A stretch of DNA of 64,000 nt from NCBI GenBank assembly GCA_964019165.1, contig OZ025270.1, positions 5,711,144-5,775,143 of the forward strand, given 5' to 3'. The notes under the pieces are model-generated. The model was not told the DNA's origin. It worked only from the letters and a program-made list of their open reading frames with translations, and made no database searches. This document shows, piece after piece, positions 1-64,000 of the stretch (its first letter is position 1; the number at the start of each line of letters is the position of its first letter). The stretch is from Mastigias papua (Eukaryota > Cnidaria > Scyphozoa > Rhizostomeae > Mastigiidae). Made by a program: the position numbers and the translations under genes.

Positions 1-465
1 CCCCTGCAACCATTTGCAGAATGTATTTATCTGAGGTAATTTTCTGCCAGTGATGAAAATAATATTTGATTTGCCCTGCGGTAAAAAGTTTACCTTTCGC
101 TTGTAGATAAGGGCATAATATCATTTAAAGAAATTGGCTACCATATCATTTACTTGTTCCAACTGTGCCATGGTTTCTTTTTGATTTGCTGGACTGAGCT
201 GTAATGACCTTGGGGCTTTCTGGGAGGACGTGCCGTCCTCCCCCGCTGCGATAAAAAAGACTGACCATAAGGTTTGCTTTGTACATTTTGCACTGAGGCT
301 CAAAATTGTGAGACCCCTCGAGCTCTTTATTAAAATTGATGTGAGAGACTCAAGACAGTGATAGGCTCTTCTCTGTTCAGAACATAACATAACACTCACA
401 CTAACTTCGAGAAGCAAATATAAAGGGTATAAATCCTATCAAAACAATTATCGCAGCGTGATCCG
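1..465. other. Unassigned flank beyond the gag-like ORF
   Basis: This stretch lies downstream, on the minus strand, of the split gag-like reading frame that stops at 466-468. It has short open frames on the minus strand (for example 121-417), but none shows a motif I recognise. It could be 3' sequence of the same element or simply host DNA. I see no LTR, terminal repeat or RNA gene. Confidence 0.3.
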
Positions 466-1083
466 TCAGTCACTGTAATATGAGTCATATTCCAACACTC
501 TTTGGGGCGAATTCTGCACAATTTTCCCCATTGTCTTGATTTCGTGTATTGTTTTTGAGATGTCATTTCCAAACAAAAATTTGTCGGATTTTGTTGAGCG
601 ATTGCACGCATATTTGAAATCAGCATTAAGATATGGGTGGAGAGCTTCTTTGCGACGATACGACAGCTCTTTACAAATAGACCCCAAAAGGGTTATTACA
701 TCAATGAGACGTGTAGCAATAGCCTTATGTTCCAATGGTTTGGTGTTATCACGAGACAAGAGCAAATCATTTAATGATGTTGCAATAGCACCAGATGCAA
801 CGACAAGGGTATCTTGCATAGCTACTAGAGCTCGGTCAACCCCTTTTGCATCTGGTTTTAAAGGATTCCAAATATGCTCGTTTACCGGTGGCCAGAATAT
901 CTCAGTACATTTTTCTGGAACCATGTATTTGGCTTTGATTTGCTTTCGCTGACCAGTCTCAAGCTCAGTTTTGAAGCGATCATTCACTAAAGTTGCCACA
1001 TTTGGCAAGATTGGAGGACCTTTAGGGACAGTCATGCTGGTAGAGCTATCAATGCTCTCAAGAAAAACATCAGAAGGCATAAG

Positions 1084-1271
1084 TGTAATATGTAATTTCC
1101 CCATGATATATGTAATATTACTGTAATCCGTTTTGATGTGTTGATGTGTGTCATGTTGTGCTGTCCTGTCCGTATGAAACTCGTTGTAAAATTGAGAATT
1201 GATTCAGAGTGTGATTTGTATGATTAGAGAAAATACCTCTGACTCTACCTGAAGTTATCTGCCACGTTACA
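1084..1271 (+). repeat. Gypsy-1 5' LTR
   Basis: A 188-bp direct repeat starting TGTAATATGTAAT and ending CCACGTTACA. It differs from the 3' copy by T/C in the AATTTCC/AATCTCC segment and by C/T in GACTCTACC/GACTTTACC. Confidence 0.95.
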
Positions 1272-1304
1272 AATTGGTGACAGGATTTTATTGGACCAGT
1301 CTCG

Positions 1305-2225
1305 ATGGCTACCACCATATTACCTGAACGATTCGGTGAAGGAAATTTTCGCCTCTGGCTGCAACAATTTCAGCGTTGTGCTCTCGCGAATTCTTGGGAT
1401 GAAGCCACACGCCTAGTCAAACTGCCAGCGTTTCTACAAGGACCCGCCGCCACCTACTTCGAAAGCTTACCTGCCGACCAGAAGAATACTTTTGACTCAT
1501 TAACATCGAACCTTCTGACTTGTTCTCGCCAGTGATTCATCGTGAACGTCATTATCGTGACTTTGAGCATATGACCCTCAGGCCATCTGAGGATCCCACC
1601 CTCTTTTTATGGCGGTTGAAGGAATGCCTTCGTAGTGCTGAGCCAGATTTATCGGACTCTGCCTTTGACGCACTATTACGTCGGCAATTTATGAAGGCTC
1701 TTCCTTCTAGCATAAAGCTAAAGCTTTTCGAGATCGATCCTACACCCTCGTTGGAAAGAATACTATCATTCGCACAGCGTTTTCGTGCCCTTCATGACTT
1801 GTCCAACGACGGTGCCGACATGACTTGTGGTGCGACATCAGAGGCTCCTCCTCCAACTGCTGCTGATGGCTTCCAGCAAATTGAGGCTGCTCAAAAGCAA
1901 CAGGAAGTACGGCTTTCTCAACTGCAATCTTCCGTCGACAATTTGGTAGCTGCGTTGTCCACTCAACCGCCTACACGCCCCGCCACTCGTCCTCGCCAGG
2001 TTATTTGTTTTCGTTGTCGTCAAGAAGGACATATTGCCCGTAACTGCCAGATACAGCCGTCGCCGCCACACCAGACGCCAGCTGCTCCCCCTTCTCTACT
2101 GTTCTATGTGCGGTGGTCGGGGACATTTTAGACAAGATTGTGCTAACAATCATACTAATGTTCTAATGCAAAATCGTAAGTCATCTTCGTTACATTCTTT
2201 AAACTACCAAGGGGTGCCTCGTTAA
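1305..2225 (+). pseudogene. gag: Gypsy-1 gag, two frameshifts
   Basis: The start ATG at 1305 lies 33 nt after the LTR and opens a frame whose sequence parallels Gypsy-B gag: an early FxxW-like segment, LPAFLQGPAATYF, then the retrotransposon gag core with FEHMTLRPSEDPT and LRRQFMKALP. Two CCHC knuckles are visible, near 2005 (CFRCRQEGHIARNC) and near 2108 (CSMCGGRGHFRQDC). The frame breaks twice relative to the intact relative: near 1515-1525, between LTSNLL and the continuation FSPVIHRER, and near 2090-2100, just before the second knuckle. The last segment ends at the TAA at 2223-2225. Gag would form the virus-like particle and bind the RNA; this copy cannot make a full-length product without suppression. 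Confidence 0.85.
2198..2204 (+). promoter_or_regulatory. Candidate -1 ribosomal frameshift heptamer TTTAAAC (Gypsy-1 gag/pol)
   Basis: TTTAAAC sits in the gag frame as T-TTA-AAC, the X-XXY-YYZ register of classical -1 slippery sites, seven codons before the gag stop. A -1 slip there enters the pol frame with no stop between. The identical heptamer in the same register and context occurs in Gypsy-B at 37,801-37,807. Confidence 0.6.
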
Positions 2226-5200
2226 TGGGTTGGAACGACGAGCACCCCTCCGTTTTTTCTGTTGGCCCTGCCTCTGGGGAAAATATGTCTAACCCACGCC
2301 AACCCCTTGTTTTTTGTTTGCTTGACGGCGTACAAGTGCCTGCTCTCATTGATACTGGCTCGATGAAATCTATCATTAGTTCTCGTGTTTTTGATCGTAT
2401 CAATGAGACATCTGCACTTATGAACAAACCTCCCCCTATACCTAGAGGCACTGCCAACACATGCGTGGCCATTACGGGGCAGCCTTTGAATTCTACCTGT
2501 TCCATTGCTGTTCCTCTTTCATTCCCAGGGAGCAGTTTTATGTATCGGGGAGAGTTCCTTGTCTGTGCTAATGTATTACCACGCTTAGACTGTATTCTGG
2601 GCTGGGATTTTTTTGCTTCCAATTATTTACAACTTGCTGTTTTAGGAGATTCCTATTCACTAATAGGTCCCCACGGGAGTACACCGTTGACCCCTTGTCT
2701 CCCTTCTTCTCTACCACATACCACAGGGCTCTCTTGTTCTCTGTCTTCTACCTGTACTCAAGTTGGTCAGGGTACTCTACCAGTCTTTGCCCAGTCCTCT
2801 GAGCGTGGTCCGGGTTTTGTGACTCTTGCATCGGATATAGTTATACCCTACAGGTCGGAATGTGTTGTTCAGGCCAATCTTCCTAGACGCTGTGATAATA
2901 TGGTTGGTATGATTTGCCGTATTAGTGAGTAATCCTGCATTACTGCCTATACTGTAAGTAAAGCTGTAGACAGAAAGGTCGCCGTACGCATTTTGAACCC
3001 ATCTAGTTCAGATGTAGCCTTAGATGCAGGCCAGAAGATCGCAAAATTCTGGCCAGTAGTTGAGTTGACAGAGCAGTACCAAAACTCCCTTACATCTGGT
3101 TCAGATTTCTGCGCCAGTATAGCAAGCTTTTCATTAGAAGCAAAAACATGTAGCGAGCTGAAGGAAGCATTGAGCCCTAGTCTTAGTGAGAGTGATAGTA
3201 AACAGATCTTTGATATCCTTGCTTCATTTCCTGATGTGTTTAATGAAGGTTTAGGACATACCTCTGTTCTATCCCACCATATCAACACGGGTAATTCTAC
3301 CCCTATTCGTCAATACCCTCGGAGACTGCCTTTCCATTTTAGGGGTGAAATCGACAAACAGGTTAAGAATATGTTGCAGCAAGGTGTTGTGCGACCTAGT
3401 ACAAGTCCATGGGCCTCCCCGGTAGTTCTCGTCAAAAAGAAAGATGGGTCTTATAGATTCTGTGTAGATTATAGGAAACTTAATTTGGTTACTGAACAAG
3501 ATGCCCATCCACTGCCAAGGGTTGATGACCTCCTCGATTCTCTAAGTGGAAATTGTCTGTTTAGCACGCTAGATCTGCGAAGTGGTTATTGGCAAGTAAG
3601 TATGTCGCCAGAAGATCAAGAAAAGACTGCCTTTATTACTCCCAATGGTTTATATGAATTTCTCCGAATGCCCTATGGACTATGTACTGCCCCTGCTACT
3701 TTTACTAGAGCTTTAAGTATCATCTTGTCTGGCCTGTCATATGATATATGCCTATGTTATTTTGATGATGTCATCATTTTTTCTAAAACGATTACTGAAC
3801 ACTGCAAACGTTTACGTATGGTTTTACAACGATTTCGTGACCATGGCCTAAGAGTCAAGGCCTCAAAATGTTCATTTGGTGCGGATAATGTCCTTTATCT
3901 AGGTCATTCGATCTCTAGCAACGGAGTTCATACTGATCCTGCCAAAATAAAAGCTGTACAAGCGTTGCCTTCCCCTACTAACCTTGAACACCTTAGGTCA
4001 TTTTTAGGCCTAGCAGGGTATTATAGGAAATTTATTCCCAACTTTGCATCAGTAGCCTCCCCATTGACAGAACTTACCAAGAAAGGTGTCCCATTCACAT
4101 GGTCTACTTCCCATCAAGCGTCATTTCTCCAAATCAAAGATTGTTTGTGCTCAGCCCCCGTGTTTGCCTATCCACAAATGGATAAACCCTTTATAGTGCA
4201 AACGGATGCTTCTAATGTTGGGTTGGGGGCTATTTTGACTCAGCTTGATGATAATGGTAACGAGAGAGTAGTCTCCTATGCTAGCCGCACCCTAACCCCT
4301 CGGGAACAAAATTTTACTGCTATGGAAAAGGAAGCTCTTGCAGTTGTTTTTGCTACTAAATATTTTAGAGTCTATCTTTTAGGAAACCACTTTCAATTGG
4401 TTACTGATAACAGTGCTCTTAAATGGCTTCATTCTGTTGAACCTAAAGGTAGGCTTGCTCGATGGATTATGGATCTGCAGGAATATAATTTTACAGTTAA
4501 ACATAGGGCTGGCTCCTCTAATCAGAATGCTGATGCAGTTTCCCGTCTGCATCCTACTGTATGTCCAAACAGGATATCTCCATCAGACATACCTGTTGAG
4601 AACTTACCGGCCCTAAATTGTTTGGTAAGTCTCCTTCCAAATATCAATTTACAGTCTGCTCAGGAAACAGATCCAGATCTTTCAATCGTGCTACAGTTGA
4701 AGAAAGATAGATTCCCCAAACCCCCTTTATTTGTGTGGAAGGATAGCGGTACTTTACGGTCATTTTGGCACTGTTGGGATGAGCTATATATTAGTGACGG
4801 ACTCCTTGTTCGCAACTACACAACCAAACAAGGATTTTCCCGCCAACGTATTGTTATACCACAAACCTTAATATATACATTATTACAGGACATTCATAGT
4901 AGTCCATCTGGGGGTCATTTAGGAATAACGCGCACTACATTTCGTGCGAAGGATCGTTTCTTTTGGCCAAAAATGGACTAGTGTATTAGAAGTTTCATCA
5001 ATAACTGCGTAAAGTGTAGTCAAAGTAAACATGACCCCACGCTAACCAAAGCTCCGCTTAAGTCCATTGAAGTGAGCGAGCCCTTCATCTTCTGGGCTTT
5101 AGATTATATGGGCCCCCTGCCTGAAACTGCACAGGGGAATCGCCACATACTGGTTCTTATGGATCATTTCACCAAGTGGTGTGAGGCATTCCCCACTAAA

Positions 5201-6088
5201 GATCAAAAGTCCTCTACCGTTGCCAATGTTCTTGTTTCCAGGGTTTTCTCAAGATTTGGACCTCCAGCAGCTATACATTCGGATCAAGGAAGGAATTTCG
5301 AAAGCAATTTAATGCATGAAATTTATAATATGATGGGTGTCAAAAAATCTCGTACTACTGCATACCATCCTCAGGGCGATGGCCTAGTGGAGAGACAGAA
5401 TAGAACCCTACAAGAAATAATATCTAATTTTGCATCTGAACATCACAATAACTGGGACCTGTGGTTAGACCAAGCAGTATTTGCGTATAATACCAGTATC
5501 CACGAGTCTACGGGGCTATCACCTTATGAACTGGTCTTTGGGCGCCCACCCCGCATGCCCATTGAAGTCGAGTTAGGAGTGCCTTTCTCTAACCCACTTA
5601 ACCAGTCAGAATACAGTCAGTATCTTAGAAAAGCTATTCAAACAGCCAATGCTCTTGCAAGACAACAGCTTGAGAAAGTTAGAAAACAGCAGTGTACCTC
5701 GTATGATAAGAGTCACAAGGCCTGGTCTCCTTTGGAAACTGGACAGACTGTCTGGCTACGCCGCCCAAAGTCCTGGAAGTTTGGGAGGAAATGGGTTGGG
5801 CCGTACCAAATATCTTCCAGGAATGGGGTCAATTACACCATTCGATCACATAATGGTCGATCACTAGTTGTGCACCACAATCAACTCAAACCCTGCCCCA
5901 TACCACTGGACCAAGGCCAGCCAGTTCACCCAACCCCTGAAATTTCGGGTATCGTTATAAGGGATAATCCCCAAGCTAGGGAACAGCTTGTAGAACCGGG
6001 CACCCAGAACAGGGTTACCGTTAGGCCCGCACACCTTCGTCAGGTAATAAACCCACCCGTGCGGTTTGGAGACATTGTACAACACTAA
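2201..6088 (+). pseudogene. pol: Gypsy-1 pol (protease, RT, RNase H, integrase) with two in-frame stops
   Basis: One frame from the slippery site to 6088, broken by TAA at 2930-2932 and TAG at 4979-4981. Order: aspartic protease (ALIDTGS near 2342), reverse transcriptase from about 3290 with CYFDDV near 3755, RNase H with QTDAS near 4200 and TEKEAL-like AMEKEAL near 4325, and an integrase zinc module whose His pair (about 4890-4920) is separated from the CVKC cysteine pair (about 5010) by the second stop. The integrase core follows, with FWALDYMGP (first Asp), HSDQGRNFES (second Asp) and GLVERQNR (Glu), then a GPY/F-like WVGPYQ segment near 5795. No chromodomain is seen. Reading through both stops restores a normal Gypsy pol order, so the decay is recent. 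Confidence 0.9.
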
Positions 6089-6126
6089 TAGCATTTCCCC
6101 ATCATGCTTGTTTAGGGAGGGGAAAG

Positions 6127-6314
6127 TGTAATATGTAATCTCCCCATGATATATGTAATATTACTGTAATCCGTTTTGATGTGTTGATGTGTGTCATGTT
6201 GTGCTGTCCTGTCCGTATGAAACTCGTTGTAAAATTGAGAATTGATTCAGAGTGTGATTTGTATGATTAGAGAAAATACCTCTGACTTTACCTGAAGTTA
6301 TCTGCCACGTTACA
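6127..6314 (+). repeat. Gypsy-1 3' LTR
   Basis: A 188-bp copy of the 5' LTR, preceded by a polypurine tract at about 6114-6126 and followed by the TAAG duplication and the resumed minus-strand gag-like frame. Confidence 0.95.
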
Positions 6315-6924
6315 TAAGCTCATCATGATCCTCTGTTCCAGTTGTACCTTTCAGGCAACTTTCCCCCGTATCGTGATCATCTTGTTTGCGATTACCGCGA
6401 TGATCATTCGGATCAATCTCTCGATCGCCAATAAGGCTGAGAGCATCATCATCATCCCTCGGATGAATATCGGCTGAATCTAATAAGTTCACAGAGATAT
6501 TATCTATCATATCATGTGAATTACCCTTCGGGGAACAGGGCTCTGCATTGCAAGCTAGCATGGAAACAGAATTATCCACAAGGGATGTTTGCCGCCGATG
6601 CGGAGCAACGGAGAGAGTTTCGCTCTCCTTGCATAACCTTTTTCCTTTTTTACCGGACCTGCTAGAAATTATATTGTCATCATCAGAATCAGAAATTGAC
6701 ATTTTTCTTTTTCGAGAATATAGACGTTGATCTTTATCAACAAGTCCTGCCAATAGTTGGTTTGAAACCATAATTTGTTCATGCATCGTTTTTAGTAAAT
6801 TAACGATTGCTGAATCTGGCCCAGATAAACCTGGGTCTCTAGCACTGCCAGGAGCAGAGTTCTGAACTGTTTTCAATGGTTCAATATCTTTGTCAGTAAG
6901 GACATCTCTGACATTGTCTTCCAT

Positions 6925-7594
6925 TGCAAAAAATACCATAAAGTGAAGGATAACAGACAGACAAAATGAAATTGTTCGCAATACTTATTGTTAAAATGCA
7001 CCAGATGGAAGAAAAAAGCAACCAAACACCAGTGAAGATGCACCATATATCTCTTTTCGAAAACGCTGCACAGAAATCGTGACTGGTATTCACGAACGCA
7101 CCACACAACTGGTTACATGAACTACCGCGCTCTCTCTCGTACTCCTCCGTAGCGACGGAGCCGATGATGAAATAGAATTCCAATTGTTTCATTACACTGC
7201 ACAATAGATTCAGTGTCTCTGGTAGCTGATGCTTCAGAGTCGGAGACGCTATTCAACATGTTGATGAGTCAGTTGACAAATCTTAGGCCTTGCATGCCTC
7301 TTGGTACAAATGTTGTTCATTCCCTCATCGAAGACAATACCGGAAGCATATTTTCAAAGACACTGTTCGTGGATTTCAGAACTGAGGGGGTATTTTCAAA
7401 GACACTGTTCGTGGATTTCAGAACTGAGGGGGTGATCAATGATTACGGCACGCTTTGGGAGTAGGTAGTTCTACCCGTGGCTTGTGATTCTTCGTAACTG
7501 TCTTCATTTTTTAAGCATCAAATGGAAAGAAAAATCAAAGATTGCCAGCCGCTTTGAATGTCATGCTATCGATGACGTCCACTTTTGTGCTGAG
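6925..7594. other. Upstream flank of the gag-like ORF up to BEL-1
   Basis: This would hold the promoter and leader of the minus-strand gag-like frame. I see no clear TATA element, LTR or terminal repeat. It contains a 42-bp tandem duplication (listed separately) inside a short plus-strand open frame (7213-7464) of unknown meaning. Confidence 0.3.
7349..7432 (+). repeat. Two-copy 42-bp tandem duplication
   Basis: Two identical, adjacent 42-bp units (7349-7390 and 7391-7432), each starting TATTTTCAAAGACACTG. The unit length is a multiple of three, so the surrounding 83-codon open frame stays open and gains a repeated 14-residue block (SKTLFVDFRTEG core). Identity of the units implies a recent slip or unequal exchange. 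Confidence 0.9.
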
Positions 7595-7599
7595 GAAGG

Positions 7600-8122
7600 T
7601 GTGGAAAAACGTGACCCATTGGCCTCCAAGCCCCTGACCTCTTTCTCTTTAGCTTTTGGCTAAGTATTTCTTGTCACCTCAGTTGGAGTGAATTCTCGTT
7701 ACGTTCAGGCGCCATTTCGAACTGATATAGTTCTATAAAGGAAAACTCAATTTGTCGAAGGATAGCTCATATCGTAAAAGAACACTTTATCTCGTTTGGA
7801 GGAAATTCTACAGTTTGAAGGACACTCATATCGTTTAATCATATCAAATTCGTTGAAGGACGTACTTGCCACAGTTGGGAGACATCATTTGTATATACTC
7901 TGAAACCGAGGTGACATCCACTCTTTGTATTCATTTTTATTAGAACTATTCTTATCTACTTTCTCATTTGGAACGATTTAATATACAGTCCTCTTTACAT
8001 ATAGTTTAATTTCTTGTCTATGAACCTATGAACCACCTTGTTGGTAATCTAGCCTGTGCCCTCAGGCCATTCTTTCATGCCTGATAGTTGCGATTGAGAC
8101 AGGCACAGGTCAAAAACTTATA
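7600..8122 (+). repeat. BEL-1 5' LTR
   Basis: A 523-bp repeat identical by eye to 13,854-14,376. Its last base is also the first base of the long ORF's ATG, so LTR, primer-binding site and ORF start overlap. Confidence 0.95.
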
Positions 8123-11100
8123 TGGTCCACCGAGCCGGATTTTCAGTGTTATTTGTAGCTATTTTTGTATCTATAACTATTTCTTCTTTGTTCTGTTATG
8201 ATAATGTAAGTTTATCTAAAATGGCTCTGGAGGCAGAGGGTCAGAACACACACCCCCAAGTACCACCTATGCAAACAGTGTCTCTCTCAAGGAAGAAAAG
8301 AATTAGAGGGGGTTATCGCGCTCATGTTAGTAAACTTATTTCAGATGCTAAGAAGGAAGTAGATGATGGAAATAGTAATATATTGGCTGTTGAACATTTA
8401 ATCTCCGTGATAACCGAAAAACGTAGTATTTTGCGTAAAGCTGATGAAGAGATTTTCTCTTTAATTTCGAACGACGAAGTTGAAAGTGAAGTTTTACAGT
8501 GTGAGGACCTTCTGTCAGATATACAGAAAGTAGTAGTTGCATTAGAGGCAAAAAGGGCAAGCTTACAGCATTGTGTTCTTTCTGAACCGCAGTCATTGAC
8601 ACGCGCAAGCGAACAATCTCAAGAAAGCTTTACAAAACTGCCTAAGCTCCACCTTTCTAAATATCATGGCGACCCTAAAAAATGGACCGAATGGTGGGAT
8701 ACGTATGAAGTTATTCATGGTAACAAATCTCTTGCCCCCGTTGATAAATTTCGTCATTTGCGAACTCTTTTAGAAGGTCAAGCGGCTTCAGCTATAGCAG
8801 GACTTAAAACAACCGGGGCCAATTATAACGAAGCTATTTCTATTTTGAAAGATCGTTTTGCTCAGAAACAAATAATCATTAACTCTCATATGGAAGTTCT
8901 GTTGAATATCCGACAAGTCTCCTCTTCTAAAGATGTATCATCTATGCGAAAACTCTTTGATACCATAGAAACAAATGTGAGAAGTCTAAAAGCTCTAGGG
9001 ATTGACTTTGAGCAGTATGGAACACTTCTCCTACCGATAGTTATGGCAAAACTTCCTGAAGAATTTCGACTTGCAATTACGAAAAGTGTTAAAAAGGACG
9101 AATGGAACTTAGAGAAAGTTTTGGAAGTTTTTAAAGCAGAACTCGAAGCCAGAGAGCAATGCGGCCAGTTAGAAGCAAGTAATCCCACTGGGTCAAGTAG
9201 ACAAAACCGCACCGCGCCATTCGCCACAGCCGCGCTTTTGACCAACGAGAATAAGATTACATGTTCATTTTGTAAGCATAATCACCCGTCAGCAAAATGC
9301 AATATAGTAACCGAACCTAAGGCCCGTTTAGCAATCATCAAAGGGCAAGGAAGGTGTTTCGTATGTCTTAAGAAAGGCCATCTATCCAGAAATTGCACAA
9401 GCAAGATAAAGTGCTATTTTTGTAAACAGCGCCATCATGCTAGTCTTTGTGAAAGCAATCCATCTAGGATGGCTCCAAACCAAGTAGCGCCTGGTGGCAG
9501 TGCTAATCCTCTACAGTGGCAGCAGCATTCCAGGGAATTAAATCACGCTGTATATGCTAATCCTGAACAGCCGCAGCGCAATGTAGGCCAATTTGCACCA
9601 AATGAAGTTCGATTTGCTCCGGCGGCTCAGCGACCGCATTCATCCGACCGCGCGACTACAACCATGTATGTTGATGCTCGAAATTCAGTGTTACTACAAA
9701 CGGCTAGTGGGTACATTTCATCGGCCAGGGATGCAGGCAAGATAGCCGTTGCACGAATGATTTTTGATTCTGGCAGCCAGCGGTCGTATATTTCGCAGAG
9801 GCTCAAGGACTCTTTGGCCCTACCAACACTTTCGAGAGATACTCTTACGATAAAGAAGTTTGGCACAGAAGAAAGTAGTGTAGAAACATGCGATGTCACA
9901 CAATTTTGTGTTAGAAGTCCGTATAATAACCTCACTATGTACGTGACGGCTTATGTGTTACCAATTGTGTGCGCACCAGTCTCAAATCAGCCTCTAAATC
10001 TTGCAGTTGCTGAATACTCTCACTTAAGAAACTTACCTTTAGCGGATTTCAAGCTGTATGATCATGACGAGCTAGATATCGATATTTTGATTGGGTTAGA
10101 TTTTTACTGGATGTTTTTCACAGGATGTAGTAGAAGGGGTGAGAATGGAGGTCCAGTAGCCCTTGAATCGCAACTTGGTTGGATTCTGTCAGGAAATGTG
10201 CAGAATTGTCCAGAAAGAAGTACGGACACAGCAAACTTAGTTCAAACTCATGTGCTAAGAGTAAGTGATAGTTTTCTCAGAGAAGAAAATGAGGATGAGA
10301 CGTTGATAGCTCAGCTTTCCAAATTTTGGAACTTAGAGAGCATAGGGATAACGAAGAATGAAGAAACTGTTTATCAACGTTTTTCTGATGACATAAAGTT
10401 TGTTGACGGTCGATACGTAGTCAATCTGCCATGGAAAGAGGAGCACCCAGTGCTACCAGATAATTATGGCTTGTGTAGACGACGTCTTGACCTACTGTTT
10501 AAGAAACTCGATAACAATTCTGATTTACTCAGAGAGTACGACGCTATCATTAAAGACCAAGAGAAACGTGGCATCATTGAAAGGGTATACAAAGACCAAG
10601 AAAGCCTTGTTGGGAAAACACACTATTTACCACATCATCCAGTAGTCAGGCAAGATAAAGAAACCACTAAAGTTAGAGTGGTATACGACGCTTCTGCATC
10701 AACAACGTCAGGTACATCATTGAATAACTGCTTGTACCCAGGGCCATGCCTTTTAAAGACAGTTGGAGACATAATCACACGCTTTCGTCTTTTTCCTATT
10801 GCTCTCACTGCAGACATAGAAAAGGCATTCCTTATGATAGCAGTAGAAAAATCTGATTGTGATGTACTCAGATTTCTTTGGTATGACGACATCAATGAAA
10901 GGAGCTCACCTCCGGCAGTCTATCGTTTTCGACGAATAGTATTTGGGGTTACATCAAGCCCATTCATTCTTAACGCTACTCTGAAACATCACCTTGAAAA
11001 TTACGAACAAGTTGATTTAGAAATCATAACAAAGCTTTTAAACTCGCTATATGCAGATGATATTAATACAGGAGGCTATAGTGAAAATGAAGTGGTACGT

Positions 11101-13824
11101 ATGTATCAAGTGTCAAAGGCTATTATGAAGGATGGGGGCTTCAATCTTCGTAAATGGCAGTCAAATTCTCCAAGTGTAATGCAAGACATAAATCAATATG
11201 AAATTACATCTCCGCAATCTGTAAAAGTTTCGCTAAATGAAGACGACCAATCATACGCAAAGTCGACCTTTGAAAAAGACATACCTAAGGAAATGACAAG
11301 GATTAAAGTTTTGGGGCTGTCATGGGATAAATATGAAGACAATTTTTTCTTTCCTCTAGCAGAAATTGCTAATTCAACGGAACAACTTGCAGTCACAAAG
11401 AGAAATGTGCTGAAAACAACGGAAAAATTTTTTGATCCGGTTGGACTTATTACACCAATTACGACCCAACTGAAAGTGTTTATGCAAGAGGTGTTCAAAA
11501 GAGAAATTGCTTGGGACGATCTGTTACCGACGGATTTAGAACAGAAATGGAGCCGAATGCTTGCAGACCTAAGACAAGCTCAGCAAATTTTCGTAGCCAG
11601 ATGTTATTTTCCAGACTTACGAGATAGACCGGACAAATTGGAACTTATTGGATTTTGTGACAGTTCCGAACGTGCATACGCTGCATGCGTTTATATAAGG
11701 ATCACATCCAATGATCAAACATCAGTTAGCCTAGTAGCTTCAAAGTCGAGAGTTGCACCATTAAATAAAGTAACAATTCCACGATTAGAACTCCTTGCTT
11801 GTCTTCTGTTATCTCGCTTGATTTCTTCTCTTAAAGATTCATTACAGCCTTTAGTTGCAGTGGATATCAGTCGGTGCTATACAGATTCAATTGTTGCGTT
11901 ATGTTGGATAAAGGGAATGAATCGTGAATGGAAAATTTTCGTTGAAAATAGAGTGCAGGAAATTCGAAATCTTGTGGTTCCCAGTTTATGGTCTCACTGT
12001 CCGGGACAGCAAAACCCTGCAGATATACCAACTAGAGAGATTAATCCCGTGCTTCTACAGAATAAGGTCGATTGGTGGAAGGGTCCTAAATGGTTGGTAA
12101 GTGACCTTACCGAGTGGCCATCCGAAACAGATACAAAAGAACTTCCCGAGAATTGCATAGCGGAGCTAAAATCAGAAGGTTCAAACGTAAACGTAGCCCT
12201 TCTTGTGCAAGCGAATTCGATAACAAAGCTGAAGGAGGTTATCAAGCTAGAGAACTTTAGTAGTTACAGAAAGTTACTTCGAGTACTAGCGTATGTATTA
12301 CGTTTCATCACAAACTGTAAAGGAAAATCTGAGCAGAAGAAAGACAATCTTACTGCGGACGAATTGGACAAGGCAGAATTATTGTTAGTACAAGACGCGC
12401 AGTGTACAATACCCCATACAACACTCGAAAAGCTCTCTACACAATTAGGAATCTACAGAGACGAACATAATGTATTGCGTTGCAAAGGGCGTTTGAGTAA
12501 TGCAAGTTTACGTTTTGACACAAGGAGGCCCATCCTTTTACCAAGAGAGCATCATCTTTCAGTATTGATAATTCAAGATTGTCATAATAAGGTTATGCAT
12601 AATGGCACTAAGGAGACACTTCTTGAGTTGAGATCGCGATTTTGGATAACAAGAGGAAGACAGTTGGTGAAAAAGGTTATACATCCATGCAAGACATGTA
12701 AGCTAATTCAAGGTCCATCCTACAGTAATCCTCCAAGCAGTCAATTACCAGATTTTCGAGTTACAACAGGATATTCATTTGAAGCTGTAGGAATTGATTT
12801 CGCGGGACCGTTATTTGTTAAATCTAACCTAAACGGAACAAGAAAAGTCTACTTAGCATTATTTACGTGTGCCAGAACAAGAGCAGTTCATCTAGAGATT
12901 GTACCAGGTCTTTCTACTGAGACATTTATGCTTTGTCTTAAGCGATTCATAAACAGAAGAGGTATGCCACGCCTAATAATTACAGATAATGCTAAGACAT
13001 TTAAGTCAGCATCAAAACAACTATCGGACCTTTTCCAATCACGAAAATTTAGGTCATTTCTTGCTGATCAAAGAATTCATTGGAAATTCAATCTCGCAAA
13101 AGCTCCATGGTGGGGAGGTTTTTATGAACGGCTCATAAAGAGTATTAAGCTATGTTTAAAGAAATGCATCGGAAAAGCCAATCTTACTTACGATGAACTA
13201 AGTACAGAAATTACAAACGTGGAAGCTGTTCTGAACTCAAGACCGTTAACATATATGTATCCAGATGACTTAGCAGAACCATTAACACCATCTCATCTGC
13301 TAAGTGGACGTAGATTACTGAATTTGCCCGAATTGCCAGAAATAGACAGTGATGAAGAATATAATGAAAGAGCAGACTCCATGAGAAAACGACAAAGATA
13401 CGTGTCTCGTGTATTCCAGCATTATTGGCAACGATGGAAGAAAGAATATCTAGTGAGTTTGCGAGAATATCACCAAATTCGTGAAGGTACTGAATCAGAA
13501 ATTGAAGTAGGTCATGTTGTACTCATCGAAAACGAATTGAAGAAAAATCGACTATCGTGGAAATTAGGCAGAGTAGTGGAATTGATTACGGGAAAGGATA
13601 CTCACGTACGTGGTGCAAGAGTGAAAATGGCAAACGGCAACATTATAGAGCGACCTGTGCAAAGATTGTATCCTCTCGAGATGTCAGATAGCAACACAGT
13701 AACAGAAAGCAAACAAGAGGCAGGAATTGATCAAGAAGACACCCAGAAAAGGCCTCACAGAAAGGCAGCGAGGATTGCTAATGAGCGTATTCAGATTATT
13801 GACCAGCTAGAGAAATATCAATGA
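8122..13824 (+). CDS. gag-pol: BEL/Pao Gag-Pol polyprotein
   Basis: 1900 codons, no internal stop. The first ATG (8122) overlaps the LTR end and is followed by a hydrophobic stretch (residues about 7-26) that looks like a signal or membrane segment; the more usual Gag start is probably Met34 at 8221. Order: Gag/DUF1759-like core (about 172-330, KLPKLHLSKYHGDPKKW), three zinc knuckles (about 378-450: CSFC..H..C, CFVC..H..C, CYFC..H..C), aspartic protease with FDSGS (Asp549), reverse transcriptase with YADD (977-980), RNase H-like segment (FCDSSERAYAACVY), integrase HHCC zinc module (HNKVMHNG...CKTC), integrase core with Asp1559, Asp1622 and Glu1669, and a C-terminal DUF5641-like tail rich in W and Y (FQHYWQRWKKEYL). 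The single-frame arrangement is normal for BEL/Pao. Confidence 0.95.
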   Translation: MVHRAGFSVLFVAIFVSITISSLFCYDNVSLSKMALEAEGQNTHPQVPPMQTVSLSRKKRIRGGYRAHVSKLISDAKKEVDDGNSNILAVEHLISVITEKRSILRKADEEIFSLISNDEVESEVLQCEDLLSDIQKVVVALEAKRASLQHCVLSEPQSLTRASEQSQESFTKLPKLHLSKYHGDPKKWTEWWDTYEVIHGNKSLAPVDKFRHLRTLLEGQAASAIAGLKTTGANYNEAISILKDRFAQKQIIINSHMEVLLNIRQVSSSKDVSSMRKLFDTIETNVRSLKALGIDFEQYGTLLLPIVMAKLPEEFRLAITKSVKKDEWNLEKVLEVFKAELEAREQCGQLEASNPTGSSRQNRTAPFATAALLTNENKITCSFCKHNHPSAKCNIVTEPKARLAIIKGQGRCFVCLKKGHLSRNCTSKIKCYFCKQRHHASLCESNPSRMAPNQVAPGGSANPLQWQQHSRELNHAVYANPEQPQRNVGQFAPNEVRFAPAAQRPHSSDRATTTMYVDARNSVLLQTASGYISSARDAGKIAVARMIFDSGSQRSYISQRLKDSLALPTLSRDTLTIKKFGTEESSVETCDVTQFCVRSPYNNLTMYVTAYVLPIVCAPVSNQPLNLAVAEYSHLRNLPLADFKLYDHDELDIDILIGLDFYWMFFTGCSRRGENGGPVALESQLGWILSGNVQNCPERSTDTANLVQTHVLRVSDSFLREENEDETLIAQLSKFWNLESIGITKNEETVYQRFSDDIKFVDGRYVVNLPWKEEHPVLPDNYGLCRRRLDLLFKKLDNNSDLLREYDAIIKDQEKRGIIERVYKDQESLVGKTHYLPHHPVVRQDKETTKVRVVYDASASTTSGTSLNNCLYPGPCLLKTVGDIITRFRLFPIALTADIEKAFLMIAVEKSDCDVLRFLWYDDINERSSPPAVYRFRRIVFGVTSSPFILNATLKHHLENYEQVDLEIITKLLNSLYADDINTGGYSENEVVRMYQVSKAIMKDGGFNLRKWQSNSPSVMQDINQYEITSPQSVKVSLNEDDQSYAKSTFEKDIPKEMTRIKVLGLSWDKYEDNFFFPLAEIANSTEQLAVTKRNVLKTTEKFFDPVGLITPITTQLKVFMQEVFKREIAWDDLLPTDLEQKWSRMLADLRQAQQIFVARCYFPDLRDRPDKLELIGFCDSSERAYAACVYIRITSNDQTSVSLVASKSRVAPLNKVTIPRLELLACLLLSRLISSLKDSLQPLVAVDISRCYTDSIVALCWIKGMNREWKIFVENRVQEIRNLVVPSLWSHCPGQQNPADIPTREINPVLLQNKVDWWKGPKWLVSDLTEWPSETDTKELPENCIAELKSEGSNVNVALLVQANSITKLKEVIKLENFSSYRKLLRVLAYVLRFITNCKGKSEQKKDNLTADELDKAELLLVQDAQCTIPHTTLEKLSTQLGIYRDEHNVLRCKGRLSNASLRFDTRRPILLPREHHLSVLIIQDCHNKVMHNGTKETLLELRSRFWITRGRQLVKKVIHPCKTCKLIQGPSYSNPPSSQLPDFRVTTGYSFEAVGIDFAGPLFVKSNLNGTRKVYLALFTCARTRAVHLEIVPGLSTETFMLCLKRFINRRGMPRLIITDNAKTFKSASKQLSDLFQSRKFRSFLADQRIHWKFNLAKAPWWGGFYERLIKSIKLCLKKCIGKANLTYDELSTEITNVEAVLNSRPLTYMYPDDLAEPLTPSHLLSGRRLLNLPELPEIDSDEEYNERADSMRKRQRYVSRVFQHYWQRWKKEYLVSLREYHQIREGTESEIEVGHVVLIENELKKNRLSWKLGRVVELITGKDTHVRGARVKMANGNIIERPVQRLYPLEMSDSNTVTESKQEAGIDQEDTQKRPHRKAARIANERIQIIDQLEKYQ

Positions 13825-13853
13825 ACATTAGGTTCGGCTGGTCAAGGGGGGAG

Positions 13854-14376
13854 TGTGGAAAAACGTGACCCATTGGCCTCCAAGCCCCTGACCTCTTTCT
13901 CTTTAGCTTTTGGCTAAGTATTTCTTGTCACCTCAGTTGGAGTGAATTCTCGTTACGTTCAGGCGCCATTTCGAACTGATATAGTTCTATAAAGGAAAAC
14001 TCAATTTGTCGAAGGATAGCTCATATCGTAAAAGAACACTTTATCTCGTTTGGAGGAAATTCTACAGTTTGAAGGACACTCATATCGTTTAATCATATCA
14101 AATTCGTTGAAGGACGTACTTGCCACAGTTGGGAGACATCATTTGTATATACTCTGAAACCGAGGTGACATCCACTCTTTGTATTCATTTTTATTAGAAC
14201 TATTCTTATCTACTTTCTCATTTGGAACGATTTAATATACAGTCCTCTTTACATATAGTTTAATTTCTTGTCTATGAACCTATGAACCACCTTGTTGGTA
14301 ATCTAGCCTGTGCCCTCAGGCCATTCTTTCATGCCTGATAGTTGCGATTGAGACAGGCACAGGTCAAAAACTTATA
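13854..14376 (+). repeat. BEL-1 3' LTR
   Basis: A 523-bp copy starting TGTGGAAAAACG, preceded by the polypurine tract at about 13,843-13,853 and followed by GAAGG. Confidence 0.95.
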
Positions 14377-14381
14377 GAAGG

Positions 14382-14799
14382 GGATATTTTAGAAATCGCT
14401 TATAAAAGTGGAATGCTTGTATTTATTGATATCGATATGGAACCAGTTTGGACAATCGAATGACAATGATATATTTTTCATCCATATTAGACCTCTTTTT
14501 ACCATTTCTTTGTTAGCAGTTACTGTTGTTTCGGATGATGTCTATTGTGTGTTTCAAGAGAGAACCTCTGAAAGAGAAGCAAATAATGTGAACAGCTGAA
14601 AGATATGTATGATACTGACAAAACTAGGCGTGGCAACCAGCCAGCTTTGAGCCACGCCCTTGTCTTAAATGTTTCCTATGTTGTGCAGCAGTCAGCTTTA
14701 TTCCTGGATCCGCCCCTGTAAAACCCCTTATATCCAGCAACAGGTGGTCGAAATACTCATTTATTAGCTCCGAATAGATTTGCCGTACATCGAGGCTTA
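14382..14799. other. Spacer between BEL-1 and a LINE remnant
   Basis: A short open frame at 14,408-14,599 has no recognisable motif. The part near 14,690-14,800 may already be decayed LINE sequence continuing into the next feature. No terminal repeats were seen. Confidence 0.25.
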
Positions 14800-15086
14800 C
14801 ACTGATATATGGTTTGCCTATGCTATACAAGATCCATTACAATTTAATAGCCATTCCTGCAGACTGCCTAAACCTACGGCAAAGACACACACGTTTCTCA
14901 CATCAACTGGCTTTCCACACGCTACAAGGATCAGGAAACTATCGCAAATATTCATTCTTTCCACGGACAATACGGGAATGGAACCTATTACAAACAAACA
15001 TAATTGCCAGTCAAAGTTTTGACTGTTTCAGAGATAGAGTAACCACGGTTAACTATAGCTGTATACCACGTATGCCATTAATTTAA
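14800..15086 (+). pseudogene. LINE ORF2 C-terminal remnant
   Basis: In the frame from 14,814 the plus strand reads MLYKIHYNL, then NYRKYSFFPRTIREWN and SFDCFRDRV. This is the typical tail of many Jockey/CR1-type LINE ORF2 proteins: a MLYKI start of the final domain, an SFFPRTIREWN signature and an FK.RL-like end. Only the last ~90 residues remain, with no catalytic reverse transcriptase motif. It is a 5'-truncated fossil copy; exact clade unknown. Confidence 0.6.
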
Positions 15087-17532
15087 ATACATCGGGACTT
15101 ATTTTTATGAAAATAACTATTAGAAAACTCTTTTAACATTTGTTTAATAATTTTATAAACTTCTTTTTTAGCTGGGACATCCAGGGTGGAGAGTATGCAA
15201 TATGTTCCTACTGACTGTAATGTTTTCAGTATATGTGTTTGAGAGGGCTCTGACACAATGACTTACTACATGCTTGTGTAGTACTGAACTGATGATAAAT
15301 CATGAGACATGCTTATTTACATAAATACAATCATTCAAGTGCATTAATACAGGGAGTCCAAAGATAGGATACTACACTGACCATGCACAGGTTGAAGCTC
15401 ACGGGCACTTCCTCCAACAAATGGGCAGTTTTACCCTTAACATAGTGCCATTATACTTCCTTAAATTTTAGAGTAGGCCTATTTGCTTACTATCCACTCT
15501 GACTGTCACCCCTGTCAGAATCTTCTTATTAGAAGGAAGACAGCATTTGGTAGATGTAGATGTATGCCGTGAATGAAACATGGGGAAGCAAGCAGCCATA
15601 AAGTTGGGTAATTTCAATAATTTTACCCTGAAATATTGTCAGCTGATTTAGAGGTGCTCCATTTCAAAGTGAAAAATGATTGCCTAAGCAAGCTCTGAGG
15701 CTCAAGGAAACCCCATATGGTGTTGTACGATGGCAATTGAGTATTTCTGAATTGAAAAATTCTTTTTGAAAATGTCATCAAATTTCGACCAGTTACCTAC
15801 CATATATGAAAAACGTATATCAGCACCCGATTGTTGAACTGCAAGTATACTTTTATTGCATAGGTAAGTTGTAAACAGTAAACAGTTGGTTTAGATCAGC
15901 TTTCTTTTTAATGTTTGCAAACTATGCATATACATCCAACTATAAATAATTTGTTTATGATTGCACACAGGCTTCCTGACTGACTTTTGCGAGCAAATAG
16001 CATCTGCAGTTGTGAAATTGCGGGGGAGAGGTGGACTGAGAGATGGTTTTTAGAGGTTGTTCTTGAACAAGGAAGAGGATAGTATAATACAGTATTATGC
16101 AGTTTCATTCTACTGTCTTCGTTTATGTAACCGAGAGTATGAGGTATCTATTGTGACTCATCGTTTGTTGATTTAGTTAGTGTTTTATTGAGAATACATG
16201 AATTTTGTTAAGGCAGATACCTCGGGAACAATACACTTTTGTCGCGTTAGCATTTTCATCCCAAAATTGCTTAGAGAAAGGTAGCTGCGGACATCGATCG
16301 TGTTCAACGGAAACAAATACGGTAAGATGATTTCCACATTAGCATCAGGCCCTATCATCTAATATCTATCACGTTATGTAATTTATGGGCTAGGTAAAGA
16401 CCCTATGTGTTAGTGTCTGGACTGAATTCTTCGTTTAACGTACATGTATCGCCAGTATATGCTCCAAGGAAAGTGTGTACTATGTTGTAGCAGCGCACGG
16501 ACTCATGTATGGCCTTTTGTGGAACCGTGCCTACTTTATTGCTATTTACCTACTCTTGTTTCAATATATACAGTACTGAATATATAGCTAAGGCCAAGTT
16601 CACGCTTGATATGCGGCATTTTGTGGCAGTGATAATGGAACAGTTTGAGAATTGCATGCAGCACGCCATTACTATCTCTTCATGGCGGATGTGCAGTTTA
16701 GGGTAACAGTCAAATCGCGTTAAATTCTATATGAAATCACTCCTTACGATGAGGAGAGTCGAAACTAACGATAAAAAGTGCGGTTCTACTTACCAATTAC
16801 TTTGGGTTTGGGTTAGGGTCAGGGTTAGGGTTTTGTGCAGGGAAAGGGTCAGGGTTAGCGTTAGCGTTAGTTATAGAATGAGCGGAAGTTTCTTAATTGA
16901 CAAAGGGATTTCAATGTTGATCGAGTGAAAAATAAGGCTAAATAAGTAATTGGTAAGTAGAACCTTTGGTTGCTAGTTAACTTCAATATTTAAAATTAAC
17001 CTGCATTATGATGATCAAACTGTCAAACAAATCAAGTTGCAGGGAAGAGACGTGTACATATATTCTCGCTGAAATTGTACAAATACTTTCACTCTACACA
17101 ACGAAGAAACTTGATTTTATCTTGCCCATCCAGAAAGTAAAGTGCGATATTACAGACCAGTTTATGGGGGTGTATCTGACAGTTTCCGGGTATACAGCTT
17201 ATGAAGTGGTTTCCAAGCAAGTTTTGTCAGTTTTTTTGCTACTACTTGTAAATGAAATTTGGAATGAGCCTGCTCGGCTTTGGCTAGGTTTACTCTATTG
17301 AAGGACTTCGTTTCAACCCTTATATGGTTATAGTTTCATGATACCGTAAGAGATAAGGTAATGCTCAGTTTTAACGTAGGAGTTTTGACCCACTGCAGTT
17401 ACTCAGACCTTCCAACCAACTCTACGCTGGTTATGTTCTCGTGGGACAGGGTTGCGGTGCGCAGGGTTAGGGTTAGTCCCAGGCTTTGTTGTATGAAGTG
17501 ATAGGCTTATCTTTGTATGCTCTTTTTATAGA
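15087..17532. other. AT-rich non-coding DNA, no gene recognised
   Basis: About 2.4 kb with only short random open frames. The only structure I could support is a telomere-like patch at 16,801-16,872 (listed separately). A motif-free frame at 17,008-17,301 is noted without a function. Confidence 0.4.
16801..16872 (+). repeat. Imperfect interstitial TTAGGG-like repeats
   Basis: A run of GGGTTTGGGTTAGGGTCAGG type units, then GGGTCAGGGTTAGCGTTAGCGTTAG: TTAGGG with TCAGGG and TTAGCG variants. A second short cluster (GGGTTAGGGTTAG) lies near 17,463-17,475. Such patches can be ancient telomeric insertions or simple-repeat drift. The open frame across it (RVRVRV) is a by-product of the repeat. Confidence 0.6.
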
Positions 17533-17534
17533 TA

Positions 17535-18919
17535 CAGTAGAACTCGCATAATTCGGATCGGCTTTAGCCGGATTTTGATGTATTCCGGAGAGAATTACTA
17601 AGTCCTATTAATTTCGTATTGAAATGTACTAAAGTAATTCCCATTATCCGGATGTCCTAGTCCGGATAAATGCATAAACCGGATTATATGTTTGGGCAAT
17701 TATGCTATTTTTTACCGTAGTCCGGATAAACGACCTTAGAAATATGTCAATAAGCACAGGTGTGTTCTTCACTGTATTACCCTATCCTAACTGCATACAT
17801 TATAACCAATAAGTGACATGAATCCCTGCTTCAAGCAGAGGCCAGCGTGTTGGCAACACTTTAAAACAATACACTTTCATAATCATCATGGCTTCAAAGC
17901 GAAAGCATTCAGATCGTACGTACCACGAGAAATATTGAGTAATTAAATTTTGCAATGAGAATCCAGGAATAAAGTTTGCAATAAAACCACAGACTTTAAG
18001 TCATATGATGAAAGTAGAAACGAAAAAAATAGTTTTTAATGCCGTGGAAAATCCGCCAGATGCAAGAAAGGATACAATAAAGCGTGCAAAAAATATATGT
18101 TTTCCAACATCGATGCCACTCTTATTATTTGGTTCCATCAGTATTGTACCAATCCTGATTTGAAAATTGATGTAGACATGCTTGTAGCAAAGGCTAACTA
18201 TTTCTGAAGGACTTCGGTTATGAAAGTTCGGAAATGACCTCGGGATGGTTCCACCAATTTAAAAAAAGCTACGGAATGGGGAAAATTTTGAAATCAAGCA
18301 AAGCAGGGGGAGTGGATACTGAAGTATGAAAGAGTGGAAGGTAGGAAAACTAAAAGAGATCCTAAAGTTGTATGAACCAGAGAGCATTTTTAATGCTGAT
18401 GAAACCGGTCTGTTCTGGCAACTGTTACCATAAAAAGCCTAGGATTCATCAGTACAAAGCAGCATGGTGGTAAAGAAACAAAACTAGGGTTACTGCATTA
18501 GTTGCGGTAAACATGACTGGAAGGAAAAAATTGCTGCTGATAGTGGTGGGCAAAAGCCAGAAGCATCTGGCTTTCAGAAATGTGCTTCATATTCCCGTTA
18601 CTTACAAGGCAAATAAGAAAGTGTGGATGACAAGGGAGCTGTTCACTGAATAGTTAACGAAACTAGACAGACAAATAAAACTTAAACATAGAAAAATTGC
18701 AATGGAAGTCGACAACTGCACAACCTATCCGTCAATAGGTATTCAGGAGTGACTTGAATTATGACATTGTACGTGAATCCAAAATATGCTGGGAGTGACC
18801 TCCAAACAACAACATTCATTTAACGGGGCCACTGAAAAAAATTTTAGCGTAATCCGGATTTGATTTAATCTGGACGAAATTAGGTGATCCATTAGATCCG
18901 AATTATGCGAGTTCTACTG
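17535..18919 (+). mobile_element. Fossil pogo/Tigger DNA transposon, 1.39 kb
   Basis: Terminal inverted repeats of about 24 bp beginning CAGTAGAACTCGCATAATTC lie at both ends, flanked by the TA duplication expected of Tc1/mariner-superfamily elements (17,533-17,534 and 18,920-18,921). Short subterminal TCCGGATAAA-type repeats lie inside the left end. At 1,385 bp it is shorter than typical autonomous Tiggers, so internal deletions are likely. Confidence 0.85.
17888..18780 (+). pseudogene. Decayed Tigger transposase
   Basis: From the ATG at 17,888 a broken frame gives MASKRKHSDRTY, then a CENP-B-type helix-turn-helix remnant, and further on, after frame changes, IFNADETGLFW near 18,390-18,420. 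That is the hallmark first-Asp segment of the pogo/Tigger DDE domain. Fragments such as LTKLDRQIKLKHRKIA and DNC near 18,660-18,720 correspond to the middle of the domain. Multiple stops and shifts make it non-functional. The protein would have bound the inverted repeats and cut at TA. Confidence 0.8.
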
Positions 18920-18921
18920 TA

Positions 18922-19379
18922 CCATAAATCCTTTACTTGCCGCCTTGAAATAGTCCCCTCTAAAATGTCCCTCATACTAGAACTGCAAAGTATACTGAGC
19001 TCCCCCGGGAATAAGCTACCATTACAGATGAAGGTGAACACTTTGGTTTAGACTGATGCTTGTATTTAGCCTGTTCTTTTTATATAATAGAGAAAATTAG
19101 TTTTGAAGATAGGTTGTGTTTGCTAGGCACATGCTCAGTTAATTTCAGTTCATTTATTCATTTTGAATTCTACTGCATAGAAATACTCCAGTATTAAATA
19201 ACTTACAATAATTTCAATAGCTACATATAATAAAACACATAAAAGAACAATTCACAACACTAGAGGATATGTATGAAGGGGGATTCTTAAGCAGGAACTC
19301 TTTCAGCGGCAAAGCTAATTTAGGAGCGAGCACCCCCTTTTCAGATAATAACTTAAGGAACTATGAGTAAGTAGGATAG
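18922..19379. other. Non-coding spacer
   Basis: AT-rich, without a recognisable motif or repeat. The 3' part of the minus-strand LINE remnant begins at about 19,380. Confidence 0.3.
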
Positions 19380-20130
19380 ATGGTGACTGTCTGTAATGCA
19401 TGAGTAATAATTATTTATAAATACAATTGTTTTTAAGTTTTTTGATGGAAGACACTAGCAGATGGTGACCTTTTTATTTCTACAGGAATATCATTCCAGC
19501 TGTTTGCTCCTTGGTAGTGCATAGATCTGAGACCATGTATTTACTGGTGTTTTTTTCCAAGTTAGAAAACGCCATGAAAGCAAACAGGAGAGATTTTATA
19601 ATCAGATTCATATATAGCACAAAACAGTTTTTACTAAAACATGTTGTAAAAAATGTTAAGATTTTTGAATTAGAAAAGATCTGAGTAGACTGTTAAGTGT
19701 AGTGTTCTCAGAAATTGCTGTAGTAGCCTTCTTCTGTACCAAGAACACTGGAGTAATGTAGATTTCATATGCTAGTCCCCAAAACCAGAATTCCACATTG
19801 CAAGAAGGGTGAAAATAAAGAATTATAAAGATAGATTGACACATTGATGGGTAGAAAGTGTTGTACTTTCTAGAACATACCACAAATTCTAGCCAACTAT
19901 TTAAAAAGTTCAGTCAGATGAAACTTCCATTCAAGATTTTCATCTCAAAGAAGTCCAAGAAATATAACGTAGCAGGTTTTTTGGTACAGAAGTTACCAAG
20001 TTTAGTATTGATAGTTTCAGCTAAAGAATATTGAGGGGACCTAAAAATAATAGAATTGCTCTTATCTGTGTTCATTGACAATTTGTTGATATTAAGCCAC
20101 TTTTTAACTTTTTTCAATTCTTCGTTAATT
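19380..20130 (-). pseudogene. LINE reverse transcriptase 3' remnant (minus strand)
   Basis: Reading the minus strand from 20,130: KKVKKWLNINKLSMNTDKSN, the segment after the RT catalytic core in Jockey/CR1-like LINEs; then, after a shift, SIFIILYFHPSCNVEFWFWG and FLVQKKA, matching the usual 'Y..L.HP.L.Y...W' and 'L.LLQKKA' pattern; then near 19,450-19,520 GANSWNDIPVEIKRSPS, the usual terminal 'WN.IP..I' block. Several frameshifts and stops separate the pieces. The order is right for one decayed LINE ORF2 C-terminal half, so I treat them as one copy. Confidence 0.65.
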
Positions 20131-21558
20131 CTTTGTTCAATTCTTCAATTCAGTTCTTTGAAGAAAAATATATCACAAACTTTTATAATTCTCCTCTCGA
20201 ATATGCCCTCCACTTGATTGAGCTCCAATCCAGAAAGTATTAAGGTTAATTAAGCTGAGTGTGCCTGCATGACCATGCACATCTCATCGAAAGGCTTGTG
20301 TAAGATTGTTGAGAAACTCTTTGATGTTCATGCTAATTGCAGGAAGGCCCACTATAGCGGAGTTACCTAGATATTACTTGGATTGATAGAGAGAGGTCAC
20401 TTTTGCACACATGGTCAGCTTACCAAGGAGGGGACAATTTTTAAGGGTATTTGTTGGAGGGGCTATCATTTTCATTTTGGAATTAACTGAGAGAGGCATT
20501 CACTTAAGGTTGTGTTAGTGAGATGGGGGTCTTTGACTCTATGTAGTATATGTTTTACCATATCATAATCATTATAAGAACCACAAGTAAGCTTATAGGA
20601 AAAGGAGATGAGATGCTTCCTATATAAGCTACTTGCTCATTCAGTGATATCCTCCATTAATCAATTGATGGCTCATATCATTACCTAAAGTACAGAGAAC
20701 ATGGAGACAGAGCGAGGAGATGGTGGTGCTTACTGTACTCTGACTCCACTCTGACTGAATTTGATGCAGTGGAGAGTCTTTTCTATAGGGTGTAGACAGT
20801 GCATGCACACCTGTCAGGAATGTTTTGACAGTTATAAGACATGCAATTAAATTTGTGTTTCAATGATTTACAAGTGATCATTCAGGTGGACTTTTCCAGC
20901 ATTTCATAGGGGGAATGATACCTGACGTTTCTCAAGGATGTTAATGGTTACATATTTGACGAGTTGAATTAGAATCATAGGCAATATGAAAGCCCTGGCA
21001 AGACAAACTGGAATCATTTGTCCCCCAGGGTTTTACATAAGGCAGGTTAATGCATAGGTTATGTGGTTTCTGTGTTATTCATAATTTGATTCATGATTCC
21101 TCCATCTCTCACTCTCCAGGTTTGTATTGATGTGGTTTTCTTTCTATGTTTTATTTTGCCGTGCAATGCTTCAATAAAATGTTGATATCCACATTTTTCC
21201 CACACTGTTTAGCACCAGCATAGATTTTTGTCTTTTCCCAATGTGACAGCAGTAAAATGTCAGTTGAAAAGGAAGGGGCACATCATACTTATAGATGAGT
21301 CAATAGAGCTTATTTGATCAGAAGATGGATGTTCTTTGTAAATAATTGGAAAGGAGGAGGAGGTGGTATTGTCTGAAAGGGAAGTTACATATAACAAGAC
21401 TGCAGTTCATGTTATCACTATATCCATGGTGTGAAATGACATTCCCATGAAAATATAAGTATATTTTCACAGGATTTTGCTTTCTTCTGGTTATTATTTA
21501 AAATTTCCCCTTTCAGGGATCCTTTTTGTTGCTACTCTTTGGCTTCTTTAAAGTCAAA
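20131..21558. other. Non-coding DNA upstream of a candidate exon
   Basis: No gene, terminal repeat or RNA signal recognised. A possible acceptor (CCCCTTTCAG) ends near 21,517, just upstream of the candidate signal-peptide exon. Confidence 0.3.
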
Positions 21559-21610
21559 ATGAAACCTACTCAACAATTTGCAATAATCTTCATCTTCTGT
21601 GGATTTATTG
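21559..21610 (+). CDS. Candidate first coding exon of a secreted host protein
   Basis: An ATG at 21,559 opens 17 codons and one extra base, ending exactly at a strong donor (G|GTAAGTAG at 21,611). The residues are MKPTQQF followed by a hydrophobic run (AIIFIFCGFIG), which looks like the start of a secretory signal peptide. A pyrimidine-rich acceptor (TTTCAG) lies about 40 bp upstream, fitting a leader spliced in the 5' UTR. I found no clear continuing exon in the window, so the gene may run through long introns or be spurious. This is inference from splice signals and hydrophobicity only. Confidence 0.3.
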
Positions 21611-21611
21611 G

Positions 21612-22500
21612 TAAGTAGCTTACATTTTTTAATTTAATGTAGATCATACAATAAAGCTAGCATATTCTATATCTTTTTGTTCTGGTAATGCTAGTTATGT
21701 TTGGCATCATGAAAGTGGTACTTGTATTTGAAGAGCTTTCTTCTTGGGACTGGCTTGGATGTGTCCATCTTCAGATATTTTTGATGCATTTCTTGGTGTT
21801 TGTATCCACAGCTATTACCATCTGATCACCTAATGTTGCATTTCAAAGATCTGTCTGTTTTAGTAAACTAGAATGTTGTTTGAAAATCCTTTGAAGTACT
21901 GTTGAACTCATGGAGTGCCATTCCATGTTTGTCACATTGTGACATCTGCCAAAATCACTAGATAAAATTGGCCACCTTATGAGGTTCGTCAAGGAGAAAT
22001 TATTGCAAGCCACATATTGTTATGGCCTAGACCCATTACTTTCAACAAATGCAAAGCAAAAGAAAATCCATGCTTCTGCCTATGCACCATGCTGATTTTT
22101 CAAATAAGTCCCATTGTGACCAATTCTTTGCATAAGAATTTTGATACTAAGCAATGTTCATAGGTTCAGCTTCATAGATAGAGTCCAGAAAAAGTTCCAA
22201 CCTTCCTCTGGCTGTCAAATCTTCAGTATATACTTTCCTCTTTTATGACAATCAAACCTTGCCAAAGTTCTTGAACTCTGCATTGTGTATGTCTCAAAGA
22301 ATTTTTATTGTAGAATGGCTGTGCCTTTCACAGCTAATGTCACATTAATGAAGGTTTTGCTGAAACTGGATTGTTGATACAAATTACTAAACCTTCCTCA
22401 AATGGGACATAGAAAGCAAAATCTTCCTCTGGCTCAGAACCATGGAGACATGACTTTTTCTGAACTCTGCTCATACACCTCATAGACCTCAAAAGCAGGC
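21612..22500. other. Unassigned DNA (intron of the candidate gene or decayed repeat)
   Basis: If the preceding exon is real, this is its first intron. Minus-strand fragments around 22,180-22,500 are open over short distances, but I recognise no domain. Confidence 0.3.
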
Positions 22501-22504
22501 CTCG

Positions 22505-23861
22505 CAGACAGCATAAAAAGAAAAGCATAAAATTTCAGGCTTAGCATAATTTTTGGTAAATTGGTATAAAATATAGTAACTGGGTATGAGTTAGCATAAA
22601 ATTTCATAGGCGTTGAGCTCTAGTATTATATTCCTGAAGAAATACTGGGAGAATAGAGCTGTACTTGTGTAAGCAGGATCTGAGAATTGATGTTGAGAAA
22701 TAATGGTAATAACCCTCTGCACAATAACTCTGCAATTTTGGATGAAGACCAGATTGGATTATCTTTATGGGGGATTCATTATCTTGGCAGCATGCGAAGA
22801 AAAGAAGAAAAAGAGCATTTCTTCAAAATATGAGAGCTATTCACAAGACATGTATTTTACAAGCATTTTGATTTACCTGCAGGCATGTAAATGCCTGGGG
22901 GTTTTGGGGTGTAACACTTGTAGTGACACGTAAACATTGTAACTTAGGCCATTTCTCAGTCAATGCCGATTTTCTTCTTTTCACTCATTTGCACTCACAA
23001 CATCACATGCCTGGGACATCACCGTACGTCACTCCTGTCAGTAAACACCTGGTCATTCCTCTTCTGTTGTTTCACACGCAAACATCACCACATGAATCTT
23101 TTCAACAAACAACTAACAACCACCTAACCCTTCCTCAACGTAATTCGTGTTTATTTTGGGATGTTCTCTGTTTATGTACATATCACTTTTATCTGTAATG
23201 TATAGTCAGTCAGAGTAGAGTCTGAGTACACTCAACATCACCGTCTCTTCTCTCTGCCTCCGGTTTCCAATTGCCCTGAGATTTTCAGGCTGCTGCGTTT
23301 CCCAGCTAATGTTTCAAGGTCATCTGAGTCACAAATTCAGTTTTCACGAACGATATAACTTTTTCCTATCGGGTTCTCCTTCTCAGTATGAAATTCAATG
23401 ATAAAAACATGAAAATTCTATTTTCTAAAATGGCATTTTCTTATGTTTTAGAGGGTGCTACCTCAAAAATTGTTCTGGGGGCAAGCCCCCAAACCCCCAA
23501 TTTTTGGCTCCATAGCTATGACAGATTTAATTGGCACATAGTCTTTGGTCCATTGGTGAAAATTTGTCAAATGCCAGAGTTTCAGACTCTGAATTTGGTT
23601 TCTACATAAACACAATGCTGCTCAGCTGTCTGCAAGCCTGCCTTGTAACAGTAAATTTTCATAGTGAACCATATTAGCTTCAAGCCTCTTACCATAAATG
23701 GCACAACTTAAATCAGCTTATTTGATAAAATACAGCTTCGGTTCCTAAAATATGGAATTCAAGAACTGTTATGAAATAGCGTAAATTCCTTGAGACTGTA
23801 GCATAAAATGGCATAAAATATGGTAGAGAACTAGCATAAATTCATAAAAGAATCCATAAAG
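22505..23861. repeat. Candidate non-autonomous element with AGCATAAAAT-type repeats at both ends
   Basis: The motif AGCATAAAA or GCATAAAAT recurs at about 22,510, 22,524, 22,540 and 22,594, then again at about 23,800, 23,811 and 23,834, in the same orientation at both ends and rarely between. The middle holds a GGGGGCAAGCCCCCAAACCCCC palindrome-like block near 23,478-23,500. I found no target duplication or inverted ends, so the boundaries are approximate and the class is unknown. It sits where the Copia reverse transcriptase should continue, so it may be another insertion into it. Confidence 0.3.
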
Positions 23862-24032
23862 TTTCACTGGGAGGTCTGCAAAAGCCACTTAGGTGCAAAA
23901 ATGGGAAATCATCACAGTGTGGCATCACAGTGTGACCAGTAGGAATATGTACTTTTGCAATAACAGTTATTGGCTCCGGATGGTATAGCTGAGTTGAGAA
24001 GAGAAAAAGCAATCCACTTGTAAATATGATTG

Positions 24033-24420
24033 TCAATTTTCAATCACTTCCTGTCTGAAAGAAGTTGCCCCAGGCATTAAAATATCGTCCACATGAATAA
24101 TAAAAGCACCAGCAAGATTATTTTTGTACCACATAAATGCAGCTTTATCAATCTCAGATTGTTTACAGCCTAACTTCAAAAGTTCACCTTTAAGTGATAA
24201 ATGCCAAGAGCAAGCAGCATCACATAGGCCATAGGCAGATTTCCTCATGGGCCAAATCTTTCCTTCTATTTTAGCATCTTCTGGTGGTTCTAAATTTACT
24301 TCTTGTTCTATCTTGTTACCTTGTAGGAATGCCCACTTCACATACACAGTTTCTGTTTTCCAGCTCTCAATTGAAACTATGGCTAAAGCTGATTGTAATG
24401 TAGCTTTACGGGTTGTAGGC
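24033..24420 (-). pseudogene. Copia reverse transcriptase, distal half
   Basis: About 127 codons on the minus strand read TLQSALAI, KWAFLQG, EVNLEPPEDAK, KSAYGLCDAACSWHL and FIIHVDDILMPGA. This is the Copia RT core: an FLQG segment, the YGL.DA.R.W block and the YVDD-type active site as HVDD. The 5' half of the same domain lies 23.5 kb away at 47,964-48,358. After HVDD the frame is lost near 24,033 and nothing Copia-like is recognised further along. Confidence 0.8.
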
Positions 24421-24653
24421 ATACTTACTAAAAGATGGAACTACCCAAAACGACCCAGAATGACCCAAAAATAAGCTGAAATGACCCAGAACGACCGATT
24501 ATAGGCCAAAACAATCCAAAAAATAAGCTGAAATGATCCAAAGCATGTTGAAAATGAGAAGACTGTGGACAGCTGAGCATACAGTATCTTGAAGTCATCA
24601 GAGAAAAGGGGGGATGCCAGTCAGACAAAAGATACTTTTTTCTGTTTCCATAT

Positions 24654-24923
24654 TGTTGGGACCGGTACCGCTACCGATACCCCTATCTAAAATTTAATGA
24701 AGGCGTAGGCAAAGAAAACAAAATTGTTGCTTGAACTGTAAGATTTATCACTGTCACTCCATCTCTACAACTACAACTGATACATATGAGAACGTGCAAA
24801 CAGTAAAAAACAACCGTATGAACTGTCAAACTAATATATTTTCCTAACATAAACCAGCCTTGCACAGCAAGCGCGCGCTAATCATGCTGTTCTGCTGCGC
24901 CAAGCGATGCGAGCGCCTTGACA
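24654..24923 (-). repeat. BEL-2 3' LTR
   Basis: 270 bp, beginning TGTTGGGACCGG and ending GCGCCTTGACA on the plus strand. The integrase frame reads about 46 nt into it before stopping. Confidence 0.95.
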
Positions 24924-26571
24924 CCACCCCTTCTTGACTCCCTGGAGTCAAGAATCATGCGCGTGCGCCATTCTGCGTCGCGTGCCGCTGCTCTGCGAGG
25001 CCTCTCCTTTACATTCATTCGTTCCTCATCTTTCCTTTCATGTCTCTCTTCTTGTTTCATTTCGATAGGATACAACTTCTGTAATGGTCTAGAAATGAAT
25101 TCCGGCTTACCTCTTGATATTATACGTACACTTGCTCCTCTCTTTTCTCCATCTTTACCCATTATTATTGTTTCAATTCTTCCAATCTTCCATAGCGATC
25201 TTTTTACATTTTCATCATGCACTAATACGACATCTCCTATACTTACCTCAACTGACCCCTTGCCTTGTATCTTGTGATGTTCCCTCAAATTCACCAGGTA
25301 CTCCTTCCGCCATCGGTTCCAAAAGTGTTCCAGCTTGTTCACTAAATACCTGTACCGTTTTGAAAATAAATTTTCTGTTTCGTTAGATGGTGTATTATCT
25401 TCTGGCAATGCCAACAATATCCTACCGTACATTAAGTGAGAAGGTGTTAAAGCCTCTGAATCGAGTTCTTCGTATATGTAAGTCAAAGGTCTAGAATTGA
25501 TAGTGTTTTCTATTTCAAGAAGTATTGTTCGCAATTCATCTTCAATAAGTTTCGCTTTCCCTATAACCTTTCGCAAACAACGTTTCACTGTTCCCACCAT
25601 ACGTTCAAAGAACCCACCCCACCAGGGTGTTCTTTCTAAATTAAATTTCCAATTTATTCTTTCACTTTGCAAGAAGTTTACAAGAGCTGGGTCTGCTGTA
25701 AGATTGCTCAACATCTTGGCTGCCGCTTTAAATGTTTTTGCATTGTCAGAAATGACGAGTTTAGGCGACCCCCTTCTAGCCACAAACCTACGGAAACACC
25801 GTAGAAATGACTCCGTGGATAAATCTTGGACTATGTCTAAACTAGCTGCACGCGTCACGCAGCATGAAAACAAGGCTACATACATTTTGACCATGTTTCC
25901 GCTCTTATCTTTTACATAGAGGGGACCTGCAAAGTCCACCCCAGTATTACTGAAGGGCTCTGCCTGTTGTACTCGAAAACTTGGCAACGCAGAAGTCTTA
26001 GGCTCGCCATATGCTTTTCCTTCCAAGCGTTTACAGGTTACGCATTTACCTAAAACCCTTTTCACCAATACTCTACCTTTCGGAATCCAATATTTCGTCC
26101 TTATTTCCGCCAATGTCGATCTCGTCTTAAGGTGATTTACTTCCTTATGGCATTTAAGAACTATGAGTATAGCGAACGCGTGGTTCATAGGAATCAATAT
26201 CGGTGTTTTAGTGCCAGGTTCCAGATCTGAATTCTCCATTCTCCCCTTACACTTTAGAATTCCACTTTCCTCATACACTCCCAAGTTCTTAAATAAACAC
26301 TTGTCTTTCTTATCACTCAGGGTAGACTGGGCATCAATGACCCATAATCTTTCCGACCTCTCCATTTCTCCTGCTGATATTTCATTAGTGTTTCTTTCCT
26401 TACCTTCCACTTTGGCTCTAATATTTCCTATAAATCTCAAGACCATTGCAGTAACCCGTAACAATTTATCCATATCACTAAACCTGTCTATATCTATTAC
26501 TGAACCTACCAAACACTTCTTGTCTTCTACTCCCATTAGTACAGTTAAGTCCTTCTTTTGCTCTACTTCTA
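24878..26571 (-). CDS. pol: BEL-2 pol, 3' portion: RNase H end and integrase
   Basis: An open minus-strand frame continuing the BEL-2 reverse transcriptase reading frame across the Gypsy-A insertion. It contains the integrase zinc module (H...H near 26,130-26,160, then CVTCKRLEG), the core with FSNTGVDFAGPL (first Asp), LVISDNAKTFKA (second Asp) and TPWWGGFFERMVGTVKR (Glu), then a DUF5641-like tail (LEHFWNRWRKEYLVNLREHH). It stops inside the 3' LTR. All catalytic residues are present, but the copy cannot be expressed as one protein because of the Gypsy-A insertion. Confidence 0.9.
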
Positions 26572-26764
26572 TGTAATGAATCCAGCATAGCTTTGCGGTA
26601 TACGATGTACAAAATAAAAATCGATGTATTTCCACGCTGGAAGTACGTTAGCTCTAAATTACAACTATAACTGTTACTACACTCTTAATCCACGTCTTCA
26701 CCATTTTCTCTCTCTTTTACGCTCCTCCTAGTTTCTCTCTCGTTCACGCCCTAGCTCCTCCACA
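26572..26764 (-). repeat. Gypsy-A 3' LTR
   Basis: 193 bp, plus-strand start TGTAATGAATCC and end CTCCTCCACA. Confidence 0.95.
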
Positions 26765-26937
26765 CTCCCCTCTCCTAAAACAAATCTAAATGAGCAAAAT
26801 ATAGCAACAAAACATATTGATAGACGTGAATGTCAACAAAACAGTATTTCTTAGTTCTTTTTTTTCTTTCCTGTTTGAAACATAAAGTCAAAGTTTCAGC
26901 ATTGGTGAGAGTCTCTATCTCAGCGACAATAGTACAG

Positions 26938-28105
26938 TTAATAGTCCATTATCGAAATTCCGTAACGCTCTGGTGCCCGTCTATTCCTTCGAAGATTATA
27001 CGGTCTTTCATCGACGTCTAATTCGTGGTCTTCTCGATTCGCGATACGATCCTTTACAATGCAGTCTAGTTCTTCTTCCGAATCGCTCGACTCTAAATCT
27101 ACAACACTATCAACAGTATCATTTAAAGAGTTAGCTGGACTGAAACGCTTTAGACTATTGCAATGAACAAATCGCTTCTTTCCGTCAAACGTGGACTCGA
27201 TCTCACAGTTGTTTTCGATCACGTTTACAACGCGAAACGGTCCAAAGTACCTACAATCTAAACCGGTGGCGCGAAAGTTTTTATAAAGCACCAAATCTCC
27301 GACAATGAGTCTCTTATTTCTTGATGAACGGTGTGCTCGATCATAATTCTCTTTCTGTTTTTCTTGGGACTTATTTATACGACCCGAAACATACTGGCTC
27401 AAGTCTTCTTGGCGCTTTCGCAAGTGAACTAAATATTCATCAGCATCTTTCACTACTTTCTCCTCCCCCTCTTGATTGATAGCGAATGCGAGGTGGGGCT
27501 CGCGACCATACAATAATTCGAACGGTGACACACCAGTACTCTCCTGTTTACTGACTCTATACGCTAAAAGAGCTGAAGGTAATAGAACATCCCAGTTATC
27601 ACGATCTTTGTTCACTTTCATACGCAATAAAACTTTAAGAATACCATTAAAACGCTCGCAAAGTCCGTCGGATTGCGGGTGGTAAGGTGTAGTACGCCGT
27701 TTGTCAATATTAAATAAACTGCACATGCTTTGAAAAAGATGAGATTCGAAGTTACGACGTTGATCCGTTAAAAGTACACTAGGCATTCCGTGGCGAGAAA
27801 AGATTTGCTCAAGAGCCTTCACTACTGTTTTTGCTTCTTGATTCGGTAACGGTTCGGCCTCTGCGTATTTTGTATAATAATCGATAACGGACAAGATATA
27901 GCGATTCCCTTCAGATGTAGTTTTTAACGGTCCGATAATATCTACACCCACCATATAGAACGGTTGTGGCTTTACTTCAATGGGCTTCATTGGGGAACGC
28001 GGCATAGGCACTACCTTATTTTTGGCGCACAATTCACAGCTAGCACAGTATTCTTCAACATCTTTGTGAAAAGAAGGCCAATAGTTAAGTAGATTTTCTA
28101 TTTTA
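26938..28105 (-). pseudogene. pol: Gypsy-A integrase and C-terminus
   Basis: The minus-strand frame after the LINE insertion: the cysteine half of the zinc module (CASCELC), core motifs GVDIIGPLK (first Asp), LTDQRRNFESH (second Asp; DQR replaces the common DQG) and SDGLCERFNG (Glu), then a C-terminal domain with YFGPFRVV (GPY/F type) and an acidic tail (DLESSDSEEEL). The His half of the zinc module lies across the insertion at about 28,330-28,380. Without the inserted piece this would be a complete integrase. Confidence 0.88.
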
Positions 28106-28106
28106 T

Positions 28107-28110
28107 CTTA

Positions 28111-28144
<34 letters not shown>

Positions 28145-28319
28145 CATATTTTAGCTAAATGGAAATTGTTTCTTAAATCTGTTATTTTATATATATATTT
28201 TTTTTGTTTTGTATTTGATATATTGTAATGTAAATGGAGGGCCCCTTGTAAACCAGCATTCGCTGAAGGGCCACCCTCCTTAAACGTATGAAAATGAAAA
28301 TGAAAAAAATGAAATAGAA
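28107..28319 (+). mobile_element. 5'-truncated LINE tail inserted in Gypsy-A integrase
   Basis: About 215 bp of non-Gypsy sequence between the two halves of the integrase zinc module: a run of about 33 T, an AT-rich part, then GGAGGGCCCCTTGTAAACCA and GCTGAAGGGCCACCCTCC followed by an ATGAAAATGAAA-type tail. The GGGCCC...GAAGGGCC hairpin followed by a simple repeat is typical of 3' ends of some Jockey/L2-like LINEs, giving plus orientation. I could not define a target duplication, and the T-run at the other side is unexplained. Confidence 0.55.
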
Positions 28320-31300
28320 ATATCGTTGAACCATATCAAATGTCTTGTGAACACCGAAATGACCGATAGATTCATGAATTTCTTTTAGTACTCTTTTAGC
28401 AAGAAACCGTGGAACTACAATTTGCAATCGCTCTATACCCGTAGCATCAATCCATTTCCTGCATAATAAATCCCTGTCGATACATGAGGAGTCGAAAACG
28501 CGATAAAGGCCTCGTAGATATGGCGAATTCTCAGTAGGTTGATTATCAGGCTTACGATTTGTACTAAGCCAATCCTTAGCTTGTAGAATAGCGGGATCCA
28601 AGGTCTGAGAGGTAGAAAACTCATGACTTGACCAGTTTGATATTTTAATACCTCTTACAGGAGCACGAGAAAGCGCGTCGGCGTGTTGCATTAGGGAACC
28701 TGGACGGTGTACAATAGAATATTCGTACTGCTCAAGTTTCAAAATCCAGCGGGCCAATTTACCGTTTGGGTGCTTAATTTTTCTCAGCCATTCTAAAGCC
28801 TTATGATCTGTAAAAACGTTGATTTTAACACCATAAACATAGGGGTGAAAGTACTGCAAAGCCCAGACGACTGCAAAGGCCTCTTTTTCCGTGGCCGTCC
28901 AATTTTCCTCTGCCGAAGAAAATGCTTTTGATGCGAATGAGATAACTTTTTCGTCTCCTTCTTCCGATGACTGCGCTAAAACTGCACCTACGCCTACATT
29001 ACTCGCATCAGTATATATAATAAATTCACGATTGGAGTCAGGAAAAGCCAAAACTGGACTCGACATTAACTGTTCTTTAAGTTCATTAAACGCTCTTTCA
29101 CAATACTCGTTCCAATTAAACTCGACGTTCTTTTGCGTTAATTTATTTAAAGGCGCGACAATTTCAGTAAATCCAGCCACAAATCTTCTATAATATGAGG
29201 CCATGCCTAAAAATCTACGTAGTTCTGTCAAATCATTAGGTCTCGGAAAATGTTCAATGGCTTCCAGTTTCTTGGGGTCTGGGGAGAGTCCGCCTTCAGA
29301 GATGACAAATCCAAGAAACCTAACTTCATGCTTTGCAAAATAGCACTTCGAAGGTTTAAGACGTAAACCAGCGCGTTTAATTGCCTCGAGAACTTCAATC
29401 AAGTTCTTGCAGTGTTCATCAAAATTTCTACCAACTATCAGGACATCATCCAAATAGACTAAACATTTATTTGGTGTAAGACCATCAAGCACCCTTGCCA
29501 TAAGTCTTTGAAAGGTAGGCACTGCGTTTGAAAGACCAAATGCCATTCGATTAAACTCTAGAAGATTACCCCCTGGAATTACAAATGCAGATTTTTCCTT
29601 GCTAGATTCATCAAGTTCAACTTGCCAGTAGCCCGAAGCTAGGTCTAATGTTGTGAAATAGCTATGGCCTGCTAGTGAATCAATTAAATCGTTGATCTGC
29701 GGCAAAGGATAGGCATCTTTAATAGTTACGTCGTTTACCTTCCGAAAATCGACACACAATCGCCATGTCCCATCTTTTTTCTTTACCAAGACAATTGGAC
29801 TCGCCCATGGGGATTTACTCGGACGGACTACACCATGAGCAAGCATTTCATTAACTTGCTCTTCCACTACAGGCTTTAAAACATTTGGAAGTCGACGCGG
29901 TAGCTGTTTAATAGGAGGGGCTTGTCCTGTGTCTATTTTATGCTTAACAACTGATGTTGCTCCTAGCTCACTTAAATCTTTAGCAAAAAGTAGTTGGTAT
30001 TTTTGCAAAATCTGCTGCATAGTTTTTTTTTTAGTGTCCTGTAGGTGAGATAAATCAAACGAAATCTCATCTCCTTTTACGCTTTTAGCTTCATCCAAAA
30101 CAGGGTCATCTAACTCGACATTTTCCAAAGAACCAATGTTCGTACCACGGTAAAGTTTAACAGCTTCTTTCCCTGGATTAATTATTTGAATAGGCACTGA
30201 CTGTTGATACGGGCGAACAATTACCCTTGCTACAAGTACACCTTTAGTACTAAGCTCATTGTTCGGCTCCAGAATACTTTCGTTAAGGGTAGGATTTGTA
30301 ATAAAAGCCCTGTGCACGACTTCATGTTTCCCTGGTACTACGATATCTTCACTTAGGCTAACACCAATATTATTTATGCTGGACAAATCGCATACGTACA
30401 GCGGCAAATCCTGCTCAGGAAATCTGATTTGCTTTTGCCTCGTATCGATGACAGCCTCGGAGTTTAGCAAACAATCTAATCCCAAAATGATTTCATTGTT
30501 TATATCGTTTGTTACATAAAATTCCTGCTCTATTATAAGTTTATGTGAGAACTCAACAGGCAAAACAACTTTTCCTAAAATCGCAATAGGAGAACTGTTT
30601 GCGGCCTCCGCTACAATGTCTGCAGGAGACAAAACAACTTTACTGTTTGCTTTAATTAGCTCCCACTGACTTTGACCTAGGAGTGAAACTGATGCGCCAG
30701 TGTCAACTACACATAATGATTCCAATGTGTTTACCTTGGCTTCTATCATTATTACTTTCTTCTTATTAGCTGCAGCAGCCGCTGTTAGTCTTATTTTATT
30801 TGGATCTTTTTCTCCATTGTTTGGTATTTGCTTACTTTCACTATTACCCCTAGAGAAACTCTCTGCTGCTCTAGGGCGCACGCTGTTTTCATTATACGAA
30901 AGGCAATTCACGGCAATGTGACCTGCAATGCCACAATTAAAACAAATGGGGGGTTCTCTAACACTACGGTTTGGTCTACTTTGTGCATGGAAATTGCTTC
31001 GTTGACTACCATAATCTGCTCTGCAATATTTAGCAATGTGCCCTTTGCTATTACACTTAAAACAAACTTTATCATTATGAGAAAAGGCATTTCTCGCCAT
31101 ACCATGAGACATTCTAGGCGTGGGGCACTGATAGGCTTGGTGACCCCAGCCATTACATCTAAGACAGACCTTTGCTGCTACGGCTCTGTTTGCTCCAATT
31201 TGAACAACGCCTTCATGCACCAATGTCTCCTCACGCTTACCCAGTGTTTCCATAGTAGAGTTAGCAGCTTCAAATCTTCTTGCAATGAACAGTGCTGCAT

Positions 31301-31814
31301 CCAAATTTTTAGGTGGCTCTTGTAGAAGCTTGTTTTGGGTTGAACGATCCCGTAGGCCTAATATAAACTGGTCCACTAATCGGTGATTATATTCGTCTCC
31401 AGTGAATCCACATTTAGAACCAAATTCTCGCAATGCAACGGCAAAAGAGTCAACAGTCTCTCCTTTTCCTTGTATCCTCCGATTAAACTCGTAGCGCTTA
31501 GCAGTATCTGTTTGGTTTCTTTCAAATAGAACAGTCAAACGATTTACAAAACCAGTCCAAGTCTCCTGTTCACCAAGTTCTACTGACTCTGCTAAGCGAA
31601 AAGCACTTTCGCCTAAATTAAATAGTAAAGCCAATCGTCTCTTTTTTACATCATTAAGTTCTACTGCCTCAAAGTACAAGTTAAGTTTCTTTATAAACAA
31701 AACGAAATCCTCACCAATTCGAAATTTGTCAGGACGACGAAAAAACGAATGCGAAAGTCTAAATTCATCAGCTTGCGGTACTGCAGCAGCTGCCCCTTGT
31801 TCCTCCAACGCCAT
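28320..31814 (-). pseudogene. gag-pol: Gypsy-A Gag-Pol (Gag, protease, RT, RNase H)
   Basis: One open minus-strand frame from Met at 31,814 (MALEEQG; an in-frame upstream Met lies within the leader). Gag core with FIKKLNLYFEA and FNRRIQGKGETVDSF; three CCHC knuckles near 31,165, 31,065 and 30,945 (CLRCNGWGHQAYQC, CFKCNSKGHIAKYC, CFNCGIAGHIAVNC); protease VVDTGAS near 30,710; reverse transcriptase with QLPRRLP, KKKDGTWRLCVDFR and VYLDDVLIV near 29,450; RNase H with YTDASNVGVGAVL and TEKEAFAVVW; then GHFGVHKTF, the His half of the integrase zinc module. The frame runs into the LINE tail and ends in unrelated residues at 28,182. Gag and pol in one frame, unlike Gypsy-1 and Gypsy-B, marks a different Gypsy lineage. 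Confidence 0.92.
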
Positions 31815-31953
31815 TAGTTCAAAACCAGCGAAAATATACTGCAATAGCTGTATTTACAAAGTTAAACAAACAATAGCACTATCGAAAAGTTCAATAAACA
31901 GTCTCAACTCGTGCAACGTGCTTTTCGCATCTTTTAAATCCGCTCCAATCTAT

Positions 31954-31970
31954 CTCGGTGGGACCTCCAA
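31954..31970 (-). promoter_or_regulatory. Gypsy-A primer-binding site (tRNA-Gln type)
   Basis: Directly inside the 5' LTR, minus strand: TGGAGGTCCCACCGAGAT, after a TTT spacer. From memory this is the exact complement of the CCA-bearing 3' end of animal tRNA-Gln. It primes minus-strand DNA synthesis. Confidence 0.65.
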
Positions 31971-31972
31971 AA

Positions 31973-32165
31973 TGTAATGAATCCAGCATAGCTTTGCGGT
32001 ATACGATGTACAAAATAAAAATCGATGTATTTCCACGCTGGAAGTACGTTAGCTCTAAATTACAACTATAACTGTTACTACACTCTTAATCCACGTCTTC
32101 ACCATTTTCTCTCTCTTTTACACTCCTCCTAGTTTCTCTCTCGTTCACGCCCTAGCTCCTCCACA
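31973..32165 (-). repeat. Gypsy-A 5' LTR
   Basis: 193-bp partner of 26,572-26,764. Confidence 0.95.
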
Positions 32166-33776
32166 TCTACCTCTTCCGTTCTTTCAATACACGTATTTCT
32201 GGGCCAAAACTCCTTGCCCTTCGTTAGCCATTCAGGTCCTTCCCACCACATTCTGTTATGCTTCAGTTTCCCAGCTACCATACCTCTACTACCTATGTCT
32301 GCTGGATTATCTTTCCCAGGGCAATGACTCCAAGAGTCCTTATCACTCTTCCCCAAAATTTCATTTGCCCTATGCTTAACAAATTGCTTCCATTCCCCAG
32401 CGTTATTCAACCAAAACAATGCAGTTTTGCTGTCCAGCCAGTACTTGCAAGTTGATATTTCTATTTGGTCGCTTAAGGCATTTTTAACACTGTCCATCAG
32501 ATTAACCAATATTCTCGCAGACATTAATTCCAATCGTGGAATTGAAAGACTCTTAAGAGGTGTAATGCGCGTCTTCGAGCAAACTATCCTTGAACAATTA
32601 CCATTAACACTTTCGCACAAAAGATATATAACTGCGCAATATGCCATGGAGCTCGCGTCTCCGAAACCGTGTAAAGAGTAAATCGCCGCTTCCTCGGTGT
32701 ATGGGTGAATACAACGGGGTACCGAAATGACCTTAGTATCACACAAATCCTTCTCCCATTTCTTCCATTCCTCTTTTAGGCTTAAAGACAAGTCCTCATC
32801 CCAACTTATTTCCTTGGCGCACAATTCCTGAAAAAATGACTTAGCCTTAGCAACAACAGGACTTACTAGCCCTAAGGGATCAAATACTTTAGCCAGTGAG
32901 CTTAATACTGTCCTTTTAGTGACCCGATCATCTACCTCACTTACTTTACCTATGTTCAGGTTAATTTCTAGTTCATCAGACTCCAATTTCCATGGTAGCC
33001 CCAATACTTTCGTCTCACCATGTTTCCCTAATCCTTCAGTATTGTTCAACGTTTCCTTCGCATAGGTTTCCTCACTCTCGCTGCTTTCCTTTGTTTGGGC
33101 GCCCTCATGGTGTGATAGATATTCTCTTACCCCTCGATTGTTCGACTTCCACTTCCTCAAGCGGAATCCCCCTTCCTGCATTCTAGAATCTGCTTTCTCA
33201 TACAAGTCAATGGTCTCTTCTACCGTTCTTGCTCCCGTACACAAATCATCAACAAAGAAAGATTGGACTAATTTCGCTACAAATTCTGGGTCAATATCCT
33301 GAAATTTGGTCACGTGGTTCCTAATGACCGCGTTTAATAAAAAGGGCGAAGCACTAACGCCAAAAACTACGTGCTTAAAACGATATACCACAAGTGACAA
33401 ATCCTTATCGTGTACATCTTCCACCCACAAAAACCGAAGGCAATCTCTGTCTGCCTCATGTATACCTACATTCAAAAATGCCTTCTCTATATCGCCAACC
33501 AACGCAATGTTATTTTCTCTAAACCGAATCAAAATGTCAAACAAAAGCGGAGTCAAATTAGGGCCTACATGCAAGCATTCATTCAATGACGTACCGTTTT
33601 TACCCTCCTTAGATGAAGCATCAAAAACCATGCGAACTTTCGTGGTTTCTGCGTTCTCCCTAACGACAACTTGGCTAGGCATGTAATAAATTGTTTCTCC
33701 CTGTTCTAATTCAGTTACCTTCTCTATGATACCCTTTTCCTCCTGGTCTTGTATTATATCTGAACATTCATCTAAC
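32166..33776 (-). pseudogene. pol: BEL-2 pol, central portion: RT and RNase H-like
   Basis: The minus-strand frame between the two nested Gypsy elements. It starts with DECSDIIQDQEEKGIIE, continuous with the end of the protease-linker frame beyond Gypsy-B, and includes VRMVFDASSKEG, IALVGDIEKAFLNV, YRFKHVVFGVSASPF and the RT active site as FFVDDLCTG (FVDD where BEL-1 has YADD), then the RNase H-like SLHGFGDASSMAYCAVIY and SKTRITPL, and DNPADIGSRG near the end. At the Gypsy-A boundary the frame passes directly into the 24,878-26,571 integrase once the element and one TCTA are discounted. Confidence 0.92.
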
Positions 33777-33944
33777 TGTTGCGATTTAAAGGGTTCTCAG
33801 AGAAAGACTCAGTTAATGGCAACGTCTTTATTTCATCTCAAACGACTACAACTAACTAAAAAGTGTAACAACGTTTGTTAAGAAGCTTCTGTTGGCTGCA
33901 TTCCAATATATATATAAAGGGTTGCCGCTATGCCAATCACAACA
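33777..33944 (-). repeat. Gypsy-B 3' LTR
   Basis: 168 bp, plus-strand start TGTTGCGATTTAAAGG and end CCAATCACAACA; identical by eye to 38,786-38,953. Confidence 0.95.
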
Positions 33945-33961
33945 CCATCCCCCCATTAAAT

Positions 33962-36900
33962 CTAGTGGGTTACGAAGTCTCCAAACCGCAAAGGGGGGTT
34001 TATATTTTGCCTCAATCTAGGTGGTCGATGTAGAGGGCCGGTTTGATTTTCTGGTACTTCCTCCCTGGGCATGGTGGTGAGCTCTATTTCCTCTGCTTCC
34101 CGGACTGGACAATGTGGTTCCCCCTTGTTGAATGGGATTGTGCAAGATTTTACCTGATTGTGGTGCACCACGATGTCTTTCCCTGCTTTAGAACGCAATT
34201 TGTAGTTGACACCTTGATGAGAAATAATTTTATATGGCCCAATCCACCTCCCCCCAAATTTCCAAGCCTTAGGGCGACGCAACCATACAGATTGGCCAGG
34301 GAGCAAAGGAGTCCAGTTACTATTCTTTACATTACCTGGCTGGCTATACTTTTGTCTACTGCGAGCTAAATTCTCTCTAGCTACATCTGCGACTGACTGC
34401 AAATTACGACGGATCAAGGCAGCATATTCGTGTTGACTGCAAGGGTTTTTTAAGGGTAACCCCAGATCTAGCTCCAGTGGGGTTCTAGCAAGACGACCAA
34501 AAACCATTTCGTAGGGACTATAACCGGTTGACGCGTGAGTGCTAGTATTGTAGGCATAGGCAACTAGATCCACCCAACAGTCCCAGTCATGTTGGTGTTT
34601 CGAGACGTAGCTGGTAAGCATGTCCTGCAAAGTACGATTTTGCCGTTCAACAAGACCATCGCACTGAGGGTGGTATGCTGATGTGCGAGATTTATGTACG
34701 CCCATTAGGCAGCATATTTCATGCATCAAATTGCTTTCGAAATTTCTGCCCTGATCGGAGTGGATAACGGTAGGTGGCCCAAATCTACTGAAAACTTTTG
34801 ACACTAGGATTTCAGCAACAGTCCTAGCTTTTTGGTCTTTGGTAGGAAACACCTCACACCATTTGGTGAAATGATCCATAATAACCAGCAAATGTTTGTT
34901 CCCTTGTGTGGTTTCAGGCAAGGGACCCATATAGTCCATTGCCCAAAATATAAATGGCTCATTAACGGTAATAGATTGCAAGGGAGCCTTTATGTGGTTA
35001 GGATCCAGTTTAATTTGTGCACAGACCTGACAATTTTTGACGAAATCTTGTAACTGAGTAGTCATATGCGGCCAAAAGTACCGCTCTTTAGCCTTAAGAA
35101 GAGTGCGTTTGAGTCCTAAATGACCAGAAAAAGGACTACAATGAAGGCCTTGCATGACCGATTGGACCAAGTGGCCAGGTATGACAAATGAATAGCGTGG
35201 CAAGGAATGATTAGCAGAAAGGTTTTTGACAAGAAGTCCATTAACTAGATAAAGATCATCCCAACAATGCCAAAATACGCGCAAGGATGGTGTGCCAGCC
35301 CATACAAAATACGGGGGCTTGGGCATATCAGCTAGTTTTAACTCCATAATGGTGGATATGTATGGATCATCTTGTTGGGCTTGTTGTAAATTGTAGCCTG
35401 GAGTCATGGTAGTGGCATAAGTAGCTAAGGGTGAAATAGGGGGGTCAGAGGAAACTGGGGGACAACTAGATGTTGGCAATGGCATGCGAGATAAAGCATC
35501 AGCGTTTTGGTTAGCGGTACCAGGGCGATGCTTAACAACAAAAGAGAATTCCTGAAGGGCCATAACCCACCTAGCAAGCCGTCCCTTTGGCTCTACAGAG
35601 TGGAGCCACTGTAAGGCGCTATGATCAGTAATCAAGGTGAAGTCTCTTCCCAGTAGATATACACGATAATGATCAATGGCAAAGATGATGGCTAAAGCTT
35701 CTTTTTCAGTGGTAGAATAGCATTTCTCACGGTCTAAAAGTGAACGACTAGCATACGATATCACGTGTTCTCGACCAGAGTTATCTAATTGAGTTAGTAC
35801 AGCACCCAGTCCCTTATCAGAGGCATCCGTCTGCAAGAAAAAACGTTTGTCAAATTGAGGATAAGCGAGAATGGGTGCGCTACAAAGTAAGGATTTAAGT
35901 TGCAGAAAGGCTTGCTCCTGCAAGTCAGTCCAGGAAAAAGAGGAACCTTTCTTGGTAAGCTGCACAAGAGGGGCAGACAGGACTGCAAAGTTGGGTATAA
36001 AATTACGGTAGTACCCTGCTAAACCTAAGAATGACCGTACTTGTTGCACATTGGTGGGAGGAGCGAGAGCAGAAACAGCTTCAATTTTGTGGGGATCCGT
36101 GTGAATCCCAGCAGATGAAACGACATGGCCTAAATACGTGACTCTATCAGCGCCAAAACAACATTTAGAGGCTTTAACACGAAGGTTATGTTGCTGAAAA
36201 CGACCTAAAACTAACTCAAGCCTTTCACAGTGCTGCTGTAAATTTATGGATGGAATTATTATGTCGTCAAAATAACACAAACACGTATCATACTTAAGGC
36301 CAGACAGTACAATTTGAATAGCCCTTTGGAAAGTGGCACAACCATTAGACACACCAAATGGCATTCTCAGAAATTCCCATAACCCCTCAGGAGTAATAAA
36401 GGCTGTTTTTTCACGATCTTCAGGTGACATAGCTATCTGCCAATAACCAGATCTAAGATCTAGAGTACTGAACATGGTCGATCCCTGGAGAGAATCTAAA
36501 AGGTCATCAATTCTAGGGAGGGGGTGAGCATCCCGTTTCGTCACAGCGTTTAATTTACGGTAGTCCACACAAAAACGAAAGTTACCGTCTTTCTTCTTTA
36601 CTAAAACTATGGGGGAGGCCCATGGAGAAGTACTTTGTTGGATAACCCCCTGTTCCAACATGTCAGAAATCTGTCTGTTGACTTCATCTCTATAAGCGTA
36701 TGGGAATCGCCTCGGGTATTGCCGTATGGGGTCAGTATTACCAGTATTGATTGTGTGAGTTATCACGTCAGTATAGCCAAGACTTTCGTCAAATACATTT
36801 GCGTACTTTAGGAGCGTATTTAAAATGACCTGACGATCATGGTCATTCAACGAGGGACTGATAACCGCTTTCAGCTCTTCAATAAGACTAACTTTATTGG

Positions 36901-37807
36901 CAGGCTGGCAAGAAAATGCTTTAGCATAATTAGGTAGGGGAGTGCCCTGTGTATCCACAGAAGACAGGGTATCAAGGAGAGGGCAATACTCACCTATGCG
37001 CTGTCCAGCCTGTAAAGTAATATCACAATTAGATGTGTTCATGATTCTAAGAGCTACCTGTCTACCTACGGCCTGGTTGACAGAATACGCTACTAAGAGA
37101 TGGCTTGGCAACGAGTCATGCTGGATAGGTGCTATCATGCCTAGCTGATCTTTGGCACTTTTAGGAACGTGTACTAAAACAAAAGCTTCGGTTCTACCTG
37201 GCAAACAAACACTATTCACTAAAGTAATAGGAACAGGACTCCTCGAAGGGCATTGGGAAAACACATCGGAATTACTAACGACGCTATCGGTAAGAGGACG
37301 AGGGGGAGAAAGGGAGGTGGGGGCCTCATCTCTAGGGGTAATGAGGGTCTTCCCATGGCGACCTACTAAGTAATAAGTGCCAGTGCGCTCTCTAGTTAGT
37401 GCCAACCCATTGGAGGTTAGAAAGTCCCACCCAAGAACACACTCCAAGGGGGAAAATAATTTTTCGGAAATTAAGAACTTACCGGTATAAACATCGCCAT
37501 TACCAGGAAAGGTAAGAGAAGCCTGCACAATCCCATCAACCGGCAAAGGCAGGCCATTTATTCCAACGCAGTGCTGAACTGTGTTTTGAATAAGTGGCCG
37601 AGGCCGCAATTTGTTAAATGTGTCTCGAGATAGAAACGAGACCATAGACCCGGTATCAATTAAGGCGGGAAAGGTTAAATCCCCGAAAAGGCAAGAAACA
37701 AGTGGCTGGTTGGGGGCTTGAAACGAAGCCGTGCATGACCCAGCAGAGAAAATACAGGGGTGACCTTCAACCCAGCCCTCTATTGAGGCACCCCTTTGAA
37801 GTTTAAA
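33962..37807 (-). CDS. pol: Gypsy-B Pol (by -1 frameshift from gag)
   Basis: An open minus-strand frame from the TTTAAAC site to the stop at 33,962-33,964. An internal ATG at 37,645 is not the likely start, because the protease active site (ALIDTGS) lies just upstream of it in the same frame. Order: aspartic protease, reverse transcriptase (YPRRFPYAYR, KKKDGNFRFCVDYRKLN, CYFDDIIIPS near 36,270), RNase H (QTDASDKGLGAVL, TEKEALAIIF), integrase zinc module (HCSPFSGHLG...CQVCAQIK), core with FWAMDYMGPL (Asp), HSDQGRNFES (Asp) and DGLVERQNR (Glu), and a GPY/F-like RWIGPYKI near 34,230. About 1,280 codons, normal for Gypsy pol. No chromodomain seen. Confidence 0.93.
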   Translation of the reverse strand, partial: FKLQRGASIEGWVEGHPCIFSAGSCTASFQAPNQPLVSCLFGDLTFPALIDTGSMVSFLSRDTFNKLRPRPLIQNTVQHCVGINGLPLPVDGIVQASLTFPGNGDVYTGKFLISEKLFSPLECVLGWDFLTSNGLALTRERTGTYYLVGRHGKTLITPRDEAPTSLSPPRPLTDSVVSNSDVFSQCPSRSPVPITLVNSVCLPGRTEAFVLVHVPKSAKDQLGMIAPIQHDSLPSHLLVAYSVNQAVGRQVALRIMNTSNCDITLQAGQRIGEYCPLLDTLSSVDTQGTPLPNYAKAFSCQPANKVSLIEELKAVISPSLNDHDRQVILNTLLKYANVFDESLGYTDVITHTINTGNTDPIRQYPRRFPYAYRDEVNRQISDMLEQGVIQQSTSPWASPIVLVKKKDGNFRFCVDYRKLNAVTKRDAHPLPRIDDLLDSLQGSTMFSTLDLRSGYWQIAMSPEDREKTAFITPEGLWEFLRMPFGVSNGCATFQRAIQIVLSGLKYDTCLCYFDDIIIPSINLQQHCERLELVLGRFQQHNLRVKASKCCFGADRVTYLGHVVSSAGIHTDPHKIEAVSALAPPTNVQQVRSFLGLAGYYRNFIPNFAVLSAPLVQLTKKGSSFSWTDLQEQAFLQLKSLLCSAPILAYPQFDKRFFLQTDASDKGLGAVLTQLDNSGREHVISYASRSLLDREKCYSTTEKEALAIIFAIDHYRVYLLGRDFTLITDHSALQWLHSVEPKGRLARWVMALQEFSFVVKHRPGTANQNADALSRMPLPTSSCPPVSSDPPISPLATYATTMTPGYNLQQAQQDDPYISTIMELKLADMPKPPYFVWAGTPSLRVFWHCWDDLYLVNGLLVKNLSANHSLPRYSFVIPGHLVQSVMQGLHCSPFSGHLGLKRTLLKAKERYFWPHMTTQLQDFVKNCQVCAQIKLDPNHIKAPLQSITVNEPFIFWAMDYMGPLPETTQGNKHLLVIMDHFTKWCEVFPTKDQKARTVAEILVSKVFSRFGPPTVIHSDQGRNFESNLMHEICCLMGVHKSRTSAYHPQCDGLVERQNRTLQDMLTSYVSKHQHDWDCWVDLVAYAYNTSTHASTGYSPYEMVFGRLARTPLELDLGLPLKNPCSQHEYAALIRRNLQSVADVARENLARSRQKYSQPGNVKNSNWTPLLPGQSVWLRRPKAWKFGGRWIGPYKIISHQGVNYKLRSKAGKDIVVHHNQVKSCTIPFNKGEPHCPVREAEEIELTTMPREEVPENQTGPLHRPPRLRQNINPPLRFGDFVTH

Positions 37808-38751
37808 GACTTACCAGACATCGATGAGCCTTGTGAGGAACAGACATAGTTGTTGGCGCATTGGTGTTGTTCATGGCCCCAGCCCGCACAGAGGGCACAT
37901 TGTAAAGTATAGGGGCAGGAATTCACAAAATGCCCAAGTCCATTACAATTAAAGCAGCGACGGGCTTGGTTGTTCCGTGATCTTGTATTTTGACGTGTCT
38001 GGGGGTGAAATCCATCTGGTGCACTGTTCTGCATACGTGGAGCGGTAAAACGGCGCGTGAAAGGTTGGTGGGGCGGCTGAGGAGTAGGGGCAGACATCGC
38101 GGCTTCAAGGTGCTTATGGCGGTCTGTCAAAGCAGTAACTGCGGCAGTAAGTTGCGTCACAGTGTCTTGAAGGCTGTGAAATTTGCTTGCCATCTTTTCG
38201 TCATCAACTCCAGCGGCCGGTTTGACGGCAAAGGTCAAAGTGGGGATATCTGCTTGACGAATAGCCCGAAAACGTTTTGCGAAGTTCTCCATTTCCGCCA
38301 ATGACGGCGTTGGATTGGCTTCTAAGAGTTTCAACCGTATGCCTTCGGGCAAACCACGCATAAATTGCCTGCTTAATAGGGCCTCTCGTGCAGCATCGCT
38401 GAGGGAAGGATCGGCTTTTGAAAGTAAGTCCTTCAAATTCCATAAAAATATAGTGGGGTCCTCGTCTGGCCGGAGAAGGCGATGTTCAAATGTCGCAAAA
38501 TTTCGTTCGCGATCAACAGCAGGGCAAAAGGAGGCCAGCAATTGTTCTTTCAAATTCCGATACGAGCCTTTCACCTCGTCGGGCAAAGCATGGAAATAGG
38601 CGGCAGCAGGCCCCCTTAGAAAGGCTGGTAGAACTTGTAACTGCTTCTCCTCATTCCAAGCATTGGCAGTAGAGCAGCATTCGAATTGGCGAAACCAGGA
38701 AACAATATCGCCTGAATCAAACTTCTCAGGTTGAATTGAAAAAGTTGCCAT
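37780..38751 (-). CDS. gag: Gypsy-B Gag
   Basis: 323 codons from ATG at 38,751, about 35 nt after the 5' LTR. The N-terminal part has FRQFECCSTANAW and LPAFLRGPAAAYFHALP; the core has FEHRLLRPDEDPTIFLW and LLSRQFMRGLPEGIRLKL. A predicted helical middle follows (KFHSLQDTVTQLTAAVTAL), a Pro/Arg-rich linker, and two knuckles (CFNCNGLGHFVNSC and CALCAGWGHEQHQC) near the end. It stops seven codons after the slippery heptamer. The near-complete match in order to Gypsy-1 gag shows common descent. Confidence 0.93.
   Translation of the reverse strand: MATFSIQPEKFDSGDIVSWFRQFECCSTANAWNEEKQLQVLPAFLRGPAAAYFHALPDEVKGSYRNLKEQLLASFCPAVDRERNFATFEHRLLRPDEDPTIFLWNLKDLLSKADPSLSDAAREALLSRQFMRGLPEGIRLKLLEANPTPSLAEMENFAKRFRAIRQADIPTLTFAVKPAAGVDDEKMASKFHSLQDTVTQLTAAVTALTDRHKHLEAAMSAPTPQPPHQPFTRRFTAPRMQNSAPDGFHPQTRQNTRSRNNQARRCFNCNGLGHFVNSCPYTLQCALCAGWGHEQHQCANNYVCSSQGSSMSGKSLNFKGVPQ
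37801..37807 (-). promoter_or_regulatory. -1 frameshift heptamer TTTAAAC (Gypsy-B gag/pol)
   Basis: On the minus strand, TCT-TTA-AAC in the gag frame places T-TTA-AAC in the slippery register. The -1 frame is open from here through the protease. Same motif and distance to the gag stop as in Gypsy-1. Confidence 0.7.
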
Positions 38752-38785
38752 TCTGGGTACACTTCTCTGTTACCTCTGTCACCAA

Positions 38786-38953
38786 TGTTGCGATTTAAAG
38801 GGTTCTCAGAGAAAGACTCAGTTAATGGCAACGTCTTTATTTCATCTCAAACGACTACAACTAACTAAAAAGTGTAACAACGTTTGTTAAGAAGCTTCTG
38901 TTGGCTGCATTCCAATATATATATAAAGGGTTGCCGCTATGCCAATCACAACA
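38786..38953 (-). repeat. Gypsy-B 5' LTR
   Basis: 168-bp partner of 33,777-33,944, followed on the minus strand by TTGGTGACAG. Confidence 0.95.
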
Positions 38954-40051
38954 TAACAATGCTGGTGTTTCCTTAAGTTTCCTTATTTGCGACTTAAGTC
39001 TAGCAAATGTGGTGTTAAAATTTGACGATAACTGCTTATGCCCAATTTTCCATGGCAAACTTACCGAGTACCTCTCTCCATCGTATGTAATATCATCAAT
39101 TACTTCAGAATAAATACTTCTATCCTCTCTAATACCTACCGTATCTAGGTCCCAAAATTTTTCCACCTTGTTTTCCAGGCTGGTTTCAACAAAGGCTACA
39201 TTAGTGCTATTTAAGGACTGAATGATTGACTTACCTCTCAAAGGTCCTGATAGTACCCAACCCAATTCCGTCCTTACTGCCACTGGCTCGTTCTTTTTCC
39301 CTCTTATTGTCTCTTGGCCTTGAAAATCCCACGGGTAATCCGCTCCAACTAAAACATCAACTCTTAAACAATCCTCATCAGAAACATCTGAAAATTCAAT
39401 ACTGGTTAAATGTGGATATAACATCTGCACATGTTCTACATGGCAATTGGCAACATCAGATATCTTTTCCACAACGTATGCTTCTATTTTAATTCGCCTC
39501 CCTCCGTTCATAGCTCTCAAATCAAATTCTACCACATTTCTCACTTTTCTGTCGATTTCCTCACTTCCGAATGTTTTTATTCCCAAAGTTTCCTTCCTCA
39601 CGATTCCTAATTTCGCCTTCTCCACTACGTCTCTTGTAACAAATGTTTTCTGGCTCCCACTGTCAAATAACACACGCACGGTATTCTCATTACTCCCATT
39701 CACAACTGCTTGCGCGGTTTGCAACGCGGCGGAACTAGTTGGGCCTAAGCTGCTGGTGCAAGATGTTACATTCGCGCTACCTAGAATGGATCCTACGATA
39801 GGGGGAGCAGTGGGATTGGCAGGGTGCATGCTTTTGCTAGATTGCGAGTCCCTATTCCTCTCACACAAAGCTACATGATGTCTACCGTTACATACTTTGC
39901 AAAATAATCTTGATCTACATTCTACAGCTTTGTGGCCTTTACTGATACAGATGAAACAACGTCCATACTTTCTAACAATATTTTTACGGGCATTCACATT
40001 TGTTACCTGGTCACAATGTTCTTCTTCATGTTCTTGTTGGCAAAGGCACAC
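38954..40051 (-). pseudogene. BEL-2 zinc knuckles, protease and linker
   Basis: A minus-strand frame beginning in a first zinc-binding segment (CLCQQEHEEEHC), then CFICISKGHKAVEC and CKVCNGRHHVALC, a Ser/Pro linker, protease VRVLFDSGSQKTFVT (DSG type, near 39,670), a DUF1758-like region with RVDVLVGADYPWDF and TELGWVLSG, and the pre-RT linker. It ends at the Gypsy-B boundary and resumes in frame at 33,776. It is in a different frame from the preceding gag, which breaks near 40,045. Confidence 0.88.
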
Positions 40052-41151
40052 CGTTTTCTGAATCTGTCTGCTCGAAATGTGTGCAAGGCTGTGGCTGTTC
40101 CATCACTCAGTTTGTCTGGAAATCGCCTTGAGGGCTGATGTCTTCTCTCGGTATTTCCTGGTCCGAAAATTGGAACCTGTATTTCTCGAACTTGCACTTC
40201 TTTCTTCAGATGTTCCAGAAATTTCCCCACGTTCCATTCCAAATGATCTGTATCTGCCGCACGGATCATGTTCCATCGAACACCTTGAGGGATCTTTTCT
40301 AGTAGAACAGGCACAACAATGCTGGCGTATGTCTCCTCATCTACTTCCATTGCTTTCAATCCTCTGTAATGTGTTTCTACCTTGTCGTGCAGAGCTCGCA
40401 TCTTATCTATCTGTCTTTCATCATATACGTCCTTGATAGTCATCATTGCATTCATGTGTGCTCGTTTGATCAAGGTGGGTTTCGCATAGCGCTGTTGTAA
40501 TAGCTCTACTGCTGCTCTGTAGTTTGATGCTGTGATTTGGAACCCAGAAATAACCGACCTGGCTGGTTCTAACAAGGACTTTCTCAAGTACTGAAACTTT
40601 ACCGCGTCTGGGAGGTCTTCGTCTTGGTCTATGATGCTGCTAAAAGCGTCCCAAAACTCAGGCCAATCTTGGGGTTCTCCGTTAAATGTCTGCAGTTCTA
40701 ATTTGGGTAGCTTGGCTTTAGCTTTCTTTGCCGAACTGCTCCCTGACAACGACACATTTTCCATCTGTGCTTGATGAAGCACGGCCGCACCCGTTCCCAA
40801 CTTTTCTTCGATCTCCGCTAGTATCTCTGATACCCCCATTAAAATTGATTCCGATTCTTCAACCTCTTGAATGCATGCTGCCCCATCGCATTCTTCACCC
40901 ATAATGTCCAGAATCTTCTCGTCTAGACTCCGAAGCATGTCCTTTTTATCCATTAAAATTTCCTTGTATTTCAACAAGTCCCTTTTGTTGCCATCTATCC
41001 GAAACTTTCTAACGCTCTCTCTAGCTGCCGGCAATGTCCGTGTAACGTATGCTCTGTGCGCCCCTCGCACCTTCCGTAGCTTTTTCAATTCCATTCCGAT
41101 ACCAACAGCAAGTTCCTGCAACATTTCTGATTCATTTTCCCTCGCCATCAT
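40003..41151 (-). pseudogene. gag: BEL-2 Gag N-terminal part, frameshifted at its end
   Basis: From ATG at 41,151, some 26 nt after the 5' LTR, an open frame of 382 codons. KLRKVRGAHRAYVTR at the start resembles the same region of BEL-1 (KKRIRGGYRAHVSK). The DUF1759-like core follows (KLPKLELQTFNGEPQDWPEFW, LRKSLLEPARSVISG, LLQQRYAKPTLIKRAHM). Near 40,045 the zinc-knuckle reading leaves the frame: the proper knuckle continues in the neighbouring frame (38,954-40,051). A single-base change is the simplest cause; a functional frameshift is less likely because BEL-1 is a single frame. Confidence 0.9.
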
Positions 41152-41176
41152 TCTATCCGGGTGGTGCCTCCAATTG

Positions 41177-41446
41177 TGTTGGGACCGGTACCGCTACCGA
41201 TACCCCTATCTAAAATTTAATGAAGGCGTAGGCAAAGAAAACAAAATTGTTGCTTGAACTGTAAGATTTATCACTGTCACTCCATCTCTACAACTACAAC
41301 TGATACATATGAGAACGTGCAAACAGTAAAAAACAACCGTATGAACTGTCAAACTAATATATTTTCCTAACATAAACCAGCCTTGCACAGCAAGCGCGCG
41401 CTAATCATGCTGTTCTGCTGCGCCAAGCGATGCCAGCGCCTTGACA
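41177..41446 (-). repeat. BEL-2 5' LTR
   Basis: 270-bp partner of 24,654-24,923. Confidence 0.95.
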
Positions 41447-41451
41447 CATAT

Positions 41452-41687
41452 GAAATAGGAGATGAAATCACCATATATAATCAACATTAAGAGGACTTCA
41501 TTTTATAAGAGAAGTCATCATCATTCATAAGTTACTGCAACAATATTTGATAAGTAACCTTTCACCAAATCTGTATTCTTTTTCTGACAATGCAAAATAA
41601 GACACTTAACATAATGATTTTGTTACACTTCCCTTTTATCCATAGCTCCGGTATCTCATGTACCTCTTGCTAGATATATCATCAAAT
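41452..41687. other. Middle piece of the periodic-ended TIR element
   Basis: This lies between the BEL-2 right target copy and the left target copy (CATCAAAT, 41,680-41,687) of the RING transposon. No coding capacity. It continues logically into 47,504-47,963. Confidence 0.5.
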
Positions 41688-41695
41688 GGGGTCCG

Positions 41696-41791
41696 TTCGA
41701 TATTCCGACAGTTCGATATTCCGACAGTTCGATATTCCGACAGTTCGATATTCCGACAGTTCGATATTCCGACAGTTCGATATTCCGACAG
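41696..41791 (+). repeat. Six perfect 16-bp units, left end of the transposon
   Basis: TTCGATATTCCGACAG repeated six times without a mismatch, starting 8 bp from the terminus. Probably multiple transposase binding sites (inference). Confidence 0.95.
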
Positions 41792-42146
41792 TTGATTTTG
41801 ACTATGTTATAGTACATTCCTTAGGTAAGTGCATTAACAAGACCAGGGACGCCTGCACATGAAAAGGGCAAGGGGGTAAAATTTGTTTCCAGGGCACCAG
41901 ACATGATGAAATATTTTTATAAGAACGGTATATTATTTTATGGCGGGTGCTGAAAGAGTATTTCATCCTAAGATGCTACTCCAACCGACTTTCGAAAATT
42001 CAACGACTTAAGAATAATATAAAATCTTATTTTCAAATTGAAAGAACACAGTAAGATTTTGGCAGCCAATTTAACTAAAACAATATTTTGGAATATTGCT
42101 TCCTTGACTGCTCCTAAAATTTTCAGCGGATATTTCTAGGCCCAGG

Positions 42147-42952
42147 TAACAAGGGCGAAAATCGTTATTAACCAATCAGCTTCATACTCTCATATGCTGT
42201 AAAAGCCAATCAGAGCTCGTAGAGGCCCCCTGACTCTTCTGAAAATGTAAACAATGGCGGCCAAACAGCCGCCGAGCTGTGGGAAAGTGACGCTCGAACT
42301 CCGAACTGCTGCATGCAAAAAACGCTCAAAACAAAATAAACTGATGTTTTTCATTTAATATAGGAGTCATTCTAGGTTTTCATCGTGCGCATTTTGAAAA
42401 CTCCCTATTAAACTGGAGATATGACAGTTTAAAGTTAGCCTAAATTCGCCAAATTTGCACTACACTTGAAGCTTCGAACCACAGTACAGTATTTACCACA
42501 CATCCACACAGACTGTCTGCTTTTAAATTGAAATCATCTTATAAAGTCATACAAACTATTGAATTTCTAACAATTTCAATTAGGCTTTTACAATTTTAAC
42601 CATTTGTTAGATACCAAAAAGGCCTTCTTTAACACAATTCTCTCTATCTACTGTACATCAAATTTTGTTACTTGAATTTTGAAAAGGTAACTTGGTCACC
42701 TGAAGAAAATTGAAATCCAACAGTAATTGTTGCTATCATTAATTATTGCCGCATCCTAATGCGGCGAGGAGGCCTATCTTTATTTTCGGTTCAACACTAA
42801 TTTTTTTCATGGAATATCAATTTGTAATAAGTCTACATGATGATGCAGGGGGCTATCACCACAAATTCTCTACATACAAGTCTAACACTCCCGAGAGAAT
42901 TGAACGCCCGTCGTGTTAAATCAATATTACAAAAGTACATTTTCAGATCAAA
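42147..42952 (+). repeat. 806-bp internal inverted repeat, left arm
   Basis: Begins TAACAAGGGCG and ends TTCAGATCAAA. The reverse complement matches 46,429-47,234 over the same length with no mismatch in the roughly 230 bp I compared base by base and none noticed elsewhere. It holds no open frame and could carry the promoter for the inward gene. Confidence 0.93.
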
Positions 42953-43119
42953 TGTTAAATGTACTTTACGAAACCCCTGTTATGTTGAAACAAAGCTGTA
43001 AGGAATGTTGTTTGGAGAATTTATTTGACTTATCTTGATACGATACTATTAAGTTTTTAAAGAAAATTACTTAATAATGCCGAAAGTGTTCACAAGGCTT
43101 TGTCATAATCCTCTTCATT

Positions 43120-46100
43120 ATGCATGGACTGGCGATACAACAGAGAAAAAACATAATTTCTTTGCGAGCTAATGGCTTGGGGAAAGTTATCAATGTATTT
43201 AGAGCCATTGAAGTTGAAAGAGATGAAAGAAGGAAAAATATAACAAATTGCTGTTCGCTTTGTCTCACGTATTGCTGTGAAAAAGGGATTTTAAAGAGGA
43301 AATTTATAAAAAAAATTACACCGCAATTAATTGTAAAGGTTAGTAAATTTTTTTATTTGTATTTATATACCAGCCCAGGGACGCCGGAACTATATTAGGG
43401 GAAAGGGGCCCAACAGGAAGGGAGGGACGCTCAAGACCACTGGTGAGAAAAGTGAGCCAAAAATGGGGGCTCTCTTGAATGCCCTTTCCATTTGTCAGTA
43501 TATATGGTACAATTTGAGCAATATCTGATATTTATAATTTTTGTGAATTATGCATCTCTACAAGACTCGTTTGATTTGAGTGATTTGAGCGATTTATGTA
43601 TTTCTACAATCTTAATACTAAGACAAAATTTTCAAAATCAATTCATTTTTTGTAGATACAAGCCGTTTTAAAAGAGCATGGATCCACAACAAGTGATTTT
43701 GAATGGGAGTCATCAGTAACTGAAACAGAAGACTCTGAATTATGTTCTCAAGCATCCTCCTCTGGTCAGCTTCCACTTCAAAACGATTCGCAGATAATTT
43801 TGTCTTCGAAAACCCAAGCTGGTACAGAAGAAAAGTCCTCTCAAACAGACATTTCTGGTTTTTTTAGGCAGGAATTGTATGATGAAATAGCACAAAAGTC
43901 TTCTGCTAAATTTGATATGAAAGAAGAAATCATAAGAGTTAGAGCAAAGTGTAATGAAATTTTTGGGGCTAATGGGTACCCTGAAATGGATCCAGGAAAA
44001 TTGGAGAGGATATGTCTAGAAGCCAATGCCTTAAACATATTTCCGTTTATTCATAACGCTATGTGCCTGGACAGAGCCTCTGAAAGTCGATGCTACTTAA
44101 ATAAAATCCGGACAATGGTTGTGATTTATATGATGATGTATGGACAGTCTCAGCGAGCCAATTGGTTCCAGGTTGCCCTTTCCAGAACACTATCCCAGCA
44201 TGGAATTAGCGATTGTGGTTTAGCATCACTAAGAAACCTAGGAATCACTGCCCATCCTCGCACAGTTACCTTAGCATCACTTTCATCAGCTTCAAGTCAC
44301 CTATCATCTGTAAATGAGTTCATTAAAGAGGCAGCAGATAAACAGCACTTCATTGTCTTTTTCATTGACGACTTTCACAATATTCATACCATGCATCGCC
44401 CTTCTGATAAAAAGCAATCACAGTCAGTTCATATGTCAACTCTTCTCATCAAAGTATTCAAAAACATAAATGCCATACCAGTAGAAAGAAATGCAAGTGC
44501 ATTGAACAAAGAGCCAGCTAATGACTCTTTACTTAAAGCAATAGTGGATAGATGCATGAGCACATTATCAAAAACATATGCCCAAGTAATGCCTGATTAT
44601 ATCACATCCAAGTATTTTGATCCAGAGGAAGAAAGAAGAAGGCTCCTTATTCATGATTATCAGCAAACAGAATTGAAAGAAATGAGATCAATGCATAACA
44701 CAAAACTGGTAGATTGCTTGGAGATGCCTTTAAAAAACTTTCAGGACACCGTTGCTGCTCTCGAATACATTTTTCATAACGGGCTTTCCACTTATCTTGC
44801 CAAATTTTTTGTACCATTCATTGGTGACTGGCCAACACAATTCTACATGCGTCAGTTTGTATACAGTGATACAGTATTTCTTCGTAATAAACGTAACATT
44901 CTTCCTTTTATTGGCCCATTGCACATCTCATTGAATTCAAGGCAATCTGTTGTACTGAAATTCTATCCTCTCTTTAAAGAAATGCATTGCTTTTTGTTTG
45001 GTAGAAAGGCAGTTTTGGCTAAGAAGCCAAAAGCCTGGCGCCAGTCTTTGCTATTGGAAATTTTGTATGGTGGTTGGTCATTAATTCGAGATGAAATAAT
45101 GGCTCTTTTTGACAAATGCAAAGATACAGAATATCTTACCATCCTAAACCTTCTCGATAATTACTGCCCTCTAGTTTTAAGTCTGTACTCCATTGAGTTC
45201 AAAAATAACTACTTTGAGAATTTCTTCCATTCTATCCTTCGCTGCTGGGTGATGCTAGTAATTTTCAATAGAAGACATTACAACAAAGCCCTTATAATTC
45301 TTCTCACTTCTTTCTATCATTTGCAAATAACTGGCCATCCTCTTTACCACGTCCTCTCTAATCATTTAAACGCCTTTGATGAATATCCCGTCGAAAACTT
45401 TCATTCCATCCTGAGAAGCAAAACAAAGTCCACGGACACTGGAGAGCAAATTTTTCGAAAGGCAAGAGAAATTGATGCCTGTAAAAATGATCTTCAAGAA
45501 TTCCAATCATGGTTTGTTTCGAAAAGAAAGCATGCGTTCTGCCCAAAAAAGATCAAAAGTTTAAAGCTTCAAGCTGCAAAGTTTTTAATTAGCAAATTTG
45601 AAAGGATCGGAGATAATCCAGGACAAGCAAAGATGATACGTAGGACCAGGGGACAGAAAAAGACCCTAACAAAATGGATGCTTCCGAACATATTTGGCAA
45701 TGAAATCGTCAGTAATGAAGTTTTACCACTTGCATATAACGATCCTCAGACTATGCCTTCAAATGAAAAGTAAGTAGTGCCTAACGATCTAGCTAGCACT
45801 GTTCTTTACTTTGATCTTTAATATTTTTCGATTGTTACCATATTAAATGCTCAATGAAATGATTCGTCGTATTTCATTACTTTGATATATCAATTGGCTT
45901 CACACTCTATTTTGTTCTGAAATTGCGAAAACATACTAACTCAACTGCTTAAAATACAGTATTTTAATCTACCGATCTATTTGAATATTTTGAAACAAAA
46001 ACCTACCACTGCCATCTAGGAAATGCGACAAACATGGATGCAGTTCAGCCAGCCCCATATGGAAACTTTTTCAATGCGGGCATTCTTTCCACGTTGATTG

Positions 46101-46371
46101 CAATTTGCCGGCTTTGAGCGAGTGTCCTGTTTGCAAAATTCATCTGAAAAGTAAAATCCAAGATCTATCGAGGAAAGCCAATGAATCCATCAAAGATCTG
46201 ACCTTTTGCGTTGATGATGGAGCCGAACTTGAAGGTGAGATTGATCAACATGAAAATTCCAACAGTACTATCGATGAGGATTTGGGTGATGTTTATGTTG
46301 ACCAACAAGAAGTGCTTTTGATGATTCAGCAAATTTCCTCGTGGCCACGGCCATCTCCACCGAGAATTTAA
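43120..46371 (+). CDS. Three-exon putative D/D/E transposase with C-terminal RING-like zinc module
   Basis: Predicted exons 43,120-43,338, 43,656-45,769 and 46,020-46,371, joined by AAG|GTTAGT...TTTTTTGTAG (phase 0) and AAA|GTAAGT...CATCTAG (phase 2); total 2,685 nt, 894 residues. Exon 1 has paired cysteines (NCCSLCLTYCC). Exon 2 is the core: candidate catalytic residues are the Asp pair in VFFIDDFHNIHT (44,367-44,372), Asp in FIGDWPTQFYMRQF (44,826) and Glu in DEYPVENFHSILRS (45,393). Exon 3 has C..H..C, then CGHSFHVDC and CPVC, a RING-H2-like arrangement, and an acidic tail. The TTG at 43,800 that begins an unspliced frame is not a start. No other gene lies in the element, so this should supply its transposition. 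Exon 1 start and superfamily are uncertain; D/D/E assignment is inference. Confidence 0.7.
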
Positions 46372-46428
46372 ATGAAATGTGATAAATTAATCCACGCTAC
46401 TCATTCGAACAGTACGTGAATTGTTATT

Positions 46429-47234
46429 TTTGATCTGAAAATGTACTTTTGTAATATTGATTTAACACGACGGGCGTTCAATTCTCTCGGGAGTGTTAGA
46501 CTTGTATGTAGAGAATTTGTGGTGATAGCCCCCTGCATCATCATGTAGACTTATTACAAATTGATATTCCATGAAAAAAATTAGTGTTGAACCGAAAATA
46601 AAGATAGGCCTCCTCGCCGCATTAGGATGCGGCAATAATTAATGATAGCAACAATTACTGTTGGATTTCAATTTTCTTCAGGTGACCAAGTTACCTTTTC
46701 AAAATTCAAGTAACAAAATTTGATGTACAGTAGATAGAGAGAATTGTGTTAAAGAAGGCCTTTTTGGTATCTAACAAATGGTTAAAATTGTAAAAGCCTA
46801 ATTGAAATTGTTAGAAATTCAATAGTTTGTATGACTTTATAAGATGATTTCAATTTAAAAGCAGACAGTCTGTGTGGATGTGTGGTAAATACTGTACTGT
46901 GGTTCGAAGCTTCAAGTGTAGTGCAAATTTGGCGAATTTAGGCTAACTTTAAACTGTCATATCTCCAGTTTAATAGGGAGTTTTCAAAATGCGCACGATG
47001 AAAACCTAGAATGACTCCTATATTAAATGAAAAACATCAGTTTATTTTGTTTTGAGCGTTTTTTGCATGCAGCAGTTCGGAGTTCGAGCGTCACTTTCCC
47101 ACAGCTCGGCGGCTGTTTGGCCGCCATTGTTTACATTTTCAGAAGAGTCAGGGGGCCTCTACGAGCTCTGATTGGCTTTTACAGCATATGAGAGTATGAA
47201 GCTGATTGGTTAATAACGATTTTCGCCCTTGTTA
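46429..47234 (-). repeat. 806-bp internal inverted repeat, right arm
   Basis: Inverted partner of 42,147-42,952, starting 57 bp after the gene's stop codon. It probably also supplies the 3' UTR or terminator region. Confidence 0.93.
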
Positions 47235-47391
47235 GCTCGGTTGACTAAGACAGGGAAAAAAACGAAGAAGCTTGAGCCGACAACATTGTTTCAAATTAAT
47301 AGACAGTAGCAGAAAAATATTGTCTAATCCTACTGTAAGAAATTTTCCTTGATTTTTGGTATTTTTAGGTAAATTAACGTTTTTTCTCCAA

Positions 47392-47487
47392 CAGTCGGAA
47401 TATCGAATTGTCGTAATATCGAACTGTCGGAATATCGAACTGTCGGAATATCGAACTGTCGGAAAAGCGAACTGTCGGAAAAGCGAC
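47392..47487 (-). repeat. Six 16-bp units, right end of the transposon
   Basis: Inverted version of the left array. The innermost two units have single changes. The outermost two share the variant core CTTTTC in place of ATATTC (read outside-in), followed by the terminal GGCCCC. Confidence 0.93.
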
Positions 47488-47503
47488 CTGGCCCCCATCA
47501 AAT

Positions 47504-47963
47504 ATGCACAATTGCAGATATAAGGCCGCAGACACACATACCTGAATATTTTTGGAAATTCAGCTTGTTCTATCCATTCTCACCTTGCACTGCATGTATC
47601 CGGCATTTTATGTTATTAGGTCACAATTTTTTTAAATGTCTGAGTTTCAAGATGATTGTTTCACACCCTCGCTTTGCTGGCGCATTGGGAATTTCCTTCA
47701 GGACTGCGTAATTTTGTTTTTTTTTGGATTATTTTGTCTTGTATAGATCATTTTGGCTTGTTTGTGAGTTGCTTTGACTTATTTTGGCTTATTTTCTAGT
47801 AATTTTGGGTCACGTTGGCTTATTTTGGGGTCATTTTGAGTCTTTTTGGCCGTTTTGGGGTCATTTTGGCTTATTTGGGTCATTAAGGGTCATTTTGGGT
47901 CATTTCAGCTTATTTTGTGGGTCATTTTGGCTCGTTTTGGCTAGTTCTGTCTTTTAGTAAGTA
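47504..47963 (-). repeat. Right part of the periodic TIR element
   Basis: After about 215 bp of plain sequence, 47,720-47,963 is a degenerate series of GTCATTTTGG / GGCTTATTTT units with a spacing close to 10 bp. This is the inverted counterpart of 24,422-24,545. Confidence 0.75.
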
Positions 47964-48358
47964 CGGGCTGTAGGTGCATCAACCTGATAGCTTTCCTCCT
48001 CCTCAAATCCTCTTACAACTAGCTTTGCTTTTACTCCTATTGATCCATCTTGGTATTTGCTCTCAACAATCACCCACCTAGTACTAATGCATTTCTGACT
48101 GTTATCCTCTATTTCATCAATAACTTCAAAGTTTTTCCAGTTGTTTAACTCTCTTCTTTTTGCCTCAATAACTTCTGAATCTAACTGCCTTTGTTTGGAA
48201 ATATAAACAATAGCAACCTCTTCTTCATTATAATTTTTACTGTCATTGAAAGATCTTGCTTGATCCACTTTCTCTTGCCATTCGCCATCTTCTAGGATGT
48301 ATCTCAATGGTTTCTTTACAATTCTACCTGATCTGGCTTGCTTCATTTGATCTTCCAC
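47964..48358 (-). pseudogene. Copia RT N-terminal part
   Basis: The minus-strand frame with RSGRIVKKPLRYI (the usual R.S.R...P..Y linker after Copia integrase), WNNWKNFEVIDEI-like ELNNWKNFEVIDEI, STRWVIVESKYQDG, KAKLVVRGFEEEE and VDAPTAR. It stops where the periodic TIR element begins and continues, without lost residues, at 24,420. Copia RT begins with this 'K.RLVARGF.Q' pattern, so family assignment is firm. Confidence 0.82.
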
Positions 48359-48499
48359 ATTTTCAGCTTGCTCCTCTAATTCATCAGTACCTAGCTCAGA
48401 ATTCTGTAAACTTTCAACTATTTGTTCCTCATCAAAAATACTTCCAACCTCATCTGTATCTATTTCACTTAGATTTGTTTGTTGCTAGTTCTACCTTTG

Positions 48500-49388
48500 G
48501 TTGCTTGAAAATATGTTATATCCATGGTATTATCATTTGCTTTAGATACTGGGTTGAGCTTCACTAGTTGACATACTGCTACTCTTACAATTCTTGATCC
48601 ATGCCTTAAAAACTACTTTACTGTCCTGCCCTATTACTGTAGCTGGCCCATGTCATCTGTTATTATCTTCCCTTCTATAGAAAACTTTTTCTCCAGTGCT
48701 GTAATATTCATCATATGATCTCACGGGATGCTGTAATGCTGTTTTAGTTCTTTCAAAATTTTCAACTTGTGTAAATGCTTTGCTTGATGCTTACATTGCA
48801 TTTACATGTTTCAGCACCATATCATCTTCTGGTTCTTCTATATCTGCAGCTTGTAACTTGTTATTTATCACAAATGGTAAAAGTGCAAGCTGCTCTTTTA
48901 CTAGCTGTACTGGTGCAAAACCATTATGATTCATTAGACAATTTTTTTGTATTTACTGCACCAGAAAGTGCAATTTCCAGTTCAAGTTTTGGCTGTTCCT
49001 CTTGCGTCTTTGGAACCATCAAATCAATAACAGCATGGTTTCTCTCACATATACTGTTACTCCATGGTGAATTTGCCCTTGTGGTAATTAATTCAACATT
49101 GTACTGTTCCATTGCTTGAATATAAATTGCATTGTCAAATTCCCCCAAATTATCAACTAATACTCTATTTGGTGTACCCAATCCCATAGCAATCCAGTCT
49201 ATTATAAATGCTTTGACCACATCAATGAATTGAATGAAGTAGACATTTTGAAATTTTTTCAAGTACATGGCAACTAGATCATTGAACTTTTTTGCCAATG
49301 GGAGACAAATAGCTGGCCTTACTTTAATTTTCTTGTATCTTTTAAAAAACTGACAGCTGCTATAACTATCATCTATAATTGATTTCAC
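48500..49388 (-). pseudogene. Copia integrase core and C-terminal region
   Basis: Minus strand: ICLPLAKKFNDLVAMYLKKF (the region of the first catalytic Asp; Tyr is present where D is expected in 'VAMDLK'), FIQFIDVVKAF, RVLVDNLGEFDNAIY (second Asp, DN.GEF) and SPWSNSICERNHAVID (Glu). The frame breaks near 48,924; degraded pieces continue to 48,500. Only a fragment of the C-terminal part can be traced. The Asp-to-Tyr change alone would inactivate it. Confidence 0.75.
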
Positions 49389-49820
49389 TTCCTTGTTATA
49401 TTCTCCAGGTCCATCATCAAGTTTTTGAATGCCTTTTCTGATGGATGATAAAACTGCCTAGGCAATATCTCAAGTAAATTCTGCTTGTCTTCTATTGATT
49501 TCTTCTCAATGCTTGCTATGTTGACAACTTCAGTATTTCTCATTGAAATTTTGTAACCTCCTTTCTCAGTAGTATCTAGTTCTATTCTTCTCCCTTTTAC
49601 CTCTAGACTATCATCTTCCAAGTTTAGCTTAAATCCCCTCTTCTTCATTTCAGCCTTTGAAGTTAATAAAGGTATATCTCTATCTACGACATCAGCAAAA
49701 TGGTTGTCTTCTCTCCAGCAGTATAACATGGAAATTCATATTTTCCTAAAGACTTGACAATTGACTCAACACCAAACTTAAAATAACATTTGCTTAACAG
49801 CAACTGTTTAGTAAACCTTC
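49385..49820 (-). pseudogene. Copia protease and pre-integrase region
   Basis: Minus strand: from the MITE boundary (49,826) the residues YFKFGVESIVKSLGKYEFP lead, after a frameshift near 49,725, into ADVVDRDIPLLTSKAEMKKRGFKLNLED, the Copia-type protease segment that follows the active-site Asp, then the GAG-pre-integrase-like QFYHPSEKAF. The protease DSG triad itself is not preserved. It is upstream of and close to the integrase, as expected in Copia. Confidence 0.65.
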
Positions 49821-50409
49821 ATATCTCAGGCCTCTCCGGGAAAAAATACCAGGTGGGCTATAAAAAGCCCTTGTACATTTGGCTGCGTGGGCTATTTAGC
49901 CCTTGCAGAACTGTTGATTAGTTTTTACATTTGAGTATTTGCAAAGGCAAAAGTACATTACCTTGCCAATTCTTTAAACACTATTCACATTAAGAAGGCA
50001 TTTTTGTTTGTACTACTACCTTAAAAGTTTGCATTACAACCGTAATCATGCTATGGGCTGTTCCTTTCGTGCGGAAACATTTCCTATTCCATTGAACGTT
50101 TTAAGAGGGTAATACAAAAGTTGTTAACATGTGCTATATAAGGAAACGGAAATCTCCTATTTATATCGCCAGTTTATAAACACATAGACGTTATTTACTA
50201 ACACCCTGATATTTAATGGTAAGTAGTTCAACCATTGGAAAGCTAAAGCCTAGTTCAAACGTCGAACTTTTCATGCGCTGAACTTATTGCAAATTTAGGT
50301 CGACCCAAATGAATTTAATCCGCATTTGGTTCAGACGTCGTACTTTTCATGAATCGAACTAAATAGTACAGGATGACAGCCTCGATTTGAAAATCAGGGA
50401 ATCACTACA

Positions 50410-51764
50410 ATGTTGCGGTATAATTTTACTTTGAAGAAAGGCGGGAGAGTGGCAGAATTGAACATGGCAGAAAATCATACTTTGGTCAAAGTCATTGCTG
50501 TAAAGAACCTGATACAAAGAAACAGGCAACGAAGAAAGCTCCTTCTTGCGAGTATTGCATCAGCAATTCTAAGAAGAAGGCGGCTGGTAAAACTTTGCAT
50601 GACAGCCCTACTTTGGGTGTTGAATGCTTTTAGAAACAAGCCAGCACTTCGGTCATGTCGACGTTTGCAACGCAATGGAGGATGGTGGAATGTTGTGTGG
50701 AACACATACACTGATGCAAGATTCAAGAAGGCCTTCAGGGTAAACATTTGCACTTTCCTTTATATTTTGGAGAGGATAAGACACGCCATTGAGCGAGAGA
50801 CAGTAACTGAAGTACCGATTTCTCCTGAGCAAAGGCTGGCCCTTTGTCTCTACCGACTTGGTCGAGGAGACTATTTCTACACAATTTCCCAAATGACTGG
50901 CTTTGGAACTTCTACAGTCTGTACCATAGTTTCAGAGGTAGCGAAAGCAATAGTAGATTGCCTTTGGGATCAGCATGTTACCAGATATATGCCCAACTCT
51001 GAAGCTGAACTTTGCGAGAAAATAAGTGAAATGGAAGAGGCATGGCAGTTCCCATGTTGTTGGTCAGCTGTAGATGGTTGCCATATACCAGTCAAGTGTC
51101 CTGCTGGAGGATTAGAATCATGTAAAGAATACCGTAACTTTAAGAACTTCAATTCAGTTGTTTTGATGGCCATGGTTGATTCCCACTATAGATTTATTTG
51201 GTGCAGCTGTGGATTCCCTGGCAATTCACATGATTCAATAATTTTTCAGTCAACTGATATGTGGAGAAGCCTAATGGAAAATGAAACCCTTTTGAAAACT
51301 GGAAAGGAAATTGGTGGAGTTTATATTCCAGCTTTGGTGCTTGCTGATTCAGCATTTCCCCTTAAGTCCTGGATAATGAAACCCTACAGCAATGCAGGAC
51401 TAACTGAACAGCAGAGGTACTACGATTATCGTCTCAGCAGAGCAAGAATGGTGGCTGAAGAGCATTTGGCCAACTGAAAGGCCACTGGCGTGTCCTGCAT
51501 CGCAAGTGTGAAAGTAATGCTAAGGAGGTGAAAATTGTCACACTGGCTTGTGTTGTTTTGCACAATATTTGTATTTTGCACAATGATAAACTGCCTAAAT
51601 ACTGGGATCTTACTGCAGGTCTGCAAAGAAGTACAGAAGTCAGAGATATGTTAAATATGACAATGGTCCAGAAAATGAATGACTCTGAAAAGGAGGCAGT
51701 CAAGATCAGAAGCACCTTGGCAAAGCACTTCTGGCAGGAAAAAATTAAGGCAGAGGAATTTTGA
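50410..51764 (+). pseudogene. Harbinger (PIF/DDE_Tnp_4) transposase with one-base deletion
   Basis: An open frame of 355 codons to 51,477, then the same protein continues in the next frame to 51,764. The N-terminal helix-turn-helix region (PEQRLALCLYRLGRGDYFYTIS, FGTSTVC) precedes the DDE domain: Asp222 in CWSAVDGCHIP, Asp313 in VLADSAFPL, and the catalytic Glu350 in RMVAE. The frame is lost in the next codon: a single missing base at about 51,461 separates RMVAE from AFGQLKGHWRVL and VVLHNICILHN. Otherwise nothing is damaged. The start may be Met at 50,464 rather than 50,410. The enzyme would need the partner SANT protein for nuclear import and DNA binding, as known for Harbinger. Confidence 0.88.
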
Positions 51765-51774
51765 GAAAGGACTT

Positions 51775-52375
51775 TTTCATAACAATAACATTTATAAGAT
51801 AATATGTAGCTCTTAGTATAGCATACACTTTCACATTTATCTATCTGTCAGGGTGAAGTATTGCAGCACAATCTCAGTTACTTTCAGATGATTTGTTCAT
51901 TATTGTCACAGACAAACCCTACTAGGTAGCAAATGCATCTAGAATTGGTAAGATGAGAAACCTCTCAATTTACTAAAAATGGGATTAAGTCTGTGAATAG
52001 GGTGAAATAAAGCTAGTTTGGGAAATCCACCTTAGTTGTTTCCTAGTTATAGATAGAATTTTATTTTAAACTTGTTACCCCAATACCCTTTAAAACAAGA
52101 CATCAGAATTTGTTTTGTAAATGCTATTTCAGCATATCTTCATTTAAAGACTTAACTGCTGCACCTTTGTATATTGATTTAAAATATCTGATGTGTTAAA
52201 AAGTCTAATCCTAGCAAATATATGCAATTTGACATAGGACTATACCTATCATCCTCGGCACAAGTCCTTTTCACACTCTGTAAATGTGGCTTTATCATAA
52301 TGTAATAAACCATAAGTGAACATTGTAGCAAAAAGTGACTGAAATAGTTATATTACTGGGTTAAAAAAGCAGAAA
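51775..52375. other. Intergenic spacer between convergent Harbinger genes
   Basis: 600 bp of AT-rich non-coding DNA, probably 3' UTRs; an AATAAA lies near 52,007 on the plus strand. Confidence 0.4.
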
Positions 52376-53883
52376 TTACAATGAATAATAAGTCTTTTCT
52401 TCACATTTTTCTGTCTCTTCAGAACTCAAAGGTGTTGATCTTCCTATAGAGAAGGCACCTTGATTTGAGCTTGTATCAAATCTCTGTGGGAATGTTGGAA
52501 GCTGATGTAGGAAGCCATTTTGCCAGTGAGACATTCCATGAACAGCTGGGTGGAGCTGTGCAGTTTGATTTTGCTGATTATGCTGAAGTAGCATTTCCAT
52601 TAGTTTCTTCTCATGCTCACGGCTTTCTTTCAACTCCTCTTTCATGAAATCAACGATGTCTTTCAATGGATCATTTTCAATAGTGCTCTTCATAAGAGAC
52701 AGCATTTCAGATATAGCATCACTTGTCTCATTCCTCTTTCCCCGTTTTTTGCCTCTAAGTGGCACAAAAGTTTTATTCTGCTGATCATTAGAGTCATTTG
52801 AGCTCTCTTCTTCCTCAGCAGCAATCTTTGCTGATGGCTCGACTGCTAATTCTGGTTGGCAAGAATCACGATTGCGTACCAGTGGGAAAAGTTGATTGAA
52901 CCAGTATCCATAAGCCTTTTCATCTTGGAATCGTTTTACCCCAGAGGCACTCTTTATTGTTAGAGCAACTTTTTTGCATTCTCCTACACACTTCTTGAAC
53001 TTTGATCTCAGTTGCCCAATTGTGAAAGTGAACACTTCTCCTCTTTCTTCACATCGACTTTCTAACTCTTTCTGGATTTTTTCATATATTTTGCCATTCT
53101 GTTGATTTTTTGTGTTTCTAAATATGAGCTTTTCTTTGTAGGACTCATTATTAGCAACAATGTCAATGAAGTCATCCAGAACTGTATTTGTCCATCTGCC
53201 TTTCCGCCCCATTTTTTTCTTCTTTGCTGCTTTATTGGCAACTGGCTGGTGGTATGTGACTTCATGATCAGTGTCACTCGCACTCTCACTATTTTCCTCA
53301 TGGAGGTCCATGACAATCGATCGTTTTCTTGTAACAAATAGAATAGAACATTAAATCAATTAAAGTCTATATAAAAGGCTCTTCATTAGTTATAGTGGGA
53401 AATTATGGAGAAAAAATATTTTATTGAATTTCCTTCATGGTACCTTGACATACTTATCCAGCATAAAACACTACACTAGAGAGGAAATTTCTCGTACTGG
53501 TGTAGTGGAGCATCTGGCATTAAAGTGAAATGCTGAGCCATTTTTGGCAGAATGACTGTACAGAAAGTTGTAATCAAACGAAAAAATTAGATAGACGAAA
53601 CACACTACCTTGTCTTTAATGCTCTTGTAGCTGCTGGTGACCACAGCTCGTCAGACGCTATGTGTCTATAATCGAGTGGATCAACGTCTACCCTCTCCTC
53701 ATAGCAATTCCTGCAGTACCCAACTGATTTACCAGCGATCCAACCTTCCGTTTCCTCGTCACTTTCGAAATAGGAGCACCTTGCACATATTACGTTGGGA
53801 CATCCGATGCAAGAATATTTAGTTGGTGTAAAGCAGACTATACAAACTGTAGGTTCGATATCACTTTTACGTGCAGACGCCAT
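52376..53883 (-). CDS. Harbinger second protein: zinc-binding exon spliced to SANT/Myb-like exon
   Basis: Predicted exons (minus strand) 53,883-53,609 and 53,327-52,376, joined at ACAAG|GTAGTG and TTACAAG|AAAACG; total 1,227 nt, 408 residues. The ATG at 53,883 is preferred to one at 54,054, because the latter lies in the terminal repeat. Exon 1 holds a compact Cys cluster (CIVCFTPTKYSC, CPNVICARC, CRNC). Exon 2 has an acidic start, a basic KKKK stretch, a SANT/Myb-like domain beginning GRWTNTVLDDFIDIV and ending YWFNQLFPLV, a second basic patch (RGKKRGKR) and a helical C-terminus (KEELKESREHEKKLMEMLL). Harbinger Myb-like partners bind subterminal repeats and recruit the transposase. The zinc exon fusion is an inference from splice sites. 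Confidence 0.75.
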
Positions 53884-54375
53884 TTTCGAGTCTGAGATGG
53901 AATTTTTCGCGGGCTTTCTCAGTAATTGCCAAAGAATTCTATTTCTATGGTAATTGCGCACGTGCAGTTGAGAACAATAGCTGGAACAATAGCTTACATC
54001 AGGATTAATCAAATAGTTCATGCAAGAATAAATTATGCCTTTAGAACGGCGCATGAAAAGTTCGACGTCTGAACTGAAACCGTACTTAATGCATTAAGTA
54101 CGACTGGGCCGGTCGAACTTATTTTTTGGGTCGACCGTAATATTAAGCGCAGAACCAATTTGATTCAGACGTCGATCTTTTCATGAGCTTTATTCGCTAC
54201 ATTTAGTTCGGCGCATGAAATTTCGACGTCTGAACTAGGCTTAAGCTGCGCGATTTAATGAGAACGTTGGCTTGAAAAATTGCGTGGGCGGAGAAAAGCC
54301 CTCGCAAATTCATTTTGCGCGGGATTTGCGCGGGCGCGGGCTATAGCCCGCGTCTCCGGGAAAGGCCTGATATCT

Positions 54376-54610
54376 CACTTCACTCATTGATACTTCCTCT
54401 TGTGTTATTTTGCACACTTCATTTGCATCTTCTGCCCTGTTCTTCTCTACTGGTGCTTCATATGAAGCCTGCAGACTGTCATATGACTTTGGACATCCTT
54501 GACCATTAGATCCATTAATATGAAATATAGAATTTCATATATGACAAGTAAGTGGGCTTTCATCTGGTCCAGGAGTGTTACGTTGCCAACCAGATTTTCT
54601 GTTCTGCATA
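54376..54610 (-). pseudogene. Copia gag C-terminal / zinc-knuckle remnant
   Basis: Minus strand: RNTPGPDESPLTCHI, a stop at the place of the second knuckle cysteine, FHINGSNGQGC and CPKSYDSLQASYEAPVEKN. A cysteine/histidine pattern of C...H....C with this flank fits a decayed gag knuckle. It connects gag (beyond the GA-containing TIR element) to the protease (beyond the CAGGCC element). Confidence 0.5.
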
Positions 54611-55484
<874 letters not shown>

Positions 55485-55494
55485 CATACTTATG

Positions 55495-56175
55495 AACTGT
55501 TGGTGTATTAGTCACATTGTTCAACAAGCCTCTTCCTCAACGTCCTGTGCATTTTGCTTCACCGCTTTGACATCTTCCTCTATAAGTAGTGTAATGAGCT
55601 TCCTCTACAGCATTTAGATCTTCTCTCATTACGGTGCTATGACTTACTACTTGTTCTCTAAAAAGTTTCCTCAAGGTCCTTTTGCTTTGTTCATACATTT
55701 CAATGTCTTCTTCATAATTAACTCCAGTAAGGATTATCTGACTTTCCTTGTCAGTCAGCTTTGCAGAGTCAATTAACTGCATAGCCAATACTTTGTTAGG
55801 TAATACAATACCATCCCTTTCTAATTCTGCCACCGTCCTTTCAAATATATCAACATAATCATCCATCTTTTCCTCTATTGCTCTCCGCAATTTAGTGACA
55901 CTACGCCATGACTAATGAATAATGGTCAAATCATCTGTTTGAAATATTTATTGGGTGTTTGTAAAATCTATGCAATGGCATCATCACCAAATGGATTAAT
56001 CTCTCCCATCTGTACTGCTATAGTAATCTTTTCACTAACTCCTTTACATTGTATATCCTTTAATTTATCATATAGCCTGCATCCCCTTTCAGCTCTCTTT
56101 AATTTTGTCTTTTCACATGCTGTCTCCCACGATTTGACTTGAAATCTCCAATCTTCATACCTCTGTATTTCTGGA
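55495..56175 (-). pseudogene. Copia gag (UBN2-like)
   Basis: Minus strand from about 56,175: NPEIQRYEDWRFQVKSWETA (Trp-centred start of Copia gag), AERGCRLYDKLKD, then after stops and a shift RRAIEEKMDDYVDIFERTVAEL, LPNKVLAMQLIDSAKLTDKE, ILTGVNYEED and AHYTTYRGR, the normal 'F..L...L......LLL..L' gag pattern followed by an Arg/Gly segment. 55,537-55,890 remains open (117 codons). It is the first gene of the fragmented Copia; no 5' LTR was found to its right. Confidence 0.7.
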
Positions 56176-56179
56176 TTCT

Positions 56180-56739
56180 AAAATAGCGGTGGTAATCTTT
56201 CACCTTTTTCAGCATTTGCTCCTTTTGTTTCCTTTGCTACAATCTAGTAGCAGCACAATTAGCCTCTGCTACCATGAAAAAACCTTGAAATACTATTAAT
56301 ACTTCAACATAGTAATCTAACTTCCATGACACGATCCTACCAAATGTAATTCTTCCTCATTCCTCACAGCACCCACTGATCTAAAAAAAGAGCAGTGTTT
56401 TATTGAGACTCAAGTCGTTCATTGGCTTTAGGGAGAAAAAATTCTTATTTAGAGCTTTATCTATTCGAATTTCGAGTACTTTCTTCTAGTTTGGTATTTT
56501 TCATGATCCAGATCTCTTCAGAACATCGAAAAGTTACAAGACCGTGCTCTGAGATTTCTCTAAAATGATCATACCAGTTCATACAATGAATTGCTTTCCA
56601 TTTCAGAAAAACGTACAATGGACATCTCTCGCTAAAGAGTCCTTTGCATTGAAATATTAAAACAGTCAAACAATTAACCCCACTATTTATTCAGAAAATT
56701 TTTAATTTGCGGACATCATGTTGCTCTTTACGACATCCA
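56180..56739. other. Unassigned DNA right of Copia gag
   Basis: This should include the Copia leader and 5' LTR if they survive, but I cannot match any repeat to it. No coding signal. Confidence 0.3.
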
Positions 56740-56959
56740 TATGACCTAGCCCATGTAAGGCCTAACCAAACAACCTTTGGGTCCAATAGTCTGAAGTCTC
56801 TTGGGCCACAGATTTGAAACAGCCTACCAAACGAACTGAAATCAGCTGAACATTTGATAAATTTTAAGAGACTAGTAAAAAACTGGGATGGACCATGTTG
56901 TAGATGCAGTGCTTGTCAGTGCCTGCCTGTCAAAAATAGAACCGCAGATAGACCATAGC
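56740..56959 (+). pseudogene. CR1-like LINE ORF2 C-terminus
   Basis: One plus-strand frame: TFGSNSLKSLGPQI, a TGA, NSLPNELKSAEHLINFKRLV, KNWDGPCCRCSACQC, ending at TAG near 56,957. The 'LGP.IWN.LP...K....FK...K.W.G..C.C..C' pattern is the well-known tail of CR1-like LINEs in many marine invertebrates. The Trp of the usual IWN is replaced by the stop codon. Only the last ~65 residues remain. Confidence 0.7.
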
Positions 56960-57215
56960 ACTTGTTGATTTTTTGTTTATGTTTTACTTTCGGTATGTAT
57001 AGAAGATATTAACCTTTTTATTTATTTTAATGGTATTCGATTTGGATTAGTTAATGATGTATATATGTATGTAATCATGTATACATTTTGTTAGCCAGCA
57101 TTATTTCATCGAATTAAAATAATTATGCGCACACACGCCCCATCACCTTCTCTCTCACGCAGCCTCTTTTTGGGTTATGAGAAGCGCCGACTGCGCGCAC
57201 AGAGGCAAACTCACT

Positions 57216-57412
57216 GATGCGATAACATAGCTGCCAAATGTTTGAGAGCCCTGTTAGGTCTGTTTTCTCCCAACCTAATTGACCAATCATCATGCAAAAT
57301 GGGCCTAGTCTTGGCATGTGTTGTCAGAATCCTGCATGATGATTGGTCGATTAGGTTGGGAGAAAATAGACCTTACAGGGTTCTCAAACATTTGGCGGCT
57401 ATGCTTGATGCG
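57216..57412. repeat. Hairpin: ~80-bp inverted repeat with ~35-bp loop
   Basis: The left arm (57,216-57,296: GATGCGATAA...GCCAAATGTTTGAGA...CCAATCATCATGCA) is the inverse of the right arm (57,331-57,412) with a few mismatches. It could be a small foldback MITE or a palindromic end of the larger inverted repeat beside it. Confidence 0.75.
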
Positions 57413-57439
57413 ATAAGGTCAGAATACGTAAGCCCTGCA

Positions 57440-58357
57440 GTTGAGCAAGGGGGGGGAATGTTTTCAGTCAATCGGTTCATTTGTTTACACCGTCATCTGC
57501 CAATCAAAATGCGTAAAAGACAATAGAAAGTGAAGAGAATACCATTTTTGATCAGTTTCAGAAACAAGGATGTCGTCATAGCTCTTCTGCTGTATAAAAA
57601 ATCACCCCATACAAAAAGCTGGATATTTCTCGACTGCAAACTGTAACGTGTTGAGTTTGATGTTTTAGTTATGTTGTGTCGTGTTTCGTGTTACTTTAAT
57701 TTCGTGTTACGTGTTTCAGTCTTACGTTGATATGGAGTCCTGTTGTGCGTAGAAAACACCCTTTCCGTGCCATGTGCTGTCCTGTCAACGTGTATTGTGA
57801 TCTTGACATATCGGTATTGTGATTGTATTGATTAGCGTTCAGTTGATGTCATACGTAGTGAGTGTTTAATTCATAGTGATCAGTCTTTGCGTTGCATTAT
57901 AACAGAAAACATCAAGGATCGTTCTCTTCTATTCTTCGTTAGGCCTAGGCCTTAGGCCTAGGCATAAAGTACTGTTCCGAGTATGGCGACTGCTCACCAT
58001 CATAACAAGAACCCAAAACGTTACAGAACGATATTTCTCTCTTCCGGACAGATGTTCACATTTTCATGTAGCAGAAAGATTTTTCTTAAACTTTACCGCT
58101 TCTCTTTTCGAAATATTACTGCAAACAGGAGATATGAGGTCCTATAGTTAAAGCAAATTGTCCAGTATCTTCGGCATATGCTCTCCTTTGTAAGAACTGC
58201 TGAGTGGGCCCTCCCCAAGCGCATTTCACGTATGCTGACTTCAATTTCGCAGACATATTCCTATAATATTTCTCCTTTCAAGCTTTGTTCTGTCTTACCC
58301 TCTTTATGTTGGTCATCGAATTGCATTCTAGACTTTAATTTGTACATAGTGTGGCGA
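57440..58357 (+). repeat. Left arm of a ~530-bp inverted repeat (with solo LTR inside)
   Basis: 57,440-57,641 plus 58,026-58,357 (about 530 bp) are the reverse complement, with scattered mismatches, of 60,755-61,283. The arms surround a degenerate LINE. No target duplication found, so this is either a foldback element invaded by the LINE or an inverted duplication. Confidence 0.75.
57642..58025. mobile_element. Solo LTR, 384 bp
   Basis: Starts TGTAACGTG and ends CGTTACA, flanked by AAAC and GAAC. It is absent from the otherwise matching right arm, where TGCAAAC runs straight into GATATTT. This empty-site comparison defines its borders. TG...CA ends and a 4-bp near-duplication fit a recombined Gypsy-type LTR. 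No coding. Confidence 0.7.
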
Positions 58358-58385
58358 ATACTGTAGAAATCCCCTCGCTTACTCA

Positions 58386-60660
58386 ATCATTTTAGCTTCC
58401 TCGCATGTTTTCTACAATCTTCCTGCGATTCTGAATATAAACTTTCCAATAAGCTTAAGTGTATGGGTGTATCTGGGGAACTCTTGGCCTTAGTCCACAA
58501 TTTCTTAACTAATCGCCAGTAACTTGTTGTGCTACATGGAAAATATCCACACTGGGGCACTGTATCTGCGGGGGTTCCACAGGGCTCTGTTTTAGGTCCA
58601 TTGTTCTTCCTAGTATACATAAATGATATTATTGACAATATCCGTTATGATATAAAACGTTTGCAGACGACACTTCACTCTTTTCCGTTGTTGGTAATGA
58701 CAATAGTAGTGAGGAACCAACAGAGATCTTGAACGCTTGCGTTTATGTGAGGTGATATTCTCTAGCAAAAATATGTATCCATGCATGTCCCTTTACCACT
58801 AGGAAATGTTGACATTGACAGGAAAATGGAGCTCAAGCACATTGGGATGGTCCTCGATGTTGGGAAATCTGAGGTTGCTAGGGAGGCGCCTTTAGCGTTG
58901 GACCTTTGGCCTCGCGATCATTGTTAGCACTTTAACTTGGGACGCTGAATTATGAATCAGAAGAGGTTTCAATCTAGAGAAAGAAGAGGTTCAATCAATA
59001 GAAAGAAAGAAAAGGTTAAATCTAAAGAGAGAAAGAAAGAGACAAAGAAGCGAAGAATGGAAGAGTCTAATCTGATTTCATTAACGACAACTCTAAACAG
59101 AAACTCAGGTGACATCTATATACGTCACGAACGTTGAACTTTTTATGACTTTAAAGATTTTATGTCGTACACAGTCCTCAAAAATCGAAGAAGATTCTGC
59201 AGTTTTGTTTTTCAGTATTTCTTTAAATTCTTGAGTTAGAGTCTTGAGTCTCATTTCGAACCCTTCGGGGTGATTCTAACCTGTCGTGTGGGAGTTATTC
59301 CCATATCAGAAGGGCACCTTAGACAGAATTTCTTATACTCGACTCAAAACTAGACTTTGAAAGCCATGTTCGTGAGGTTATTTTCAAAGCGAGGAGAGGG
59401 ATAGCAATAATACGTATCTAGAAATGTTCTTGATCAAATCTATAAACTTTGTGTAAGGCCCCATCTTGACTATGGCGATATCATTTACCATAGGTATAAC
59501 CCAGGTATGATATTAAATATCACGAAACGACTGGAACAAACCCAGTATCATGCTGCATTTGCTGTAGCTGGAGTATGAAGAGGTATAGATAGGCAAAAAC
59601 TATACAATAAATTAGGTTGGGAAGATCTATATTACAGAAGATGGTACAGACGCCTGTGTCATTTTTACAATCTACGGAAAACAGGTTCACCAGGGTACCT
59701 CTTTGCTGAAATACCAAATGAACGTGAACAATTTTAGAACTTAAGACACACCCACGTATATGAGCAGTATGTTGGAAGGACAATTCGTGTCTCACATACT
59801 TATTTTCAAAACGCTCTTTATGAATGGAATAATCTAAACCAAGATATAAGAAATTCACAGTCTATATCTGAGCTTAAGCGGAAGCTACTTGCAATAATAA
59901 GACCAACTAAGAAATCTTGCTATGATATCTTTGATATAGAACGTATCACAGAGTTAACAGAGCTGCGTGTGACTTTCAGCGTACTAAATGGGCACAGATT
60001 TAGACGATTTTGAATGTAGCAGCCCAATTTGTACGTGTGGTGAAGGAATAGAAGATAATAAACACTTTCCTGCACTGCCATCTGTTTGACTCGATGCGTA
60101 GAGATCTCTTTCGCCAGCTTGCCGTCATTGTCAATGGTATAGACATAAGAGATTTGGATTCAAATGTACTGTGCAATTTGCTTCTGCTTGGGAGTAACGA
60201 TCCAACCATAGTTGAAAGTAGAGCCATTATTGAAGCGACAATCTTACTCATTAAAGCAACTAAACGTCTTTAATGAATGCCTGGAGAGCTAGCAGCAGTG
60301 ACCCCATCCTAGTCATTGCTTTTTTATCATCTGGATAGCTTGGTTCCAAATATATAAATCTAATTTGAGATGCAACCAAATGGATGGAAATAATTTTATT
60401 ATAGTTGCTTTTCTTATTTTATTTGGCACCAAGCTATCTCAGATGTTTTCTGTGTACATTTCTTTTTATGTAAAGTAAAGTATTGAAATTGTAAGTCTCA
60501 TCCATAGTGGGGACTAGATGACCAAGTGTCCTTTCCCGCATTGGTTGGGACAGCAAAATTCAATACTGGTTGTATGTTTTGTGTTTAACTTTTAATGATG
60601 ATAGAAAAAATAGCCGTTTAGACTTGATGACATTGATCCAACAATCCTGAATAAAACTGC
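58386..60660 (+). pseudogene. Degenerate LINE (RT to C-terminus and 3' UTR)
   Basis: Plus-strand pieces in order: near 58,530-58,640 the RT motif GVPQGSVLGPLFFLVYINDI; near 59,450-59,560 LCVRPHLDYGDIIYHRYNPG and LEQTQYHAAFAVAG; near 59,590-59,700 LYNKLGWEDLYYRRWYRRL and GSPGYLF; near 59,800-59,930 YEWNNLNQDIRNS and IIRPTKKSCYDIFD; near 60,065-60,272 HLFDSMRRDLFRQLA ending IEATILLIKATKRL and a stop. Stops, shifts and missing pieces (the YADD area near 58,660 reads only partly) make it non-functional. The terminal block is typical of a Jockey/I-group LINE. 5'-truncated. 60,273-60,660 is a probable 3' UTR. Confidence 0.8.
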
Positions 60661-60754
60661 GTTAATTAGGCTAAAATAATCAAATCTCATGTAAATAAAA
60701 ATCTGCGGTTCTTGGTCCGTCTCCCTAAATCTTTGCTAGCTCGCTTCGCCACAA

Positions 60755-61283
60755 TCGCCTCACTATATACAAATTAAAGTCTAGAATACAATTCGATTAG
60801 CAACATAAGGAAGGTAAGACAGAACAAAGCTTGAAAGGAGAAATATTATAGGAATATGTCTGCGAAATTGAAGTCAGCATACGTGAAATGCGCTTGGGGA
60901 GGGCCCACTCAGCAGTTCTTACAAAGGAGAGCATATGCCGAAGATACTGGACAATTTGCTTTAACTATAGGACCTCATATCTCCTGTTTGCAGTAATATT
61001 TCGAAAAGAGAAGCGGTAAAGTTTAAGAAAAATCTTTCTGCTACATGAAAATGTGAACATCTGTCCGGAAGAGAGAAATATCGTTTGCAGTCGAGAAATA
61101 TCCAGCTTTGTGTATGGGGTGATTTTTTATACAGCAGAAGAGCTATGACGACATCCTTGTTTCTGAAACTGATCAAAAATGGTATTCTCTTCACTTTCTA
61201 TTGTCTTTTACGCATTTTGATTGGCAGATGACGATGTAAACAAATGAACTGATTTACTGAAAACATTTTCCCCCTTGCTCTGC
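60755..61283 (-). repeat. Right arm of the ~530-bp inverted repeat
   Basis: 529 bp, uninterrupted, inverse of the left arm. It gives the pre-insertion sequence for the solo LTR site. Confidence 0.75.
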
Positions 61284-62266
61284 TTTGGCTGAGTATGGGA
61301 GACAACATGAAACGTTCTTGCTTCACATCATATCCATGAAACTGAGGCTCTAATCTCTGAAGAATCATACATATGGATGCATATACGGCCGATACACACA
61401 TCTAGCACACAAAGGCTTCGATTTTCACGTATAGATCTAGGTATTTGCATTACATTTTGTGGCCTAGGCCATCTCCTTCTGATATCTAAAGTGAGCTATA
61501 CAAGCACCAGCAGAGTTTTCTGTTTAGAAATACAAGTTGTAAGCAAAACTAATTCAACGAGTATGACATTGTTGTAATCTGTATAAAAATTTACTTTCAA
61601 TACTAAATTAAAGGAATTCCCAATCTCACCAGTTATTCAAACTCCCTTTCTATTAGGAACTAAACATTACTTTATATCTAGAACCTGAGGCACTATTGTA
61701 GATGCTGTTCAGATCAGGCCCACCGAGAGCTTGTATGGGGCCTGGAGGCACGCAGGTGCAGACATACTTTTTCCTAGGGGAGCTCAAAAATTACTTTTTC
61801 GATGGGGCCCCTCAGAAACTACTGCCTAAATGCAACTTCATATTGTTATTTGCTATAAAAGAAATTAAGGAATGCGTATCAAACAGAATCTCTTTAAATT
61901 ATTTTTGAACGTGAAGCCAAGAATATGAAAATTACTTTAAAAATTGGCAGCGTACTAACCTATTTCCCAGAGTGGCTCACCTCTCCTTCAAAGTTTCGTC
62001 AGAAGGGGCTTAAGCTTTGTAGCCCCTGAATCTGCACCTATGGGGACAAATAGAAAAAATGAGAGACCGTGATGGCTTCGCTATGAAATATATAATTCAC
62101 TACAGAACTCTTTCCTAGCTTTAGGGGCCCTTCTTAGATATGTTCAGGAAATGTGCACCACCTGCCCCCCTCTCGCTGGGCCTGTCTCGTTTGAGATGAC
62201 TGCAGAATAAGTCCTGCCTCAATAATTCCGGAACTTTGAAAGGTAAAGAGGGAATTCTTCTCCAAA
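61284..62266. other. Unassigned DNA
   Basis: Short open frames only. A GC-richer patch near 61,715-61,770 (GGCCCACCGAGAGC...GGGGCCTGG) and AGCCCCTGAATCTGCACC near 62,020 look like repeat debris, but I could not define an element. Confidence 0.3.
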
Positions 62267-62268
62267 TA

Positions 62269-63053
62269 CCGTATTTCTCTACCTATAAGCCCCCCCCTCG
62301 CAGATGAACCCACCATTTCCTTGGCGCACGCCTTACTCCACGTATAAAACCCCCGCAGTTAGGCCACACAGGAGTATTTCTCAGGTCGAAAAACTAGCCC
62401 AGTACAGCCCTTAGATGTGGTCATAAATAAGCCTTTCAAAATTCATGTTCGATATTGCTTTGAACGTCATCTGAAAGAAAATTTGGATCTCTATGTGGAA
62501 GGAAAGCTGTCGGCTTCAGAAAGACGAGTACTTACCACGAAATGGGTTGCAGAGTCATGGGAAAAAACTAAGCCTGATAAAGAAATGATAAGGCATTCTT
62601 TCCTAAAATGTGGCCTATCCAATGCTCTTGACAGAAGTGAAGATCATGAGGTACATATGAAAGATATTGATGGATACACGATGCCAGAACCAGAGAGTGA
62701 ATTCCATATGATCAGTGAAAGTGAGAGTGAAGATGAAGAGGCTGACTTTGAGACTGAAAGCAGTGACAGTGAAAGTAGCTCTGACAATTAATATATTGAC
62801 TTTGGTGGTGCCTGAACTCTTTTTTACAAGAATTAATCTTTAATTAATATTGAGATTTTTGTTAAGGTTATAAAAGCAAGCGATATTACTCTTGTTTGAC
62901 CAATGACTTAGCACTTTGGATCCCTTTTCCCACTGAACTCTTTTTACGTATCGTATTAGCCCCCCCCCCCCGCGGATAAGCCCCCACAGATAGGCCCATC
63001 AGAAGGCCTTTCGAACTCAGATAAGCCCTGGACTTATAGGCGGAGAAATACGG
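62269..63053 (+). mobile_element. Truncated pogo/Tigger-like element, 785 bp
   Basis: Ends CCGTATTTCTCTACCTATAA (left) and, inverted, CCGTATTTCTCCGCCTATAA (right), each followed by C-rich AAGCCCCC-type subrepeats. TA precedes the left end; the right flank (AAG) has lost or never had TA. It holds only the C-terminal transposase part, so it is a deletion derivative dependent on another copy. Confidence 0.75.
62405..62791 (+). pseudogene. C-terminal ~128 residues of a pogo/Tigger transposase
   Basis: The open frame starts near CAGCCCTTAGATGTGG (PLDVVINKPFK) and runs to 62,791. 'LDV.INKPFK', 'V.W...W' (here KWVAESWEKTK) and 'I..SF.KCGLSNALDRSED' are the hallmark end of DDE_1/pogo transposases, after the last catalytic Asp. 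An acidic Ser/Glu tail (SESESEDEEADFETESSDSE) follows. There is no ATG at its start (GTG at 62,417 is not a start) and no DDE core, so it is a remnant, yet the frame itself is undamaged. Confidence 0.8.
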
Positions 63054-64000
63054 AAGCGATAATATTCATACTCTCTCACTTAGGTTTTGCTTGCAGCTTG
63101 TAAATTCATAGTTTTAATGGTATACATAAAGCTTTGCTAGGTGCTTGTATTGCTCACTTAAAGTATATTTCTTCTACCTAGCAATCCATGAATGGAGCTG
63201 CATTCAGTTGGTATTGCATGTATACTATGACAAAGAGAATGGCTTGACCCAAAACATTAATGCAAATAACCTGATTCAAGTTCAAAAATTCAGGCTTTTT
63301 TGTGATAGATGTGTCTGTTGGTTGGTATGTTCTTTGGACCCTTCTTTTATATGATGTGAAACGAGAGCGCTTCGTGCTATCTCCCATACTGAGTCTGCAT
63401 GAAACTTGAGTACGTTGACCTCTTTACTCATCCGTAACTTGCCTCACTTAGACAATAGGCAAGTATCTGAAGATGCAAATCTAGCGCCTCCGGCGCTTCT
63501 ATATCATTGCTAATGATAAACAGTAACATTAAGAGCAGGTAAAACTGAAGAACAGTCAGTATTGAAGTTAATTGAAGGATTTACATAATGAACAACCACA
63601 ACTCCGGAATATAAATGTTTCAATCTTACTTGAACCATTACAATCCTTGCTATAAACGTGAGTACGGCTTAGTACTGAGTACTGAGTAGGGTGTAATATT
63701 GAGTAAGGAATAAGCTGTACAGTGCTCATGTGATCTTGACTATCCATTTACTTATAGCAGTAGTATACTGAGAATTCAACTATGGTTTTATCCTTGTTAC
63801 TGTTAGTGAATGAGCAACATATGTCTTACAACAGGATTTTAAGATAATGCAGATGCAAATGTGTATACCATGATGAGGAATGAGACAGTTTTAACATCGC
63901 CTATTTTGGTATTATTCATTTAGTATGTACGCACCAAAATGGGGAGGATTTGATATCCTCCCCCATCGTACAGACATATACCCATATTAGGATGCATTTC
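63054..64000. other. Unassigned DNA at window end
   Basis: No gene or repeat pair recognised. A short GTACTGAGTACTGAGTA direct repeat occurs near 63,672-63,690. Confidence 0.3.

What the first reader, a model, noticed from the sequence alone, without database searches (positions are those of the whole stretch)
41688..47495. Unclassified DNA transposon with two separate tiers of inverted repeats
Seen: exact 8-bp TSD, GGGG-starting ends running into 6 x 16-bp arrays, unrelated spacers of 355 and 157 bp, then 806-bp inverted arms around one three-exon gene. Known 8-bp-TSD groups (hAT, P, Zisupton/KDZ, Novosib, some Mutator-like) do not normally show this architecture together with a RING-like transposase tail. 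Inference: an undescribed family or superfamily.
Basis: partly seen in the sequence, partly recalled or inferred. Interest (0 to 1): 0.85.

Follow-up and report, generated by a model that had tools for sequence, protein, structure and literature searches.

The report
Two nested jumping genes, not one
What looked like one strange DNA transposon with two layers of inverted repeats is a gene-bearing transposon that landed inside a smaller, unrelated one; the inner one belongs to an animal transposase family that we could not place in any known group, and that is the part worth attention.

Summary
Six other copies of the gene-bearing element in the same genome end at the inner arms, in flanks that hold no outer sequence, each with a 9-bp target-site duplication (five exact, one 8/9). 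The 16-bp arrays, GGGG ends and 8-bp duplication belong to an outer element found at many other sites without the inner one. At this site the inner element replaced about 286 bp of the outer one and left no duplication. A long relative of the outer element encodes a Pfam Mutator-like transposase. The inner gene's core is predicted as an RNase H-like DDE transposase with a helical insertion; P-element transposase and Hermes tie as best solved fold matches, P over more residues. No Pfam transposase profile matches it; THAP domain and the P D(2)H motif are absent and the duplication is 9 bp. About 150 relatives were found; the six with an organism name are cnidarian. So the two-tier architecture is ordinary nesting with an odd junction, and the inner family is a candidate new superfamily-level lineage.

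The parts
41680..41687 (+). 8-bp target-site duplication of the outer element, left copy (CATCAAAT)
41688..41793 (+). Outer element, left terminus (GGGG) and 16-bp subterminal array
41794..42147 (+). Outer element, left internal part, also present in outer copies L002-L004 (in L005 its second half only)
42148..47233 (+). Inner transposon, 5,086 bp, ends AACAAGGG...CCCTTGTT
42148..42952 (+). Inner element, left terminal inverted repeat (805 bp)
43077..43338 (+).
43656..45769 (+). Inner gene, exon 2: DDE transposase core, open in this copy
46020..46371 (+). Inner gene, exon 3: RING-like tail and stop codon
46429..47233 (-). Inner element, right terminal inverted repeat (805 bp)
47234..47389 (+). 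Outer element, right internal part, 91-96% identical to outer copies L002-L005
47390..47495 (-). Outer element, right 16-bp array and terminus (CCCC)
47496..47503 (+). 8-bp target-site duplication of the outer element, right copy (CATCAAAT)

Best explanation
The interval is a nested insertion. Outer layer: a non-autonomous Mutator-like element (16-bp subterminal arrays, GGGG ends, 8-bp duplication), presumably moved by a PF20700-type transposase such as that of the 3,376-bp relative on C23. Inner layer: a 5,086-bp transposon (805-bp terminal inverted repeats ending AACAAGGG, 9-bp duplication as a family habit) whose spliced gene encodes a DDE transposase. [quoted passage not shown] a Cys/His-rich first exon precedes it and a RING-like tail follows it. 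Shown: the nesting, the ends, the duplications in other copies, the conserved acidic residues, the multi-copy spread. Predicted: the fold. Inferred: that the transposase binds the arm ends, cuts the element out and joins both 3' ends to target sites 9 bp apart, and that the Cys/His-rich parts bind zinc and help in DNA binding or complex assembly. This particular insertion left no duplication and lost about 286 bp of the outer element, either by an aberrant join of the two ends to separate sites or by recombination between two neighbouring insertions.
Confidence: 0.92

Rival explanations
1. A single transposon with two tiers of inverted repeats: arrays as outer ends, arms as inner repeats, one transposase acting on both.
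For: One perfect 8-bp duplication flanks the whole interval and the symmetric order is intact.
Against: Six gene-bearing copies end at the arms with 9-bp duplications and have no outer sequence around them; of 32 sites with both exact outer ends only the window and C23 are longer than 1,053 bp, and C23 encodes a different transposase.
Confidence: 0.02
2. The inner element is a very divergent member of the P superfamily, with long repeats as in Galileo.
Against: Hermes ties by Z. P profiles do not match while a P protein of the same genome matches all of them; profile-profile comparison finds nothing; 45 of 500 column shuffles reach the E-motif score and the P H, D1 and D2 motifs do not land on their places; D(2)H is G-P-L-H; no THAP domain; 9-bp duplication against 7-8; insertion domain alone has no convincing match.
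Confidence: 0.25
3. The inner element is a divergent Mutator-like element (MULE).
Against: No MULE or Mutator profile matches, while the outer relative does; P and Hermes score higher in fold comparison. No direct comparison with a MULE model was made.
Confidence: 0.15
4. The inner element is cargo that the outer element carries and mobilises as one composite.
For: The outer 8-bp duplication around the composite is intact.
Against: No second composite among the 32 paired outer sites; the outer copies read that retain this part run through the junction.
Confidence: 0.03

Closest known systems
P superfamily (Drosophila P element, Galileo, THAP9)
   Same: [quoted passage not shown] top VIA match with the widest cover; similar stretch at the catalytic E; Galileo has long repeats
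   Different: 9-bp instead of 7-8-bp duplication; no THAP or P profile; G-P-L-H instead of D(2)H; RING-like tail; insertion domain alone without convincing solved match
Mutator-like elements (PF20700; MULEs such as Muta1 of Aedes)
   Same: Outer element: PF20700 transposase in its long relative, 8-bp duplication, short subterminal tandem repeats. Inner element: long repeats and 9-bp duplication
   Different: The inner transposase matches no MULE or Mutator profile
hAT (Hermes)
   Different: No hAT profile match; 9-bp duplication (the 8-bp value for hAT is recalled); repeats of hundreds of bases
Transib / RAG1
   Different: No profile match; 9-bp duplication (the 5-bp value for Transib is recalled)

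Membership tests
Mutator-like (PF20700), outer element | Mutator-like transposase profile in a relative with the same ends | tested here: met
   L057 (C23, 3,376 bp, both outer ends, duplication 8/8): PF20700 E 1.8e-63. The window's outer element itself encodes no transposase of its own
Mutator-like (PF20700), outer element | 8-10-bp duplication, terminal repeats over 100 bp, often short subterminal tandem repeats (PMC5225508 passages) | tested here: met
   13 of 21 copies with a perfect 8-bp duplication, 4 with 6-7 of 8, 4 unmatched in that register; 107-bp repeats, 91% complementary; 16-bp arrays; criteria
P superfamily, inner element | P transposase profiles (PF12017, PF21787, PF21788, PF21789) | tested here: not met
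   none in 34 of 34 members scanned at E 0.01; positive control L070 matches all four
P superfamily, inner element | N-terminal THAP domain | tested here: not met
   no match in P0003, which holds exon 1, or in the window exon 1 frame
P superfamily, inner element | D(2)H motif | tested here: not met
   G-P-L-H: G337 in 68 of 68 rows, H340 in 67 of 68; motif from PMC4168063 passage
P superfamily, inner element | 7-8-bp duplication | tested here: not met
   9 bp in 13 of 15 loci, none in 2
[quoted passage not shown]
   predicted model: beta-5 332-336, helical 338-490, alpha-4 494-506; definition PMC7776569 passages
P superfamily, inner element | GTP-binding insertion domain | tested here: inconclusive
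   [not shown]
MULE / Mutator, inner element | MULE or Mutator transposase profile | tested here: not met
   none in 34 of 34 members
MULE / Mutator, inner element | 8-10-bp duplication and repeats over 100 bp | tested here: met
   9 bp; 805-, 719-720- and 536-bp repeats
hAT, inner element | hAT profiles of Pfam | tested here: not met
   none in 34 of 34 members
KDZ / Zisupton, inner element | KDZ profile PF18758 | tested here: not met
   none in 34 of 34 members; the profile rings at 13 places of this genome, none of them at an inner copy
Novosib, Merlin, Kolobok and other superfamilies, inner element | their transposase signatures beyond Pfam | not tested
   Repbase and Dfam were not at hand

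The most novel reading that the evidence does not exclude
The inner element represents an undescribed superfamily of animal cut-and-paste transposons: a DDE transposase of the P/hAT/RAG-like fold class with an insertion domain of its own, a Cys/His-rich front exon and a RING-like tail, perfect or near-perfect terminal repeats of hundreds of bases and a 9-bp duplication, with copies so similar (97-100% in the core protein) that it was mobile recently.
Probability: 0.4. Interest if true: 0.6.

Novelty: new variant of a known kind. Interest (0 to 1): 0.42.

Why it matters
Nesting removes the apparent architectural anomaly. What is left is a multi-copy animal transposon family whose transposase has no Pfam model but a P- or hAT-like predicted fold. 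If it is a separate superfamily it adds a branch to the transposases related to P, hAT, MULE and RAG1, lets one ask how insertion domain and duplication length evolve together, and, as sister copies are 97-100% identical in the core, may offer a usable transposition system. It would also allow proteins now listed as 'uncharacterized' in cnidarian genomes to be labelled as transposases.

Tried and rejected
Viral-contig scan for relatives: 35 pattern hits, none a relative. BFVD fold search: no match at E 0.001. PDB sequence search: 0 matches at E 10. Pfam near-hits to AAA, acyl-CoA dehydrogenase and others are below their cut-offs and were taken as chance. DUF6589 was suspected from a remembered motif; the Pfam scans gave no match, and the four DUF6589 places in the genome are elsewhere; part of one (L078) was read and not compared further. 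Profile-profile comparison with seven P proteins of the same genome failed, but both alignments were shallow (Neff about 2.6 and 2), so it is a weak test. A sliding motif comparison with P was first run with one motif out of register and with duplicate P sequences; the mended run supersedes it: only the E motif lands on its predicted place (45 of 500 column shuffles reach its score), while H, D1 and D2 do not. Insertion domain alone: no convincing solved match; a missing match does not show a new fold, and neither P nor hAT among them is an absence in a capped list.

Literature: the listings showed no paper that, by title or abstract, describes this family; the library is open-licence PubMed Central only, and Repbase and Dfam could not be searched. 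I saw passages of PMC4168063, PMC7776569 and PMC5225508 and listings of all others.

Protein relatives: 103 at E 0.01, 130 with the profile, 120 listed, 31 at E 0.1 with the distant set, 152 ids in all; only the 7,990 to 7,998 candidates sharing most words were scored each time. Six of the 152 carry an organism name: Rhopilema esculentum (five) and Dendronephthya gigantea (one), both Cnidaria.

Full report
What was checked first.

The two tiers are two transposons. The window lies in a 346.8-Mb genome of 172 contigs (G000) that can be searched. The core protein has seven near-identical full-length matches there, the window's own included (97-100%; 63 of 254 candidates scored). The other six were fetched with flanks. 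Their alignments over 300 bp end at the inner arms; no 16-bp array unit and no other outer sequence (blastn, E 1e-3) is found in any of the six stretches. Five of the six are 5,084-5,087 bp long, and L051 is 4,626 bp because of an internal deletion. Each is flanked by a 9-bp duplication directly outside AACAAGGG...CCCTTGTT, five exact and one 8/9. A search with the arm found it at 98% or more at 11 loci (22 matches; 40 of 60 candidates scored), four of which are short, internally deleted copies. Of those four, two have an exact 9-bp duplication, one has it with a two-base offset at the left end, and one (C20) has none. In all, 13 of 15 loci examined, four sister-family copies included, carry the 9-bp duplication; the window and C20 do not.

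The outer element exists alone. The left 453 bp gave 86 matches (40 of 82 candidates scored). Exact left ends lie at 38 places and exact right ends at 45, with 0 for the reversed control patterns. Both exact ends pair at 32 sites, of 617 to 1,053 bp except C23 (3,376 bp) and the window (5,808 bp). Of 21 copies read, 13 had a perfect 8-bp duplication, four had 6-7 of 8, and four did not match in the automated register; in L004, L010 and L011 the same bases appear shifted by one or two positions by eye. Outer copies L002-L005 run through the place where the inner element sits and carry 285-287 bp that the window lacks; then they rejoin the window's right spacer at 91-96% identity. The inner element thus replaced that piece, and its flanks GGCCCAGGT and AGCTCGGTT form no duplication (5 of 9).

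What the outer element is. The 3,376-bp copy (L057) has the same two ends, a perfect 8-bp duplication and a 524-residue open frame matching PF20700, Mutator-like transposase, at E 1.8e-63. Whether that gene is intact was not settled. Mutator-like elements typically have terminal repeats over 100 bp and 8-10-bp duplications, and 10 of 12 long-repeat Aedes families have short subterminal tandem repeats (PMC5225508, passages). The arrays and the 8-bp duplication are therefore ordinary for that kind. That this transposase moves the window's outer element is inference from shared ends.

What the inner element is. It is 5,086 bp with 805-bp repeats. Two sister families in the same genome, 48% and 43% identical in the core protein, have 719-720-bp and 536-bp repeats, ends AACAGAGG and exact 9-bp duplications in 4 of 4 copies read. 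The gene model is supported by P0003, a 961-residue relative 65% identical over the core, whose front and tail match exons 1 and 3. Exon 1 reads in one frame in six of six sister copies (in L056 from residue 4) and is frameshifted in the window. Other damage seen: one stop in the core of L053 and of L054, a frame break in exon 3 of L054, a shorter exon 3 match in L052, no exon 3 in L051. The tail's C-x4-C, C-x-H-x2-H-x2-C, C-x2-C pattern recurs in one sister family and in the distant relative P0103, and with a two-residue insertion in the other sister family. The RING label rests on sub-threshold Pfam matches (best E 0.00014).

Membership. P profiles match a P protein of this genome but none of 34 members of this family. 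Profile-profile comparison finds nothing, with shallow alignments. D(2)H, given for P in PMC4168063 (passages), is G-P-L-H here, and no THAP domain was found. In a sliding comparison the P catalytic-E motif scores best at model 490-507, the predicted place, but 45 of 500 column shuffles score as high, and the P H, D1 and D2 motifs do not land on their places. MULE profiles also fail, although duplication and repeat length would fit. The insertion domain folded alone (pLDDT 93.9) has no convincing match. I therefore describe it as a DDE transposon of the P/hAT/MULE/RAG1 fold class without assigning a superfamily.

Spread. The three protein searches gave 152 ids. Six carry an organism name, five Rhopilema esculentum and one Dendronephthya gigantea, both Cnidaria; the rest are unnamed, so the true range is open. 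The host is probably a cnidarian, by inference.

Verdict. The two-tier architecture is ordinary nesting with an unusual, duplication-free junction. The inner family is the real content: without a Pfam model, not described in the papers listed by nine searches, and possibly a new superfamily.

Noticed in passing
window 42147/42148 and 47233/47234: The inner insertion lacks a duplication and coincides with the loss of about 286 bp of the outer element; one other copy of the family (C20:12134449-12137111) also lacks a duplication, so 2 of 11 loci.
   Followed up: partly
window 2933-6088 (+) and 33962-37810 (-): Open frames with reverse transcriptase, RNase H and integrase domains of LTR elements (the likely Gypsy label is recalled).
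   Followed up: partly
window 8098-13824 (+): 1,908-residue open frame with Pao peptidase, DUF1759, reverse transcriptase and integrase matches: a Pao/BEL-type element with a long open frame.
   Followed up: partly
window 50377-51477 (+): 366-residue open frame with DDE_Tnp_4 (E 5.1e-21), of the kind found in Harbinger-like transposons (label recalled).
   Followed up: no
L031-L034 (C3, C4, C23, C11): Four copies of a sister family, 99.8-100% identical over the 4,914 bp held, each with six stop codons in the core match, which suggests recent spread of a damaged copy, perhaps by transposase supplied in trans.
   Followed up: no
L046/L047 (C8:11478206-11479450 and 11484526-11485770): Two related copies in opposite orientation about 5 kb apart, 99.7-99.9% identical: neighbouring inverted insertions or a local duplication.
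   Followed up: no
G000, whole genome: The P-type RNase H profile PF21787 gives 151 matches in this genome, many with long open frames and identical scores, so canonical P elements also look abundant and recent here.
   Followed up: no
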